Assembly: GCA_030680415.1 (NCBI GenBank)
Contig: JAUXVE010000090.1
Location: 1 to 64,000, forward strand
Length of the DNA: 64,000 nt
Origin: Rubrivivax sp.
GTDB taxonomy: Bacteria; Pseudomonadota; Gammaproteobacteria; Burkholderiales; Burkholderiaceae_C
Direction: 5' to 3'
In this document: in pieces, positions 1 through 64,000 of the stretch
Position numbering within the stretch: position 1 is the first letter of the stretch
Layout of the letters: every line of letters starts with the position of its first letter
The notes under the pieces: generated by a model
Told to the model about the DNA's origin: nothing
The model's database searches: none
What the model saw: the letters and a program-made list of their open reading frames with translations, nothing else
Translations under genes and position numbers: made by a program

Positions 1-309
1 CGTGAACTGACTTGCCGCATCCTGTTTGAGCGCAGTGAGCGCAGCGAACGAAGCGAGTTATGCGGCACCCCCTCAAGGCGAGCAGCGCAGGGGAGTCGGT
101 GCGCAGCACCGACCGCCACAGTCAGCGCGCCCGCCGGGCACCGCCTGCCGCGACCGGCGCAAAACGTCGAGCGCAGAAAGCGCACACCCGGCAAGGTCCG
201 CAACAGGCCGCCAGCAGACTGTCGGCCCGAGAGGCATGAGCGTCGAGCCAACGGCACCGCATGCCAATGCCGTCGGGCCGTGGCGATGCCTGGCGGCGGC
301 CGTTTCATC
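1..309. other. intergenic region downstream of coxD with hairpins, no convincing gene
   Basis: No reading frame here looks like a protein. The stretch holds repetitive intergenic DNA: GCCGCAT at 14-20 is mirrored by ATGCGGC at 60-66 around a run of GAGCGCAGTGAGCGCAGCGAACG type, and GTCGGTGC (95-102) pairs perfectly with GCACCGAC (106-113) around a 3-nt loop. The second hairpin has no T-run, so it may be a terminator or simply part of a repeat element. The rest shows nothing I can assign. Confidence 0.5.
95..113. terminator. GC-rich perfect hairpin downstream of the cox genes
   Basis: An 8-bp perfect stem GTCGGTGC/GCACCGAC with loop GCA. It lies about 200 bp beyond the coxD stop codon. There is no U-tract on either strand, so intrinsic termination is only a possibility. 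Confidence 0.3.
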
Positions 310-1206
310 CTAGGCCGCCTTCTCAGCGACACCAATTGCACGCCGGCCCTCGACCAGCTGGCGCACCCGCTCCGGCCCGAGCTGGAAGCGGTCCTCGCGC
401 GTCTTCAGCAGGCAGCCCAGCGTGCTCATCAGTGCGTGCGGGTCCTCGGGGAGCGCCTTCATCTGCAAGCGGTGCAGCGCGCGGATCCAGTCCAGCGTTT
501 CGGCCACGCCCGGCGTCTTGCCCAGGTCCTCGCGCCGCAGCCGCTGCACGAAGGCGACCGACTGCTCGACGAGTGCGCTCTCGGCCATCGGGAGCGTGGC
601 GCGCACGATCGCGATCTCGCGCGCCAGCGTCGGGTAGTCGAGCCAGTGGTACAGGCAGCGCCGGCGCAGCGCGTCGGACAGCTCGCGCGTGCCGTTGCTC
701 GTCAGCAGCACCGCCGGCACGTGGCGCGCGGTGAGGGTGCCGAGTTCGGGCACCGTGATCTGGTAGTCGGCCAGCACCTCCAGCAGGAAGGCCTCGAAGG
801 CCTCGTCGGCGCGGTCGATCTCGTCGATCAGCAGCACGCAGGGCGCCTCGCTCGAGATCGCCGTCAGCAGCGGACGTTCGAGCAGGTAGTCGCGCGCGAA
901 GAGGTCGCTCTCCTGCACGCGCTCGGACTGCGTCTCGTGCAGGCGGATCGCCAGCAGCTGCTTGCCGTAATTCCATTCGTACGCCGCCTGCGCCAGGTCC
1001 AGCCCCTCGTGGCACTGCAGTCGCACCAGGCGCCGGCCCAGCACGCGCGCCAACGCCAGCGCCAGCGCGGTCTTGCCGACACCGGCGTCGCCTTCCAGCA
1101 GCAGCGGGCGCTGCAGCTCGCCGGCCAGCCACAGCGTGGTGGCCAAGCCCTCGTCGGCGATGTAGCCCGCCCGCTGCAGGGCCTCACGCAGCGCCGCGTC
1201 GGTCAT
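310..1206 (-). CDS. coxD: MoxR-family AAA+ ATPase, CoxD-like CO dehydrogenase maturation factor
   Basis: A 298-residue AAA+ protein. Walker A is LLLEGDAGVGKTALALA near residue 35 and Walker B is VLLIDEIDRAD near residue 115; an LLTSNGTREL segment resembles sensor 1. In carboxidotrophs CoxD is the MoxR chaperone-like ATPase that helps build the [CuSMoO2] centre of CO dehydrogenase. It is the last cox gene visible and its start overlaps the coxG stop (ATGA), implying coupled translation. A longer reading frame begins upstream, but the start giving MTDAALREAL fits both the family and the overlap. CoxE/CoxF would be expected next, but only repeat-like DNA lies between here and the window edge. 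Confidence 0.82.
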   Translation of the reverse strand: MTDAALREALQRAGYIADEGLATTLWLAGELQRPLLLEGDAGVGKTALALALARVLGRRLVRLQCHEGLDLAQAAYEWNYGKQLLAIRLHETQSERVQESDLFARDYLLERPLLTAISSEAPCVLLIDEIDRADEAFEAFLLEVLADYQITVPELGTLTARHVPAVLLTSNGTRELSDALRRRCLYHWLDYPTLAREIAIVRATLPMAESALVEQSVAFVQRLRREDLGKTPGVAETLDWIRALHRLQMKALPEDPHALMSTLGCLLKTREDRFQLGPERVRQLVEGRRAIGVAEKAA

Positions 1207-1802
1207 GCCTTGCGGTGGAAGATGCCGGCGAACCAGGCCTTGATGACGGCCCACATCAGCGCCAGCGCGTTCAGTTCCTTCACCGGCCCCGGTGCTGCGG
1301 CTGGCGCCGCCGCTGCCGCCGGTGCGCCCGCCATGGCGGGCCCTGGCACCGCAGCCGCAGCGGCGCGGAAGTTGTCGGCGAACTGCGCCAGCATCGCGTC
1401 CGACACCGGCACCAGCAGCCGGCTGCCGAACTGCGCCAGCTTGCCGCTGACGGTGATCGTGGCCACGCCGACCAGCGTCGAGCTGGCCGGCGTCGCGCCC
1501 GGCTCGACGCTGGCCACCAGGCTCATCGTGGCCGACGAGCCCGACCTATCCTTGCCCGAGGTCATCAGCGTGAGCGAACGCGCCGCGGCGTCATGCCCCT
1601 GTACCTCGATGTCGCCATTGAAGGTCATCACCGCCGGCCCGACCTTGCTCTTGACGGTGCCTTTGTAGTGGGTGTCGTCGAGCTGTTCGGTGATCTGGGC
1701 GCCGGGCATGCAGCCGGCGGTGGCGCGCACGTCCGAAAGCACGGCCCAGGCTTGCTGCGGGGTGGCGGCGACCGGGTAACGCTTGTCGAGCTTGACCTCC
1801 AT
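1203..1802 (-). CDS. coxG: CoxG-like SRPBCC-fold protein, CO dehydrogenase subunit G family
   Basis: A 199-residue protein. Its first ~145 residues match the CoxG/SRPBCC family: start [11 protein letters not shown], then CMPGAQITE, KGTVKSKVGP, and a VSGKLAQFGSRLL segment. An Ala/Pro-rich linker follows, then a hydrophobic C-terminal helix (LNALALMWAVIKAWFAGIF) with a basic end. This fits the proposed role of CoxG in tethering CO dehydrogenase to the inner membrane. It sits between coxL and coxD and touches both: its ATG overlaps the coxL TAA by one base and its stop overlaps the coxD start. In Oligotropha coxG lies further downstream, so the position differs from that model operon. Confidence 0.82.
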   Translation of the reverse strand: MEVKLDKRYPVAATPQQAWAVLSDVRATAGCMPGAQITEQLDDTHYKGTVKSKVGPAVMTFNGDIEVQGHDAAARSLTLMTSGKDRSGSSATMSLVASVEPGATPASSTLVGVATITVSGKLAQFGSRLLVPVSDAMLAQFADNFRAAAAAVPGPAMAGAPAAAAAPAAAPGPVKELNALALMWAVIKAWFAGIFHRKA

Positions 1803-4212
1803 TACAGATTCACTCCGCTGGCCTTCAGCTGCTGCCAGACACGGTAGGCGCTGTGCGGCATCGTCATGTGCGTGACGCCCAGGTGCGCGAAGGCATCGAC
1901 GACGGCCGAGGTGAAGGTCGGGATCGAGCCGACGTGCGGCGACTCGGCCACGCCCTTGGCACCGATCGGGTGGTGCGGGCTGGGCGTGACCGTGAAGTCG
2001 GTCTCCCAGTGCGGCGTTTCCACGAAGGTCGGCAGGAAGTAGTCCATCAGCGTGTTGCCCTGCAGGTTGCCCTGGGCGTCGAACGGCATCTGCTGGCCCA
2101 TCGCCACCGCGTAACCTTCGGTCAGGCCGCCGTGGATCTGGCCCTCGATGATCATCGGGTTGATGCGCGTGCCGCAGTCGTCCAGCGCGTAGAAGCGGCG
2201 CACCTTGGTCTCTCCGGTGGCGCGGTCGATGTCGACCACCGCGAGGTAGATGCCGAACGGGAAGGTGAAGTTCGGCGGGTCGTAATAGTGCACCGCCTCC
2301 AGCCCCATCTCCAGGCCGGCCGGCACGTTGTTGTAGGCGGCCCAGCAGATGTCCTTCATCGTCTTGTGCTTCGTTGAGTCGCCCTTGACGTTGAAACGGT
2401 CGATCTCCCAGTCGAGGTCACCCTCGCTCACCTCCAGCAGGTGGGCGGCGATCTTCTTCGCCTTGGCGTGGATCTTGCGCGCCGCCATCGCTATCGCCGC
2501 GCCGGCCACCGGCGTGCTGCGGCTGCCGTAGGTGCCCAGGCCGTAGGGCGCGGTGCTGGTGTCGCCCTCCTCGACCTGGATCACCTCGCTCGGGATGCCG
2601 AGTTCGGTGGCGATGATCTGCGCGTAGGTGGTGGCGTGCGCCTGACCGGTCGAGATCGTGCCCATGCGGGCGATCGCGCTGCCGGTGGGGTGGACGCGAA
2701 TCTCGCAGCTGTCGAACATGCCGACACCGAGGATGTCGCACATCTTGCTGGGGCCGGCGCCGACGACTTCGGTGAAGCTCACCAGGCCGATGCCCATCAG
2801 CGTCGGGCAGTTCGGGTCGGCGCGCTTGGCCGCCTGCTCCGCCCGCAGCGCCTTGTAGTCCACGGCAGCCAGGACCTTGTCCAGCGCGGTCTGGTAGTCG
2901 CCCGAGTCGTACTCGAAGCCGAAGGCGCTGGTGTACGGGAACTGCTCGCGCTTGATGAAGTTCCTGGCCCGGATCTCGGCCTTGTCCATGCCCAGCTTCT
3001 GCGCCAGGATGTCGACCATGCGTTCGACCAGGTACACCGCCTCGGTGACGCGGAAGCTGCAGCGGTAGGCCACGCCGCCCGGCGCCTTGTTGGTGTAGAC
3101 GCCCTTGACCTGGCAGTACGCCGCCGGGATGTCGTAGGAACCCGAGCAGATGTGGAACATCCCGGCCGGGAACTTGGTCGGGTCGGCGCAGGCGTCGAAG
3201 GCGCCGTGGTCGGCGATGACGTTGACGCGCAGCCCGGTGATCCTGCCGTCGGCGGTGGCGGCGATCTCGCCGTCCATGTGGTAGTCGCGGGCAAAGGCGG
3301 TGGACGAGATGTTCTCGACCCGGTCCTCGACCCACTTCACCGGCTTGCCGAGCACGATCGACGACACGATCGCGCACACGTAGCCCGGGTACACGCCGAC
3401 CTTGTTGCCGAAGCCGCCGCCGATGTCCGGCGACACGATGCGCACCTTGCTTTCGGGGATGCCCGACAGCAGCGACACCACCGTGCGCACGACGTGCGGC
3501 GCCTGGCTCGTGATGTAGGTCGTGAGCTCGCCGCGCACCGGGTCGAAGCTGGCGACGCAGCCGCAGGTCTCCAGCGGGCAGGGGTGCACGCGCGGGTAGT
3601 AGAGGTGCTCCCGCACCACCACCGGTGCGGCGGCGATGGCGGCGTCGGCCGCGGCCTTGTCGCCGGCGTCCCAGGTGAAGATGTGGTTGTGGTGTTCGCG
3701 CGGGCCGTGCGCGCCGCTGGTCTTGCCGGCCAGGTCCTCGCGCAGCACCGGGGCGTCGGGCTCGAGCGCCTTGTAGGGGTCGATGACCACCGGCAGCTCT
3801 TCGTATTCGACCTGCACCGCCTCGACGCCGTCGGCGGCGGCGTAGCGGTCCTCGGCGATCACGACCGCCACTTCCTGCATCTGGAAGTGCACCTTCTCAT
3901 CGGCCAGTACGGCGGCGACGTCCCCGGCCAGCGTGGGCATCCAGTGCAGCTTCAGCGGCTTCAGGTCGTCGGCGGTGAGCACCGCGATGACACCCGGCAC
4001 CTTCAGCGCCTCGGACTTGTCGATCTTCTTGATGCGGGCGTGGGCATACGGGCTGCGCACGATGTCCATGTGCAGCATGCCGGGCATCTTGATGTCGTCG
4101 ACATAGTTGCCCTTGCCCTGAATGAAGCGGGCGTCTTCCTTGCGCAGGCGGCTGTCGCCCATGCCCTGCAGGGCGTCCTTGCGCTCGAGCAGCTTCGGGT
4201 CCATCGGCGCGT

Positions 4213-4216
<4 letters not shown>
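1802..4216 (-). CDS. coxL: form I aerobic carbon monoxide dehydrogenase, large molybdenum subunit
   Basis: An 804-residue molybdopterin-binding subunit of the xanthine oxidase superfamily, close to the ~809 residues of known CoxL. It carries AYRCSFR at about residues 382-388. That motif is diagnostic of form I (true CO-oxidising) enzymes, whose Cys binds Cu in the [CuSMoO2] active site; form II enzymes have AYRGAGR instead. [13 protein letters not shown] and the C-terminal GAKGVAESP are also present; in this superfamily the Glu of the latter is the catalytic base. The enzyme converts CO and water to CO2, two protons and two electrons. It is preceded by coxS (ATGA overlap) and followed by coxG. 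The form I assignment is direct from the motif. Confidence 0.95.
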
Positions 4217-4704
<488 letters not shown>

Positions 4705-4716
4705 CTTCAGTCTCCC

Positions 4717-5580
4717 TTATTGGCAGCGGGCCGCAGCGGCGCGGATCGCGCGCTTGAGCATCTGGCCGGCCATCGCGGTCTTGTATTCGACGTCGCCGCG
4801 CAGGTCGGCGGCGGGGTCGCAGGCGGCCATCGCGGCAGCGGCGGCGGCTTCGATCGTGGCCTCGGTGAGCGGCTTGCCGCGCAACGCGTCTTCGGCGCCT
4901 CTCGCGCGCAGTGCCATCGGCGCCACGTTGGTCAGGCCGATGCGTACCTGGCTGACCACGCCGCCGTCCAGCCGCAGCACCACGGCCGCGCCGGCGGTGG
5001 CCCAGTCGCCGGTCTTGCGCTTGAGCTTGTGGTAGCTGTAGCCCGTCTTGGCGGCGAAGGCCGGCACGCGGATCTCGACCAGGATCTCGTCTTCGGCCAG
5101 CGCCGTCATGTAGGTGCCGAGGAAGAAGTCGTCGGCCTTCACGGTGCGCTTGCCGCCCGCGCCCTGCAATATGAAGCTGGCGTCCAGCGCGAGGGCCAGC
5201 GCCGGGTGGTCGTTGGCCGGGTCGCCATGCGCGATATCGCCGCCGATGGTGCCGCGGTTGCGCACCTGGGGGTCGCCGATGAGCTTGGCCGCCTCCACCA
5301 GCAGCGGCACCTTGGCCTGCAACAGCGGGCTGGCGATGAGTTCGTTCTCGACCGTCATCGCGCCGATGCAGACGGTGGCGCCATCGTCGCGGATGCCGCG
5401 CAGCTCGGCGATGCGGTTGAGGTCGATCAGGTGCGCCGGCTGCGCGAAACGCAGCTTCATCATCGGCAGCAGGCTGTGGCCGCCGGCCAGCAGCTTGGCA
5501 TCACTGCCGAGCGTGCCCAGCAGCGTGAGCGCCTCGCCCACGGAACGTGGTGCGTGGTAGTCGAAGGTGGGTGGAATCAT
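4717..5580 (-). CDS. coxM: carbon monoxide dehydrogenase medium subunit, FAD-binding
   Basis: A 287-residue flavoprotein subunit of the CO/xanthine dehydrogenase class. FAD-binding loops AGGHSLLP (about residue 32) and TIGGDIAHGDPAND (about residue 110) are intact, and the length matches CoxM (~288). It is the first gene of the coxM-S-L-G-D operon. A candidate promoter and three TTCGTGC repeats lie between it and rcoM upstream. The start MIPPTFDYHAP is standard for the family. Confidence 0.93.
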   Translation of the reverse strand: MIPPTFDYHAPRSVGEALTLLGTLGSDAKLLAGGHSLLPMMKLRFAQPAHLIDLNRIAELRGIRDDGATVCIGAMTVENELIASPLLQAKVPLLVEAAKLIGDPQVRNRGTIGGDIAHGDPANDHPALALALDASFILQGAGGKRTVKADDFFLGTYMTALAEDEILVEIRVPAFAAKTGYSYHKLKRKTGDWATAGAAVVLRLDGGVVSQVRIGLTNVAPMALRARGAEDALRGKPLTEATIEAAAAAAMAACDPAADLRGDVEYKTAMAGQMLKRAIRAAAARCQ

Positions 5581-5626
5581 GCGTCGTCTCCGGTCTTGTC
5601 TTGGGGGCTGTTCAGGACAGCGGCGC

Positions 5627-5656
5627 AGTATTCGCCAAAGTGCCGCTGCCTCTCAA
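5627..5656 (-). promoter_or_regulatory. candidate sigma-70 promoter of the cox operon
   Basis: On the minus strand TTGAGA (5656-5651) is followed after 18 bp by AATACT (5632-5627), about 45 bp upstream of the coxM start codon. The fit to consensus is moderate (5/6 and 4/6). It lies just downstream of the proposed RcoM sites, as an activator-dependent promoter would. Confidence 0.4.
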
Positions 5657-5689
5657 GCGAAGGGTCGGGCGCCCGGATCGGCCACCGAT

Positions 5690-5737
5690 GCACGAAAGCC
5701 GCCCGCATCCGCACGAACGGTCGCCTGGCTGCACGAA
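5690..5737 (-). promoter_or_regulatory. three TTCGTGC direct repeats, candidate RcoM operator
   Basis: Read on the minus strand, TTCGTGC occurs at 5737-5731, 5717-5711 and 5696-5690. The start-to-start distances are 20 and 21 bp, about two helical turns. LytTR-domain regulators bind direct repeats on one DNA face at this kind of spacing, and the array lies between the LytTR regulator rcoM and its presumed target coxM. The repeats are seen directly; the assignment to RcoM is inference. Confidence 0.55.
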
Positions 5738-5742
5738 GTGCA

Positions 5743-5766
5743 GCGGGCCCCGTTTCGGGGGCCCGC
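5743..5766 (-). terminator. GC-rich hairpin after rcoM
   Basis: GCGGGCCCC (5743-5751) pairs perfectly with GGGGCCCGC (5758-5766) across a 6-nt loop, 28 bp beyond the rcoM stop codon. There is no U-tract. It probably separates rcoM transcription from the cox promoter, though attenuation is possible. Confidence 0.5.
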
Positions 5767-5793
5767 CGGATCAGGGAAAACGATAGATCGGGA

Positions 5794-6543
5794 TCAACCC
5801 TGACGCGGCGCCGCCGGCAGGCCCAGTCGCGCCAGCAGCGCCGCCGTGCTGGTGCGCGAGACCGGGATGACTTCGTCGTCGCCCTGCAGCCGCACCGACA
5901 GCCGGCCTTCGCTGCGCACGAGTTCGTGCACCGCGCGCAGGTTCAGGATGTGGCTGCGGTGCACGCGCATGAACTGCTCGGGCTCCAGCCGCGCTTCCAG
6001 GTCGCCGATGCTGAGGTTGCAGAAGCGGTTGCCTTCGGCCGTGACGACGCGCGTGTAGTGACCGTCGGAATGAAGGCGCAGCACGCGGTCGGCGTCGACG
6101 AACACGATCTGCTGCCCCTGCACGGTGGGGATCTTGTTCAGCCGCCGGTGCGGGGTGTCACGGGCGCCGGCCGGCGCTTCGCTGCTGACGACGTCGGTGA
6201 TGTCGTAGAAGACCAGCGTGTAGCCGGTGGACTGGCCGGCACCGTCGGACATGCGCGACACCTTGATCAGCAGCACACGCTCCGGGATGTTGATGATCAT
6301 CGTCATCGGCGGCGGGCTCGACACCGGGCACACCGCCGCCTGCTCGAGCAGGAACTCCACCTTGGACTTGGAGCGTTCGGGGTGGAAGTCCAGCACCATG
6401 CGGGTGAAGGGCTGGTTCTCCGTCACCGGCAGCACGCGCCGCGCGAAGGCGTTCATGTCGAGCACGCGCCGCTCGGCATCCAGCCGGACGATGCCGACAT
6501 CGAAGCGTTCAAGCAGGTACAGCGGCGAATGGGACGACGACAC
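5794..6543 (-). CDS. rcoM: RcoM-type haem-PAS/LytTR CO-sensing transcriptional regulator
   Basis: A 249-residue regulator from a GTG start (VSSSHSPLYLL) with GGAG seven bases upstream. The N-terminal PAS domain spans about residues 8-115 and the LytTR DNA-binding domain about 145-245 (FMRVHRSHILNLR, PVSRTSTAALL). It matches the RcoM family as I recall it from Paraburkholderia xenovorans: FHPERSKSKVEFLL carries the haem His (H54 here, H74 there), CPVSSPPP the ferric-state Cys (C72, C94 there), and TMIINIP the Met displaced by CO (M82, M104 there). CO binding should switch it to an activator. It lies directly upstream of the cox operon on the same strand. The frame stays open far upstream, but that part is unlike any protein family. 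Confidence 0.88.
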   Translation of the reverse strand: MSSSHSPLYLLERFDVGIVRLDAERRVLDMNAFARRVLPVTENQPFTRMVLDFHPERSKSKVEFLLEQAAVCPVSSPPPMTMIINIPERVLLIKVSRMSDGAGQSTGYTLVFYDITDVVSSEAPAGARDTPHRRLNKIPTVQGQQIVFVDADRVLRLHSDGHYTRVVTAEGNRFCNLSIGDLEARLEPEQFMRVHRSHILNLRAVHELVRSEGRLSVRLQGDDEVIPVSRTSTAALLARLGLPAAPRQG

Positions 6544-6636
6544 GCAAGGCTCCGGCCGGTGAGCGCGGATTGGACCACGATGCGGCGGCCGGCGGCGCGT
6601 ACAGTCCACCTGTATGTCTGAACAGCCGACACCGGA

Positions 6637-8700
6637 TTGCACACCGCCACCGAACTGAACCCCGAACAGCGCCAGGCCGTCGAGCACGCACCCGACGCCG
6701 GGCCGCTGCTCGTGGTGGCCGGCGCCGGCTCGGGCAAGACGATGACGCTGGCGGCCCGCGTGGCCTGGCTGGTGCAGCAGGGCGCCAGCCCGCAGCGGCT
6801 GCTGCTGTTGACCTTCTCGCGCCGTGCCGCCGCCGAGATGGCGCGCCGCGCCGGCCGCCTGCTGCACGAAGCGCTGCGCCTGCCGGCGACCACGAAGCCG
6901 CCCGAGCTGCCGTGGTGCGGCACCTTCCACAGCGTGGCGGCGCGGCTGCTGCGCGAGGAAGCACCGCGCATCGGCCTGGCCCCCGGCTTCACCGTGCTCG
7001 ACCGCGCCGACGCGCAGGACCTGCTGGCGATGACGCGGCAGTTGCTGGGCCTGGCCGACAGCGAGAAGCGCTTCCCGCTCGCCGCCACCTGCCTGGCGAT
7101 CCACTCGCGCGCCGTCAATACGCGCACGCCGCTGGCTGAGTTGCTGGGCGAGCAGTGGCCCTGGTGCCGCGAGCACGCGGCCGCGCTGGAGCGCCTGTTT
7201 GCCGCCTTCGGCGAGGCCAAGCTGCAGCAGCAGTCGCTGGACTTCGACGACCTGCTGCTGGCCTGGTGGCACCTGATGCAGGTGCCCGAGATGGCAGCGC
7301 GCATCGGCAGCCGCTTCGACCACGTGCTGGTCGACGAGGTGCAGGACGTCAACCGGCTGCAAGCCGACATCACGCAGGCACTCAAGCCGGACGGGCGTGG
7401 CCTGACGGCGGTGGGCGACGACGCACAATCGATCTACGCCTTTCGCGGCGCCGACGTGCGCCACATCCTGGACTGGCCGCGGCGTTTCACGCCACCGGCG
7501 CGTGTGCTCACGCTGCAGCGCAACTACCGCTCGACGCCGGCGATCCTGCAGGCGTCCAACGCCGTCATCGCGCTGGCAGCGGAGCGTTTTGCCAAGCAGC
7601 TGTGGACCGAGCGAGCCGCGGCCTGCCCGCCACGCCTGGTGACGGTGGCCGACGAAGCGGCGCAGGCCCAGGGCGTGGCCGACGCCGTGCTGGCACAGCG
7701 CGAGGCCGGACTGGCGCTCAAGCGCCAGGCGGTGCTGTTCCGCACCGCGACGCACAGCGCGGCGCTGGAGCTGGAACTGGTGCGGCGCGGCATCCCGTTC
7801 GTCAAGTACGGCGGCCTGCGCTTCCTGGAGGCGGCGCATGTCAAGGACGTGTTGGCGGTGCTGCGCTGGGCCGACAACCCGGCTTCGCAACTGGCGGCGC
7901 TGCGCACGGCGCGGCTGGTGCCCGGCATGGGGCCGGCCAGCGTGCGGCGGCTGCTGGGCCACGCGGCACCCCTGGCGCAGTTCAGGCCGCCGCCGGCCGC
8001 TGCCGCACCCTGGGCCGCGCTCGCGGCGCTGATGGAACACCTGCGCAGCGATGCGGCGCACTGGCCCGACGACCTGTCACGCGTCCTGGCCTGGTACCGG
8101 CCGCACCTGGAGCGCCTGTACGACGACGCCCGCGTGCGCGCGGCCGACCTGGAGCAGCTCGCCCACATCGCCGCCGGCCAGCCCGGCCGCCGGCGTTTCA
8201 TCACCGAACTCACGCTCGACCCGCCCGAGGCGAGCAGCGACGAAGCCGGCCCGCCGCTGCGCGACGAGGACGTCCTGATCCTGTCCACCATCCACAGCGC
8301 CAAGGGACAGGAGTGGAACGCGGTGCACGTGCTCAACGTCGTCGACGGCTGCCTGCCCGCCGACATGGCCACCGGCCGCGGCGCCGAGATCGAGGAGGAA
8401 CGCCGGCTGCTGTACGTGGCGATGACACGTGCGCGCGACGAACTCACGCTGTGGGTGCCGCAACGTTTTTACGTCACGCAGCAACGCGCCTGGGGCGACC
8501 GGCATCTGTATGCGCTGCGATCGCGCTTCATCCCCGATGCGCTGCTGCCGCATTTCGAGGTCGTTCACCCGCTGCCCCCCGACGGCATGGCCGATGTCGG
8601 CGACGGCGTTTCAGCGCTGCCCATGATCGACCTGGCTGCACGCATGCGGCAGGAATGGGCGCCTAGGCGTGGCGGTGGCCTGCCTGCCGCGGACAGCTGA
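6637..8700 (+). CDS. UvrD/Rep-family ATP-dependent DNA helicase (superfamily 1)
   Basis: A 687-residue SF1 helicase with all core motifs: Walker A VVAGAGSGKT (about residue 27), VDEVQDVN (II), GDDAQSIYAFRGAD (III), YRSTPAIL (IV), STIHSAKGQEW (V) and LLYVAMTRARDEL (VI). It translocates 3'-5' on single-stranded DNA and probably acts in repair or replication restart. A stop codon at 6619 forces the start downstream, and TTG at 6637 is the only usual start codon available. An out-of-frame ATG at 6614 opens a 14-codon frame, so either a start shift or a sequence error may exist here. It is divergent from rcoM and is the last gene before the island. Confidence 0.88.
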   Translation: MHTATELNPEQRQAVEHAPDAGPLLVVAGAGSGKTMTLAARVAWLVQQGASPQRLLLLTFSRRAAAEMARRAGRLLHEALRLPATTKPPELPWCGTFHSVAARLLREEAPRIGLAPGFTVLDRADAQDLLAMTRQLLGLADSEKRFPLAATCLAIHSRAVNTRTPLAELLGEQWPWCREHAAALERLFAAFGEAKLQQQSLDFDDLLLAWWHLMQVPEMAARIGSRFDHVLVDEVQDVNRLQADITQALKPDGRGLTAVGDDAQSIYAFRGADVRHILDWPRRFTPPARVLTLQRNYRSTPAILQASNAVIALAAERFAKQLWTERAAACPPRLVTVADEAAQAQGVADAVLAQREAGLALKRQAVLFRTATHSAALELELVRRGIPFVKYGGLRFLEAAHVKDVLAVLRWADNPASQLAALRTARLVPGMGPASVRRLLGHAAPLAQFRPPPAAAAPWAALAALMEHLRSDAAHWPDDLSRVLAWYRPHLERLYDDARVRAADLEQLAHIAAGQPGRRRFITELTLDPPEASSDEAGPPLRDEDVLILSTIHSAKGQEWNAVHVLNVVDGCLPADMATGRGAEIEEERRLLYVAMTRARDELTLWVPQRFYVTQQRAWGDRHLYALRSRFIPDALLPHFEVVHPLPPDGMADVGDGVSALPMIDLAARMRQEWAPRRGGGLPAADS

Positions 8701-8777
8701 TCGTGCAGGACCCAGCCAGGTGCGGCGCGGGCTGCGATGGCGGCGCCGGAGGACGGCGCGGCGTGGTCCGAATCGTG
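8701..8777. other. non-coding chromosomal flank left of the island
   Basis: GC-rich, with no gene. This sequence would originally have followed the tRNA-Pro gene directly before the island inserted. Confidence 0.5.
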
Positions 8778-8808
8778 TGGTCGGGGTGAAAGGATTCGAA
8801 CCTTCGAC
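8778..8808 (-). repeat. attL: displaced 3' end of tRNA-Pro, 31-bp direct repeat
   Basis: Thirty-one bases identical to 32962-32992, covering the CCA end, acceptor 3' strand and T-arm of tRNA-Pro. Identity stops sharply at 8809 (GCTTCGG against CCTCTGG), so this is a tRNA tail and not a second gene. It marks the distal end of a 24-kb insertion at the tRNA 3' end, the classic target of tyrosine recombinases. Confidence 0.85.
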
Positions 8809-8889
8809 GCTTCGGTCTCACAGCCAAGTGTCTCGCTCAATCCTGGACTCGTCCATGCACCTCACCCAAGTGTGAAAATCAAGTCCGGG

Positions 8890-8918
8890 TTGTGCGCTGC
8901 GAATACTTTTGCTATTCT
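8890..8918 (+). promoter_or_regulatory. sigma-70-like promoter of the BREX operon
   Basis: TTGTGC (8890-8895), a 17-bp spacer, then TATTCT (8913-8918), 30 bp before the ATG of the small regulator. This is the best promoter at the left end of the island and could drive the co-oriented genes to 32799. Confidence 0.55.
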
Positions 8919-8947
8919 GCGCATCACCCCTTGAACATAGAGCGACC

Positions 8948-9169
8948 ATGATCCGCTGCCACCTCTCGTCCTTGATGGGCCGCGACAAGCTCAACATCAC
9001 GAACGTTGCGCGAGCCACCGGCCTGAACCGCAGCACCATCACCGCGCTGTACCGCGAGACCGCCACCCGCGTTGAGCTACCCGCGATCGAGCAGCTCTGC
9101 ACGTTGTTCAAGTGCTCGGTCGGCGAGCTGCTGGAGCATGTGCCCGACACCACCAAGGGCACCGCATGA
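8948..9169 (+). CDS. small XRE/Cro-type helix-turn-helix regulator
   Basis: A 73-residue protein that is almost entirely one HTH_XRE domain (LNITNVARATGLNRSTITALYRE, then LPAIEQLCTLFKCSVGELLEH), like YozG-type regulators. The frame is open further upstream, but the ATG at 8948 sits correctly behind the promoter. Its stop overlaps the pglW start (ATGA), so regulator and defence operon are coupled. It probably autoregulates BREX expression. It is not the WYL-domain BrxR found with many BREX loci. Confidence 0.82.
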   Translation: MIRCHLSSLMGRDKLNITNVARATGLNRSTITALYRETATRVELPAIEQLCTLFKCSVGELLEHVPDTTKGTA

Positions 9170-12100
9170 CCCTCGGCCAAGCCCGCTGGCACGTCATCGC
9201 CGAAAGCAATTTTGCGTGGGAGCGTGAGGCCCTCGACTGGCTGCGTGGCCACCTGCCTGACCGCGACCCGTGGCACGTCTGGACGAATTTCGAATTCATC
9301 GACGATGAAGGCAAGGTCAGCGAAGTCGACGCCCTCGTGCTGTCGCCCGCCGGTCTGTTCCTGGTCGAAATAAAGAGCAGGCCTGGCATCCTGACCGGTG
9401 ATGCACACAGCTGGACCTGGAACACCGACGGCCGCACCAACACCTACGACAACCCGCTGATCCTGGCCAACCGCAAAGCCAAGCGCCTGGCCAGCCTGCT
9501 GAAGCGGCAGCCTGCGATCGCCAAGGCGAAGATTCGGTTGCCCTTCGTCGAGCCCGCGATCTTTCTGTCGTCGAGCAGCCTCGCCTGCCGGCTCGAAGGC
9601 ATCGCGAAGAGCGCCACTTTCCAGCATGGTCGACCTGGCTCAGCAGACGACGACGGCATCGTCGGCGCATTGGCCAACGGCATTGCCAACCGGGGCGCAT
9701 CGACGGTCGACGCCCAGCAGGCCCGCGCCATTGCGCGCGGCCTCAACGAGGCCGGCATTCGCCCGTCCAACAAGCACCGCCAAGTTGGCGATTACAAGCT
9801 CGGCAAGCTGTTGGCCGAAGGTGAAGGCTTTCAGGATTGGGAAGCCCACCACGTCACCATTGAGACCGTGCACCGCCGCGTGCGCATCTACACCGTCGCC
9901 ACCACCTCCACCCCTGAAGCCCGCGCAACGCGCGTGCGCCAGGCACGACGCGAATTCGAGGTGCTCGAAGGCATCGACCATCCTGGCATCCTGAAGGTCA
10001 AAGACTACAAAGAGACCGAGCTGGGCCCGGCGCTCGTGTTCGACCACGACCCCAAGGCTGTGCGCCTGGATCACCTGCTGCGTGACCACGGCACGCGCCT
10101 CACCGTCACGCAGCGCCTGCAGCTCGTGCGCGACATTGCCGAGACCCTGAAGTACGCACACTCCAAGCGCCTGCACCACCGCGCGCTCGGCCCTCAGAGC
10201 ATCCTGGTTCAAGACATCGAGAGCAACCATCCGCAACTGCGGTTGATGAACTGGCAGACCGCTTCACGCAACGTCGGCGACTCGGCGTCGCCCGACACGG
10301 TGCATCGCACCACGGGCACGCGCCATGTCGAAGACTACGTGGAAGACCCGGGCCTGGTGTACCTCGCGCCCGAGACCACGCGTGCCGACCCCGCTCATGG
10401 CCCGAGCCTCGATGTGTTCTCGCTCGGCTGCATCGCGTACCACGTGTTCAGCGGCCAGCCGCCCGCAGAGTCGGTGCTCGACCTGACCGAGAAGCTGCGC
10501 ATCGGCCAAGGCCTCAGCTTGTCGGATGTGATGGACGGCTGCGGCGCACGGCAGCAAGAACTCGTTCACGTCGCCACTTGCCCCGAGGTGCTGGCCCGCT
10601 ACGACACCATTCGCGGCTTCCTCGACGAACTCGACGGCGTTGAAGACGAATTGACGACGCCCGACCCCGAAGCGACCGTTGACCCCAGCGTCGCCGGCAT
10701 CGGTGATCGCCTTGAAGGCGCGTTCACCGTCGTCAAACGCATGGGCAAAGGCTCGTCGAGCGATGCGCTGCTGGTGCGCGAGGATGGCAGCGAAGAGGAA
10801 CTCATCCTGAAGGTCGCGCTGGATGTAGCCCACAACGACCGCCTGGTCGCTGAAGGCGACGTGCTGGCCAAACTGCACCACCACAACATCGTTGCCCACC
10901 GCCGCACGCTCAGCGTGGCCGGCCGCACGGCGCTGCTGCTCAAGACGGCCGGCGACAAGACGCTGGCCGAGACGCTGAAGGATGTGCGCGAGCAAGGCCG
11001 CCTGTCGCTCGACATGCTGCAGCGCTTTGGCGAAGAACTCATCGAGGCGGTGAACCACCTCGAAGCCGAAGGCGTGGCGCACCGCGACATCAAGCCCGAA
11101 AACATCGGCATCACCAAGAACCGCACCGGCAAGTTGCAGCTCGTGCTGTTCGACTTCTCACTGTGCCGCACGCCCACCGACAACATCACCGCTGGCACGC
11201 ACCCCTATCTCGACCCGTTTCTGTCGTTGCGCAAGCCACCGCGCTGGGACCTGTACGCCGAGCGTTTTGCCGCCGCCGTCACTCTCTATGAAATGGCCGT
11301 CGGCCAGCCGCCCGTGTGGGGCGACGGGCAAACCTCGCCGGCCATGCTGGACGTGGAAGCGATCATCGAGAGCGATGTGTTCGACCCCGTCACTCGCGAA
11401 GGCTTCACCGCCTTCTTCCGCAAGGCGCTGAAGCGCGACTACAGCGAGCGCCACGACAACGCCGAAGACATGCTGCGCGCCTGGCGTGCCATCTTCGCGG
11501 CACGCCAGACGGTGCACCCGAGTGAAGGCGGTGGCGAGAGCGGCCTGGCCGCGAGTTTGCGAAATGCGGCGATGACCGCCACGCCGCTCACCACCATGGC
11601 CGAGCTGGGCTACAGCCTCGAAGCGCAAGACGTGCTCGAACGCATGGGCATCCATAACGCACGCGCGCTGCTGGCCGTCGATCGCATCACATTCCGCTAT
11701 CTGCGCGGGGTGGGCGACAAGATTCGCAAAGAGATTCGCCTCACCGCCAAGGAACTGGCCCGCCTGCGGCCCGACCTCACGCAAGGCCGCAGCACGGCGC
11801 ACGACGTGGACGAAGACGCTGGCGGCGCCGTCAGCGTCAATGAACTGGCAGCCCAACTGCTGCCCCGCCGCCCTGCCGGCGATGACCGCCCGGAAGAGGC
11901 CGCCCTTGCCCACTACCTCGGCCTGGACGATGCCGTGAAGGCCGGCACCTGGCCAACCGTGGGTGAAGCAACGCAGGCCAGCCAGGTGGACCGCAGCGTG
12001 CTAACCACCGCGCTCATCAAGGCCCGCGAGCGCTGGCTGCGGAACACCGCCTTCACCGAGCTGCGCCAGCAGCTCGAAACACTGCTGCGCAGCCAAGGAC

Positions 12101-13440
12101 AGGTGATGAGCGCGCAAGAGGCGGCCATGGCGCTGCTCTCGCTGCGCGGCTGCGCCGAACAAGACGACAGCGAGCGCGTGCGCCAGGCCAGCGCCGTGTT
12201 GCGCGCTGCGGTCGAGGCTGAATCGCACCTCGACCAACCGCGCTTCGAGGCCTTCGACCACGCGCCGGTGACGCTCATCGCCACCGCCGCCGCCTGGGCC
12301 GACTACGCACGACAGCTCGGCACCGCAGCCGACACCAGCGCGATGGCCGACCCCTTGCTGCCGCCGACTCGTGTGCTGGAGGCGCTGGAAGGCGTGACAC
12401 CTCCCGCCGCAGCGGGCGCGGTCATCGGCACTGGCGCTTCTGCCACCACGCCTGTCTCGTCCACCCGCTTGCTGCGGCTGGCCGCATCGGCGTCTCGAAA
12501 AGCGGCACTGTCCAGCCGGCAAGAAATCTATCCCCGCGGCATGCCCGCGCTGCAGGCGCTGAAGCAGTCGATCAACGCGCTCGTCGGCGCCACGCTTAGC
12601 CCTTCCGCACTGCAGACCCGCGTGCGAGGCCGCTACCCCGAGGCCACGCCACTGCCTGGCCGCCCCGAGTTGGACCGTCTGCTTGAAGAGGCCGGCGCTC
12701 CGCTGCATTGGGACCCCACCGCCGCTGACGGCGCGGGTGCCTACAGAGCTGCCACGCTGGGCAGCGCGGCGACCGCCGGCACCACGACACAGTTCTCGCG
12801 CCAGACCACGCTGCAAAGCACCGGCGCCGGGCCCGACGGCACGGTGGCCGATGCCGGTGCGGCGGAGGAGCGCTTGCAACGCAGCCTGCGGCAGGGAGGC
12901 TTGCTCGTAATCACTGTCGACCCGCGTATTGCGCGTCGCGCCGAAACAGAGCTGCTGCACCGCTTCCGTCAACCAACGCAAGCCATGCAAGGTCTGCAAC
13001 GGCTGAACTTCGACGCACTGCTGCTGAACGCACTGCGTGAGCAGGCAAGCACTGTGCCCGTGGGCTGGAATGTGGTGCTGCGAGCCGATGCAGCGGACCG
13101 AGGCGGCCGTGACTGGACCCACCTGATGCGGCTGGTGCAGCGCACCCTGCCGGCACTGCGCGCCGCGCTGCTGCAAAGCCCGGCGCCCCTGCTGTTGGTC
13201 AACGCAGGCCTGTTGGCGCGCTATGACCTCATGTCGCTGATCACCGAGATCGAGGCCGCTGCCGGCCGCCCTGCGCAGACGCCGAGTGTGTGGCTGCTGC
13301 TGCCCACGGCGCATCAGGGTCTGCCGGTCATCGACGGCGTGGCGGTGCCGCTGGTCAACAACATCAACAACACCCGCGCATTGGCACTGCCTCAGGCCTG
13401 GGTCGAGAACCAGCACCGCGCGGGCCTCATTCATGCCTAA
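9166..13440 (+). CDS. pglW: PglW-type BREX serine/threonine kinase: NERD domain, pseudokinase, active kinase
   Basis: A 1424-residue protein. It begins with a NERD (nuclease-related) domain (EVDALVLSPAGLFLVEIKSRPG near residues 52-75). A first kinase-like domain (about 205-480) has a degenerate catalytic loop (LHHRALGPQSI instead of HRDxKxxN). The second kinase domain (about 525-780) is intact: GKGSSSDALLV loop, ILKVA lysine, HRDIKPEN loop near residue 638, and DFS where DFG is usual. An HhH-like segment (ERMGIHNARALLAV) and a long C-terminal region follow. PglW is a hallmark of type 2 BREX and phosphorylates partners in the Pgl system. The start at 9166 is chosen for its ATGA overlap with the regulator. 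pglX follows after 62 bp. Confidence 0.92.
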   Translation: MTLGQARWHVIAESNFAWEREALDWLRGHLPDRDPWHVWTNFEFIDDEGKVSEVDALVLSPAGLFLVEIKSRPGILTGDAHSWTWNTDGRTNTYDNPLILANRKAKRLASLLKRQPAIAKAKIRLPFVEPAIFLSSSSLACRLEGIAKSATFQHGRPGSADDDGIVGALANGIANRGASTVDAQQARAIARGLNEAGIRPSNKHRQVGDYKLGKLLAEGEGFQDWEAHHVTIETVHRRVRIYTVATTSTPEARATRVRQARREFEVLEGIDHPGILKVKDYKETELGPALVFDHDPKAVRLDHLLRDHGTRLTVTQRLQLVRDIAETLKYAHSKRLHHRALGPQSILVQDIESNHPQLRLMNWQTASRNVGDSASPDTVHRTTGTRHVEDYVEDPGLVYLAPETTRADPAHGPSLDVFSLGCIAYHVFSGQPPAESVLDLTEKLRIGQGLSLSDVMDGCGARQQELVHVATCPEVLARYDTIRGFLDELDGVEDELTTPDPEATVDPSVAGIGDRLEGAFTVVKRMGKGSSSDALLVREDGSEEELILKVALDVAHNDRLVAEGDVLAKLHHHNIVAHRRTLSVAGRTALLLKTAGDKTLAETLKDVREQGRLSLDMLQRFGEELIEAVNHLEAEGVAHRDIKPENIGITKNRTGKLQLVLFDFSLCRTPTDNITAGTHPYLDPFLSLRKPPRWDLYAERFAAAVTLYEMAVGQPPVWGDGQTSPAMLDVEAIIESDVFDPVTREGFTAFFRKALKRDYSERHDNAEDMLRAWRAIFAARQTVHPSEGGGESGLAASLRNAAMTATPLTTMAELGYSLEAQDVLERMGIHNARALLAVDRITFRYLRGVGDKIRKEIRLTAKELARLRPDLTQGRSTAHDVDEDAGGAVSVNELAAQLLPRRPAGDDRPEEAALAHYLGLDDAVKAGTWPTVGEATQASQVDRSVLTTALIKARERWLRNTAFTELRQQLETLLRSQGQVMSAQEAAMALLSLRGCAEQDDSERVRQASAVLRAAVEAESHLDQPRFEAFDHAPVTLIATAAAWADYARQLGTAADTSAMADPLLPPTRVLEALEGVTPPAAAGAVIGTGASATTPVSSTRLLRLAASASRKAALSSRQEIYPRGMPALQALKQSINALVGATLSPSALQTRVRGRYPEATPLPGRPELDRLLEEAGAPLHWDPTAADGAGAYRAATLGSAATAGTTTQFSRQTTLQSTGAGPDGTVADAGAAEERLQRSLRQGGLLVITVDPRIARRAETELLHRFRQPTQAMQGLQRLNFDALLLNALREQASTVPVGWNVVLRADAADRGGRDWTHLMRLVQRTLPALRAALLQSPAPLLLVNAGLLARYDLMSLITEIEAAAGRPAQTPSVWLLLPTAHQGLPVIDGVAVPLVNNINNTRALALPQAWVENQHRAGLIHA

Positions 13441-13502
13441 GCGCTTGATCGGCCGCGCCGAGGTCTGAGCCCACAGAACAAGACCCCAGGGACAAACAAC
13501 AC

Positions 13503-16500
13503 GTGATCAACGCCCCCCAACTACTGGCTGACCTCACCCGCCGGCTCGAGCGCCTGGAAGACGACCTGCGCCAGCGCCACTTGACAGCCCCCGAGCAGCC
13601 CGACCTGGACGCCAGCCTGCGGGCCGAATGGCAGGCCGCCCGCGACGCTGACCGCTGCGCCGAAACTTATCTGACCTGGGCCGAACAGGTCATCACCCAG
13701 GCCGGCGTGCACTGGCTGCTGAGTTGCGTGTTCCTGCGCTTCATCGAAGACAACCAACTGGTCGACCGCCCCTGGCTGGGTGGCACGCCCGAGTCTGGCC
13801 CCCACGGCAACCGTTTGGCCTTGGCCCGCGACCGGCACGAGGCCTACTTCCAGGCCCATCCGCTGCAAAGCGACCGCGACTATCTGCTGGCCGCCTTCCG
13901 CGAAGCCGGTGCCCTGCCCGGTCTGCGCACCTTCTTCGACGAAGCCCACAACCCGGTCTTCCGCCTCGGCATCAGCGGTGACGCCGCGATGGCGCTGCGC
14001 CAGTTCTGGCAGCAGATCGACTTGAGCACCGGCGCCCTGACGCACGACTTCACCGACCCGACCTGGAACACCCGCTTCCTGGGCGACCTGTATCAAGACC
14101 TGAGCGAAGCCACACGCAAGCGCTACGCCCTGCTGCAGACACCCGAGTTCGTCGAAGAGTTCATCCTCGACCGCACGCTCACGCCCGCCATCCATTCGTT
14201 CGGTTTCCGCGAGGTGCGGATGATCGACCCCACCTGCGGCTCGGGCCATTTTCTGCTGGGTGGCTTTCATCGGCTGGTGGCCGAGTGGCAACGGCATGAA
14301 CCCCGCCGCAACCCGGTGGATATTGCGCAGAAGGCGCTGGACGCGGTGGCCGGCGTGGACCTGAACCCTTTCGCGATTGCCATCTCGCGCTTCCGGCTGT
14401 TCGTGGCGGCCTTGCAGGTGTCGGGCACGCGGCGGTTGTCTGAGGCGCACAACTTCCGCGTCTCGGTGGCCATCGGCGACAGCCTGCTGCATGGCACACG
14501 CTTTGGTTTGACCGAAACCCAGTCGCTGTTCGACACCGCAGCAAGCCACGCCGACACCGGCCTGGCCCACGCCTACGCCAGCGAAGACCTGGCCGAGGTG
14601 CAGCGCATCCTGGGCCGCCAATACCATGCTGTGGTCGGCAACCCGCCCTACATCGTGGTGAAGGACGCGGCGCTTAACGCGGCCTATCGGTTGAAGTACG
14701 CCAGCTGCCACATGAAGTATTCGCTGGGCGCCCCGTTCACCGAACGCTTCTTCGAGTTGGCAGTGCAGCCTGCCGATGGCCGCAGCGCCGGCTACGTGGG
14801 CCTGATCACGGCCAACTCGTTCATGAAGCGCGAGTTCGGCAGCAAGCTGATCGAGCAGGTCCTTCCCCGGCTGGATCTCACGCATGTGGTGGACACCTCG
14901 GGCGCCTACATCCCGGGCCACGGCACGCCCACGGTCATCTTGTTCGGCCGGCATCGGGCGCCAATGGATGTCGGTGTTCGCACGGTCATGGGCATCAAGG
15001 GCGAACCCAGCACGCCGGACGACCCGGCGCGGGGGCTGGTGTGGAGCGCGATCGTCGGCCAGATCGACCAGCCGGGCAGCGAGAGCGATTTCGTCAGCGT
15101 GGCCGATACACCGAGGGCGACGTTCGGCAAGCATCCGTGGAGTATTGGGGGTGGCGGCGCGGCAGACCTGAAGGAGCAGATTGAAGCCGACCAACCTGCG
15201 CTTTCGTCGTTCACGGATGAGTTGGGTATCGCATCGGTGAACGGAGAGGACGATGTGTTCGTCCTGGTCAATGGCGCGAATGCACGCCGACGAGGCATTG
15301 AATTCACAAGGGCGCTGGTGACGGGTGACTTGGTGCGTGACTGGACAGCCGACACCACACCTGCGGTCTGGCTGTACGACGACTCTCTTGCGCTCGTGCC
15401 TATCGCCGACTTGCCTCGCACCGGCCGCTATTTCTGGTCTGCTCGCACGTTCTTGTCAAAGCGAAAGCGTTTCGGTACGCCCATGCTGGAACGCGGCCTG
15501 ACCTGGTACGAATATCAGGAACTCTATGTGAGCAAGCTGAGGACGCCGCTGACGATCACATTCGCCGAAATCGCCACCCACAACCACTTCGTCCTCGACC
15601 GCGGCGGCAAGGTCTTCAAGCAGACCGCACCCGTGATCAAGCTACCCGCGGGCAGTAGCGAAGACAAACACCTGGGGCTGCTCGGGCTGCTGAACTCGTC
15701 GACGGCGTGCTTCTGGCTGAAGCAGGTTTGCTTTCCGAAGGGTGGCGACCACGTCGGCAACGAGGGCGCACGGGTGCGCAAGACCTTGTGGGACGAGCGA
15801 TTTGCCTTTAACGCCACCAATGTGGCCGAGTTCCCACTGTGCACCGGCCGCCCCCTGGACATCGCCACCCGCCTTGACGTTCAGGCACGCCAGTTGAGCG
15901 ATCTGCAGCCTGCAGCCCTGCTGACCCGGGACACGCCGCCGACGCGCGCCAGCCTCAATGCCGCACGAGACCAGGCAGCCGAGCTGCAGCGCCTGATGAT
16001 CGCCCGCCAGGAAGATCTGGACTGGCGTTGTTATCGGCTCTACCAGCTGATGCCTGCAGGGGTGAGCGCGGCCGAGGTTGAATTCCGTGCACCGGTCGAA
16101 GTGGCGCTGGGCGAACGCGCTTTCGAGATCGTCCTGGCTCGCCGCATCGCCGCCGGCTCCGAGCAGACCACCTGGTTCGAGCGCCATGGCTCCAAGCCCA
16201 TCACCGACATCCCGGCGCATTGGCCCGAGGCTTACCGCCAGGTGGTCGCCCGCCGCATCGAGCTGATCGAGCGCGACAAGACCATCGGCCTCATCGAGCG
16301 GCCCGAGTTCAAACGCCGCTGGAATTCCCCGAAGTGGGAAGACCTGGAACAAGCCGCACTGCGCGACTGGTTGTTGGCCCGTCTCGAAGCCCCGGCGCTC
16401 TGGCCGGCGTCAGCCGACCAGCCGCCCCAAATCACGTCTGCCGCCCGACTGGCCGACGCCGTGCAGCGCGATGCCGACTTCATGCAGGTGGCTGCGCTCT

Positions 16501-17279
16501 ACGCAGGCCATGCCGACTTCGGCCTGCACCAGCTTGTGGCCGAGTTGGTGGCTTCCGAGTCCGTTCCCTTGCTGCCTGTGCTGCGCTACACCGACACCGG
16601 CCTGCGAAAGCGTGAGCAGTGGGAAACAACCTGGGCCATGCAGCGGGCTGAGGACCGGATCGATGCGTCGGTGGCAGCTGTTGCGCCGGGCTGGCGAGAA
16701 GAGCTGCAGGCCCGTGCCGCACAACGGTTTGGCAGCGCCACACACGCCGACGCACCGGCCTGGGTGGAACAACAGTTGGCCCAGGAGATCGCCCGCCAGC
16801 AGGCCGAGCGCAAGCAGAACGAAGTCGGCAAGATTCCGGTGCCACCCAAGTACCAGAGCAAGGACTTCCTGAAGACCGACTTCTGGCGCCTGCGCGGCGG
16901 CCTGGACGTGCCGAAGGAACGCTGGGTCAGCTACCCCGGCTGCGAACGCGGCGCCGATGGCAGCTTGGCCCTGGCCTGGGCCGGCTGGAACCATCTGCAG
17001 CAGGCCACTGCCCTGGCCGGCTACTACGTGGAGATGAAGGACACCGAAGGCTGGGAGCCGGCGCGCCTGCAACCCTTGCTGGCCGGCCTGTTGGAACTGG
17101 TGCCTTGGCTGGAGCAGTGGCACAACGAGTTGGACCCGGTCTTCGGCGAGCGCATGGGCACGTACTACCGGGGCTTCGTGTCCGAGGAGGCGCGCGCGCT
17201 GGGATTCACGCTCGACGACCTGCGGGCTTGGAAGCCTGCGGTGACAACAACAAAGCGTGGAAGGAGGAAAGCAGCATGA
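13503..17279 (+). CDS. pglX: PglX BREX-2 adenine-specific DNA methyltransferase
   Basis: A 1258-residue class I methyltransferase from a GTG start with AGGGAC about 10 bases upstream. The SAM-binding motif DPTCGSGHFLLGG is near residue 242 and the catalytic NPPY (VVGNPPYIVV) near residue 380, typical of N6-adenine methyltransferases fused to a large target-recognition region. In BREX it methylates one strand of a non-palindromic site to mark self DNA and is also needed for exclusion. The stop overlaps the next gene by ATGA, tying the accessory cassette to the core operon. Confidence 0.93.
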   Translation: MINAPQLLADLTRRLERLEDDLRQRHLTAPEQPDLDASLRAEWQAARDADRCAETYLTWAEQVITQAGVHWLLSCVFLRFIEDNQLVDRPWLGGTPESGPHGNRLALARDRHEAYFQAHPLQSDRDYLLAAFREAGALPGLRTFFDEAHNPVFRLGISGDAAMALRQFWQQIDLSTGALTHDFTDPTWNTRFLGDLYQDLSEATRKRYALLQTPEFVEEFILDRTLTPAIHSFGFREVRMIDPTCGSGHFLLGGFHRLVAEWQRHEPRRNPVDIAQKALDAVAGVDLNPFAIAISRFRLFVAALQVSGTRRLSEAHNFRVSVAIGDSLLHGTRFGLTETQSLFDTAASHADTGLAHAYASEDLAEVQRILGRQYHAVVGNPPYIVVKDAALNAAYRLKYASCHMKYSLGAPFTERFFELAVQPADGRSAGYVGLITANSFMKREFGSKLIEQVLPRLDLTHVVDTSGAYIPGHGTPTVILFGRHRAPMDVGVRTVMGIKGEPSTPDDPARGLVWSAIVGQIDQPGSESDFVSVADTPRATFGKHPWSIGGGGAADLKEQIEADQPALSSFTDELGIASVNGEDDVFVLVNGANARRRGIEFTRALVTGDLVRDWTADTTPAVWLYDDSLALVPIADLPRTGRYFWSARTFLSKRKRFGTPMLERGLTWYEYQELYVSKLRTPLTITFAEIATHNHFVLDRGGKVFKQTAPVIKLPAGSSEDKHLGLLGLLNSSTACFWLKQVCFPKGGDHVGNEGARVRKTLWDERFAFNATNVAEFPLCTGRPLDIATRLDVQARQLSDLQPAALLTRDTPPTRASLNAARDQAAELQRLMIARQEDLDWRCYRLYQLMPAGVSAAEVEFRAPVEVALGERAFEIVLARRIAAGSEQTTWFERHGSKPITDIPAHWPEAYRQVVARRIELIERDKTIGLIERPEFKRRWNSPKWEDLEQAALRDWLLARLEAPALWPASADQPPQITSAARLADAVQRDADFMQVAALYAGHADFGLHQLVAELVASESVPLLPVLRYTDTGLRKREQWETTWAMQRAEDRIDASVAAVAPGWREELQARAAQRFGSATHADAPAWVEQQLAQEIARQQAERKQNEVGKIPVPPKYQSKDFLKTDFWRLRGGLDVPKERWVSYPGCERGADGSLALAWAGWNHLQQATALAGYYVEMKDTEGWEPARLQPLLAGLLELVPWLEQWHNELDPVFGERMGTYYRGFVSEEARALGFTLDDLRAWKPAVTTTKRGRRKAA

Positions 17280-17740
17280 GCGCAGCAGGGCCGGTTCTGG
17301 TCAGCTACTTCGAGTCGGCGCGCCGGCACTTTCATGATGCGGGCGTATTGCTAGGTGGCAGCCGGCCGGCGAATGCGGGCCAGTTGTTTGGGATCGCCGC
17401 AGAGTGCGGTATCAAGGCCATCCTGGTAGCCAGCCAAGTACCCGTCGACACAGATGGGTCGCTTGACCGTCCGCCTGGAGTAAAGGGGAAGGGATTCAAG
17501 GAGCACTGGCCCCAGCTGGGACAGGTGCTGAGAGATCTCGCGGCGGCCATCCCTGACGGGCGGACTGCAACGACCTATCTGTCCCTGATCCCTAACCTGA
17601 CGCACTTTTCTGACTGGCTGATTGAACATAGATACTGGCGTGATGGGGCCTTGCCACTGACCTCGGTTGCGCGCTGGCAGGCAGCAGCGACAGAGGTCAT
17701 GGCCGCGTTGGACCAAGCGAAAGAAGATGGGAGGCTGTGA
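17276..17740 (+). CDS. HEPN-like protein, first gene of the cassette inserted after pglX
   Basis: A 154-residue protein. Its N-terminal helices (YFESARRHFHDAG...PANAGQLFGIAAECGIKAIL) match the HEPN-type pattern in which a helix of the form A.xLxGxAxECxxKAL follows a helix of a small-molecule or RNA-binding fold. I cannot point to a clear RxxxxH ribonuclease motif, so RNase activity is open. The ATG at 17276 overlaps the pglX stop, and its own stop is immersed in the next start. HEPN proteins in defence loci often act as RNases or as partners of nucleotidyl-modifying enzymes, and a Fic protein lies three genes on. Codon use and GC from here to about 20.5 kb look lower than in pglW/pglX. Function not established. 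Confidence 0.6.
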   Translation: MSAAGPVLVSYFESARRHFHDAGVLLGGSRPANAGQLFGIAAECGIKAILVASQVPVDTDGSLDRPPGVKGKGFKEHWPQLGQVLRDLAAAIPDGRTATTYLSLIPNLTHFSDWLIEHRYWRDGALPLTSVARWQAAATEVMAALDQAKEDGRL

Positions 17741-19080
17741 TGACGACAATTCGATTTCATGACGCGTTGAGGCTAGCCGCGCAGGCCTTGCAGGGTCTGC
17801 AATTGCCTGCTGAGCCTGGCATACGCTTGGTGCGCGACTTGTATGGAAGATTGCGCTTCGCCGTCAATTGCGTCGCCGCAGACTTTCCCGTACCGGCAAG
17901 TGAAGCACTGCAAGCCGCGCAGGCCGCACTGGGTCCTTATGCCACCAGCACCGAGCTGCTGTTCCGCGACAGCTTCTCCAATCCCGACAAGTTCTTCGAA
18001 CAGCCGAATTGGCTTCGCACCACAGTGGCAATGGGCAGCGATGAAGATGGTGAGCCACTGCCGGCAGCGGAGGTCTTGCTGTTGGATCGCATGGTCACTG
18101 GTCAGGACTGGCTGCAACCCGCGCACGCCACTGGCAAGCATCCGCATCGACTTGTGTTCTATGGCCTCAAGGGGGGTGTCGGCAGATCGACCGCGCTGTG
18201 CATGGTGGCTTGGGGCCTGGCCCGCCAAGGCAAGCGGATCTTGTTGGTGGACTTCGATTTGGAATCGCCGGGTCTGTCTGGCTTGATCCTCCCTGCAGAG
18301 CGGGCGGCGGAGTTCGGCGTGACAGACTGGCTGGTTGAGGATGGCGTAGGCCAGAGCGAAACCGTGCTGGAGAGCATGGTGTCAGCAAGCCCCTTGGGTG
18401 AGACCACGCAAGGAGCTGTGCGTGTGGCGGCTGCGATGGGGCAGAAGGAAGGCGACTACCTGGCCAAGCTGGCTCGTGCGTATGCCGACATTCCGTCCGA
18501 GCACGGCCCTCAACGATTGGGTGAGCGGCTGCGTCGAATGGTACTGGCGCTGGAGCATCGCGAACAGCCCGACGTCGTCTTGATCGACAGCCGCGCGGGT
18601 CTACATGATCTTGCCGCAGCAGCCATTACCGGGTTGGCAGATACCGCACTGCTTTTCGCCACCGACGGCGAGCAGACATGGCAAGGCTACCGGCAATTGT
18701 TCACACACTGGCAACGGCGACCGACGGTCGTGCGCGAAGTCCGTGAGCGCCTGGCCATTGTGCGAGCGCTGACGCCGAAGAGCGACCGTGAGACCGGCGT
18801 GAAGCGATTTCAGCGTAAAGCCTATGAACTGTTTGCAGAGACGCTGTACGACAGCATTCCGCAAGGCACGGAAGGAGCGGAGACCGACTACTTCCACCCC
18901 ATCGAGGCGGATCAGGCAGCGCCGCACTTTCCGATCCTGGTGGACTGGGACGAACGTTTCCAGGAGTTCAACCCAAGCCTTAGAGCGGAGCAAGGTGGCG
19001 TAACCGATGCACAAGTAGACGCGACATTTGGGGCGTTGATTCAGTGGGTGACGCAGCGCATCCAGGACGAGCAGCTATGA
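17740..19080 (+). CDS. ParA/MinD-like ATPase with variant KGGVGR Walker A
   Basis: A 446-residue protein. About 140 N-terminal residues of unknown fold precede a SIMIBI ATPase domain: YGLKGGVGRSTALCM (residues 144-151 are KGGVGRST), then RILLVDFDLESPGLS and VVLIDSRAGLHD. In canonical ParA/MinD the motif is KGGxGKST; here the second lysine is arginine while the signature first lysine is kept. I recall that a KGGVGR-variant ATPase family is recognised, so this may be characteristic and not a lesion. The ATG at 17740 is preferred over GTG 17737 because it sits 5 bp from GGGAGG. It overlaps both neighbours, so expression is coupled. Role in defence unknown. Confidence 0.75.
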   Translation: MTTIRFHDALRLAAQALQGLQLPAEPGIRLVRDLYGRLRFAVNCVAADFPVPASEALQAAQAALGPYATSTELLFRDSFSNPDKFFEQPNWLRTTVAMGSDEDGEPLPAAEVLLLDRMVTGQDWLQPAHATGKHPHRLVFYGLKGGVGRSTALCMVAWGLARQGKRILLVDFDLESPGLSGLILPAERAAEFGVTDWLVEDGVGQSETVLESMVSASPLGETTQGAVRVAAAMGQKEGDYLAKLARAYADIPSEHGPQRLGERLRRMVLALEHREQPDVVLIDSRAGLHDLAAAAITGLADTALLFATDGEQTWQGYRQLFTHWQRRPTVVREVRERLAIVRALTPKSDRETGVKRFQRKAYELFAETLYDSIPQGTEGAETDYFHPIEADQAAPHFPILVDWDERFQEFNPSLRAEQGGVTDAQVDATFGALIQWVTQRIQDEQL

Positions 19081-20534
19081 GTAGCGCAGAACAAGCCCTT
19101 CGCGGCGGTATCAAAGAGGCGGCGGCCGTGCTGGCGCAGGATCAGGCTACGTCGACTCGACCAGAAGCGTTTACCTACGTGCCGCCAACCCACGCAAAGG
19201 CGCTTGACCTAGACGCCACACTGGTTGAAGGCATTCGCGGAGCCGGCAAGTCGTTCTGGTTCTCCTTGCTCGCGTCACCGAGGCACCTTTCGTTCGTTCG
19301 AAGCAGCTTTCCTGAAGCGCGATTGCCGAAGGGCGTGAAGGTCTTACAAGGGTTCGGGATGGGCCTGCCCATCGCGCAAGCTCCAGACGCGGACACGCTG
19401 GCCAGTCTGTTGGACAAAAAGTTCCGCGAGCGTGCAATCTGGCGGGCTGTGGTCGCGCATCTCGTAGGCATTGGTGGCGAGTTCGCCGCCCTAAGGAAGT
19501 GGTCGGATCGAGTGCGCTGGGTTCAAGAGAACCCGGAGGACTTTGCGGGCGCACTCGAAGCAGCAGATCAACGCCTTGGGACAAATGGCGAATCCGTACT
19601 GATCCTCTTCGATGCACTGGACCGCATGGCCGACGACTGGCAGCACATCAACAAGCTCGCCAAAGGCCTGCTGCAGGTGGCTCTGGACATGCGCTCCATG
19701 CGCTTCATCCGGTGCAAGGTTTTTGCTCGCCCAGACTTGCTGCAAGACGCGGAAGTCACGAGCTTCGCGGACTACTCGAAGCTGTTGGCCACCAAGGCGT
19801 CTCTGGTTTGGCAGCGTGCCGACCTATACGCGTTGCTGTACCAGTGCCTAGGCAACGCTTCAGTAAGCCGGAAGCACTTCGCTGCGTGGGCTGCAGAGGG
19901 GAAGGTGAGCACAACATCCGGCGCGACAGCTAACTGGGCCGTGCCGTCATCACTGCGCTACGACGAGGATCGGCAAGAGGCGTTGTTCGAGCGAATCGCC
20001 GGCAAAGCGATGGGCAGCAGCATCAAGCGGGGCAAGCCCTACACGTGGCTCGTCAATCATTTGCAGGACGGTCTGAATCAGGTCAGCCCGCGAAGCTTCT
20101 TGGCAGCGCTGGGCAAGGCTGCAATTGAGACGGCCGACGACTTCGAACTGCCGCTGGACTATCGAGGGATTCAACGCGGGGTTCAAGAGGCTTCCCAGAT
20201 TCGCGTACAAGAAATTACCGAGGACTACCCCTGGGTCAGGCAGGTGATGGAGCCTCTGCGAGGCAATCTGACCGTCCCTTGTGCAGCCAGTGAGATCGAG
20301 TCTATCTGGAAGAAGCAGCAAACCCTTGTTCAGTTGGAGTCACTGCTGCGACAAGGCAACGCGGTCGTGAAGCTGCCTCCGCAGAACCGCGATCAAGGGG
20401 CATCGGGCATCCTGCTGGATCTGGAGGGGTTGGGCATGGTCCAGCGCTTGGATAGCAAACGCATCCAGATGCCGGATGTCTTCCGCGTCGCGTTTGGCTT
20501 CGGTCGCAGAGGTGGCGTTAAACCACTTCAATGA
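19077..20534 (+). CDS. P-loop NTPase of unknown function, partner of the KGGVGR ATPase
   Basis: A 485-residue protein with a clear Walker A (GIRGAGKS, residues 52-59) and Walker B (VLILFDALDR, Asp near residue 179), so it should bind and hydrolyse a nucleotide. The C-terminal third contains a likely winged-helix segment (LLRQGNAVVKLPPQ, LLDLEGLGMVQRLDSKRIQMPDVFRVAFG). No nuclease or transmembrane motif is evident. The ATG overlaps the previous stop and its own stop overlaps the Fic start. The close pairing with the KGGVGR ATPase and HEPN-like gene suggests a three-protein machine; this is inference from gene order. Confidence 0.65.
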   Translation: MSSAEQALRGGIKEAAAVLAQDQATSTRPEAFTYVPPTHAKALDLDATLVEGIRGAGKSFWFSLLASPRHLSFVRSSFPEARLPKGVKVLQGFGMGLPIAQAPDADTLASLLDKKFRERAIWRAVVAHLVGIGGEFAALRKWSDRVRWVQENPEDFAGALEAADQRLGTNGESVLILFDALDRMADDWQHINKLAKGLLQVALDMRSMRFIRCKVFARPDLLQDAEVTSFADYSKLLATKASLVWQRADLYALLYQCLGNASVSRKHFAAWAAEGKVSTTSGATANWAVPSSLRYDEDRQEALFERIAGKAMGSSIKRGKPYTWLVNHLQDGLNQVSPRSFLAALGKAAIETADDFELPLDYRGIQRGVQEASQIRVQEITEDYPWVRQVMEPLRGNLTVPCAASEIESIWKKQQTLVQLESLLRQGNAVVKLPPQNRDQGASGILLDLEGLGMVQRLDSKRIQMPDVFRVAFGFGRRGGVKPLQ

Positions 20535-21622
20535 GGATGTTCGACCGAAACGCCCCCTTCAACGATCTGCCGGCCCTCCCGCCGGTAGCCGAGGTGGAGA
20601 CCGCCGCCGTCCTCAAGAAGGCGATCACGGCCAGCCGCGCGTTGGCGGAGTTGAAGGGCATGGCCGAGCGCATGCCCAACCAGGCCATGCTGATCGACAG
20701 CCTGGTGCTGCAGGAAGCGCGCGCGTCGTCAGAGATCGAAAATATCCTGACGACGAACGACGAGTTGTTCAAGGCGGCCTCGGATGAGGCCTTGCCGGCC
20801 AGCGCCGAAGCCAAGGAAGTGCTGCGCTACCGACAGGCCTTGAACCACGGCTTCCGGCAGATCAAGGAACGGCCGCTGGCCACCGGCCTGTTCATCGAGG
20901 TTGCGCAGCTCATCAAGGAGACAGACTTCAGCGTGCGTCGTACTCCCGGCACGCGCATCGCCAACGCCCGAGGCGAGACGATCTATACGCCGCCCGAAGG
21001 CGAAGCCGTCATCCGCGACAAGCTGCGTGACCTTGAGAATTTCATGCACGCCGACGACGGCCTGGACGTGCTGGTGAAGATGGCGCTGGTGCACTACCAG
21101 TTCGAGGCCATCCACCCCTTCCCTGATGGCAACGGGCGCACCGGGCGCATCCTGAACATCTTGTACCTGGTGGACCGGGGACTGTTGAACCTGCCCGTGC
21201 TCTACCTGTCGCGCTACATCATCGACCACAAGCCGGCCTACTACGAAGGGCTGCGGCGGGTGACCGAAGAAGGCGCCTGGGGCGACTGGGTGCTGTACAT
21301 GCTGGACGCTGTCGAGCAGACCTCGCTGCGCACGCGCCAGCAGATCACCGACATCCTGGCGCTGATGGAAACGGTGCGCGAGCGTGTGCAGCGCGAGGCG
21401 CCGGGCCTTCATGCGACAGGGCGCAGCAAGGACTTGATCGAACAAATCTTCCGGCAGCCCTACTGCAAGATCCAGTTCCTCGAACGCGCGGGCATGGGCA
21501 CACGGCAGACCTGCTCGAAATACCTGCGCGAGCTGGAGCGCCTGGGCGTGCTGCACGGCCAGAAGATCGGCCGCGAGGTGTATTTCATCAACCAGGCGCT
21601 GTTCGATCTGTTGACGCGATGA
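20531..21622 (+). CDS. Fic-family protein (probable AMP-transferase) with N-terminal autoinhibitory motif
   Basis: A 363-residue Fic protein. The catalytic motif HPFPDGNGRTGR is complete at residues 195-206. SSEIEN at residues 66-71 matches the inhibitory [S/T]xxxE[G/N] helix, placing it in the class II, self-inhibited group. A winged-helix-like C-terminus (RQTCSKYLRELERLGVL) completes the usual architecture of Fic_N-Fic-wHTH proteins such as Shewanella SoFic. Such enzymes transfer AMP to hydroxyl side chains of target proteins. No separate FicA antitoxin is needed or seen. The ATG overlaps the stop of the P-loop gene, making it the fourth coupled gene after pglX. Confidence 0.88.
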   Translation: MRMFDRNAPFNDLPALPPVAEVETAAVLKKAITASRALAELKGMAERMPNQAMLIDSLVLQEARASSEIENILTTNDELFKAASDEALPASAEAKEVLRYRQALNHGFRQIKERPLATGLFIEVAQLIKETDFSVRRTPGTRIANARGETIYTPPEGEAVIRDKLRDLENFMHADDGLDVLVKMALVHYQFEAIHPFPDGNGRTGRILNILYLVDRGLLNLPVLYLSRYIIDHKPAYYEGLRRVTEEGAWGDWVLYMLDAVEQTSLRTRQQITDILALMETVRERVQREAPGLHATGRSKDLIEQIFRQPYCKIQFLERAGMGTRQTCSKYLRELERLGVLHGQKIGREVYFINQALFDLLTR

Positions 21623-21696
21623 ACGCATCCATCAGCCTTTGGCCTCTATATGTTAAAACTGAATGCCACTTTTTAACACGTTCTGGCGACATGTTC

Positions 21697-21717
21697 GTTT
21701 GGACGACATGTCCGCCC
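21697..21717 (+). repeat. left copy of 21-nt direct repeat flanking the toxin-antitoxin pair
   Basis: Matches 22909-22929 at 19 of 21 positions, with ACATGTCCGCCC identical in both. One copy lies upstream of the toxin gene and the other directly before pglY. It could be a shared operator (its core ACATGT is palindromic) or a scar from insertion of the toxin-antitoxin cassette. Confidence 0.55.
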
Positions 21718-21773
21718 GGCTCGGTGGCCCGAAAAGCATCCCCTGTTCGAGTGAACCCTTTCATAGTGCCTGA

Positions 21774-21790
21774 TTTATCACGGTGATAAA
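21774..21790 (+). promoter_or_regulatory. perfect palindrome over the toxin start codon, candidate MqsA operator
   Basis: TTTATCACGGTGATAAA: 8-bp arms around one base. It covers the GTG start at 21783. Antitoxins of this class bind palindromes at their own promoter, so this is a plausible autoregulatory site that could also affect translation. Confidence 0.5.
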
Positions 21791-22226
21791 CTTATCTCTC
21801 AATCTATGGCGCGTCGATCCGTCAACGCTGCCTGCCTTCGATCCAGCTGGTAAGCAAGGCAGGCCGATTCGAGGCGGCCCTCTGGTGGACCGTATCAAGC
21901 TGCAAGCCTTGTTGCGCGCGGCTAAGGTGGACCTGGACAACCTGGTCGTTGGAACCGACAACTGTGATCGGGATTTGAGAAACAACCGATGGACCAACGA
22001 ACACGTTTTGCTGATGCTCAACTGCCTGCTGGCAGTCGACTATCGCAAGTCCGAGTGGTGCCAGGTGCGGGGCGGCCAGAACCTACCCAGCGATGTGTAC
22101 GTGTTGCCCTTCGACAATGTGCGGCAGCGGCGCCGCCCAGGCGGTCTGGAGGTCTATCTGAAGTTTTCCCTGCGGACAGACGGCATGCTGACCATCGTGC
22201 TGGTCTCCTGCCATTCGTCTCGCTGA
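21783..22226 (+). CDS. probable MqsR-like mRNA interferase toxin
   Basis: A 147-residue basic protein encoded directly upstream of an MqsA-like antitoxin, the toxin-first order of E. coli mqsRA. The region LLMLNCLLAVDYRKSEW...DVYVLPFDN...LEVYLKFSLRTDGMLTIVLVSC resembles the MqsR core (DVYRP...GQVYLKITV...LIVSFK), with an N-terminal extension of about 50 residues. MqsR cleaves mRNA, preferentially at GC[U/A]. A stop codon at 21771 restricts the start, leaving GTG 21783 inside the palindrome. Similarity is by eye and modest, so the family name is tentative; a toxin role is supported mainly by its partner. Confidence 0.55.
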   Translation: MINLSLNLWRVDPSTLPAFDPAGKQGRPIRGGPLVDRIKLQALLRAAKVDLDNLVVGTDNCDRDLRNNRWTNEHVLLMLNCLLAVDYRKSEWCQVRGGQNLPSDVYVLPFDNVRQRRRPGGLEVYLKFSLRTDGMLTIVLVSCHSSR

Positions 22227-22272
22227 CAAATGTTGCGCCGACAACGGCGCTGGAAATAGAGGTCAACCTGCC

Positions 22273-22881
22273 ATGACAACAATTGCCACCACACACCTCG
22301 ATGCCCTACCGCTGTGCCCGGTCTGCCGCCGTGGCCGACTGCACCCGACCACACGCACGGAGCAGTTCAACCCGCGAGGCAAGAAGGTGGAGGTCGAGTT
22401 GCTGACCTCGCGTTGCGATGCCTGCGCAGAAAACACCACCCGCGCTGCCCAGCAAGATGAAAACCTGGTGCGCCTGGCTGCGCGCAAGCACCACTATGGC
22501 CCGCTGCTGCTGGGCGAAGACATCCTGGACCTGCGCAAGCGCTATGGCCTGAAGCAGCAAGCCGCCGCGAAGATCTTTGGCAAAGGCAAGATCGCGTTCT
22601 CGCGTTACGAGAACGAGGCCAGCTACCCGGACGACAGCACGACGTTGCTGCTGCGCCTGGCCATTGACAAGCCCGATGTCATCAAAGCGCTGGCCGACTG
22701 GGCCGGGGTCGAATTGCCGTTGTGGGCAGAGCGCTGCGAGGACGATCAACGGCTGAGGGCCCGCCAGCCGACAAAGACGGGCGCGACGCAAGTTCGGAAC
22801 CTGAAGCCTTCGACCACAAGTGCACCGCGCAAGGCACCGGCCGTTGGCAAGTCGAAGGCAGCGCCTTCCGTCCGAGTTTGA
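22273..22881 (+). CDS. MqsA-like antitoxin: zinc ribbon plus XRE DNA-binding domain
   Basis: A 202-residue protein. The N-terminal zinc ribbon has two CxxC pairs (C15/C18 in CPVC, C48/C51 in CDAC), followed by a helical XRE-type domain (LRKRYGLKQQAAAKIFG...FSRYENEASYPDDSTTLLLRLA), the same two-part layout as MqsA, which neutralises MqsR and represses the operon. It is longer than E. coli MqsA (131 residues) because of a charged, disordered C-terminal tail from about residue 155. AGAGGT precedes the ATG, and the gap to the toxin gene is 46 bp. Confidence 0.8.
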   Translation: MTTIATTHLDALPLCPVCRRGRLHPTTRTEQFNPRGKKVEVELLTSRCDACAENTTRAAQQDENLVRLAARKHHYGPLLLGEDILDLRKRYGLKQQAAAKIFGKGKIAFSRYENEASYPDDSTTLLLRLAIDKPDVIKALADWAGVELPLWAERCEDDQRLRARQPTKTGATQVRNLKPSTTSAPRKAPAVGKSKAAPSVRV

Positions 22882-22908
22882 TGGGCCAGACGCAGACCAA
22901 ATCTGATT

Positions 22909-22929
22909 GTTTGAACAACATGTCCGCCC
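22909..22929 (+). repeat. right copy of 21-nt direct repeat flanking the toxin-antitoxin pair
   Basis: The second copy of the 21697-21717 sequence (two mismatches), ending 31 bp before the pglY start codon, where an operator for a secondary pglY promoter could lie. Confidence 0.55.
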
Positions 22930-22960
22930 CAAGAGCCGGACTGAAGGGAAGGATCCGACC

Positions 22961-25900
22961 GTGCCACTGCTGAGAGACCTGATCCACATCCCGGAGCGGG
23001 TGCACCAAGGCGACTTCGTGCTCAAGCTGTCGGAAGGCGTCACCCACGCCGACCAGACTCTGCGCGACTACGTCGTCACGCCGCAGCTCGTGGATGCCTT
23101 CAGCAATGCGCTGGGCTTCATCCAGCAGGCGGTGCAGACGGGTGGCAGCAAGGCGGCCTACCTGCACGGCAGTTTCGGCTCAGGCAAGAGCCACTTCATG
23201 GCCGTGCTGAACCTGCTGCTGGCCGGCAACACGCAGGCGCGCGCGACGCCCGAGCTGGCCGACGTGGTGGCGCGTAACGGGTGGACGACCGGCCGCAAGT
23301 TCCTGCTGGTGCCGTACCACATGGTCGGCGCGCGCGACATGGAAAGCGCGGTGCTGGGCCAATACGCCGAGTTCGTGCGCAAGAAGCACCCCGAGGCGCC
23401 GGTGCCGGGCTTCTACCTCGCCGAAGGCATGTTCAAAGACGCCCGCGAGCTTCGGCTGCAAATGGGGGACGAGTCGTTCTTCGCCAAACTGAACACGGGC
23501 GCAAAACGCGATGGCGGTGGTGGCAGCGGAGGAAGCAGCGGCTGGGGCTCTTTCGACAGCGGCTGGGACGCCACGAGCTTCGAAGCGGCCATGCTCGAAG
23601 CGCCCAACGGCGAAGAGCGCTCGCGCCTGGTGGGCGACCTGATCAGCCAGTTCTTCTCGGCCTACCGCACGCTGGCAGGCAGCGGCGAGTCCTACGTGTC
23701 GCTCGACGACGGCCTGAGCATCATGAGCCGGCATGCGCGCGACCTCGGCTATGACGCGGTCATCCTGTTCCTCGATGAACTGGTGCTGTGGCTGGCCAGC
23801 CATGCGGCCGATGTCAATTTCGTCAGCCGCGAAGGCACCAAGCTGGTCAAGCTGGTGGAGGCCACCAACGCCGACCGGCCGATTCCGCTGGTCAGCTTCG
23901 TCGCGCGGCAGCGCGACCTGCGCGACCTGGTGGGTGAGAACCTGGCCGGTGTGGTGCAGGTGCAGTTCAGCGATGTGCTCAAGCATTGGGAAGCGCGCTT
24001 CCACCGCATCACGCTGGAAGACCGCAACCTGCCCGCCATCGCCGAGAAGCGTGTGCTGCGGCCGGTGGACGAGGCTGCGCGCCAGACGATGCAGGCCGCG
24101 TTCGACGATATCTTGAAGATGCGCAAGGACGTGCTCGACACCTTGCTCACGACGACGGCCGACCGGGACATGTTCCGGAAGGTCTATCCCTTCAGCCCGG
24201 CGCTGGTGCAGACGCTGATTGCCGTGTCGGCCGCGCTGCAGCGCGAGCGCACCGCGCTCAAGCTGATGCTGCAGTTGCTGGTGGACCGGCGTGCCGACCT
24301 GGAGCTGGGCCAGTTGATCCCGGTGGGCGACCTGTACGACGCGATCGCTGAAGGCGATGAGCCCTTCTCCGAGGGCATGCGCCTTCACTTCGAGAATGCG
24401 AAGCGCCTGTACACGCAGCGGCTGCTGCCGATGCTGGAACGCCAGCATGGGGTGACGTGGGAGGCGATCAAGCTGGGTCAGGCGGACGCCACCGCCACCA
24501 AGAATCTGCGCAACGATGCACGGCTGTTGAAGACCTTGCTGCTAGGTGCGTTGGTGCCCGAGGTCGAGTCGCTCAAGGGGCTGACCGCGCAGCGGTTGGC
24601 CGCCCTCAACCACGGCACCTTCCGTTCACCGATCCCCGGCCGCGAAGCACAAGACGTGCTGCGCAAGTGCCGCGACTGGGCGAGCGAGATCGGCGAGATC
24701 AAGATCACCGAGGATCAGAACCCTGTTGTCTCGATCCAGGTGACGGGCGTCGACATCGAACCCATCCTGCGTGCGGCCGAGGCCAACGACAACGCCGGCA
24801 ACCGCCGCAAACGGATTCGCGAAGCCCTGTTCGGCGAGCTGAACATTCCCGACAGCGGCGGCCTGTTCACCACGTACGAATTCAGCTGGCGCGGCACCAA
24901 GCGCGAAGTCGAGCTGTTGTACGAAAACGTGCGGGAGATGACCGACGACCGGCTGCGCGGGCGCAGCGGTGCGTGGACCGTGGTGCTGGACTTCCCGTTC
25001 GACGATGCGAACTTCGGCCCAGCCGACGACCTGGCACACCTGGCCGCGTACCGGGGCGGCGACACGCGCACGCTAGTGTGGCTGCCTTCGTTCCTGAGCG
25101 ACAAGGCCTTGGCGGACCTGGGGCGCCTTGTGGTGCTGGACTACATCCTCCAGGGCGACCGCTTCGACAACTATGCAGGGCACCTGTCGTTCGTGGACCG
25201 CGTGCAGGCCAAGGCGCTGGCCAAGAACCAGTTGGACCAACTGCGCATCAGGCTGCGTTCGCAGCTTGAAGTGGCTTATGGCATCAGCACCGAGCCGCGC
25301 GATGCGGTGACCAGCCCGCTGTCGGCTGACCAGCAGTTCAAGTCGCTGGACCCGACGTTGTCACCACGGCCACCGGTGGGGGCCGACTTCCGTGCCGCGT
25401 TCGAGAGCCTGCTCGGCCAGCTCTTCGCGCACCAGTACCCCGCGCACCCCGAGTTCGACACCGAGATCAAGGCCAGTGTCATCAAGAAGGTGTGGCCCGA
25501 GGTGCAAAAGGCCATCGAGGCGCCAGGGCAACGTGGCCTGGTGCAAGACGCATCCACGCGTAAGCTGGTGCGGTCTGTGGTGAACCCCTGCAAGCTCGGG
25601 CAGATGGGCGAGACCCATCTGCTGATCGAGCCGCACTGGCAGGCGCGCTTTGCGCAGAGCCACGCGCGCGACGGCGGCGGCCCGATCACGGTGGCCAAGC
25701 TGAGGCTGTGGATCGACACGCCAGCCCCGATGGGGCTGCCGCTGGAACTGCAGAACCTGATCATCCTGACGTTTGCGGCGACGACGAACCGCCGCTTCGT
25801 GATGCGCGGCGGGCCGTTCGAGCCCAGCATCGACAGCCTGCCTGACGAACTGGAATTGCGCGAGCAGTCGCTGCCGGATGCTGGCCACTGGCAGACCGCA

Positions 25901-26671
25901 GTGCAACGGGCGTCGGGGCTGTTTGGCCTGACACCGGCACAGGTGCTCAACGCGGCCAACGTCGGACGTTTGGTGGACGACGTACGGCAGGCCGCCACTC
26001 AGAAGCGTGACGCCACCGCGCGGCTGGTATCCCAAGTGCGAGATCGATCGACACGCTATGCGCCCGGCGTGGTCGGTGCGCGGCAGCAGACGGCGGAGTC
26101 TGCTCAGGCATTGCTCGCCTCGCTGGTGCAGGCGGCCGAAGGCGACATGGTCGCCACGCTGGCATCGGCCACCTTGCAGACTTCCGATGCCGCCGTTGGC
26201 CGCACGTTCGGCCAGGCACTGGCCTGCGCCGATGCATTGGCGAACACCCGTTGGGAGATGTTCGACGCGATGCGCGACTTGCAGGACCACCGGCGGGACG
26301 CAGCCGCGTCCGTGCTGAGCCGCTTGAGCGAAGTGCTGACGAGCGATGAGCACGTGATGCCGCTGAAGTCGCGCCTGGAGGAGCTGGAACGTGATGCGAT
26401 GCGGCTGCTGACGGCTGCAGCGCCACCACATGCGTCCGCATCTGCACCCACACCGGCCGGTATGCCACCGGCTACTGCCCCCGCACCGCTGCCCTTCCCG
26501 CCGGCACCGGCGGCGATGGGGCCCGAGATCGTGGAAGAGAAGCAGCAGCTTCACCTGAGCGGCGAGGCGGCGGCTGCGGCCTTGGATGACCTGAAGGCCC
26601 GAATGGCACGCGACCGTGACCTTGAGCTGACGCTGAGCTGGCGCTTGCAGCGCAAGGGCACGCGGCTATGA
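22961..26671 (+). CDS. pglY: PglY BREX-2 ATPase
   Basis: A 1236-residue P-loop ATPase (DUF6079/BrxC-like). The Walker A GSFGSGKSHF is at residues 70-79 and Walker B AVILFLDELVLW near residue 272. A glycine-rich loop (GGGGSGGSSGWGSF) lies near residue 190, and a Pro/Ala linker near 1160 separates the C-terminal tail. PglY is the large ATPase of type 2 BREX. The frame is open to 22907, but the GTG at 22961 has GGGAAGGA seven bases upstream and gives the family N-terminus VPLLRDLIHIPERVHQGDFVL. It follows the toxin-antitoxin genes after 79 bp. Confidence 0.92.
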   Translation: MPLLRDLIHIPERVHQGDFVLKLSEGVTHADQTLRDYVVTPQLVDAFSNALGFIQQAVQTGGSKAAYLHGSFGSGKSHFMAVLNLLLAGNTQARATPELADVVARNGWTTGRKFLLVPYHMVGARDMESAVLGQYAEFVRKKHPEAPVPGFYLAEGMFKDARELRLQMGDESFFAKLNTGAKRDGGGGSGGSSGWGSFDSGWDATSFEAAMLEAPNGEERSRLVGDLISQFFSAYRTLAGSGESYVSLDDGLSIMSRHARDLGYDAVILFLDELVLWLASHAADVNFVSREGTKLVKLVEATNADRPIPLVSFVARQRDLRDLVGENLAGVVQVQFSDVLKHWEARFHRITLEDRNLPAIAEKRVLRPVDEAARQTMQAAFDDILKMRKDVLDTLLTTTADRDMFRKVYPFSPALVQTLIAVSAALQRERTALKLMLQLLVDRRADLELGQLIPVGDLYDAIAEGDEPFSEGMRLHFENAKRLYTQRLLPMLERQHGVTWEAIKLGQADATATKNLRNDARLLKTLLLGALVPEVESLKGLTAQRLAALNHGTFRSPIPGREAQDVLRKCRDWASEIGEIKITEDQNPVVSIQVTGVDIEPILRAAEANDNAGNRRKRIREALFGELNIPDSGGLFTTYEFSWRGTKREVELLYENVREMTDDRLRGRSGAWTVVLDFPFDDANFGPADDLAHLAAYRGGDTRTLVWLPSFLSDKALADLGRLVVLDYILQGDRFDNYAGHLSFVDRVQAKALAKNQLDQLRIRLRSQLEVAYGISTEPRDAVTSPLSADQQFKSLDPTLSPRPPVGADFRAAFESLLGQLFAHQYPAHPEFDTEIKASVIKKVWPEVQKAIEAPGQRGLVQDASTRKLVRSVVNPCKLGQMGETHLLIEPHWQARFAQSHARDGGGPITVAKLRLWIDTPAPMGLPLELQNLIILTFAATTNRRFVMRGGPFEPSIDSLPDELELREQSLPDAGHWQTAVQRASGLFGLTPAQVLNAANVGRLVDDVRQAATQKRDATARLVSQVRDRSTRYAPGVVGARQQTAESAQALLASLVQAAEGDMVATLASATLQTSDAAVGRTFGQALACADALANTRWEMFDAMRDLQDHRRDAAASVLSRLSEVLTSDEHVMPLKSRLEELERDAMRLLTAAAPPHASASAPTPAGMPPATAPAPLPFPPAPAAMGPEIVEEKQQLHLSGEAAAAALDDLKARMARDRDLELTLSWRLQRKGTRL

Positions 26672-26682
26672 GCGCGCCGGGC

Positions 26683-26742
26683 CGCTCCCAAGCGCGAATG
26701 CTCCCCCACGGGGGGACGACGCCGCAGGCGTCTAGGGGGCTC
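26683..26742 (+). repeat. Burkholderiales-type intergenic repeat between pglY and pglZ
   Basis: GGGCCGCTCCCAAGCGCG, then a CTCCCCCACGGGGGG hairpin and an ACGCCGCAGGCGTCT stem. It resembles the intergenic elements at 46390-46465 and 61590-61670 in the host chromosome. Its presence inside the island suggests the BREX operon has resided in related hosts. Confidence 0.5.
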
Positions 26743-26744
26743 AC

Positions 26745-29480
26745 GTGAGTTTGTCGACGCCACAGATCGCGGCGCAGCTTGACCGGGTGCTGACCAGCGA
26801 CCCAGCGGCGGTGGCGGTAGCGATACGCGCGACGACACGGCAGCCGTGGCCGGACTCGCTGAACCAACGTGGTCGGCTGTTCGCGCTGCGGTGGTGTGAA
26901 TCGTCGCTGGCAATTCGGGAAGCGCTCTGCGACAACGAGCAGCACGATCCGGCAACGGCCGGGCTCGTGGTGATCACGCCGCTGGCCACGCACGAGGTGG
27001 CTGAAGATATTGCCGCGCGGCTTGCCCGGGGGCGCGTGTACCAGCCCGAAGGGTGGGACATCGTTCGCCAGCTCTTCCAGGCGAAGGAAACGGACGCGCG
27101 GCTCGGGCGTTTCGCGTGGATGCCGCAAGCACTGATCGACGGTGCGGCGCAAGGTCAGTATGCGCCGGTGGCCAACGGTTTTCTTGATCTGGAGACCGCG
27201 TGGCGCGAGGTGCTGCAGCGGTTCCTGGGGCTGGACTCAGCACGGCCTGACGCGGTGGCGCTGCTGCAGTGGTGCACGGCGCCGGGCGCCGACGCGTCGC
27301 TCAAGCTCTTGCCCGCTGCGACACGCGTCGACCTGACGCGCTGGCTCGGCGAGGCGGCGGGAACGGCTGGGTCGATGGTCTTGGCCTGCGTCGATGCCGG
27401 CCGCACGGCGGATGCGTTGGCGCTCGGCCTGGTCTGCGGCGTGGTGTACGCGCAGGCCGGCGAGGGTCAAGCCGCGCTGGGCCAGGCTGCCATCCGCCTT
27501 GAACGTTTCGTGGGCGACAAGCATGTGGGCGTGGTCGAGGGGCGTGCCTGGTCAGACGCTGCTGAAAAGGTGATCCGTGTTGCCGGGCCTGACCTTTCAA
27601 ATTCGGCGGTGCGCGGGGCGCTCGACCGAGCCGACGCGCTGCTCAACGAATTGCGAGTCGGCGACTTTGCGCACTTGAGCGACATGCTCCCGTCCGCATT
27701 GGACCAGCGCATGCGTGAGTTCGCTGAAGCGCTGTCCACTCACATCGCGGCGCCGGCCGAGGCGCAACTGGTGCGCGTGGAACAGCTGGCCGACCGCGTG
27801 CTGAAGCACGCGTTGGCGGCACCGCAGCAGCAGCGAATGGACCGCGTGGAGATGGCCCGGCGCCTGGCGCGTTGGTTGATGTGCCCGGCGCCGCCGGCAA
27901 CGACGGTGGCAAGCGCAGCGGGCTGGCAGGCAGATGAAGGCGCGTTCGTGGACTGGGCACGATTCAGGTTGCTTGGCGGCGACGAACTGACCGAGCTTGA
28001 CCGCGCGTATGACGCAGTTCGGACGGCAGTGATCGCGCGACGCAATGCGTTCGACCAACCGTTTTCTCAGGCGCTGCTTCAATGGAACGGGCAGACGCCG
28101 AGCGCTGATGGCCGGATCGTGCCGATTGAATCGGTGCTGGATCGCGTGGTGGGGCCGATTGCCGCCAACCACCCGGTGATGCTTCTGGTGATGGACGGGC
28201 TGAGCACCAGCATCTATCGCGAACTGTTCTCGCGCATCGGCAGTCTGGGCTGGACCGAGATGGTGCCGGCCGAGGCCGAGCACCCGCTGATCGGTGTGGC
28301 TGCACTGCCCACGGTGACAGAAGTCAGCCGCACCAGCCTGCTGTGCGGTCGACTCACCTTGGGCGCCGCCGCCCAGGAAAAGACCGGCTTCGCCGGTCAT
28401 GCGACTTTGCTGGCGCACAGCCGTACGGATGTGCCGCCCCGCCTGTTCCACAAGGGCGATCTGGCCGACTCGACCAACCTGTCGCCGGAAGTCCGCGCGA
28501 CGATCGCCAGCACGCATCAGCGGGTTGTTGGCGTGGTCTACAACGCGGTGGATGACCATCTGAGCGGCCCCGACCAGTTGCATCAACGCTGGGCATTGGA
28601 AGATCTTCGGCTGCTGCTGCCGCTGCTGCGCGAAGCACGCGAGGCACGCCGCGTTGTGGTGATCACGGCCGACCACGGGCACCTGCTGGAGGACGGCACC
28701 ACGCAAGTCAGCGGCACCACGACTCAGGACAAGATCAGCGACCGCTGGCGGCCGGGCCGCGATGCGCGTGCACCGCACGAAGTGGCATACAGCGGCGGCC
28801 GTGTGGTGACTGCCGACGGCTCAAAGGCGGTTGTCTGCCTCTGGGGCGAAAGCACGCGCTACGCGGGCCGCAAGAACGGATACCACGGCGGCGTGTCGCC
28901 GCAAGAGGTGACCGTGCCATTGAGCGTGATCGTGCCGCTGGGCATGAACCTCACCGGTTGGCAGCTGGCGCCGCCAGCCCAACCCGAGTGGTGGGAGCTG
29001 CCGCACGTGACGCCTACATCTGTTCCTGTCGCTGCGCCCAAGCCTGCGCCACGGTCATCAGGGCGCCGGACGGCGCCCCCCGTGGCCCAACCCTCGCTGT
29101 TCGAACCGCAGGAAGCGCCGGTGAGTTCGCCAGCCAATTCCCCAACGGCCGGCGACGATTGGATCGGCGCTCTGTTGGTCAGCACCATCTACGCGTCACA
29201 GCGCCAGCTTGCGGCACGCGTTGCGCTGCCCGACGACAAGATGCGCCTGTTGCTCGTGTCGTTGTCGGAGCGAGGCGGCAAGCTGTCGCGTGCTGCCCTC
29301 GCCCAACGCCTTGCTCTGCCTGAAGTCCGCCTGGGCGGGCTTCTGAGTGCGGTCAGGCGCATGCTGAACGTGGACCAGGCGCCGGTGCTCACGGTGGACG
29401 AGTCGGCCGGCACGATTGAACTGAACCGTGCGCTGTTGCTTCAGCAGTTTCGGGTCGGCACGACCGGAGCGCCACGATGA
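26745..29480 (+). CDS. pglZ: PglZ alkaline-phosphatase-superfamily BREX protein
   Basis: A 911-residue protein from a GTG start preceded by AGGGGG. The metal-binding motifs of the alkaline phosphatase superfamily are intact: LLVMDGLSTSIY near residue 481, VITADHGHLLEDG near 642, and NGYHGGVSPQEVTVPLSVIVP near 712. PglZ defines all BREX systems. The last ~100 residues look like a winged helix (YASQRQLAARVALPDDKMRLLLVSLSERGG) after a Pro-rich linker, an additional DNA-binding element. It overlaps brxD by ATGA. Confidence 0.93.
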   Translation: MSLSTPQIAAQLDRVLTSDPAAVAVAIRATTRQPWPDSLNQRGRLFALRWCESSLAIREALCDNEQHDPATAGLVVITPLATHEVAEDIAARLARGRVYQPEGWDIVRQLFQAKETDARLGRFAWMPQALIDGAAQGQYAPVANGFLDLETAWREVLQRFLGLDSARPDAVALLQWCTAPGADASLKLLPAATRVDLTRWLGEAAGTAGSMVLACVDAGRTADALALGLVCGVVYAQAGEGQAALGQAAIRLERFVGDKHVGVVEGRAWSDAAEKVIRVAGPDLSNSAVRGALDRADALLNELRVGDFAHLSDMLPSALDQRMREFAEALSTHIAAPAEAQLVRVEQLADRVLKHALAAPQQQRMDRVEMARRLARWLMCPAPPATTVASAAGWQADEGAFVDWARFRLLGGDELTELDRAYDAVRTAVIARRNAFDQPFSQALLQWNGQTPSADGRIVPIESVLDRVVGPIAANHPVMLLVMDGLSTSIYRELFSRIGSLGWTEMVPAEAEHPLIGVAALPTVTEVSRTSLLCGRLTLGAAAQEKTGFAGHATLLAHSRTDVPPRLFHKGDLADSTNLSPEVRATIASTHQRVVGVVYNAVDDHLSGPDQLHQRWALEDLRLLLPLLREAREARRVVVITADHGHLLEDGTTQVSGTTTQDKISDRWRPGRDARAPHEVAYSGGRVVTADGSKAVVCLWGESTRYAGRKNGYHGGVSPQEVTVPLSVIVPLGMNLTGWQLAPPAQPEWWELPHVTPTSVPVAAPKPAPRSSGRRTAPPVAQPSLFEPQEAPVSSPANSPTAGDDWIGALLVSTIYASQRQLAARVALPDDKMRLLLVSLSERGGKLSRAALAQRLALPEVRLGGLLSAVRRMLNVDQAPVLTVDESAGTIELNRALLLQQFRVGTTGAPR

Positions 29481-30787
29481 TCAGCGAAGCGCGGCGGGAG
29501 GACATCGTCGGCGCGTTGCGCCGTGGCACGGTGCCGAGCAGTGGCCTGGACGCGCTGGCGGTCGGCATCGAGACCTTCGCCCCGACTCTGGATGAAGAAC
29601 TGGCGGCAGTAGCCGCTGGGCGCGGCGGTTTCAAGGCCGTCCGTGGCGAATACGGTACCGGCAAGACCTTCTTCGGCCGCTGGCTGCAAGAGCGTGCGCG
29701 AGCACGCGGCTTTGCGGCGAGCGAAGTGCAGATCAACGAAACCGAAACGCCGCTGCACAAACTGGAGACGGTGTACCGCCGCCTCGTGGAGCGGCTGGGC
29801 ACGGCCGACACCGGCGTTGGCGCCTTCCGTGGCGTGATCGATGGCTGGTTCTACGCGTTGGAGCAGGACGTACTGGCTGACACATCGGTGGACGCGAGCA
29901 ACGCGGCCGACTTGCTGGCCCGTACCAACACGCTGATGGAAGCCCGGCTGGCCACTATCAACAAGACCGCGCCTGCCTTCTCTGCGGTGTTGCGCACCTA
30001 TCGTCGCGCTGTGGCCGACGGCGATGCGATGTTGGCGGACGGCCTGATCAGCTGGCTGGCTGGTCAGCCGAACGTGGCCGCCAGTGTGAAGCGCGCGGCC
30101 GGCATCAAGGGCGACCTGGACCACTTCGGCGCAACGAACTTCATCGTCGGCCTGCTGACGATCCTGCGTGACAGCGGGTTCGCCGGTCTCGTGCTGGTGC
30201 TCGACGAGGTTGAGACGCTGCAACGCATGCGCACGGACACGCGTGAGAAGGGCCTGAACGCGCTGCGCCAGTGGATCGACGAGATCGACGCCGGCCGCTA
30301 CCCGGGCCTGTACCTCGTCGTGACCGGCACGCCCGCGTTTTTCGATGGCCCGCAAGGCGTGCAACGCCTGGCGCCGCTGGCGCAACGGCTGCACGTGGAC
30401 TTCGGCACCGACAGGCGCTTCGACAATCCGCGGGCGGTGCAGATACGCCTTTCGCCGTTCGACCATGGTGCCCTGCTCTCGGTCGGCCGCCGCGTGCGCG
30501 ACATCTATGCAGACAGACGGCAGCATGAGCAGCGGCTCCGCGCGGTCGTGGACGACGCATACCTCGACACGCTCGCCCGGGCCGTAGCCGGCGGTTTGGG
30601 TGGCAAGGTCGGCGTCGCGCCACGCCTGTTCCTAAAGAAGCTGGTGGCCGACGTGTTGGATCGTGTCGATCTGCACGAGGACTTCGATCCTCGGCAGCAC
30701 TACAGCCTGACCTTGGCCGAGAGCGAGATGTCAGTCGCAGAACGTGCTGCGACGGGCGCATCGACGGTGGACGACATCGAGCTGTGA
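29477..30787 (+). CDS. brxD: BrxD, BREX-2 ATP-binding protein
   Basis: A 436-residue AAA-type ATPase of the DUF2791 family found with type 2 BREX. The Walker A GEYGTGKTFFGRWL is at residues 57-64 onward and Walker B LVLVLDEVETLQRM near residue 242. An ETEYPLHKL-like segment (NETETPLHKLETVYRRLVE) follows the first strand. The ATG overlaps the pglZ stop and its own stop overlaps the brxHI GTG, so pglZ-brxD-brxHI form one coupled unit. Confidence 0.9.
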   Translation: MISEARREDIVGALRRGTVPSSGLDALAVGIETFAPTLDEELAAVAAGRGGFKAVRGEYGTGKTFFGRWLQERARARGFAASEVQINETETPLHKLETVYRRLVERLGTADTGVGAFRGVIDGWFYALEQDVLADTSVDASNAADLLARTNTLMEARLATINKTAPAFSAVLRTYRRAVADGDAMLADGLISWLAGQPNVAASVKRAAGIKGDLDHFGATNFIVGLLTILRDSGFAGLVLVLDEVETLQRMRTDTREKGLNALRQWIDEIDAGRYPGLYLVVTGTPAFFDGPQGVQRLAPLAQRLHVDFGTDRRFDNPRAVQIRLSPFDHGALLSVGRRVRDIYADRRQHEQRLRAVVDDAYLDTLARAVAGGLGGKVGVAPRLFLKKLVADVLDRVDLHEDFDPRQHYSLTLAESEMSVAERAATGASTVDDIEL

Positions 30788-32799
30788 AAGAGTTCGACCA
30801 GCTGCACCCGGCGCTGCAGTACCACGTCGTCAACACGCTGGGCTGGAGCACTTTGCGGCCGACCCAGCTGGCCGCGATTACGCCCATACACGCCGGCACG
30901 CATTGCCTTGTGCTCGCACCAACCGCTGCTGGAAAGACCGAGGCGGCGGCGATCCCGATGCTGTCACGCATGCTGACGGAGGCTTGGCCGGCCGCCAGCG
31001 TGCTCTATGTCTGCCCGATCAAGGCGCTGTTGAACAACCTGGAGCAGCGCCTGACGCACTACGCAGGATTGGTGGGCCGACGCGTCGAGGTGTGGCACGG
31101 TGATGTGTCGCAGTCTCGGAAGCAGCGCGCGTTGAAGGATGCCCCGGACATCCTGCTGACGACACCGGAATCCATCGAAGCCATGTTGATCTCGACGCGA
31201 GTCGACCAACAGGCCTGGTTCGGCAATCTGCAAGCGGTGATCGTCGATGAACTCCATGCATTCGCCGCTGATGATCGCGGCTGGCATTTGCGCTCGGTGC
31301 TTCATCGGCTCGATCAATACCTGAAACGCCCGCTCCAGCGCATCGGCCTGTCGGCGACCGTGAGCAACCCACAAGAGCTTCTCGACTGGTTCGCGCCAAC
31401 CCGCAAGCGCGCTGTCGTCGGAAGTGCGAGCGTGAACACCGACGCCGACGTGACGATCGATCATGTGTCGTCGCTGGAGAACGCGGCTACGGTGATCTCC
31501 CGGCTGCACCGTGGCCAGAAGCGCTTGGTGTTCTGCGATTCGCGAAGCAGCGCTGAGCAACTCAGCAGCATGCTGCGTGCGCACGAAGTGCGAACGTTCC
31601 TGAGTCACGCGTCTCTCAGCGCCTCCGAACGCCGACAGGCGGAGGCTGCGTTTTCCGAGGAGAAGGATTGCGTCATCGTCGCAACCTCGACGCTGGAACT
31701 CGGCATCGACGTGGGAGACCTGGACAAGGTGATCCAAATCGACTCGCCGTCAACCGTGTCTTCGTTCCTGCAGCGCATGGGGCGAACCGGCCGGCGCGGC
31801 GACAGCAAACGCAACTGCCTCTTTCTCACGACGAACGACAACGCGTTTCTCCTCGCTTTGGGAATCACACAACGATGGTCTGAAGCATGGGTCGAAGCCG
31901 CGAAACCTCCTGCACAGCCTTGGCCCATCGTGGCACAACAGGCAATGGTGGCAACGTTGGAACGCGGGGAGCTGCCGACGCACGAACTGGTTGATCTGCT
32001 GAAGGGCTCGTTCCCTGAGCTTGAGCATTCACGGATCGACCAACTCGTTGAACACTTGGTGAGGCTTGAGTTTCTGGACCGGTCCGAGGCCATCGTCAGA
32101 GTCGGCCCGCGCCTGGAGAAGGAATTCGGCCGAGGCCACTACCGAGATTTGCTCGCGTCGTTCAGTGGCTCGATGTTGCTGACCGGCAAACACGGCAATG
32201 CCGAAGTCGGCTACATCGACCCGACGGCTCTGACTGGCGAGCAAGAGAACCGATTGATCTTGCTGGGTGGCCGCAGTTGGCGCGTCACCGGAATCGAGTG
32301 GTCGAAGAAGACGGTATGGCTTGAGCCTGCAAAGGAAGGTGGCAAGGCTCGCTGGATGGGTGGCGTCCGAAGTTTGAGCCGCGAGATTTGCCAGGGCATT
32401 CGGAGTGTTCTGGCAGACGGCCCACCGCCCTTGGTCACGTTGTCGCAGCGTGCAAGGTCGGCGCTTCAGTTCATGCGGGATGACCTGTGCATATCGCCCG
32501 GAACGCATTTCATCGCTTCCAGACCAGATGAGGCAACTGTCCGCACTTGGACCTTCGCGGGCACTCGTGCGAATCGAGCGCTGGCCCGACATGCGGCGGG
32601 CGCCGGCAGCAAAGTGAAGTTCGATGCATTGAGCATTCAAGCGCCGGCATCGCTGCTCGACGCAGCGGCGATCGGCGCCATTGTGCTGACGGACGATGAG
32701 CTTGCTGCCTTCGCCGAAACGATCAAGTTCTCGGATTGCCTGCCACGCAGTTTGCTTGCTGAGACGGTCACTGCACGAGCGTTTGAAGTGCCTCGATAG
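30784..32799 (+). CDS. brxHI: BrxHI, BREX-2 superfamily 2 DEAD/DEAH-like helicase
   Basis: A 671-residue Lhr-like SF2 helicase. Motif I is LAPTAAGKTEAAA (about residue 45), motif II is VDELHAF (near 155), motif III is LSATVSN (near 188), and the C-terminal RecA domain has SSFLQRMGRTGRRGD (near 330). Type 2 BREX is distinguished by having BrxD and BrxHI together, as here. The GTG start at 30784 overlaps the brxD stop. It is the last gene of the island operon; base composition drifts lower in GC toward its end. Confidence 0.92.
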   Translation: MKEFDQLHPALQYHVVNTLGWSTLRPTQLAAITPIHAGTHCLVLAPTAAGKTEAAAIPMLSRMLTEAWPAASVLYVCPIKALLNNLEQRLTHYAGLVGRRVEVWHGDVSQSRKQRALKDAPDILLTTPESIEAMLISTRVDQQAWFGNLQAVIVDELHAFAADDRGWHLRSVLHRLDQYLKRPLQRIGLSATVSNPQELLDWFAPTRKRAVVGSASVNTDADVTIDHVSSLENAATVISRLHRGQKRLVFCDSRSSAEQLSSMLRAHEVRTFLSHASLSASERRQAEAAFSEEKDCVIVATSTLELGIDVGDLDKVIQIDSPSTVSSFLQRMGRTGRRGDSKRNCLFLTTNDNAFLLALGITQRWSEAWVEAAKPPAQPWPIVAQQAMVATLERGELPTHELVDLLKGSFPELEHSRIDQLVEHLVRLEFLDRSEAIVRVGPRLEKEFGRGHYRDLLASFSGSMLLTGKHGNAEVGYIDPTALTGEQENRLILLGGRSWRVTGIEWSKKTVWLEPAKEGGKARWMGGVRSLSREICQGIRSVLADGPPPLVTLSQRARSALQFMRDDLCISPGTHFIASRPDEATVRTWTFAGTRANRALARHAAGAGSKVKFDALSIQAPASLLDAAAIGAIVLTDDELAAFAETIKFSDCLPRSLLAETVTARAFEVPR

Positions 32800-32815
32800 C
32801 ACGACTGGGTCTTGC

Positions 32816-32961
32816 TCATCGAGCGCCGCGCAGGCGCAGTGCTTCAAACGCCTTTTGGAGCATCTGGAACACGAACCTCTGCTGCGTCTTGGGCAGCTCG
32901 CTGATGAGCTCCATGTGCCACAGCGGCGCCGACACGGGCGCGCTTGGCGCGGGCAATTCAT
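32816..32961 (-). pseudogene. C-terminal remnant of a small regulator, cut at the attachment site
   Basis: On the minus strand an open frame with protein-like composition (PLWHMELISELPKTQQRF, then VFQMLQKAFEALRLRGAR) ends at a TGA at 32816-32818. It runs back into the tRNA-Pro CCA end with no start codon. The tail resembles C-termini of phage-type XRE repressors by eye. Across a reconstructed circular junction the frame hits a stop within three codons of the left end, so it is not simply an attP-spanning gene. It is probably debris from an earlier element at the same tRNA. Confidence 0.45.
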
Positions 32962-33038
<77 letters not shown>

Positions 33039-33068
33039 AACCGCGCATTGTAGCGGCGGCGACCTGGC

Positions 33069-33593
33069 TCAGGAGGAGCCCGGAGCAGGCAGCTGCTGCA
33101 GTTGCCGCGCCACCGCCATGCACTGCCGGATGTGCTGCTCGCAGACGAACTTCAGCGCCGTGAAGGTGAGTGCGGCCGACACCGCCTGGCCGGCCAGCGG
33201 CACGTACTTGGCGGCCTGCTGCGTCGTCAGCCGCACGCCCACCAGCTTGATCAGGCGCAGCACCAGGTCCCGCGTCACCACCCGCCCCACCAGCAAGCCG
33301 CTGCCGGCGCTGATGGCCTTGTAGACGACGAGGCGGCGGTCGGGCGCCAGGCGCTCGATCTGCTCTGGCGTGAGGCCGAACTCGGCGTTGATCAGCGGCA
33401 GCAGCCGCACCAGCACGCCGACGTCGGTGAGCCAGTCGAGGCCCGGGATCGGCACCATCGCCACCCCGGCGGCGAACAGCGCGCGCTGGGTGACCTTCTT
33501 GCGGCAGCGCTTGGCCACCGCCTGCAGGTCCTTGCCGGGGTCGTCGGCCGCGCCGGGAACGACCTCCCATTCGGTCGGGATGGCCTGGGCCAT
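33069..33593 (-). CDS. DUF697/EcsC-like small membrane-associated protein
   Basis: A 174-residue protein whose central part (ALFAAGVAMVPIPGLDWLTDVGVLVRLLPLINAEFGLTPEQIERL) and hydrophobic glycine-rich stretches (AISAGSGLLVGRVV, LAGQAVSAALTFTALKFV) resemble the DUF697 family, seen alone or fused to GTPases. Function is unknown. Its ATG overlaps the stop of the RraA-family gene, making it the third gene of an lrp-rraA-DUF697 operon. Confidence 0.6.
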   Translation of the reverse strand: MAQAIPTEWEVVPGAADDPGKDLQAVAKRCRKKVTQRALFAAGVAMVPIPGLDWLTDVGVLVRLLPLINAEFGLTPEQIERLAPDRRLVVYKAISAGSGLLVGRVVTRDLVLRLIKLVGVRLTTQQAAKYVPLAGQAVSAALTFTALKFVCEQHIRQCMAVARQLQQLPAPGSS

Positions 33594-34099
33594 CACAGCA
33601 GCGCCCGGTCGGCGACGACGATGCCGTCGTCGTCGGCATACAGCCAGTCGCCGGGCCGCAGCCAGAGGCCCTGCACCTGCACCGGCACGTCGCGCTGGCC
33701 CTCGTTGCGCTTGACGGGGGGCAGCGGCATGCTGGCCAGGGCGCGGATGCCGATCTCGCAGGCAGCGAGTTCGGCGACGTCGCGCACACAGCCGTCGATG
33801 ACGACGCCGGCCCAGCCGTTGCGCACCGCCGCGGCGCCCAGGTTGCCGCCGAGCAGCGCCCGCCGCAGCGAGCCGCCGCCGTCGACGACCAGCACGCGGC
33901 CCTCGCCCGGCGCGTCCACGGCCGCCTTGACCAGCGAGTTGTCCTCGTAGCACTTCACCGTGCTCACCGGCCCGCAGAAGCGGCGCCGCGCGCCGTAGTC
34001 CTTGAACACCGGCGGCAGCACGCGCAGCGTCTGGCCGTCCCGGTGCGCGTCGCAGAGATCGCAGGTGGCGAAATCGGTCGGGGCGGTGGGCGCAGTCAT
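33593..34099 (-). CDS. RraA-family protein (HMG/oxaloacetate aldolase or RNase E regulator)
   Basis: A 168-residue protein (E. coli RraA is 161). It has [12 protein letters not shown] near the start, the [20 protein letters not shown] stretch with CVRD after it (the substrate/metal site of class II 4-hydroxy-4-methyl-2-oxoglutarate aldolases, which share the fold), and a C-terminal [14 protein letters not shown] segment. In soil bacteria most members act as aldolases. RNase E inhibition cannot be excluded from sequence. It is flanked by an Lrp regulator (ATGA overlap) and the DUF697 gene. Confidence 0.85.
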
Positions 34100-34578
34100 G
34101 GCGCGGTTTCCTTCACGTCTTTCACTTCCTTCACGCGCGGCAGCATCACCTGGTGCTGGCGCAGGGTCTTGAGGATGATCGAGGTCGAAGTTTCCGCCAA
34201 AAGGCACATCTGCGAGACCACGGCGTCGAGATGTGCCACGTCGACGACGGCGATCTCGAGCGTCCAGCTGTCCTCGCCGGTGATGTTCCAGGCGTTGACG
34301 ATCTCCGGCGTCTGCGCGATCAGCCTGACCATGCGCGCGTAGTCGGCGCGCCCCACGCGCACCAGGGCCCGGATGCCGTAGCCCAGCGCTGCCAGGTTGA
34401 CGGTGGCCCGGTAGCCGGTGATGACGCCGGCGGCCTCGAGCTTGCGCACACGCTCGGCCACCGCCGGCTGGCTGAGGTGCACGCGGCGGCCGAGTTCGGC
34501 CAGGCTCAGCCGGGCGTCGGCCTGCAGTTCGGCCAGGATGCGGGTGTCGAAGGCGTCGAGCGCGGAGCCATTGGGCAT
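34096..34578 (-). CDS. Lrp/AsnC-family transcriptional regulator
   Basis: A 160-residue regulator: N-terminal winged HTH ([24 protein letters not shown]...[19 protein letters not shown]) and a C-terminal RAM/AsnC domain ([25 protein letters not shown]). Such proteins sense amino acids as octamers. It is divergent from the EamA exporter and overlaps the RraA-family gene, suggesting it controls one or both. The start [11 protein letters not shown] is chosen by domain length; a longer frame exists. Confidence 0.88.
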
Positions 34579-34673
34579 TTGAAGGACTTTGCACCTGAAA
34601 TTCGATGAAAGCAAGTTGAAGCGGTCAATGGTCCTTCGATCAACCATGGAAACAGGTCGATCGGCTTTGTACG

Positions 34674-35618
34674 ATGGCAAGCATGTCGACCACCCTCGCC
34701 CTCCGCCCGCCGGCGCCCCTGCGCCTGCCGCCGCTGATCATCGGCTGCCTGGCCGCGACCTGGCTGATCTGGGGTTCCACCTACCTGGCCATCAAGTGGG
34801 CGCTGGTCAGCCTGCCACCGTTCTTCCAGATGGGCAGCCGCTTCGTCGCTGCCGGCCTGCTGCTGGGGGCCTTTGCGCGCTGGCGCGGCGCGCGCTGGCC
34901 GAACCGCGGCGAATGGTTCAGCGCCGCGGTGCTGGGCGCGCTGATGCTGGGCGGTGGTTACGGCGCCACCGCGGTGGCGCAGACCAGCGTCAGCTCGGGG
35001 CTGGTGGTGGCCTTCATCGCCGTCGTGCCGGCGCTGGTGGCACTGGCGCAATGGCCCTACGGCGTGCGGCCTACCGTGCTGGAGACCGCCGGCATCACGC
35101 TCGGCCTCGCCGGCGTGTTGCTGTTGACGCAGGGGCAAGGCTTCGCGGCTTCGCCTGCGGGGCTGCTGGCCATCGGCCTGGCCTGCGTGACGTGGTCGCT
35201 GGGCACGGTGTGGGCGCTGCACGGCCTGCCCGGAGGCCGCCGGCTGACACTGGCCCCCGGTGCCGCGGGCTATGCGAGCCAGATGCTGGCCGGCGGCGCC
35301 ATGCTGCTGGCGACCTCGTGGCTGGTCGGCGAGCGGCCCGTGCTGCCGCCCGACGGCCGCGCGCTGGCGTCGTGGTTCTACCTCGTCGGCGCCGGCTCGG
35401 TGGTCGGGTTTTCGGCCTACATGCTGCTGCTGCAGCGCACCAGTGCCGCGTTGGCGTCGAGCTACACCTTCGTCAACCCGATCATCGGCCTGGTGCTCGG
35501 CGCCACGCTCGGCGGTGAACTCATCAGCACCCTGGAGTGGGCCGCCGCCGGCGTCGTGTCGGCCGGCGTCGTGCTGCTGCTGCTGGGGCGGCGCGAGCCG
35601 GTGCCTCAGGCGCGTTGA
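34674..35618 (+). CDS. EamA-family (DMT superfamily) metabolite exporter
   Basis: A 314-residue inner-membrane protein with about ten hydrophobic segments in two EamA repeats. The family signature LIWGSTYLAIKWALVSLPP occurs in the first repeat and SSYTFVNPIIGLVLGATL in the second. It probably exports an amino acid or related metabolite, consistent with its divergent Lrp neighbour. Its last 13 bases overlap the convergent ThDP-enzyme gene. Confidence 0.88.
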   Translation: MASMSTTLALRPPAPLRLPPLIIGCLAATWLIWGSTYLAIKWALVSLPPFFQMGSRFVAAGLLLGAFARWRGARWPNRGEWFSAAVLGALMLGGGYGATAVAQTSVSSGLVVAFIAVVPALVALAQWPYGVRPTVLETAGITLGLAGVLLLTQGQGFAASPAGLLAIGLACVTWSLGTVWALHGLPGGRRLTLAPGAAGYASQMLAGGAMLLATSWLVGERPVLPPDGRALASWFYLVGAGSVVGFSAYMLLLQRTSAALASSYTFVNPIIGLVLGATLGGELISTLEWAAAGVVSAGVVLLLLGRREPVPQAR

Positions 35619-37315
35619 GCCGCGGCGCGGATCGCGCTGAGCGTGGTGCGCGTGGTGCTGACGTCGGTGTCGAGCTTCAGGTGCAGCAGGGTCGGCACAC
35701 CGGCCCCGATGAAGCGCTGCAGCGCCGGTTCGAAGTCGGCCGTGCGGTCGATGAATTCGCCACGCCAGCCGAAAGCACGCGCGAAGGCGGCGAAGTCGGG
35801 GTTGAAGAGCTCGCTGCCGCTGACGCGACCGGGGTAATCGCGTTCCTGATGCATGCGGATGGTGCCGTAGCTGCCGTTGTCGACGACCACGCTGATGAGC
35901 TTCCGGGCGCCGTAGCCGGTGGCGGTGGCGAGCTCCTGGCCGGTCATCAGGAAGTCGCCGTCGCCAGCCACGTTGACGACCGTGCGCTCGCGGTGCAGCA
36001 GCGCCGCCGCCACCGCCGCCGGCAGCCCATAGCCCATGGCGCCGGAGGTCGGCGCCAGTTGCGTGCGGCCGTGGTGCTGCAACCCCGGATGGCAGCAGTA
36101 GCGATGCAGCCAGCCGCTGAAGTTGCCGGCGCCGTTGGTGTAGACGGTGTCCTCGGGCAGCAGGCGCTGCAGTGTCTTCACCACCACCGCCAGGTCCAGC
36201 GGCTCGACCGGCGGCGCCACGAGGTTGGCCTCGTAGTCGGCGTGCGCCGCCGCCGCATGCGCCGCCCACGATACCGTGGCGGGGGCAGCCAGCGTTTCCA
36301 GCGCCTTGGCGGCACAGGCCATGGACGCCTGCAGCAGCAGGTCGGCAGCGTAGACGCGGCCCAGTTCCTCGGCGCCGGCGTGGATGTGAACGAGCCTCTG
36401 CGCCGGCTGCGGTGCCTGCAGCAGCGTGTAGCCGCCGGTGGTCATCTCGCCCAGGCGCACGCCCAGGGCGATGACGAGGTCGGCGGCGCGGATGCGCGCT
36501 GCCAGCTTGGGGCTGATGCCGATGCCCACGTCGCCGGCGTACAGCTCGTGCCGGTTGTCGAAGGTGTCCTGGAAACGCCAGCCACAGGCCACCGGCAATT
36601 GCCAGTTCTCGGCAAAACGCTGCAGCGCGCTAGCGGCCTCGGCGTCCCAGCCCGAGCCGCCGGCGATGACGATCGGCCGCTGTGCCGCCGACAGCAGTGC
36701 CCGCAGGTCGCGCAGACCCCCCGGCGCCGGCCACGCGCGCACCGGTTCCACGCGTGGCAACACGGGTGCCGCGGTCAACTGCGTGAGCATGTCCTCGGGC
36801 AACACCAGCACCACCGGGCCGGGGCGGCCCTGCATCGCGGTGTGGAAGGCGCGCGCGATGTACTCGGGCAGGCGGTCGGCGTGCTGCACCTCGCCCACCC
36901 ACTTGGCCAGGCCCAGCGTGCCGGGGCCGAACATCTGCCGGTAGTCGAGCTCCTGGAAGGCCTCGCGGTCGCGCTGGTCGCTGGCCACCTGGCCGACGAA
37001 CAGGATCATCGGCGTGGAGTCCTGAAAGGCCGTGTGCACGCCGATGCTGGCGTTGGTGGCGCCGGGCCCGCGCGTCACGAAACAGATGCCGGGCCGCCCG
37101 CTCAGCTTGCCCTGTGCCTCGGCCATGAAGGCCGCGCCGCCTTCCTGCCGGCAGGCCACGAAGCGGATGCGTTCGCGGTGCTCGTGGAAGCCGTCGAGCA
37201 CGGCCAGGTAACTTTCACCCGGCACGCCGAAGCAGGTGTGCACGCCCTGGGCGACGAGGGCTTCCACCAGCGCGTGGCCGGCGGGGCGGGAGGGGGTGGT
37301 TTCAGGTGCGGACAT
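35606..37315 (-). CDS. acetolactate-synthase-like thiamine diphosphate enzyme
   Basis: A 569-residue three-domain ThDP enzyme. The N-terminal PYR domain has catalytic Glu (ACRQEGGAAF, E58) and RGPGATNASIGVHTAFQD; a central Rossmann-like domain follows; the C-terminal PP domain has the ThDP motif GDGDFLMTGQELATA...VVDNGSYGTIR. This layout fits acetolactate synthase large-subunit homologues and related oxo-acid decarboxylases. No regulatory small subunit is adjacent, so a catabolic role is more likely than branched-chain synthesis. It is divergent from a TetR gene that may regulate it. Confidence 0.8.
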   Translation of the reverse strand: MSAPETTPSRPAGHALVEALVAQGVHTCFGVPGESYLAVLDGFHEHRERIRFVACRQEGGAAFMAEAQGKLSGRPGICFVTRGPGATNASIGVHTAFQDSTPMILFVGQVASDQRDREAFQELDYRQMFGPGTLGLAKWVGEVQHADRLPEYIARAFHTAMQGRPGPVVLVLPEDMLTQLTAAPVLPRVEPVRAWPAPGGLRDLRALLSAAQRPIVIAGGSGWDAEAASALQRFAENWQLPVACGWRFQDTFDNRHELYAGDVGIGISPKLAARIRAADLVIALGVRLGEMTTGGYTLLQAPQPAQRLVHIHAGAEELGRVYAADLLLQASMACAAKALETLAAPATVSWAAHAAAAHADYEANLVAPPVEPLDLAVVVKTLQRLLPEDTVYTNGAGNFSGWLHRYCCHPGLQHHGRTQLAPTSGAMGYGLPAAVAAALLHRERTVVNVAGDGDFLMTGQELATATGYGARKLISVVVDNGSYGTIRMHQERDYPGRVSGSELFNPDFAAFARAFGWRGEFIDRTADFEPALQRFIGAGVPTLLHLKLDTDVSTTRTTLSAIRAAAQRA

Positions 37316-37528
37316 GCGCACACTGTAAGGGCTGATCGCGGCCCAGGGAACGCGCTGCTCCGACTCGGCCCGTGCTGCCGGGCGGCGGCCAGGCCCGCCC
37401 GTCGTGCCCGGCACGCCTACACTGCCGACGCCGCATGCAGCCCGCGCCGTGTCGGCCCGCGCCGGGCTCGCGTCCGGCATGGACTTGTCGCCGACCACGG
37501 ACCTGAAAAAACCAGCGCCTCACCCGCC

Positions 37529-38173
37529 ATGCCCCAGACGCCCGCCGCAGAGCCCCGCCCGCGCGACGCCGACCGCTCGCAGCGCGACATCCTCGATGCC
37601 GCCCTCGGCGAGTTCGCGGCGCACGGCCTGGGCGGCGCACGCATGGACCGCATCGCCGAACGCGCCGGCGTCAACAAGCGCCTCATCTACTACTACTTCG
37701 AGAACAAGGACAGCCTGTTCCTGGCCGTGCTCGAGCGTGCCTACGAAGGCATACGCGGCGAGGAGCAGGACTTGAACCTGACGCAGGTCGACCCGATCGA
37801 GGCCATCCGGCGCCTGATCTCGTTCACCTGGAACTACTACATCGCCCACCCCGAATTCCTGTCCCTGCTCAACAGCGAGAACCTGCACCGGGCGCGGCAC
37901 CTGAAACAGTCGGCCAAGGTGCGCAGCATGCACTCACCGCTGGTGCAGACCCTTGCCGGCGTGCTGGAGCGCGGCCACAAGGCCGGCCTGTTCCGGGCCG
38001 GCGTCGACCCGGTGCAGCTCTACATCTCGATCGCCGGGCTGTCGTACTTCTACCTCGGCAACTGCCATACGCTGTCGACGATCTTCGACCGCGACCTGCT
38101 CGGCGCCAAGGCGCAGGTCGAGCGGCTGTCACACATGAACGACCTCGTGCTGGGCTACCTGGTGCGCGACTGA
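37529..38173 (+). CDS. TetR/AcrR-family transcriptional regulator
   Basis: A 214-residue repressor: TetR HTH in residues 20-65 (ILDAALGEFAAHGLGGARMDRIAERAGVN, KRLIYYYFENKDSLF) and a helical C-terminal domain of the kind seen in AcrR/RutR-like proteins (LNSENLHRARHLKQS, YFYLGNCHTLSTIF). It lies between the divergent ThDP enzyme and the convergent ABC transporter genes. Ligand unknown; a role in the neighbouring catabolic regulon is possible. Confidence 0.88.
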   Translation: MPQTPAAEPRPRDADRSQRDILDAALGEFAAHGLGGARMDRIAERAGVNKRLIYYYFENKDSLFLAVLERAYEGIRGEEQDLNLTQVDPIEAIRRLISFTWNYYIAHPEFLSLLNSENLHRARHLKQSAKVRSMHSPLVQTLAGVLERGHKAGLFRAGVDPVQLYISIAGLSYFYLGNCHTLSTIFDRDLLGAKAQVERLSHMNDLVLGYLVRD

Positions 38174-38180
38174 GCGCGCC

Positions 38181-38999
38181 TCACTCCATGCCCAGCAGCC
38201 GGTAGATGCGCCGCGTGTAGACGCCGAACTGCTCCTGCGTCTTCATGTCCAGCGTGCGCGGGTGCGGCAGGTGGATCTCGAAGTTGTCGGCCATGCGCGC
38301 CGGGCCGGCAGTGAAGACGACGACGCGGGAGCCCAGGAAGACAGCCTCCGAGATGCCGTGCGTGACGAAGACGATGGTCTTGCCCGACTCCTTCCAGATG
38401 CGCAGCAACTCCAGGTTCATCTTCTCGCGCGTCAGCGCGTCCAGTGCGCCGAAGGGTTCGTCCATCAGCACCAGCTTGGGGTCGTGGATCAGCGCGCGTG
38501 CGATCGCCGCGCGCTGCTGCATGCCGCCGGACAGCTCGTATGGGTACTTGTCTTCGTAGCCGGTGAGGCCGACCAGCGCGAGCAGTTCGCGCGCACGCTC
38601 CTTGGCGGCCGCCATCGGCAGGCCCAGCAGCTCCGCCGGCAGCAGCACGTTGTCCAGGGTGCGGCGCCACTTCAGCAGCAGCGGCGCCTGGAACACCATG
38701 CCGACGTCGCGCGCCGGGTCGAAGGGGTGGCTGGCCGAGCCGATGCGCACGGTGCCCTGGTCGTGGCCGTGCAAACCGGCCAGGATCTTCAACAGCGTCG
38801 ACTTGCCACAGCCCGACGGACCGACGAGGGCCACCAGTTCGCCGGGCTGGACGTCGAAGGTCGCGTCCGAGATCGCCAGGTGCTCCTTGCGGCCGCTGCG
38901 GTAGACCTTGCTGACCCCCGCCAGGTGGATGAAGGGTTCCGCGGCCGCGCCGGCAGCGGATGCCGTCGCGGGTGGCATTTCGGTGGCCGGGGTGCTCAT
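38181..38999 (-). CDS. ABC transporter ATP-binding protein, SsuB/TauB type
   Basis: A 272-residue ATPase: Walker A GPSGCGKSTLL, Q-loop VFQAPLLL, signature LSGGMQQRAAIARAL, Walker B LVLMDEPFGALD, H-loop VTHGISEAVFL. It belongs to the nitrate/sulfonate/taurine/THI5-type importer group. The start MSTPATEMPP overlaps the permease stop (ATGA). The matching substrate-binding protein is encoded 2 kb away at 41028 on the opposite strand. Confidence 0.92.
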   Translation of the reverse strand: MSTPATEMPPATASAAGAAAEPFIHLAGVSKVYRSGRKEHLAISDATFDVQPGELVALVGPSGCGKSTLLKILAGLHGHDQGTVRIGSASHPFDPARDVGMVFQAPLLLKWRRTLDNVLLPAELLGLPMAAAKERARELLALVGLTGYEDKYPYELSGGMQQRAAIARALIHDPKLVLMDEPFGALDALTREKMNLELLRIWKESGKTIVFVTHGISEAVFLGSRVVVFTAGPARMADNFEIHLPHPRTLDMKTQEQFGVYTRRIYRLLGME

Positions 39000-39763
39000 G
39001 AGACGCGCGCGTCCTTGACGACGAAGAGGTGCTCGAGCAGCATGACGATGCCGTACAGGAGCATGCCGAGCAGGGTGATCAGGATCACCGCCATGAACAT
39101 GGCGGGCGTGTCCAGCGTCACCTGCACCTGCAGCATCAGGTAGCCCAGCCCGCGGTCGGAGCCGAGGAATTCGCCGACGATGGCGCCGGCCACGGCCAGG
39201 ATCGCGGCCACCTTCATGCCGGCGAAGACATACGGCAGCGCGCCCGGCAGCTGGATCTTGGTGAACAGCTGCCAGCGCGAGCCGCGCAGCGAGCGCACGA
39301 GGTCGAGCAACTCGGGTTCGATCTCGCGCAGCCCGCGTGCCGTCGTCAGCAGGATCGGGAACACCGCGATCGAGAACGCCATCATCGAGTTCGGGAACAC
39401 GCCGTACTTGAACCAGACGATGATCAGCGGCCCGAGCGCCACCTTCGGAATCATGTTCAGCGTGACGAGCAGCGGCAGCATCAGCGACTCGAGCGTCTTC
39501 GACCAGGTGAACAGCAGCGCCAGCAGCACGCCGACCACCAGCGCCAGCGTGTAACCGCCGAAGATTTCGGTGGCCGTGACCAGGGTGTTGGCCCACCAGC
39601 CGTAGTCCGAGACGAACAGGGCTGCCAGCGTGTCGGCCGGCGACGGCATCACGAACCGCGGCACGTCGCCCAGGCTCACGAAGAGGTACCACGCCAGCAG
39701 CAGCAGCAGGTGTGCGATCACGCCCAGCGTGTAGCGCCCGAGCTTGGAGTTCAGAAGGTCCAT
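38996..39763 (-). CDS. ABC transporter permease, SsuC/ThiX type
   Basis: A 255-residue permease with about six transmembrane helices and the cytoplasmic EAA-type loop (ARGLREIEPELLDLVRSLRGSRWQLFTKIQLPGALPYVFAGMK). It imports with the adjacent ATPase and, by family, the NMT1/THI5-like binding protein at 41028. It starts 16 bp after the DHDPS-family gene, so lyase, permease and ATPase form one operon from the 40.94-kb promoter. Confidence 0.9.
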   Translation of the reverse strand: MDLLNSKLGRYTLGVIAHLLLLLAWYLFVSLGDVPRFVMPSPADTLAALFVSDYGWWANTLVTATEIFGGYTLALVVGVLLALLFTWSKTLESLMLPLLVTLNMIPKVALGPLIIVWFKYGVFPNSMMAFSIAVFPILLTTARGLREIEPELLDLVRSLRGSRWQLFTKIQLPGALPYVFAGMKVAAILAVAGAIVGEFLGSDRGLGYLMLQVQVTLDTPAMFMAVILITLLGMLLYGIVMLLEHLFVVKDARVS

Positions 39764-39779
39764 GGGGTACGACGCGGTC

Positions 39780-40841
39780 TTAGGTCAGCCAGCGGCTCAG
39801 GTTCGCGGCGACGAAGGCATCGTCGCCGAGGTCGGCGTGTTCGCGGCAGACGCGGTCGATCTCTTCGGCCTGGCCCGGCGACAGCGTTTCGTCCGGATCC
39901 AGGCAGGTGATGCCTTGCAGCAGGCCTTGCCGGCGCAGCACCTCGTGGCAGCCGGGGATGCAGCCGGCGAAACCGTTGGCGGCGTCGAAGAAGGCGCTGT
40001 TGCAGTCGGTGACGCGCGAGTCCAGCGCCAGCAGCGCCGCGTCCACCGCGCCCGCTTGCACGGCACGGTGGATGCGCTCCAGCTGCGCCACGGCGTTGTG
40101 CGTCCATACGCTCCAGTGCCCGAGCAGGCCGCCGCGGATGCGCACCGTGACCTCCTCCGTGCCCTGGCGCACGGCGTACGGCACCAGCAGGTCGAGCACG
40201 ATGTGGTCGTCGTTGCCGGTGTACAGCGTCACACGCTCCTCGGCCCCCGCCGCAACCACGCCGCGCACCACGTCGAGCGTGCGGTAACGGTCGAACGGCG
40301 CCATCTTGATGGCGACGACGTTGTCGATGGCGGCGAAGCGCTGCCAGAAGGCCGCCGGCAGGTGGATGCCGCCGACGGCGCTCTGCAGGTAGAAGCCGAC
40401 CAGCGGCATGACCGCTGCGACGGCCTCGCAGTGCGCGACCAGTTCATCGACCGTTGCGCCCTTCATCGCCGCCAGCGACAGCATGCCGGCGTGGTAGCCG
40501 TGCGAGCGCGCCACGCGCGCTTCGGCACAGGCCTGTCCGGTGCGCCCGGCCAGGCCCGCGATCAGCACCAGCGGCCGCTGCGTCCAGGCACGTGCCGTGC
40601 GCGCGGCGAGCTCGAGAACCGGCTCGTAGAGGCCGGCCTCGCGGATGGCGAATTGCGTCGAGTGCACCCCCACCGCCAGACCGCCGGCACCGGCGTCGAT
40701 GTAGTAGCGCGTGAGTGCGCACTGGTGCCTGGCGTCGAGCCGGCGCGCGCCGTCCAGCGCCAGTGGATGCGCCGGGATCACGGTGCCCCGGCGCAGCAGC
40801 GCCAGCGTCTCGGCGGGCCATTCGGACCAGTGTGAAAACAT
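39780..40841 (-). CDS. dihydrodipicolinate synthase/N-acetylneuraminate lyase-family protein
   Basis: A 353-residue TIM-barrel lyase of the DapA superfamily. The Schiff-base lysine is in NVVAIKMAPFDRY and the conserved tyrosine in LVGFYLQSAVGG. It is longer than DapA (292) and lies with an importer, not lysine genes, so it is more likely an aldolase acting on an imported carbohydrate or 2-oxo acid. The start MFSHWSEWP was chosen over an upstream in-frame ATG (MPAHGAHPEFSP), which cannot be excluded. Confidence 0.75.
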   Translation of the reverse strand: MFSHWSEWPAETLALLRRGTVIPAHPLALDGARRLDARHQCALTRYYIDAGAGGLAVGVHSTQFAIREAGLYEPVLELAARTARAWTQRPLVLIAGLAGRTGQACAEARVARSHGYHAGMLSLAAMKGATVDELVAHCEAVAAVMPLVGFYLQSAVGGIHLPAAFWQRFAAIDNVVAIKMAPFDRYRTLDVVRGVVAAGAEERVTLYTGNDDHIVLDLLVPYAVRQGTEEVTVRIRGGLLGHWSVWTHNAVAQLERIHRAVQAGAVDAALLALDSRVTDCNSAFFDAANGFAGCIPGCHEVLRRQGLLQGITCLDPDETLSPGQAEEIDRVCREHADLGDDAFVAANLSRWLT

Positions 40842-40900
40842 AGGGGAAAACTCGGGATGGGCGCCGTGTGCAGGCATGGGGGAAAGCGACCCCGCTGTTC

Positions 40901-40906
40901 TATACT
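40901..40906 (+). promoter_or_regulatory. possible -10 element for the substrate-binding protein gene
   Basis: TATACT on the plus strand, upstream of the palindrome TCACC-AGCC-GGTGA (40918-40931). No good -35 is visible 17 bp upstream, so any activity may need an activator. Confidence 0.25.
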
Positions 40907-40917
40907 GGCTCGTCAAA

Positions 40918-40964
40918 TCACCAGCCGGTGAATTTACTGTAGCTGACCGGCGAAGGTCCGTCAA
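40918..40964 (-). promoter_or_regulatory. promoter and palindrome shared in design with the 45.1-kb promoters
   Basis: On the minus strand TTGACG (40964-40959), 17 bp, TACAGT (40941-40936), then AATTCACC and the palindrome TCACC-AGCC-GGTGA (40918-40931). It would drive the DHDPS-permease-ATPase operon. The same TTGACG-N17-TACAGT followed by ATTCACC occurs at 45154-45190, pointing to a common regulator that acts just downstream of the -10. Confidence 0.6.
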
Positions 40965-41027
40965 CGCGTTCGGCTCCGCGCCGCCGGAGCCGCACACTTC
41001 ATCCCCCTGCAGACTTCAGGAGACAGC

Positions 41028-42017
41028 ATGAACAAGCGACTGATACTCGGCGCCGCCGTCGCGGCCGTGTTCGCATCGGCTTCGGCGCACGCGCAGAAGT
41101 CGATCGACTTCGTCCTCAACTGGGTGCCGGGCGGCGACCACGCGCCCTACTACTACGCCAAGAAGCTGGGCTGGTACGCCAAGGAAGGCATCGAGCTCAA
41201 CATCGAGCCCGGCAAGGGTTCGGCGCTGGCGACGCAGCGCGTAGGCGCCGGCGCCAGCCCGCTCGGCCTGGCCGACATGGGCGGCGTGCTCGTCGCCAAG
41301 GGCAAGGGCGCCGACACGGTGGCGGTGTTCAACGTCTATGCCAACTCGCCGCAGGGCATGTACTGGCTGAAGAGCTCGGGCATCACCGGCGTGAAGGACT
41401 TCGTCGGCAAGAAGATCGGCAATCCCGCGGCCGACGGCGCGCGCGTGATGTGGCCGGCACTGGCCAAGGCCAACAAGATCGATCCGAAGTCGGTGACCTG
41501 GGTCAACATCGACGCCAACGCCAAGCTCGCGTCGCTGAAGGCCAAGTCGATCGACGTCACGACCTCGTTCTACAACATCCACCACATCTTCCAGCGTGAA
41601 CTGGGCGACGACATGGGTTTCCTGGCCTGGCGCGATGCCGGCCTGAACCCCTACGGCAACTCGATCATCGTCAACGCCAAGTTCCTGGAGGCCAACCGGC
41701 CGCTGGTCGATAGGTTCGTGAAGGTCACACAGCGCGCCTTTGCCGCCTGCGTGAAGGAGCCCAACCCCTGCGTGCAGGCGCTGATCGACGCCAACGGCGC
41801 GCTCAAGTTCGACAACGAGCTCACCAACTGGAGCCTGGTCGAGAAGCTGATGAGCGACAAGCACTCGCGCGAAGTGGCGCTGGGCATCCACGACGACGCG
41901 CGCATGGCGGCCGACTACGAGTTGGTGCGCGAGTTCATCGGGCTGGACAAGACTTTCGACGTCAAGACGACGTACACCAACGAGTTCCTCGACCGCTCGG
42001 TCAAGATGACCAAGTAG
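41028..42017 (+). CDS. ABC transporter substrate-binding protein, NMT1/THI5-like
   Basis: A 329-residue periplasmic protein with a signal peptide (MNKRLILGAAVAAVFASASAHA, cleavage likely AHA-QK) followed by the NMT1/THI5-like fold (IDFVLNWVPGGDHAPYYYAKKLGWYAKEGIEL). Family members bind thiamine precursors, riboflavin, sulfonates or aromatic acids, so the ligand is not predictable. It is divergent from the DHDPS-permease-ATPase operon and is the obvious partner of that transporter. It converges on the GNAT gene with only 22 bp between stop codons. Confidence 0.88.
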   Translation: MNKRLILGAAVAAVFASASAHAQKSIDFVLNWVPGGDHAPYYYAKKLGWYAKEGIELNIEPGKGSALATQRVGAGASPLGLADMGGVLVAKGKGADTVAVFNVYANSPQGMYWLKSSGITGVKDFVGKKIGNPAADGARVMWPALAKANKIDPKSVTWVNIDANAKLASLKAKSIDVTTSFYNIHHIFQRELGDDMGFLAWRDAGLNPYGNSIIVNAKFLEANRPLVDRFVKVTQRAFAACVKEPNPCVQALIDANGALKFDNELTNWSLVEKLMSDKHSREVALGIHDDARMAADYELVREFIGLDKTFDVKTTYTNEFLDRSVKMTK

Positions 42018-42025
42018 ACGCTGCC

Positions 42026-42063
42026 GCGGCCGGGTCCGGTCAACCCAGTTCCGGGCCGGCCGC
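42026..42063. terminator. bidirectional hairpin between convergent genes
   Basis: GCGGCCGG (42026-42033) pairs with CCGGCCGC (42056-42063) across a 22-nt loop. It spans the end of the binding-protein gene region and the GNAT stop codon. There is no U-tract. Confidence 0.35.
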
Positions 42064-43008
42064 CAGCATGATCGCGCCGGGTTCGCCCGGCGCTGTCGTT
42101 CGGCCATGCACCATGCGCGTGAACGAGCGCTGGAAGCCGAAACCCTGCTGCTGCAGCCAGGCCTGCAGGACATCTCGGCCGGCCAGCAGATCCACGTAGA
42201 CCGGCCCCGGCAGTGCCTGCAGTGCGTCGGCCACGAGGCCCAGTGCCGTGCTGGCGTCGTCGGCCAGCAGCGGGCCGATCTGGCTGGCCTCGCGGCCGTC
42301 GCGGCCGAGCACGAAACCCCGCAGGCGACCGCCCTCCTCCACCACGCGCGCCGCCTGCGGCAGGCGCTGCGCCAGCGCACGCAGCAAGGGCATGCGGCTG
42401 GCGCCGAAGGCCGGCACATCCAGCGCTTGGATGGCCGGCCAGTCGCTGTCTGCCAGCGCGCGCGTCGGTGGGGCCGCTGGGCGGCCTGCTGCCGGCGACA
42501 GGGTGGCGCGGGCTTCACGCCGCCAGCGGGCAAGGCCCCAGGTGTCGCGAAAACCCGCCTGCGCATAGACCGCGTGGCCGGCGGGCGTGGCGTCCAGGAT
42601 GGCCGCTCGGCCTTGCGCAGCCAGCGCGTCGAGCGCATGGCGCAGCAGCACGCTGGCATAGCCCCGGCGGCGAAACCCGGGCCGCACCAGCACCATGCTG
42701 ACCCAGGCGAAGTCGGCGCCGTAGGGCAGCACCACCGTCGATGCGGCCAGCGTCCGGTGGCCGTCGGCGCCGGGGGCCTGGATGCCCCAGCCCTGCCCGA
42801 GGCACAGCATCGTGCGCCAGTCGGCTTCGTTCTGGTTCCAGTGGGCCGACACCGACAGTGCCAGAGCGCCCGGCAGGTCGGCCGCCGTCAGCGCCTGGAC
42901 GACGGCAGGTGGATCCGGCTCGGCCGCCGCGCCGGCTGGCGCGTCGGCCTTCGCCAGGCTCTCGGGAGCCCGCAGCGGCGCCCCCGGTCCGCGCTCAGTA
43001 CTTGCCAT
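42040..43008 (-). CDS. GNAT-family N-acetyltransferase, double domain
   Basis: A 322-residue protein. The first GNAT domain (about residues 38-165) carries the acetyl-CoA loop VLVRPGFRRRGYASVLLRHALD. The second half (about 180-315) resembles the GNAT-like C-terminal domain (Acetyltransf_18, DUF1248) seen in such fusions. Substrate unknown. It overlaps the epimerase gene by 14 bases and is the last gene of the MetE-like/epimerase/GNAT operon, so it may modify a pathway intermediate. Confidence 0.8.
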   Translation of the reverse strand: MASTERGPGAPLRAPESLAKADAPAGAAAEPDPPAVVQALTAADLPGALALSVSAHWNQNEADWRTMLCLGQGWGIQAPGADGHRTLAASTVVLPYGADFAWVSMVLVRPGFRRRGYASVLLRHALDALAAQGRAAILDATPAGHAVYAQAGFRDTWGLARWRREARATLSPAAGRPAAPPTRALADSDWPAIQALDVPAFGASRMPLLRALAQRLPQAARVVEEGGRLRGFVLGRDGREASQIGPLLADDASTALGLVADALQALPGPVYVDLLAGRDVLQAWLQQQGFGFQRSFTRMVHGRTTAPGEPGAIMLAAGPELG

Positions 43009-44056
43009 CGCGGGTCGAGAAGTGCGTCGGTTTGCCCAGGCTCGGCCCGCCGCGCTGCACCCAGTCGGCGACCCAGTCGATCATGGTCTCGACCGGCACG
43101 CGTGGCAGCCCGAACAGCGCCTGCGCCTGCGTCGTGTCGAGGAGCCAGGCGGTGGACGCTTCCTGCCCGGTGATCACCGGCGTGCGGCCGAAGCGGCGGC
43201 CGAACTCGGCAGCCAGCCAGCGCACGGGGGTGTGCCGCGCTCCGGTGACGTTGATCGGCGTCGCCGGTGTCGTGCAATGCGCCAGCAGGCGCAGCGCCTG
43301 CTCGTTGGCGTCGCCCTGCCAGATGACATCGGCGTACCCCATCGTCACGTCCACCGGCCGGCCCGCGAACACGCTGCTGGCCACGTCGTGGAGCACGCCG
43401 TAGCGCATGTCGATGGCATAGGACAGCCGCAGCAGCCGCCCCGGCGTCCCCCAGCGCTGCGAGCCATGCTCGAACATGCGCTCGCGGCCGACGCAGGACC
43501 AGGCGTAATCGCCCGGCGGCGGCATCGCCGGCACCTGCTCGCCGGCCCCTGGGCCGTTCACCGGCACGAACGGGTAGACGCAGGCGGTGGAGAAAGCGAC
43601 GATGCGGAGCTCGCGGAAGGTCTCGGCCACCATCGCCGGCACGCCGACGTTCATCATCCAGGTCAGCGACGGGTTGTCCGCGGCGCCGAACTTGTGCCCG
43701 GCCATGAAGACCAGGTTGCGCACGCCGTCGGCCGCGTTGGGCAGGCGCCGCAGCGCGTCGCGGTCGAGCAGGTCGCAGGCGATGCACTCGACACCGTGGT
43801 GCTCCAGCGATGCGCGCAACGCCGGGTCGCTGAAACGCGCGACGCCGATGATGCGCCGGCCGGGCGCCGCGCGGCGCGCCATGCGCGCCAGCGTGGGCCC
43901 CATCTTGCCGCCCACGCCGAGCACCATGATGTCGCCGTCGACGCGCGCCAGATCGGCCACGAGCCCCGGCGTCGGCTCGCTCATGTAGGTCTCGAGGGCC
44001 TCGACGTCTTCGAATCGCCTGGGCAGCGGGGCCGTGGTGGCATCTCCCGTGCGCAT
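42995..44056 (-). CDS. NAD-dependent epimerase/dehydratase (short-chain dehydrogenase family)
   Basis: A 353-residue Rossmann enzyme. NAD-binding GVGGKMGPTLARMA begins near residue 45, after an N-terminal extension; the extended-SDR core follows (NLVFMAGHKFG, VVAFSTACVYPF-type stretch with Ser/Tyr of the active site). It is atypical in that the glycine motif is GxGGxxG and does not lie at the extreme N-terminus. The ATG at 44056 is used in preference to GTG 44059; both overlap the MetE-like stop. Confidence 0.75.
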   Translation of the reverse strand: MRTGDATTAPLPRRFEDVEALETYMSEPTPGLVADLARVDGDIMVLGVGGKMGPTLARMARRAAPGRRIIGVARFSDPALRASLEHHGVECIACDLLDRDALRRLPNAADGVRNLVFMAGHKFGAADNPSLTWMMNVGVPAMVAETFRELRIVAFSTACVYPFVPVNGPGAGEQVPAMPPPGDYAWSCVGRERMFEHGSQRWGTPGRLLRLSYAIDMRYGVLHDVASSVFAGRPVDVTMGYADVIWQGDANEQALRLLAHCTTPATPINVTGARHTPVRWLAAEFGRRFGRTPVITGQEASTAWLLDTTQAQALFGLPRVPVETMIDWVADWVQRGGPSLGKPTHFSTRDGKY

Positions 44057-45066
44057 CACGACGCGATGCCTTCGAAACGGTCGCGGCCCAGGCTCAAGGC
44101 CCGCATCTTGGCGTCGGCAATCGGGCGCTTGAGCATCCAGAAGCCGCAGTCGGGGTGGATGTACTTCACGCGCCCGGCGCCCAGCACCTGCTCGGCGCGT
44201 TCGATGGCACGCGCCACCTGGTCGGCGCTTTCAACGTCGGTGGCCTTGATGTCGACGACGCCGAGGCCGAAGCCGATCTCGGGCTTGAGGTCGCGGAAGG
44301 CCAGCAGTTCGTCCACCGGCCGGTGCGCGCATTCCAGCACCACGTGGTCGGCGTGCAGCGCATTGAGGTAGTTCATCAAGCGGTCCCAGGTGCCCTTCTG
44401 CACCGTTTGCCCGCCGTAATTGCCGAAGCACAGGTGCACCGCCGGCGTGCCCGCAACGGCGTCGAGCACGCGGTTCATCGCCGACGCCGCCCATTCCCAT
44501 TCCTCGGGGTGGCCGGGCAGGTTGGCTTCGTCGATCTGCACGACGTCGGCGTCGAGGTGCCGCACCTGAGCCGCCAGCGCGTCGGCGATCGCGTGCGCCA
44601 GTTCCGGCGTGTCGCTGTAATGCCTGTTGATCAGCGTCTTGGCCAGCATGTGCGGCCCGGTGACGGTGAACTTGAAGGTGCGGGTGGCCAGCGCCTTGGC
44701 GCGTGCGCAGGCCAGCGGCAGGTCCAGGCTGCCGTGGCCGATGGGGCCGATCACGGTGCCCGGCGGGCGGGTGCGGAACTTCATGCCGCTGCTGGAACGG
44801 TAGGCGATGAGGTCGTCGAACGAGAAGCGCTGCGTGATGCCGTCCATCGGCCGCACGAAGTACTCGATCATGCCGTTGGTTTCGGGGTGGTTGATGTCGA
44901 AGCGGTAGAGCTCGCCGTCGCAGACCACGTCGACGCCGGCCTGTTCCTGGGTGCCGATGACGACGCGCGTGGCGTCCATCAGCGCCTGCTCGGACGGGTT
45001 GGCAACGAGCCAGTCGGGGATCGGGTACGAGCCGACGACCGTGGTCCGGATCCTGGGCATGGGCAA
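44056..45066 (-). CDS. MetE C-terminal-like, cobalamin-independent methionine synthase family protein
   Basis: A 336-residue protein corresponding to the catalytic zinc half of MetE only. Zinc ligands are kept: His and Cys in VHLCFGNY, Glu in VVLECAHR, and the final Cys in IHPDCGFWML. Short MetE-like proteins outside methionine synthesis act as methyl or alkyl transferases, often in catabolic clusters. GGAG lies six bases before the chosen ATG. It heads the operon with the epimerase and GNAT genes and is divergent from the Gfo/Idh/MocA gene. Confidence 0.82.
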   Translation of the reverse strand: MPMPRIRTTVVGSYPIPDWLVANPSEQALMDATRVVIGTQEQAGVDVVCDGELYRFDINHPETNGMIEYFVRPMDGITQRFSFDDLIAYRSSSGMKFRTRPPGTVIGPIGHGSLDLPLACARAKALATRTFKFTVTGPHMLAKTLINRHYSDTPELAHAIADALAAQVRHLDADVVQIDEANLPGHPEEWEWAASAMNRVLDAVAGTPAVHLCFGNYGGQTVQKGTWDRLMNYLNALHADHVVLECAHRPVDELLAFRDLKPEIGFGLGVVDIKATDVESADQVARAIERAEQVLGAGRVKYIHPDCGFWMLKRPIADAKMRALSLGRDRFEGIAS

Positions 45067-45097
45067 CTCCGTCGTGTTAACTGATTAGTGATGAATC

Positions 45098-45126
45098 ATG
45101 CTATGCGCCCGTCTCGAAGGCGTCAA
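45098..45126 (-). promoter_or_regulatory. promoter of the MetE-like operon
   Basis: Minus strand TTGACG (45126-45121), 17 bp, TAGCAT (45103-45098), followed by GATTCATCACTAATC. The -35 and spacer are identical in form to the promoters at 40.94 and 45.15 kb; the downstream motif is only loosely similar. Confidence 0.5.
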
Positions 45127-45153
45127 GATCAAAGGCCCCTGAGAGGCCGTAGC

Positions 45154-45192
45154 TTGACGCCGCCGCAGGGCGGACTTACAGTAATTCACCAG
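45154..45192 (+). promoter_or_regulatory. promoter and half-operator of the Gfo/Idh-DUF993-isomerase operon
   Basis: TTGACG (45154-45159), 17 bp, TACAGT (45177-45182), then AATTCACCAG. It has the same -35, spacer length and -10 as the minus-strand promoter at 40936-40964, and the same TTCACC motif overlapping the start region. Confidence 0.6.
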
Positions 45193-45223
45193 ACAGGGAA
45201 CGTGAACACGCGAGGACCACCAC

Positions 45224-46387
45224 ATGGCAACGAAGCGGCTGGGCATCGTGATGCACGGCGTGACCGGGCGCATGGGCATGAACCAGCACCTGATCCGCTC
45301 CATCGTCGCCATCCGCCGGCAAGGCGGCGTGCTGCTCGCCGACGGCAGCAAGGTCATGCCCGACCCGGTGCTGATCGGCCGCGACGCCGGGAAGATCGAA
45401 GCCCTGGCGCGTGCCCACGGCATCGAACGCTGGGGCACCAACCTGGATGCGGCGTTGGCGAATGCCGACGACACGGTGTTCTTCGACGCCGGCACGACGC
45501 AGATGCGCCCCACCCTGCTGGCGCAGGCGCTGCGCGCGGGCAAGCACGTCTACTGCGAAAAGCCGATCGCCACCAACCTCAACGAAGCGGTGGAGATCGC
45601 GCGCCTGGCGCAGGGCTCGGGCCTCAAGCACGGCGCCGTGCAGGACAAGCTGTTCCTGCCCGGGCTGCGCAAGCTCGCGATGCTCAAGCGCGCCGGCTTC
45701 TTTGGCCGCATCCTCAGCGTGCGCATCGAATTCGGCTACTGGGTCTTCGAAGGCGACCTGCAGCCGATCCAGCGCCCGAGCTGGAACTACCGCGCCGAAG
45801 ACGGTGGCGGCATCATTCTGGACATGGTCTGCCACTGGCGCTATGTGCTGGACAACCTGTTCGGCGAGGTGCAGTCGGTGTCGTGCCTGGGTGCGACGCA
45901 CATCCCGCAACGCTGGGACGAAGCCGGCCAGCCCTACACCGCCACCGCCGACGACGCCGCCTACGCCACTTTCCAGCTCAAGGGCGAACAGGGCGAGCCG
46001 GTCATTGCGCAGGTCAACAGCTCGTGGACGACGCGCGTGCGGCGCGACGACCTGGTGACCTTCCACGTCGACGGCACGCATGGTTCGGCGGTGGCCGGGC
46101 TGCAGGACTGCCGTGCGCAGAGCCGCGTGACGACGCCGCGGCCGGTGTGGAACCCCGACGTCGAGCAGAGCATGGACTTCTTCGGCCAGTGGCAGGAGGT
46201 GCCCGACACCGAGACCTATGACAACGGCTTCAAGATCCAGTGGGAGGCCTTCATCCGCCACGTCGTCGAGGACGCGCCCTACCGCTGGACCCTGCCCGAG
46301 GGCGCCAAGGGCGTGCAGCTGGTCGAAGCCGCCTTGCAGTCGTGGCGCGAACGGCGCTGGATCGACGTGCCGCCGCTGGAGATCTGA
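45224..46387 (+). CDS. Gfo/Idh/MocA-family NAD(P)-dependent oxidoreductase
   Basis: A 387-residue dehydrogenase: N-terminal nucleotide-binding fold (LGIVMHGVTGRMGMNQ), the family signature CEKPIATNLNEAVEIA near residue 110, and a C-terminal alpha/beta domain with the LDMVCHWRYVLDNL segment holding the catalytic His region. Such enzymes oxidise or reduce sugar or cyclitol carbons. It is first of three co-oriented genes with a DUF993 protein and a sugar-phosphate isomerase, a grouping I associate with carbohydrate catabolism. Confidence 0.88.
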   Translation: MATKRLGIVMHGVTGRMGMNQHLIRSIVAIRRQGGVLLADGSKVMPDPVLIGRDAGKIEALARAHGIERWGTNLDAALANADDTVFFDAGTTQMRPTLLAQALRAGKHVYCEKPIATNLNEAVEIARLAQGSGLKHGAVQDKLFLPGLRKLAMLKRAGFFGRILSVRIEFGYWVFEGDLQPIQRPSWNYRAEDGGGIILDMVCHWRYVLDNLFGEVQSVSCLGATHIPQRWDEAGQPYTATADDAAYATFQLKGEQGEPVIAQVNSSWTTRVRRDDLVTFHVDGTHGSAVAGLQDCRAQSRVTTPRPVWNPDVEQSMDFFGQWQEVPDTETYDNGFKIQWEAFIRHVVEDAPYRWTLPEGAKGVQLVEAALQSWRERRWIDVPPLEI

Positions 46388-46389
46388 GC

Positions 46390-46465
46390 CCCCACGCTCC
46401 CTACCGGTCGCTGCCCCCCGAGGGGGCGCATGCAGCGGACCGGCGGAGCCGGATCCGCGCATGAA
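46390..46465 (+). repeat. GC-rich intergenic repeat (Burkholderiales type)
   Basis: CCCCACGCTCCCTACCGGTC, a GCCCCCCGAGGGGGC hairpin, then GCAGCGGACCGGCGGAGCC. It is the same class as the element inside thrC at 61590-61670 and lies between the oxidoreductase and DUF993 genes. Confidence 0.5.
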
Positions 46466-46484
46466 CCTTGCCTGAGAATCCTCC

Positions 46485-47669
46485 ATGCAACTTCGACTCC
46501 CTGCCGCTGACGGCACGCTGCAGCCCTACACGCTGCGCGGCCCGGGCTCGTTCACGCCGGCCACACCCGGCACCAAGCTCACGCGCATCGCCTACTCTGC
46601 TGCCCACGTGGTGGCCGATGCCCGCGCCGCCATCGACCCCTGGCTGGAGTGCGCGATCGACTGGGACGCCACCATCGCCTACCGCCGCCGCCTGTGGTCC
46701 ATGGGTCTGGGCGTGGCCGAGGCCATGGACACCGCGCAACGCGGCATGGGCCTCGACTGGCCGACTTCGCTGGAGCTGATCCGCCATTCGATCGAAGCTG
46801 CGCGCGACGTGCCCGGTGCCTTCCTGGCCAGCGGCTGCGGCACCGACCAGCTGGCGCCCGAGGCCGCGCGTTCGGTGGACGACGTGATCCGCGCCTACGA
46901 AGAGCCGATGGCCGCCAGCGTGGCGCGGGGCGGCAAGGTGATCGTGCGGGCCCGCCGCGCGCTGGCGCGCGTGGCGCGCAGCCCGGCCGACTACGAACGC
47001 GTCTACGACCGCGTGCTGAGCCAGGCCCGCGAACCGGTGATCCTGCACTGGCTGGGCGACATGTTCGACCCGGCGCTGACAGGCTACTGGGGCAGCGCCG
47101 ATACCCGCGAGGCCATGGACACGGCGCTGGGCATCATCCAGGCGCACGCGTCCAAGGTCGACGGCATCAAGATCTCGCTGCTCGACAAGGAGCAGGAAAT
47201 CGCCATGCGCCGCCAGCTGCCGGCCGGCGTGCGCATGTACACCGGCGACGACTTCAACTATGCCGAGCTGATCGCCGGCGACGGCATCGGCAGCGCACCG
47301 ACGCACCGCCACAGCGACGCACTGCTGGGCATCTTCGACGCCATCGCGCCGGCGGCGAGTGCCGCGCTGGCGGCGCTGGCGGCTGGCGACGAGGCGCGCT
47401 TCCACGCCATCCTGGCGCCCACGGTGCCGCTGTCGCGCCACATCTTCCGCGCGCCGACACGGTTCTACAAGACCGGCGTCGTCTTCATGGCCTGGCTGAA
47501 CGGCCACCAGGACCATTTCGTGATGGTCGGCGGCCAGCAGAGCACGCGTTCCCTGCCGCACCTGTGCGAACTGTTCCGGCTCGCCGACGCGGCAGGCCTG
47601 GTGGAAGACCCGGAACGTTCGGTGGCTCGGATGCGCCACCTGCTGGCGCTGCACGGGGTGTCGGCTTGA
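46485..47669 (+). CDS. DUF993 (dihydrodipicolinate synthase-like) family protein
   Basis: A 394-residue TIM-barrel-like protein matching DUF993, distantly related to DapA. Features include CAIDWDATIAYRRRLWSMGLG near residue 65, VILHWLGDMFDPALTGYWG near 190, and VDGIKISLLDKEQEI, where the lysine would be the Schiff-base residue. It has no demonstrated reaction that I know of; by context it would cleave a 2-keto sugar acid produced by the neighbouring dehydrogenase. Its stop overlaps the isomerase TTG start. Confidence 0.8.
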   Translation: MQLRLPAADGTLQPYTLRGPGSFTPATPGTKLTRIAYSAAHVVADARAAIDPWLECAIDWDATIAYRRRLWSMGLGVAEAMDTAQRGMGLDWPTSLELIRHSIEAARDVPGAFLASGCGTDQLAPEAARSVDDVIRAYEEPMAASVARGGKVIVRARRALARVARSPADYERVYDRVLSQAREPVILHWLGDMFDPALTGYWGSADTREAMDTALGIIQAHASKVDGIKISLLDKEQEIAMRRQLPAGVRMYTGDDFNYAELIAGDGIGSAPTHRHSDALLGIFDAIAPAASAALAALAAGDEARFHAILAPTVPLSRHIFRAPTRFYKTGVVFMAWLNGHQDHFVMVGGQQSTRSLPHLCELFRLADAAGLVEDPERSVARMRHLLALHGVSA

Positions 47670-48544
47670 GGGACTTCACCGCCGACCACCGCTGGCTGTC
47701 GATCAACACCGCCACGGTGCGCAAGCAGCGCGGGCAGGACTGGCCGCTGCTGCAGATCCTGGACGCCTGCGCGGCGCGCGGCATCCGCGCCGTCTCGCCC
47801 TGGCGCGACCAGGTCCACGCCGCCGGGCTGGCAGCCACGGCACGCGCGGTGAAGTCGCACGGCTTCGAGCTGTCGGGCTACTGCCGCGGCGGCATGTTCA
47901 CCTACAGCAGCGACGCCGGCCGCCAGGCCGTGCGCGACGACAACCGGCGCGCGCTCGACGAAGCCTGCGAACTCGGCGCCGCCTGTCTGGTGCTGGTGGT
48001 CGGTGGCCTGCCCGGCGCGCTGGCCGGGCGCCCGGCGCACAAGGACCTGGCCGCTGCGCGCGCGCAGGTCGCCGAGAGCGTGGCCGCGCTGCTGACCGAC
48101 GCGCGTGAACGCGGCATGCCGCTGGCCATCGAGCCGCTGCACCCGATGTACGCCGCCGACCGCGCCTGCATCAACACGCTGGAGCAGGCGCTGGACCTGT
48201 GCGACGCGCTGGACCCCGGGCGCAGCGGCGCCATCGGCGTGGCGGTGGACGCCTACCACGTCTGGTGGGACCCCAAGCTGGCGCAGCAGATCGCGCGCGC
48301 CGGCCGCGAAAGGCTGCTCGCCCTGCACGTCTGCGACTGGCTGGTGCCGACCACCGACCTGCTAGAGGACCGCGGCATGATGGGCGACGGCGTGATCGAC
48401 CTGCGCGGTCTGCGCGCGCTGGTCGAGGCGCAGGGCTACGCGGGCTACAGCGAGGTCGAGATCTTCTCGGCCAAGAACTGGTGGCAGCGCGATGGCGGCG
48501 AGGTGCTCGACACCTGCATCCAGCGCCACCGCGACTGCGTCTGA
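47666..48544 (+). CDS. sugar phosphate isomerase/epimerase (xylose isomerase-like TIM barrel)
   Basis: A 292-residue AP_endonuc_2/IolE-like protein. Metal-binding positions are visible: Glu in LAIEPLHPMYA, Asp/His in VAVDAYHVWWD, His in LLALHVCDW, and Glu near the end in YSEVEIFSAKNWW. It starts at TTG 47666, coupled to the DUF993 stop codon. The large reading frame that runs into it from upstream is a shadow of the DUF993 gene. It completes the oxidoreductase-lyase-isomerase trio. Confidence 0.85.
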   Translation: MRDFTADHRWLSINTATVRKQRGQDWPLLQILDACAARGIRAVSPWRDQVHAAGLAATARAVKSHGFELSGYCRGGMFTYSSDAGRQAVRDDNRRALDEACELGAACLVLVVGGLPGALAGRPAHKDLAAARAQVAESVAALLTDARERGMPLAIEPLHPMYAADRACINTLEQALDLCDALDPGRSGAIGVAVDAYHVWWDPKLAQQIARAGRERLLALHVCDWLVPTTDLLEDRGMMGDGVIDLRGLRALVEAQGYAGYSEVEIFSAKNWWQRDGGEVLDTCIQRHRDCV

Positions 48545-48947
48545 TACCGGAGTGCGACCGACGATTCAGGAACTGTCCCCTCTCCCGCCCAGCGGGAGAG
48601 ACCTATGCGTCACTTGGCGGCGCCGGCTCGTTACCAGGAACCGCGGGTATTGCCCCCTCTCCCACTTGTGGGAGAGGGTTGGGGTGAGGGTCGTGCGTGC
48701 CCCTCCCACCCTCACCCCAGCCCTCTCCCGCCCAGGCGGGAGAGGGGGCCATGCAGTCCACATGGGTGCATGGTTCCTGGGTAGGGTTGGGGTGAGGGTC
48801 GTGCGTGCCCCTCCCACCCTCACCCCAGCCCTCTCCCGCCCAGGCGGGAGAGGGGGCCATACAGTTCACACCGGTGCAGGTTCCTGGGTAGGGGGAACGG
48901 CCCGCATCGCCCGCTTGCCTTCTTGTGCGTTCGTACGCGATGCCGTA
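48545..48947. other. 403-bp intergenic region filled with REP-like repeats
   Basis: No gene is evident. It carries palindromic CCCTCTCCC/GGGAGAGGG elements from 48577, including the tandem duplication at 48675-48889. The last 60 bp hold nothing recognisable. Confidence 0.7.
48675..48889. repeat. tandem duplication (period 108 bp) of a REP-like palindromic element
   Basis: Two near-identical units start at 48675 and 48783. Each holds AGGGTTGGGGTGAGGGTCG, the inverse CCTCACCCCAGCCCTCTCCC, and a GCCCAGGCGGGAGAGGG hairpin; the second is 2 bp shorter. The same element family occurs at 58795-58905. Such REP sequences are spread by RAYT transposases, none of which is encoded here. Confidence 0.75.
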
Positions 48948-50195
48948 TCAGGCAGCAGCCGCCGGCGACGGCGCCGGCCGCCAGCGGCGCTTGACGTTGA
49001 ACGCAGTGGCGATCAGCACCAGATGTGCCAGCGCCACGCCGAGCCAGACGCCGCGGTAGGCACCGGCGTCCATCAGCGCGCCAAAGACCAGCGGCGCGAT
49101 CGTCATGCCGACGTCCAGGCCCGAATAGACGACGCCGTAGACACGCCCGGTGGCGCCCGCCGGCGTCGCCTGCTTGACGAGCAGGTCGCGCGATGGGCCG
49201 GCGATGCCGCCGCCGAAGCCCATCACGCCGAACAGCACCGGCACCATGATCGCCGGCCAGCTGCCCAGGCCGATGAGCAGCGCCACGGTGGCCGAGATGC
49301 CGAAGCCCGTGGCCACGATGCGCGCGCTGCGTTGCGGGTCGCGCACCAGGTAGCCGCCGAAGACCATGCCCGCCGCCGCGCAGGCCATGTAGATCGACAG
49401 GCACACCGCCACCTGCGCCGCCGGCACGCCATGCAACTGGCCTGCCGCCGCCGGCGCGAAGGTCTGCAGGCTGCCCAGTGCCAGCGCAAAGACGAAGAAG
49501 AAGGCGAAACACGACCACACCGCCGGCAGGCGCAGGAAGTCGAAAGTGCTGGCGCTGGCGGCAGCCGGTGTGCCCTGTACGGCTGCAGCCGCCGGCGGCG
49601 CCGCTTCGACGACCAGCCAGGCCCGCAACAACCACACGCCCACCAGCGCGGCGGCCACGAGCCCGGCCACCGCGAACAGCGCCGCGCGCCAGGAACCGGT
49701 GCCATGCGCGATGCCGACCACGAATACCGGCGCCAGCGCCCAGCCCAGGTTGCCCGAGATGCCGTGCGCGGCATACGCATGCCCCAGGCGCGGCGCGCTG
49801 ACGCGGGCGTTGAGGATGGAAAAGTCCACCGGGTGGAAGACGCAGTTGCCCAGCCCGGCCAGCGCCATGAAGACCAGCATCACGGCGTACGACGGGCTGG
49901 CGCCCAGGCCGAGCGCGGCGACGCCGATCAGTGCCAGGCCGCCGTAGAGCACCCGCGTCGCGCCATAGCGATCGACGACAAAGCCGGCCAGCGCCTGGCC
50001 CAGGAACGAAACGACGAAGAACACCGACATCAGGGCCCCGAGCTGCGTGTTGCTGAGGCCGAAGGAGACACCGATCCACGGAAACAGCGGCGGCACAATG
50101 AGCTGGCAGAAGTGCGACAGGCCATGCGCAATGCTGACGACGCCGATCGTCGACGCGTCGTGGCGCAGCGGTGCGGTGGCGGTCAGGGTGGCCAT
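48948..50195 (-). CDS. MFS transporter
   Basis: A 415-residue inner-membrane protein with about 12 hydrophobic helices. The loop between helices 2 and 3 has the MFS pattern ([26 protein letters not shown]) and the second half repeats it ([18 protein letters not shown]). Substrate unknown. It is divergent from nadA. The start [13 protein letters not shown] is the one nearest the first helix; a longer frame ([12 protein letters not shown]) is less likely. Confidence 0.85.
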
Positions 50196-50296
50196 GGGCG
50201 GCGGTCGGTCAGGGCGGGCGCAAGGGGGCATATCCTAAGCCGCCTGTGGCCCTCGTGGGCCGCTACCATTCCGACCCCGAAGGCAAGGACACACCG

Positions 50297-51409
50297 ATGA
50301 CCGCCGTGCTCTACGACTACACCCGGCAGGACGCCCGCGGCGTCTCGTCCACCGCACAGGCCTGGGCCAAGGTGCAGCCGCCGCTGGGCGCGGCCGAACG
50401 GGCCCGGGCCCGCGACCGCGCCGCCGAACTGCTGAAGCAACACAACGCGGTGCTGGTGGCGCACTACTACGTCGACGGCGACCTGCAGGACCTGGCGCTG
50501 GCCACCGGCGGCTGCGTCGCCGACTCGCTGGAGATGGCGCGCTTCGGCCGCGACCACCCGGCGCGAACGCTGGTGGTGGCCGGCGTGCGCTTCATGGGCG
50601 AAAGCGCCAAGATCCTGTCGCCCGACAAGCGCGTGCTGATGCCCGACCTCGAAGCCACCTGCTCGCTGGACCTGGGCTGCCCAGCAGACGCCTTTGCGGC
50701 CTTCTGTGACGCCCACCCCGAGCGCCAGGTCGTCGTCTACGCCAACACCAGCGCAGCGGTAAAGGCGCGCGCCGACTGGATGGTGACCAGCTCTTGCGCG
50801 CTGGCCATCGTCTCGCACCTGCATGCCCAGGGCCACAAGGTGCTGTGGGCACCCGACCGCCACCTCGGCCGCTGGATCCAGGAGCAAACCGGCGCCGACA
50901 TGCTGCTGTGGCAAGGCGACTGCATCGTGCACGACGAATTCAAGGGCCTGGAGCTTGAGCTGCTGCGCCGCCAGCACCCGGGCGCGATGGTGCTCGTGCA
51001 CCCCGAGTCGCCGCGCAGCGTGGTGGCGCAGGCCGACGTGGTGGGTTCGACGACGCAGTTGCTCACCGCCGTCGTCAACGGCAGCGCCAGCACCTACATC
51101 GTCGGCACCGACAAGGGACTCATGCACCGCATGCGCCAGCTGGCACCGGGCAAGACGCTGCTCGAGGCGCCCACCGCCGGCGTCAGCGCCACCTGCAAGA
51201 GCTGCGCGCACTGCCCGTGGATGGCGATGAACGCGATGCAGGGCGTGGTCGCCTGCCTGGAAGCCGGCAGCGGCGAAGTGCTGGTGCCCGAACCGGTGCG
51301 CAGCCAGGCGCTGCACTGCATCGAGCGCATGCTCGACTTCGTCCAGGCCCACCCCGGCAGCCTGGCGCTGCCCAAGAGCGGCTTCGTGCCCAACGTCGGC
51401 GTCGCATGA
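50297..51409 (+). CDS. nadA: quinolinate synthase
   Basis: A 370-residue NadA. It condenses iminoaspartate with dihydroxyacetone phosphate using a [4Fe-4S] cluster. The three cluster cysteines are in [19 protein letters not shown] or the nearby conserved region, and the C-terminal [13 protein letters not shown] segment. [22 protein letters not shown] and [13 protein letters not shown] are family landmarks. The ATG overlap with nadC at its end forms a nadA-nadC operon, with nadB convergent on the other side. Confidence 0.95.
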
Positions 51410-52281
51410 TGCGTTTCGCCGACCACGACGAGACGCTGGAGGAGGCGCGCCAGCGCAACATCCACGACGCGCTGGCCGAGGACATCGGCACCGGCGACTG
51501 GACCGGCCGGCTGGTGCCCGCGGGCCAGCAGGTGCAGGCGCGCGTCATCGTGCGCGAGGCCGCCGCGCTGTGCGGCCGCGACTGGTTCGACGGCGTCGTT
51601 CACGCACTCGACGCCGCGGCGGCGGTCGACTGGCAGGTCGACGAAGGCGCCTGGATGCAGCCGGACCAGACCGTGGTCACGCTGCGCGGCGACGCGCGCG
51701 CACTGCTCGCGGCCGAACGCCCGGCGCTCAACTTCATCCAGCTGCTGTCGGCCACCGCCACCGTGACGCGCCAGCATGTCGACGCCGTGGCCGGCGCCTC
51801 GCCGCTGCCAGAAGGTTGCGCCATCCTCGACACGCGCAAGACGATTCCGGGGCTGCGGCAGGCGCAGAAGTACGCCGTGCGCGTGGGCGGCGGACGCAAC
51901 CAGCGCCTGGCGCTGTGGCACGGCATCCTGATCAAGGAGAACCACATCGCCGCCGCAGGCGGCGTGGCCCAGGTCTTGGCCAACGCGCGCGCGCTGGACG
52001 CCGGCGTCGAGATCCAGATCGAGGTCGAGACGCTGGCGCAGTTGCAGGAAGCGCTGGCCGCCGGTGCCACTAGCGTGCTGCTCGACAACTTCGACCTCCA
52101 GCGCATGCGCGAGGCCGTGGCCCTCAACGCCGGCCGCGCGCTGCTCGAGGTCTCGGGCAGCGTGCAGATCGATCAGCTGCGCGCCATCGCCGCCACGGGC
52201 GTGCACCGCATTTCGATCGGCAGGCTGACCAAGGACCTGCGCGCGGTCGACTTCTCGATGCGCGTGCTGGGCCCGGCCTGA
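51406..52281 (+). CDS. nadC: nicotinate-nucleotide pyrophosphorylase (quinolinate phosphoribosyltransferase)
   Basis: A 291-residue type II phosphoribosyltransferase converting quinolinate and PRPP to nicotinate mononucleotide. Motifs: [63 protein letters not shown] and [14 protein letters not shown]. The ATG at 51406 overlaps the nadA stop (ATGA); ATG 51409 is an alternative. Confidence 0.95.
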
Positions 52282-52298
52282 ACCGCGCGTTTCAGCCC

Positions 52299-52315
52299 GG
52301 CCCGCGTCGCGGGCC
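52299..52315. terminator. bidirectional hairpin between nadC and nadB
   Basis: GGCCCGC (52299-52305), loop GTC, GCGGGCC (52309-52315): a perfect 7-bp stem in the 34-bp gap between two convergent stop codons. Confidence 0.55.
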
Positions 52316-53968
52316 CTAGCGCGGCTCGCTGCGTGCCGGCCGCGTCAGCACGGTCGGGAAGCTCACCGGCAGCGCGTGCGGGAAGTCGCGGCTGTAGTGC
52401 AGTCCGACGCTTTCGTGGCGGCGCAGCGCCGAGCGCACGATGAGCTCGGCACACACCACCAGGTTGCGCAGCTCGAGCAGGTCGCGGTTGACGCGGAAGT
52501 TGGCGTAGTAGTCGTCGATCTCGCCGCGCAGCAGCTTGATGCGGTGCAGTGCGCGCTCCAGCCGCCTGGTCGTGCGCACGATGCCGACGTAGTTCCACAT
52601 CAGCAGCCGCAGCTCGTCCCAGTTGTGCGAGATGACGACCTGCTCGTCGGCATCCTCGACCTGGCTTTCGTCCCAGGGCGGCAGTGGCGGCAACACCAGC
52701 GGCGGCTCGCGCAGGATGCGCTCGGCACAGCTGCGGCCCAGCACCACGCATTCGAGCAGCGAATTGCTGGCCAGCCGGTTGGCACCGTGCAGCCCGGTGT
52801 AGGTGGCCTCGCCCACGGCATACAGTCCCGGCAGGTCGGTGCGGCCCTCGAGGTCGGTGACGACGCCGCCGCAGGTGTAGTGCGCCGCCGGCACCACCGG
52901 GATCGGCTGGCGCGCGATGTCGATGCCCAGTTGCAGGCAGCGCGCGTGGATGGTCGGGAAGTGCTCCTTGAGGAAGGTCTCGCCGAGGTGCGTGGCGTCC
53001 AGCCACACATGGTCCAGGCCGTGTTTCTTCATCTCGAAGTCGATCGCGCGCGCCACGATGTCGCGCGGCGCCAGTTCGGCGCGTTCGTCGTGCGCCGGCA
53101 TGAAACGCGTGCCGCCGTGGTCGCCCTGCCGGGTGATGGGCAGCGTGAGGTGGGCGCCCTCGCCGCGCAGCGCCTCGGTGATGAGGAAGGTGCGATCCTT
53201 GGGGTGGTACAGGCAGGTCGGGTGGAACTGGATGAATTCCATGTTGCCGACCCGGCAGCCGGCGCGCCAGGCCATCGCGATGCCGTCGCCGGTGGCGGTG
53301 TCGGGGTTGCTGGTGTAGCGGTAGACCTTGCCCACGCCGCCGGTGGCCAGCACCACCGCGGCGGCGGGCAGGGTCTCGACGCGGCCGTTGTCGATGTCCA
53401 GCGCATACACGCCCCAGCAGCGCGGCCCTGCGTCGGCCTGTGGCGCGCGTTTGAGATGGCGCGAGGTCACCACGTCGACCGCCATCCAGCGCTCGCGCAG
53501 CGTGATGTTGGGGTGGGCGCGGGCACGCGCCAGCAGCGCGTCCTGAATCGCGCGGCCGGTGGCGTCGGCGGCGTGCGCGATGCGGCGCACCGCGTGGCCG
53601 CCTTCGCGCGTCAGGTGCAGGCCCAGCGGGCCGCTGGGGTCGCCGGAAAACGGCACGCCGGCGTCGACCAGCCATTGCACGGCGCTTGCGCTGTTCTCGG
53701 CAATGAAGCGGGCTGCGCGCTCGTCCACCAGCCCGGCGCCGGCGTCCTGGGTGTCGTGCACGTGCGAGGCGATGCTGTCGTCGGAGCCCAGCACACCGAC
53801 GATGCCGCCCTGCGCCCAGGCGGTGGCGCTCTCGTCGAGCTGGCGCTTGGCGAGCACGATCACCGGCACGCGGTCGGCCAGCAGCAGGGCCGTGGCCAGC
53901 CCGCCGAGGCCGGCACCGACGACGACCACGGGTGCCACGGCAGCGGCTTCGTTGGGCTTGGCATTCAT
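52316..53968 (-). CDS. nadB: L-aspartate oxidase
   Basis: A 550-residue FAD enzyme making iminoaspartate, the first step of de novo NAD synthesis. FAD binding is [18 protein letters not shown] at the N-terminus; substrate-loop residues lie in [22 protein letters not shown]-like [15 protein letters not shown], and the arginine-rich capping region. It is convergent with nadA-nadC, so all three NadA/B/C genes are together but on two transcripts. The start [11 protein letters not shown] is set by the distance to the GxGxxG motif. Confidence 0.94.
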
Positions 53969-54089
53969 GGCGTGGAGTGTCGACGATGCGTGCGCAGGGG
54001 ATCGGATTCTAGGAGCCTGTCCCACCCAGCACGCACGCGCGCACGGCACGGCCGCGCACCGGGTCCCGGGCGCCGCCGTACCCCGGCGC

Positions 54090-56699
<2,610 letters not shown>

Positions 56700-56720
56700 G
56701 TCCTCCGGGTTGCAGCCAAG

Positions 56721-56746
56721 GTGGGGCTGGCCACGGACGATTCAAG
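56721..56746 (-). promoter_or_regulatory. sigma-32 (RpoH) heat-shock promoter of clpB
   Basis: Minus strand CTTGAA (56746-56741), 14-bp spacer, CCCCAC (56726-56721). This matches the RpoH consensus CTTGAA-N13/15-CCCCAT at 11 of 12 positions, 21 bp before the clpB start codon. Confidence 0.75.
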
Positions 56747-56776
56747 CCGCAACACGCAAACCGGCATTGAGGCGAC

Positions 56777-58045
56777 TCAAGGCGCACGCTCGGCGTGGTG
56801 CTGCTCGATGGCCTCGTCGCGCTCGCCCGCTTCGTACAGGCATTCACGCCCGAGCCGGTCGATGCACAGCTCGGCCGTCCACGGCAGCATCAGGCTGCCG
56901 CAACGGCTGTCGCGGTACAGCCGCTCCAGCGGCAGGCTCTTGAGCATGCTCTGGCCGCCGCAGGTGCGGATGGCCAGCCGCGCGATGTCGTTGGCGTTCT
57001 CCATGATCGCGTAGTGCGCGGCGTACAGCCGCATGCGCGTGTCCTTGTCGGGGTCGACCGCGGCGTCGCGCGCGTTGTGCAGGAACAGCGCGCGCGTCTG
57101 CTCGAGCTTGATGCGCATCTCGGCCACTGCCGCCTGCTTGGTGGGATACATGCGGCGCTTCACCGGCGGCATGCCCGGCACCTCGGCGCGCAGGTAGGCC
57201 ACCGTGAAGTCATAGGCCGCCTGCGCGATGCCCATGTAGGTGGGCGACAGCGTGGCGAACATGTGCGGGAAGCGCGCCGCGGCCTGGAAGTACAGGCCCT
57301 CGGGCATCAGCCGCGCGCTGTGCGGCACCCGCACGTTGTCCAGCAGCAGCGTGCGGCTGACCGTGCCGCGCATGCCCAGCGGGTCCCAGTCGCCCACCAC
57401 CTGCACGCCGGGCGCGTCGGCCGGCACGGCGAGATACAGCGAATCGCACTGTGTACCTCTCATCTGGCCGGGCTTGTCCAGCGTGCACAGCACGCCGTAG
57501 TAGTCGGCGGCGCCGGCAAGCGAGGCAAAGATCTTCTTGCCGCTGACCTCGTAGCCACCGTCCACCGGCCGCGCCAGCGTGCCCCACGGCGCCTTGCCGG
57601 CGGCCGCCGCACCGCCTTCGTTGAACGGCTGCGAATAGACCTTGCCGTGGTGCACGATGCGCTCGTAGTGGATGGCGCGGTTGTGTTCGTGGTCGGCGCG
57701 CTGCCCGGGGCTCATGTCCAGCGCATCGGCGATGAAGCCGGCCCACATCGTCGAGCTCACGTGCATGTTGTAGGTCAGCGCGGTGGCACCGCAGTGGCGG
57801 CCGATCTCGGCGGCCACCATGACGTAGGTCGCGAAGTCGGCGCCCATCCCGCCGTGCGACTGCGGCACGCAGATGCCCAGCAGGCCGGCCTGGCGCAGGT
57901 CTTCGTAGTTCTCGAACGGGAAGCTCGCCTCGCGGTCGTGCAGGGCGGCGCGCGGCGCGAACTTCTCGCTGCCCAGCCTGGCGGCGAGTTCGATCAGTTC
58001 ACGCTGCTGCGCAGTGAGTTGCTGCGCATTGCCGGCGATGTGCAT
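56777..58045 (-). CDS. acyl-CoA dehydrogenase family protein
   Basis: A 422-residue flavoprotein with the three-domain ACAD fold: N-terminal helices (PFENYEDLRQAGLLGICVP), a beta domain (GKKIFASLAGAADYYGVL, GVQVVGDWDPLGMRGT) and C-terminal helices (RTCGGQSMLKSLPLERLYRD). The GMRGT and RD segments are FAD/substrate contacts of the family. Substrate unknown. AAGGAG lies seven bases before ATG 58045. A neighbouring flavin reductase could supply reduced flavin if this is a monooxygenase-like (DszC/SfnB-type) member, a possibility to keep open. Confidence 0.85.
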   Translation of the reverse strand: MHIAGNAQQLTAQQRELIELAARLGSEKFAPRAALHDREASFPFENYEDLRQAGLLGICVPQSHGGMGADFATYVMVAAEIGRHCGATALTYNMHVSSTMWAGFIADALDMSPGQRADHEHNRAIHYERIVHHGKVYSQPFNEGGAAAAGKAPWGTLARPVDGGYEVSGKKIFASLAGAADYYGVLCTLDKPGQMRGTQCDSLYLAVPADAPGVQVVGDWDPLGMRGTVSRTLLLDNVRVPHSARLMPEGLYFQAAARFPHMFATLSPTYMGIAQAAYDFTVAYLRAEVPGMPPVKRRMYPTKQAAVAEMRIKLEQTRALFLHNARDAAVDPDKDTRMRLYAAHYAIMENANDIARLAIRTCGGQSMLKSLPLERLYRDSRCGSLMLPWTAELCIDRLGRECLYEAGERDEAIEQHHAERAP

Positions 58046-58058
58046 GGGCCGTCTCCTT

Positions 58059-58111
58059 AGAGGTTGAGAGGCCATCCCATGCACCCGCGCAGGGGTGGCC
58101 TCTCAACCTCT
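58059..58111. repeat. 16-bp perfect inverted repeat between hydrolase remnant and acyl-CoA dehydrogenase gene
   Basis: AGAGGTTGAGAGGCCA (58059-58074) pairs perfectly with TGGCCTCTCAACCTCT (58096-58111), loop 21 nt. It sits exactly between a stop codon at 58111-58113 and the ribosome-binding site of the next gene. It could terminate or attenuate, or be an operator or small mobile-element footprint. Confidence 0.8.
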
Positions 58112-58260
58112 CAGTGGGCCTGGAAGTGCCGCTGCAGGAAGGACAAGACGGCGGTATTGAAGGCGGCCGGCTGTTCGACATCGGCGATGTGACCGGCGTC
58201 GCCCAGGCATCGGAACTCGGCAGCCGGGATGCGCGACGCCATGCGCTGCATGTCCACTTG
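58111..58260 (-). pseudogene. C-terminal remnant of an alpha/beta hydrolase
   Basis: The last ~47 residues of a hydrolase remain (MQRMASRIPAAEFRCL, GDAGHIADVEQPAAFNTAVL). GDAGHIADVEQP is the segment with the catalytic His in 3-oxoadipate enol-lactonase-like enzymes. Nothing upstream encodes the nucleophile elbow; the flavin reductase ends just before at 58271. Neighbours suggest a former flavin reductase-hydrolase-acyl-CoA dehydrogenase operon in which about 200 codons were lost. Confidence 0.6.
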
Positions 58261-58270
58261 GCCTCCAGCC

Positions 58271-58759
58271 TCACAGGATTTCCCCCAGCAAGCGGTAGTG
58301 CCCGGACTGGAACACCAGCGGCGGCAGCGCCGTCTCGCTGCAGGCCAGCACCCGGCCGATGAACAGGCGGTGGTCGCCGGCGACCTGCTGCGACACCGTC
58401 GCGCACTCGAACACCGCCGTGCAGCCGGCGAGCACCGGCGTGCCGTGTCCGCCCAGCGCCCAGGCGCCTTCGCTGAAGCGGCCTTCGGCGACCGATGCGA
58501 ACCGCCGCGACAGGTCGACCTGCGCCTCGGCCAGCACGTTGACGGCGAAGCGTGGCGCGGTGAGGAAGGCTTCCAGGCTCGGGCTCGGTTCGCGCAAGGA
58601 CCACAGCACCAGCGGCGGGTCGAGCGAAAGCGAGTTGAACGAGTTGGCGGTGAGGCCGACGAAGGCACCCGCCTCGTCGACGCAGCTGATGATGGTGACG
58701 CCGGTGGTGAAGCGGCCGAGCGCGTTGCGCAGGTGGCGGGTGTCGATCGGGTGGGCCAT
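58271..58759 (-). CDS. flavin reductase family protein (FMN-binding split barrel)
   Basis: A 162-residue protein of the HpaC/flavin reductase family: RNALGRFTTGVTIISCVDE, GLTANSFNSLSLDPPLVLWSL and FAVNVLAEAQVDLSRRFAS are the FMN and NAD(P)H regions, and the end has a DHRLFIGRV-type motif. It supplies reduced flavin to a monooxygenase. The start MAHPIDTRHLRN gives the usual length. It is followed by the truncated hydrolase and the acyl-CoA dehydrogenase-like gene, a likely flavin-dependent partner. Confidence 0.88.
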   Translation of the reverse strand: MAHPIDTRHLRNALGRFTTGVTIISCVDEAGAFVGLTANSFNSLSLDPPLVLWSLREPSPSLEAFLTAPRFAVNVLAEAQVDLSRRFASVAEGRFSEGAWALGGHGTPVLAGCTAVFECATVSQQVAGDHRLFIGRVLACSETALPPLVFQSGHYRLLGEIL

Positions 58760-58794
58760 GGGGCGCGACTCAGAGAGGGCCGGTCTCTCGCACT

Positions 58795-58905
58795 TGCTCC
58801 CTCTCCCTCTGGGAGAGGGTGGGGGTGAGGGCCCGCGAAACACCACTGTGCCCGGCGCAGCCCCTCACCCCAGCCCTCTCCCCGGAGGGGAGAGGGAGCA
58901 AATGC
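58795..58905. repeat. REP-like inverted element pair
   Basis: CTCCCTCTCCCTCTGGGAGAGGG hairpin core (given in part: CCCTCTGGGAGAGGG), GGGGTGAGGGC, a 25-bp spacer, then the inverse CCTCACCCCAGCCCTCTCCCC and GGAGAGGGAG. It is the same family as 48675-48889, here as one inverted pair in the gap between moaE and the flavin reductase. Confidence 0.7.
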
Positions 58906-58932
58906 AGATGTGGCCGAAGGACTCTCACCTTC

Positions 58933-59412
58933 TCACGCGTTGTTGGCCTGGATGCCCCAGCGCGCCAGCGCGGCGTCGTCGGCCACCCGCGCGTCGACCC
59001 AGCGCGCGCCCTCGGGCGTGGTCTCCTTCTTCCAGAACGGCGCCTGCGTCTTCAGGTAGTCCATCAGGAACTCGCAGGCCTGGAAGGCCTGGCCGCGGTG
59101 CGCCGAGCTCACCGCCACGAGCACGATCTGGTCGCCGGGCCGCAGCACTCCGATACGGTGCACGACGCGGGCGGCGCGGATGTCGAAGCGCTGCTGCGCC
59201 TCGTCGATCATGGCTTCGATGGCGCGTTCGGTCATGCCCGGGTAGTGCTCCAGCTCCATGCTGCTGACCGCGCTGCCGTCGTTGCGGTCGCGCACGGTGC
59301 CGATGAAGGTGGCGACCGCGCCGACCCCGGCGTCGCCCGCGCGCAAAGCCGCGACCTCGGCCGCGAGGTCGAAGTCGGCGCTCTGGATCGAGACCCGGCT
59401 CACGATGCTCAA
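58933..59412 (-). CDS. moaE: molybdopterin synthase catalytic subunit
   Basis: A 159-residue MoaE. It forms the MoaD2-MoaE2 synthase that puts the dithiolene sulfurs on precursor Z. ATFIGTVRD, LEHYPGMTERAIE, HRIGVL, AHRGQAFQACEFLMDYLKTQAPFWKKE are the conserved active-site stretches, including the catalytic lysine. The TTG at 59412 overlaps the moaD stop; GTG 59403 (MSRVSIQ) is an equally plausible start. It ends the hom-thrC-moeA-moaD-moaE operon. Confidence 0.93.
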   Translation of the reverse strand: MSIVSRVSIQSADFDLAAEVAALRAGDAGVGAVATFIGTVRDRNDGSAVSSMELEHYPGMTERAIEAMIDEAQQRFDIRAARVVHRIGVLRPGDQIVLVAVSSAHRGQAFQACEFLMDYLKTQAPFWKKETTPEGARWVDARVADDAALARWGIQANNA

Positions 59413-59660
59413 CCGCCGGTCACCGGCGGGAAGAACGCGACTTCAACGCCGTCACGCAGGACCGCGGTTTCGTCGCTCATGGCCTGGTCCAGCGCACAGC
59501 GCACGGCGCGGCCGCGCGCCAGCACCTCGGCGTGACGGCCACCGCGGGCCAGCAAGGCGTCGCGCAATGCACCCAGCGTGCTGCCTTCGGGCACCTCCAC
59601 CCTCTCGGCCGCCCCGAGCGCTTCGCGCAGCGAAGCGAAGTAGCGCAGCTGGACCTTCAT
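59409..59660 (-). CDS. moaD: molybdopterin synthase sulfur-carrier subunit
   Basis: An 83-residue ubiquitin-like protein (MKVQLRYFASLREALG...) ending in the essential Gly-Gly (FFPPVTGG) that carries the thiocarboxylate. It overlaps moeA upstream (ATGA) and moaE downstream. Confidence 0.94.
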   Translation of the reverse strand: MKVQLRYFASLREALGAAERVEVPEGSTLGALRDALLARGGRHAEVLARGRAVRCALDQAMSDETAVLRDGVEVAFFPPVTGG

Positions 59661-60907
59661 CGCGAGATCAACTCCGCCAGTGACACGAACTGCACCGTAT
59701 CGCCACGCCCGATGGCCTGGTCCGGCGGGTTGTCCACCAGACCGTCGGCCCACACCGCCGAGGTCAGCACACCCGAGCTCTGGTTGGGATAAAGGTCCAG
59801 TCCGCCGCCGGCGTTGACGCGCACGCGCAGGAACTCCCGCCGCCGGTCCGGGCGCGGCCAGTCGAAGTCGGCACGCAGGGTCAGCCCGACCGGCAACGCC
59901 GCCGGCGCGCCCTGCAGGACACGCAGCACGGTGCTCACGCACAGCAGGTAGGTGACGAAGCTCGACACCGGGTTGCCCGGCAGGCCCAGCAGCAGCGCCG
60001 CCGTTCCGTCGGCGCGGCGGATCTCGCCGAAGGCCAGCGGCTTGCCGGGCTTGATGGCGATCTGCCACTGCTCGAGCCGCCCTTCGGCCTGCGCCGCGGG
60101 CTTGAGGTGGTCTTCCTCGCCGACCGAGACGCCGCCGCTGGTGACGATGAGGTCGTTCGCCGCCGCGGCCTCGCGCAGCGCCATGCGCGTGGCGTCCAGC
60201 CGGTCGGGCACGATGCCGAGGTCGGTGACCTCGCAGCCCGCGGCCTGCAGCAGGCCGCGCAGCATGTAGCGGTTGGAGTTGTAGATGGCCCCCGGGCGCA
60301 GCGGCTGGCCCGGCATCATCAGCTCGTCGCCGGTGGAAAACAGCGCCGCGCGCGGGCGCCGCACCACCGGCAGCAGTGCCGCGCCGACCGATGCCGCCAG
60401 GCCCAGCGCCTGCGGTGTCAGTCGCGCGCCGCGGTGCAGCACCGCGCTGCCCAGGCGCACGTCTTCACCGCGGCGGCGGATCCACTGGCCATGCTGCGGC
60501 ACGACGTCGACGCGCACGCTGCCCAGGCCGTCACCCGGCAGCGGCTCGCACTGCTCCTGCATGACGATGGCGTCGGCTCCCGCCGGCACCTGGCCGCCGG
60601 TGAAGATGCGTGCCGCCGTGCCCGGCCGCAGGGCCAGCCCGGGCACGCCGGCCGGGATGCGTTGCGACACCGGCAGCACGGTGCCGGCAGCCGGCACACT
60701 GGCCGCGTGCAGCGCATAGCCGTCCATCGCCGAGTTGTCCGCGGGCGGCACATCCAGCGCCGACAGCACTTCGGCCGCCAGCACGCGCCCCAGCGCGTCG
60801 AAAGTGGACACCGACTCGGTCCGGCGCAGGGCGTGCGGCGCGGCGCCCGCCGCCAGGCGCGCCAGCGCTTCGTCCAGGCTCAACAGCACACGCGTATCGG
60901 CGTTCAT
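59657..60907 (-). CDS. moeA: molybdopterin molybdotransferase
   Basis: A 416-residue MoeA that inserts molybdate into adenylylated molybdopterin. Landmarks: DVPPADNSAMDGYAL, IFTGGQVPAGADAIVMQE, LFSTGDEL, GAIYNSNRYML, TSGGVSVGEEDH, KPGKPLAFG and LGLPGNPVSSFVTY. The start overlaps the thrC stop. A large frame continues upstream as a shadow of thrC and is not part of the protein. It serves molybdenum enzymes including CO dehydrogenase. Confidence 0.95.
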   Translation of the reverse strand: MNADTRVLLSLDEALARLAAGAAPHALRRTESVSTFDALGRVLAAEVLSALDVPPADNSAMDGYALHAASVPAAGTVLPVSQRIPAGVPGLALRPGTAARIFTGGQVPAGADAIVMQEQCEPLPGDGLGSVRVDVVPQHGQWIRRRGEDVRLGSAVLHRGARLTPQALGLAASVGAALLPVVRRPRAALFSTGDELMMPGQPLRPGAIYNSNRYMLRGLLQAAGCEVTDLGIVPDRLDATRMALREAAAANDLIVTSGGVSVGEEDHLKPAAQAEGRLEQWQIAIKPGKPLAFGEIRRADGTAALLLGLPGNPVSSFVTYLLCVSTVLRVLQGAPAALPVGLTLRADFDWPRPDRRREFLRVRVNAGGGLDLYPNQSSGVLTSAVWADGLVDNPPDQAIGRGDTVQFVSLAELISR

Positions 60908-62400
60908 GAGCAGTTCGCTTCGATGTACCGCTTCACGGCGCCGGCATCGGCGGCCATCACGGTGTAGCGCTTGGGCAGCGCCTCGATGCCACGCATCGCC
61001 GGCGGCGGCTCCGGGTCGACGCCCAGCGCCTCGCGGATGGTGGCCGCGAACTTGGCCGGCAGCGCCGTTTCCAGCACCATCATCGGCACGCCGGGCTGCA
61101 GGTGCTCGCGCGCCACCTTCAGGCCGTCGGCGGTGTGGGTGTCGATCATCGTGTGCGCATGCTGCCAGGTGTCGCGGATGGTCGCCAGCCGGTCGGCGTG
61201 GCTGCTGCTGCCGGAGACGAAGCCGAAGCCGCCAGGCGCGGTGGCCGGCGCGAACTCGGCCGCCGACAAGGTGAAGCCGCCGTCGCGCGCCAGCGTCGAC
61301 GCGAACAGTTCGCGCGTGCGCGCCGCATCGCGGCCCAGCAGGTCGAAGACGAAGCGCTCGAAGTTGCTGGCCTTGCTGATGTCCATCGACGGGCTCGAGG
61401 TCTCGTGCGTCTCGGCGCTGCTGCGCACGCGGTAGGTGCCGGTGCGGAAGAACTCGTCGAGCACGTCGTTCTCGTTGGTCGCGAGCACCAGCCGCTCGAT
61501 CGGCAGGCCCATCAAGCGCGCGACATGTCCTGCACAGATGTTGCCGAAGTTGCCGCTGGGCACGGTGAAGCTCACGCGCTCGCTGTTGGACGGCGCCGCC
61601 GCCGGGCCGCCCCAAGGCGGCGCAGCCCCCTCGGGGGGTAGCGAGGCGGAGCCGAGCTTGGGGGCCCCCGATGTCGCAAGGAAGTAACCGGCGAAGTAAT
61701 AGACGACCTGCGCCAGCAGCCGCGCCCAGTTGATCGAGTTGACGGTGCCAATGTGGTGCCGGCGCTTGAATTCGAGGTCGTTGCTGACCGCCTTGACGAT
61801 GTCCTGGCAGTCGTCGAACACGCCCTCGACAGCGATGTTGTGGATGTTGGCGTCCTGCAGGCTGAACATCTGCGCCTGCTGGAAAGCGCTCATGCGGCCG
61901 TGCGGGCTGAGCATGAAGACGCGCACGCCCTGCTTGCCGCGCATCGCGTATTCGGCAGCGCTGCCGGTGTCGCCCGAGGTGGCACCCAGGATGTTGAGCT
62001 CTTCACCGCGGCGCGCCAGTTCGTATTCGAACAGCTTGCCCAGCAGCTGCATCGCGATGTCCTTGAAGGCCAGCGTCGGGCCGTTGGACAGCGCCTGCAG
62101 ATACAGGCCTTCGCCGAGCGGCTTCAGCGGCGTGATCTGCGTGGTGCCGAAGATCTGCTCGGTGTAGGTGGCGTCGCACAGGCGCTTCAGGTCGGCGGCC
62201 GGGATGTCGTCGATGTACAGCGACAGGATCTCGAACGCCAGCTCGGCATAGGGCAGGCCGCGCCAGCGCGCCAGCGTGGCCGCGTCGACGCGCGGGTACG
62301 ACGCCGGCAGGTACAGGCCGCCGTCGGGCGCCAGGCCTTCGAGCAGGATGTCGGAGAAGCCGCGCGGTGTCGTGTCGCCGCGGGTGCTGATGTACCTCAA
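60904..62400 (-). CDS. thrC: threonine synthase with an in-frame repeat-derived insertion
   Basis: A 498-residue PLP enzyme converting phosphohomoserine to threonine. The PLP lysine is in PTLAFKDIAMQLLG, and VPSGNFGNICAGH binds the phosphate. Between the strand YYFAGYFLAT and SERVSFTVPSGNFG, family members have only a few residues; here about 27 extra residues (GAPKLGSASLPPEGAAPPWG...) are encoded by a copy of an intergenic repeat at 61590-61670. The frame is kept, so the enzyme may still work. It overlaps hom upstream and moeA downstream. Confidence 0.93.
   Translation of the reverse strand: MRYISTRGDTTPRGFSDILLEGLAPDGGLYLPASYPRVDAATLARWRGLPYAELAFEILSLYIDDIPAADLKRLCDATYTEQIFGTTQITPLKPLGEGLYLQALSNGPTLAFKDIAMQLLGKLFEYELARRGEELNILGATSGDTGSAAEYAMRGKQGVRVFMLSPHGRMSAFQQAQMFSLQDANIHNIAVEGVFDDCQDIVKAVSNDLEFKRRHHIGTVNSINWARLLAQVVYYFAGYFLATSGAPKLGSASLPPEGAAPPWGGPAAAPSNSERVSFTVPSGNFGNICAGHVARLMGLPIERLVLATNENDVLDEFFRTGTYRVRSSAETHETSSPSMDISKASNFERFVFDLLGRDAARTRELFASTLARDGGFTLSAAEFAPATAPGGFGFVSGSSSHADRLATIRDTWQHAHTMIDTHTADGLKVAREHLQPGVPMMVLETALPAKFAATIREALGVDPEPPPAMRGIEALPKRYTVMAADAGAVKRYIEANCS
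61590..61670 (-). repeat. intergenic repeat element inside thrC
   Basis: 81 bp, minus strand GGGGGCCCCCAAGCTCGGCT, a CCCCCCGAGGGGGC hairpin, then CGCCGCCTTGGGGCGGCCCGG. It is a well-known type of intergenic repeat in Burkholderiales, related to those at 26683 and 46390. Here it lies in the coding sequence, in frame and without stop codons. Confidence 0.75.
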
Positions 62401-63734
62401 CTCAATTCTTCCTTGCGGATGCGAACGATCGGCGCCAGCACCGTCGGCAGGGCCTGCATCTGCGCCAGCGCCGCCTTCATGCGCCCTTCCACGGTGTCGT
62501 GGGTCAGGATGATGAGGTCGGTCTGGCTTTCACCCTCGGCGACGGCCTTCGATCCATCGCCTTCGGCGCTGGGGCGCTGCAGCACGGCGTCGATGGAGAT
62601 GTCGTTGTCCGCCAGGATGCCGGTGATGCGGGCCAGCACGCCGGCCTCGTCGGCAACCACCAGGCGCAGGTAGAAGGCAGTCACGACCTGGTCGATGGAG
62701 AGTATCGGCGTGTCCTGCAGCGAGCCCGGCTGGAAGGCCAGGTGCGGCACGCGGTGGTCGGGGTCGGCAGTGTGCAGCCGGGTGATGTCCACCAGGTCGG
62801 CGATCACGGCGCTGGCGGTCGGCTCGGCGCCGGCGCCCTTGCCGTAGTACAGCGTGGTGCCGACGGCGTCGCCGTGCACGACGACGGCGTTCATCGCGCC
62901 TTCGACATTGGCGATCAGCCGGTCCTTGGGCACCAGCGTCGGATGCACGCGCAACTCGATGCCGTCCGGCCGGCGCTTGGTGATGCCCAGCAGCTTGATG
63001 CGGTAGCCCAGCTGCTCGGCATAGCGGATGTCCGCCGCCTGCAGCGCCGAGATGCCTTCGACATAGGCCTTGTCGAACTGCACCGGCACGCCGAAGGCGA
63101 TGGCGCTCATGAGCGTGGCCTTGTGCGCGGCGTCCACACCTTGGACGTCGAAGGTCGGATCGGCTTCGGCGTAGCCCAGTGCCTGCGCCTGCTTCAGCAC
63201 GACGCCGAAGTCCAGCCCCTTGGATCGCATCTCCGAGAGGATGAAATTGGTGGTGCCGTTGATGATGCCGGCGACCCACTCGATGCGGTTGGCCGTGAGC
63301 CCTTCGCGCAGCGCCTTGATGATGGGGATGCCGCCGGCCACCGCGGCTTCGAAGGCGACCATCACGCCGCGGTCACGGGCGGCGGCAAAGATCTCGGTGC
63401 CGTGCACGGCCAGCAACGCCTTGTTGGCAGTGACGACGTGCTTGCCGGCGGCAAGGGCCTCCAGCACCAGCGTGCGCGCGATGCCGCAGCCGCCGATGAG
63501 CTCGACGACGATGTCGACGGCCGGGTTGGCGATGACCTGCCGGGCGTCGGCCACCACCTGCACCTGTTCGCCGACGATGGCGCGCGCACGTTCGGTGTCG
63601 AGGTCGGCGACCATCGTGATGGCGATGCCGCGCCCGGCACGGCGGCGGATCTCTTCCTGGTTGCGCTGCAAGACCCGGAAGGTGCCGCTGCCGACGGTGC
63701 CGATACCGAGCAGGCCGACCTGCATCGGGTTCAT
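62397..63734 (-). CDS. hom: homoserine dehydrogenase
   Basis: A 445-residue enzyme reducing aspartate semialdehyde to homoserine. It has NAD(P) binding GLLGIGTVGSGTFRVLQRN, a catalytic region VTANKALLAVHG and GIINGTTNFILSEM, YAEADPTFDVQGVDAAHK, and a C-terminal ACT domain (YLRLVVADEAGVLARITGIL) for threonine feedback control. It overlaps thrC by ATGA, giving a threonine-synthesis pair ahead of the moe/moa genes. Confidence 0.95.
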   Translation of the reverse strand: MNPMQVGLLGIGTVGSGTFRVLQRNQEEIRRRAGRGIAITMVADLDTERARAIVGEQVQVVADARQVIANPAVDIVVELIGGCGIARTLVLEALAAGKHVVTANKALLAVHGTEIFAAARDRGVMVAFEAAVAGGIPIIKALREGLTANRIEWVAGIINGTTNFILSEMRSKGLDFGVVLKQAQALGYAEADPTFDVQGVDAAHKATLMSAIAFGVPVQFDKAYVEGISALQAADIRYAEQLGYRIKLLGITKRRPDGIELRVHPTLVPKDRLIANVEGAMNAVVVHGDAVGTTLYYGKGAGAEPTASAVIADLVDITRLHTADPDHRVPHLAFQPGSLQDTPILSIDQVVTAFYLRLVVADEAGVLARITGILADNDISIDAVLQRPSAEGDGSKAVAEGESQTDLIILTHDTVEGRMKAALAQMQALPTVLAPIVRIRKEELS

Positions 63735-63818
63735 GGCCTCCTCCGACGGGCCGTCTGTGCGGGGATCACGGCGCCCTCTGGGGGCCTCGGGCGGTGGCGA
63801 GCTTGGGAGTGCATGTTC
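63735..63818 (-). other. short gap between aminotransferase and hom genes with a degenerate repeat
   Basis: An 84-bp gap containing CCCTCTGGGGGCCTCGGGCG and GGCGAGCTTGGG, a decayed copy of the intergenic repeat family. No separate promoter is obvious, so hom may be co-transcribed with the aminotransferase. Confidence 0.4.
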
Positions 63819-64000
63819 TCAGACAGAGTGGCGTTTGCGATAGTGCGACAGGAAACGATCGATGCGCCCGATGGCTTCCGTGAGGTCGTCGGAATTCGGC
63901 AGGAAGACGATGCGGAAGTGGTCGGGTGCGATCCAGTTGAAGCCGGTGCCCTGCACGATCAGCACCTTTTCCTCGGCCAGCAGCTCGTAGGCGAACTGCT
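63819..64000 (-). CDS. PLP-dependent aminotransferase, AlaA-like (partial, 3' end only)
   Basis: The last 59 codons of a class I/II aminotransferase: FAYELLAEEKVLIVQGTGFN, then WIAPDHFRIVFLPNSDDLTEAI, ending FLSHYRKRHSV. The QGTGFNW...DHFRIV stretch, with the substrate-binding Arg, matches alanine-synthesising AlaA/YfbQ transaminases. The 5' part lies beyond the right edge. The position upstream of hom-thrC is common in Burkholderiales. Confidence 0.85.
   Translation of the reverse strand, partial: QFAYELLAEEKVLIVQGTGFNWIAPDHFRIVFLPNSDDLTEAIGRIDRFLSHYRKRHSV

Follow-up and report, generated by a model that had tools for sequence, protein, structure and literature searches.

The closest described system to the locus treated here is PDC-M28, a candidate of three proteins (M28A, M28B and M28C) catalogued in PADLOC; we know of no experiment showing that it protects against phage. 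The PDC names are reportedly tied, by citing papers, to the guilt-by-embedding preprint of Payne 2024 (doi 10.1101/2024.01.29.577857), and PDC-M28 itself would, by its name, stem from that preprint. Neither a paper on 'PDC-M28' nor a description of a set combining BREX, the M28 trio and SoFic was found in the literature searched, in which bioRxiv preprints were outside scope. PDCs are characterized in one article as mostly lacking experimental validation (PMC12988326), and gene pairs of HEPN with ParA/Soj have been proposed in another as toxin-antitoxin systems (Anantharaman et al. 2013, PMC3710099).

The 64,000-nucleotide stretch of Rubrivivax sp. DNA analysed here (the window) contains a complete type 2 BREX operon according to PADLOC, with pglW, pglX, pglY/brxC, pglZ, brxD and brxHI in order, and cargo between pglX and pglY (Table 1). 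Three adjacent cargo genes match the M28A, M28B and M28C models. Stop/start overlaps of 1-4 nt chain pglX to the four genes 3' of it: the M28A start lies inside the terminal ATGA of pglX (end at 17279), the M28A/M28B overlap is TGATG, and those of M28B/M28C and M28C/Fic are again ATGA. These coordinates and overlaps bear out a preliminary description of the locus, which had however let the insert end at Fic; a gap of ~160 bp, a 147-aa ORF and an MqsA-family antitoxin gene still precede pglY. Its statement that no such set had been described needs amending too, since models for both PDC-M28 and SoFic were already in PADLOC-DB 2.0.0 (2023). GC content is 0.607 for the trio vs 0.66 for the BREX genes, and GC3 is 0.68-0.69 for M28B and M28C vs 0.88 for SoFic.

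Table 1. Genes of the type 2 BREX operon and of the cargo in its pglX-pglY interval. Coordinates of pglY are those of the longest ORF; the true start may be further in.
Feature	Coordinates	Strand	Evidence and remarks
pglW, host type 2 BREX	9112..13440	+	PADLOC PDLC02512, 1651 bits
pglX methyltransferase	13503..17279	+	PADLOC PDLC02529, 1697 bits; stop overlaps M28A start
M28A, HEPN-like, 154 aa (PDC-M28A)	17276..17740	+	PADLOC PDLC04558, E 1.6e-35
M28B, KGGVGR-motif ParA/MinD-like ATPase, 446 aa (PDC-M28B)	17740..19080	+	PADLOC PDLC04559, E 3.6e-148
M28C, P-loop ATPase, predicted STAND/ORC-Cdc6-like, 485 aa (PDC-M28C)	19077..20534	+	PADLOC PDLC04561, E 2.1e-171
SoFic-type protein adenylyltransferase, 363 aa	20531..21622	+	PADLOC SoFic, E 4.2e-117
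ORF, 147 aa, directly 5' of mqsA-like gene	21783..22226	+	position only
MqsA-family antitoxin / regulator	22273..22881	+	Pfam PF15731, 65.6 bits; TIGR03830, 93.7 bits
pglY/brxC ATPase	22907..26671	+	PADLOC PDLC02488, 1605 bits, residues 20-1249; right border of cargo slot
pglZ	26745..29480	+	PADLOC PDLC02565, E 2.2e-288
brxD	29477..30787	+	PADLOC PDLC02494, E 1e-204
brxHI helicase	30784..32799	+	PADLOC PDLC02503, E 3e-271

We consider it probable that this is nested cargo: an independent PDC-M28, acting as a toxin-antitoxin-like abortive module, a separate SoFic, and the MqsA gene with its neighbouring ORF, all held in the pglX-pglY interval of a type 2 BREX operon. We do not regard the cassette as a new BREX subtype, and its trio is a catalogued PADLOC candidate.

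The trio is a unit: among 58 M28C loci, 49 carry A, B and C, nine carry neither A nor B, and none carries only one of the two. The 49 keep the order A-B-C on one strand, so this order is not due to chance. Counts are based on M28C because PDC-M28B is a poor probe, matching 61/61 genomes and 14/14 controls at E 1e-3, vs 0/14 controls for M28C. SoFic adjoins the trio in only two of the 58 loci (in L033, as here, directly after M28C) and is present in 20/120 relatives, own genome included, which rejects a single module of four genes. The interpretation in the preliminary description is borne out for the trio, all-or-none and with a significant tie to BREX, and not for Fic as a fourth member. Trios occur on plasmids and near tyrosine recombinase or integrase genes (L085, L086, L089, L093); M28C gave no tblastn match in phages, and E. 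coli was rejected as a source of the cassette, with no megablast match to the window cassette or to an Enterobacter trio. One of the M28C loci without A and B is a fragment.

M28A of the window has no Pfam match. The 11 best Foldseek matches of its model (E 0.033-0.45, probability 1.00 to 0.93) comprise eight chains titled HEPN, 1ufb, which we take to be a HEPN protein, and two chains of 2q00. The entry 2q00 is listed as HEPN in PMC3710099. Among the homologues, those of L094 and L117 exceed the Pfam HEPN (PF05168) cut-off and eight others scanned fall below it. We assign M28A a predicted HEPN fold, on E-values that are weak and from a model of mean pLDDT 63. Residues R17, E43-x3-K47, H77 and R119-Y120 are each invariant in 34/34 sequences (L062, L080, L082 and L132-L143 left out). 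This set shows no conserved Rx4-6H, the catalytic motif of HEPN RNases (pattern somewhere in 21/34, best common column pair in 12/34); RNase action of M28A therefore cannot be assumed, and its identification as a HEPN RNase by motif was rejected.

The two ATPases proposed in the preliminary description were both recovered. M28B belongs to the KGGVGR-motif AAA ATPases (NF047398; 199.5 bits vs cut-off 90), with KGGxGR in 36/36 homologues listed. M28C has the motifs GIRGAGKS and FDALDR, and scores 59 against the Sll1717 P-loop ATPases (NF047389), below the cut-off of 75. The nearest structural entries of its model are BrxC-containing and Cdc6/ORC ones, along with STAND ATPases; three of the four best Foldseek matches are chains of BrxC-containing entries, TM-scores being low throughout (0.27-0.40 for the nine best). 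Neither BrxD nor PglY gave a significant profile comparison with M28C. We predict M28C to be a STAND/ORC-Cdc6-like ATPase. M28B and M28C share one open frame in L081, L117 and L143, and M28C is fused to a calcineurin-like phosphoesterase and a NACHT NTPase in 3/3 long versions scanned (L072 and L074 left out). NACHT domains are immunity-type NTPases.

The Fic protein scores above the curated Pfam cut-offs for Fic_N (96.6 bits), Fic (55.8 bits) and SoFic-like_C (80.5 bits), and matches solved SoFic chains at E 4e-99 to 7e-97; at 465 bits it lies below the NCBIfam SoFic equivalog cut-off of 550, so we treat it as a SoFic-type homologue and not as a proven equivalog. In line with the autoinhibited Fic enzyme of the preliminary description, the protein carries HPFPDGNGR at 195 (His195) and, at 66, SSEIEN, a motif of the inhibitory type, agreeing with the rules for Fic catalytic (HPFxxGNGR) and inhibitory ([ST]xxxE[GN]) motifs. 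The downstream ORF (21783-22226) has no family in Pfam, NCBIfam or PADLOC, its best PDB-sequence match is at E 0.49, and MqsR was rejected for it, having no database support; from its position it could be the toxin partner of the mqsA-like gene.

In the mechanism that we propose for the nested cargo, M28C would serve as the sensor, an ATPase of STAND/ORC-like type, with M28B as its physically coupled ParA-like regulator, and the two would jointly keep M28A, the HEPN protein, in an inactive state. When a phage infects or BREX fails, the ATPases would flip and set M28A free; by binding RNA or nucleotides, or by acting on them, M28A may then block growth. PDC-M28 would be a defence system that is translated together with PglX and adds a second, abortive layer, akin to the back-up role suggested for the cassette in the preliminary description, whose sensor-effector module is compatible with two distinct NTPases and a HEPN protein. 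SoFic would act separately, AMPylating a target.

Alternatively, M28A may be a HEPN protein without catalytic activity that serves as an adaptor or binds nucleotides, and the M28B-M28C pair the signalling core driving any effector attached to it, phosphoesterase-NACHT elsewhere and SoFic or BREX here. The lack of a conserved Rx4-6H beside the invariant E43-x3-K47, H77 and R119-Y120 would suit such an adaptor, as would the M28C fusions to Metallophos and NACHT and the placement of SoFic, whose start in the window overlaps the stop of M28C; outside BREX, relative G017 has a 31-residue M28C tail followed by a SoFic 94-95% identical to the window's. We think this unlikely, however: SoFic adjoins few trios, and the flanks of the others, looked at unsystematically, showed no additional effector that recurs.

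Location in type 2 BREX was found for 6/58 M28C loci, five between pglX and pglY (the window, L033, L083, L084 and L137) and one, L090, between pglW and pglX; the other 52, some of which are cut by contig ends, have no detected type 2 BREX gene around them. The ATGA overlap of pglX with M28A is present at four of the five pglX-pglY loci. In a tree of the trios, which leaves out 6/49 (L082, L094, L117, L140, L142 and L143, broken, fused or very divergent), the embedded copies are rejected as one clade, and with that a single origin of the embedding (p-AU 2.9e-111, for a group chosen knowing the contexts and including the long branch L090). Over B and C together, L034, with no BREX nearby, is 81% identical to the window, vs 52-58% for the embedded L083, L084 and L137 and less for L090. 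Because pglW is split in L083 and pglX in L084, these two operons may be partly broken. M28 is absent from seven type 2 BREX loci (L102-L105, L108-L110), and the pglX-pglY gap elsewhere holds other cargo: HEPN-MNT (L102, L105), HEC-02 and Juk-like genes. For these slot counts, L106 and L107 have no visible pglX-pglY junction, and L111, annotated as BREX type 6, was left out.

Among plasmids, M28C is also present in three of ten BrxD-bearing records, each time inside a type 2 operon (hypergeometric 2.5e-9); the records opened were 18/21 with M28C (H7, H8 and H20 left out) and 7/10 with BrxD (H28, H30 and H31 left out). Outside plasmids the M28-BREX link rests on few loci: in the phylum sample, 0/21 other M28C loci are in type 2 BREX, and in the order sample it rests, once the window is excluded, on one other BrxD genome (p 0.023). 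At genome level M28C occurs in 4/6 other BrxD genomes of the phylum sample (p 5.4e-5), a co-occurrence that we set aside because M28C and BrxD are on different contigs of drafts and all four genomes fall in two families (f61, f65).

Repeated insertion behind pglX would also suit a plug-in guard, a STAND-ParA-HEPN sensor repeatedly docked there in translational coupling so as to monitor the methyltransferase or BREX as a complex, and wired by fusion to phosphoesterase-NACHT elsewhere and to SoFic here. We judge this decidedly improbable; if true, the pglX-pglY junction would be a general docking site for interchangeable BREX back-up modules.

Dedicated subunits of a new type 2 BREX subtype, sensing or regulating PglX/PglY and needed for BREX, are very unlikely. 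That would explain why coupling to pglX is kept at four of five loci though M28B and M28C of L083 and L137 have diverged so far from the window's, and is consistent with the plasmid co-occurrence and the BrxC-containing entries among the M28C matches. The subtype, a strong form of the view in the preliminary description, does not, however, accord with the 52 loci without a detected type 2 BREX gene, the polyphyly of the embedded copies, the seven type 2 BREX loci without M28, or the insertion of L090 at another junction. It is just as improbable that the trio serves addiction or partition, its ParA-like ATPase and HEPN toxin stabilising plasmids and islands, and merely hitch-hikes in BREX, since, for all its ParA/MinD-like ATPase and its presence on plasmids and beside recombinase or integrase genes, it has a significant tie to a defence operon, M28C is fused with NACHT, and the opened plasmid stretches with full trio have no ParB annotation immediately next to it.

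As nested cargo, an anonymous PADLOC candidate becomes a unit open to testing, whose three proteins are inherited together or not at all in the loci read, and the fusions suggest which of them touch each other. One type 2 BREX junction also emerges as a site where other defence modules land repeatedly, and this offers a definite setting for the question of whether nested systems are back-ups triggered by failure of the host system.

Compared with known systems, M28C shares 10-12% identity with STAND ATPases (PABY2304, CED-4) and the RADAR protein RdrA, and even a common fold would not show a common function. The HEPN-MNT pairs of L102 and L105 likewise join a HEPN protein to a nucleotide-handling partner in the same pglX-pglY interval, but the partner is an MNT nucleotidyltransferase, and profile comparison of their HEPN with M28A is not significant. 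The HEPN-ParA/Soj modules, as presented in PMC3710099, also place a HEPN gene with a ParA/Soj-like ATPase gene, yet their MAE_18760 HEPNs keep Rx4-6H, which M28A does not conserve, and they consist of two genes, whereas the M28 trio has a further ATPase gene. The window's Fic protein has the Fic_N, Fic and SoFic-like C domains and both motifs of SoFic, differing in its sub-equivalog score and in a start that overlaps the M28C stop. The nearest match is PDC-M28 itself: all three proteins fit its models over nearly full length, with no difference seen in the three genes, which here sit within type 2 BREX and have SoFic and MqsA after them.

The type 2 BREX operon of the window is complete by PADLOC models (see table), and the four genes that the preliminary description placed between pglX and pglY are confirmed, with stop/start overlaps of 4, 1, 4 and 4 nt; 3' of them, and still before pglY, come a gap, a 147-aa ORF that matches no family model of Pfam, NCBIfam or PADLOC, and an MqsA-family antitoxin gene. 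The first three products, a HEPN-like protein, a KGGVGR ParA-like ATPase and a P-loop ATPase, match PDC-M28A (E 1.6e-35), PDC-M28B (E 3.6e-148) and PDC-M28C (E 2.1e-171) of PADLOC-DB 2.0.0 (2023), and the fourth, a Fic adenylyltransferase, matches SoFic (E 4.2e-117). Since all four models are in that release, the statement that no such set had been described fails for the parts. PDCs are putative candidates from 'guilt-by-embedding', according to a citing paper (PMC12988326); none of the papers searched names PDC-M28 or KGGVGR. The pglW start is overlapped by a small gene of the Cro/C1 HTH type, likely a BREX regulator, and the Polaromonas operon (L108) has an HTH regulator gene in the equivalent position.

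Coordinates and context of features in the window and comparison loci
Locus	Feature	Coordinates	Basis or context
window	Cro/C1-type HTH gene	8909-9169	
window	pglW	9112-13440	PADLOC model
window	pglX	13503-17279	PADLOC model
window	pglY	22907-26671	PADLOC model
window	pglZ	26745-29480	PADLOC model
window	brxD	29477-30787	PADLOC model
window	brxHI	30784-32799	PADLOC model
L033	pglX, available part (residues 505-1258)	1-2277	62% identical to window's
L102	HEPN + MNT nucleotidyltransferase pair	6198-6880	pglX-pglY cargo
L105	HEPN + MNT nucleotidyltransferase pair	8272-9029	pglX-pglY cargo
L108 (Polaromonas plasmid)	HEC-02A/B		pglX-pglY cargo
L110 (Azospirillum plasmid; record without annotation)	Juk-like two-gene module	9901-11486	pglX-pglY cargo
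L076	PEP-utilising enzyme	8636-11413	after trio
L077	PEP-utilising enzyme	6567-9269 (-)	after trio

Among sampled genomes, M28C is present in 20 of 398 from the window's phylum and 10 of 399 from its order (own genome counted in both), and in 3 of 201 from the phylum of a Chloroflexus locus (centre genome counted); it also occurs in 21 of 72,556 plasmid records, and none was found in phage records. The comparison covers 58 loci, the window among them, read with profiles that were built from those very loci. They form a non-random sample, in part retrieved through their resemblance to the window's M28C, and include near-copies (L085/L086, L112/L113). Taking M28B within 1.5 kb and M28A within 3.5 kb of M28C on the same strand, both lie upstream of it in 49 of the 58, neither in nine (L062, a fragment, L066, L074, L092, L112-L116), and just one in none. 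Divergent M28C genes lacking both partners sit on Streptomyces and Kitasatospora plasmids (L112-L116, L092); Streptomyces L092 and L112-L115 form a single branch of the M28C tree next to the trio-bearing L090, L116 being outside that tree's rows. Plasmid trios outside BREX adjoin a tyrosine recombinase or integrase gene in L085, L086, L089 and L093, and in L085 a TIR-domain gene lies directly downstream. The enzyme following the trio in L076 and L077 has ~900 aa, with PPDK_N and PEP-utilizers domains.

The proposed four-gene cassette holds for the linked trio and not as a fixed module, because SoFic adjoins the trio in only two of the 58 loci (window, L033) and 20 of the 120 relatives (own genome counted) carry a SoFic gene. 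One detail favours an older SoFic-M28 link: in relative G017, a 31-residue remnant of the C-terminal end of M28C lies upstream of a 94-95% identical SoFic. No BREX gene lies within the stretch read there, and the remnant is absent from 18 other SoFic loci with ~1-1.5 kb flanks.

Type 2 BREX surrounds M28C in 6 of the 58 loci, between pglX and pglY in the window, L033 (Burkholderiales MAG), L083 (Sphaerotilus plasmid), L084 (Thiodictyon plasmid) and L137 (genome G583), and between pglW and pglX in L090 (Streptomyces plasmid); pglW in L083 and pglX in L084 are each split into two annotated genes. Ten plasmid records have BrxD, not every one of them being type 2 (L111 carries a type 6 annotation); three also carry M28C, in each case within the operon (hypergeometric p 2.5e-9). 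In the order sample BrxD occurs in 2 of 399 genomes, the window's and G583, with the trio inside the operon in both; leaving out the window gives 1/1 (p 0.023). In the phylum sample, BREX surrounds none of the other 21 M28C loci that were read.

Insertion into BREX has been repeated. On a concatenated M28B+C tree (43 rows), embedding needs at least four label changes, and a single clade of embedded copies is rejected (p-AU 2.9e-111). A new BREX subtype is therefore not supported, most M28C loci showing no type 2 BREX gene and the embedded copies not forming one clade. After L033, the window's nearest kin are L034, L035 and L036 (M28C identity 81, 76 and 72%), near which no BREX gene was detected, L035 and L036 being cut soon after M28C; embedded L083, L084 and L137 are more distant (58, 53 and 53%), yet the backbone of G583 closely resembles that of the window (pglY 79%, brxD 89%). 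Cargo and backbone thus appear to have moved separately, in agreement with composition (GC 0.607 in the trio, 0.66 in the BREX genes). The pglX stop and the M28A start share an ATGA in the window, L033, L083 and L137; L084 lacks this overlap. In L033, identity to the window is 93-96% for M28, SoFic and the visible start of pglY, and the divergent pglX looks like an exchange of its recognition part.

The interval itself is a recurrent slot. Cargo is present in 8 of 12 type 2 BREX loci reached via BrxD with a visible pglX-pglY junction (window included): M28 in the window, L083, L084 and L137, and other systems in the rest (see table), the L110 pair matching JukA at E 6e-18 and JukB at just 9e-6. 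No recognised cargo occupies this slot in L090, L103, L104 or L109. L033, reached via M28C and extra to the 12, carries M28, SoFic, MqsA and PDC-M25A/B. Pgl operons with HEPN genes (PMC3710099) and BREX with auxiliary effectors (PMC12839542) were reported earlier.

A single open frame spans M28B and M28C in L081, L117 and L143, and five loci encode 1328-1790-aa proteins with M28C as their N-terminal part; in the three long versions scanned (L071, L073, L075) it is followed by a calcineurin-like phosphoesterase and then a NACHT NTPase. These shared frames and fusions suggest that M28C is the coupling subunit.

Our verdict is that M28 is a nested defence candidate, catalogued already, in a recurrent BREX cargo slot beside a separate SoFic gene, and that it does not define a new BREX subtype. 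M28C may act as sensor and the ParA-like M28B as regulator, while the HEPN protein M28A would execute the response, or bind RNA or nucleotides. Because M28A has no conserved Rx4-6H, the catalytic motif of HEPN RNases, a non-catalytic role for it must be taken seriously as an alternative to an executing one. The closest printed precedent found is in PMC3710099, where a HEPN gene paired with a ParA/Soj gene was put forward as a toxin-antitoxin system; this pair resembles M28A and M28B in joining a HEPN gene with a ParA-like ATPase gene.
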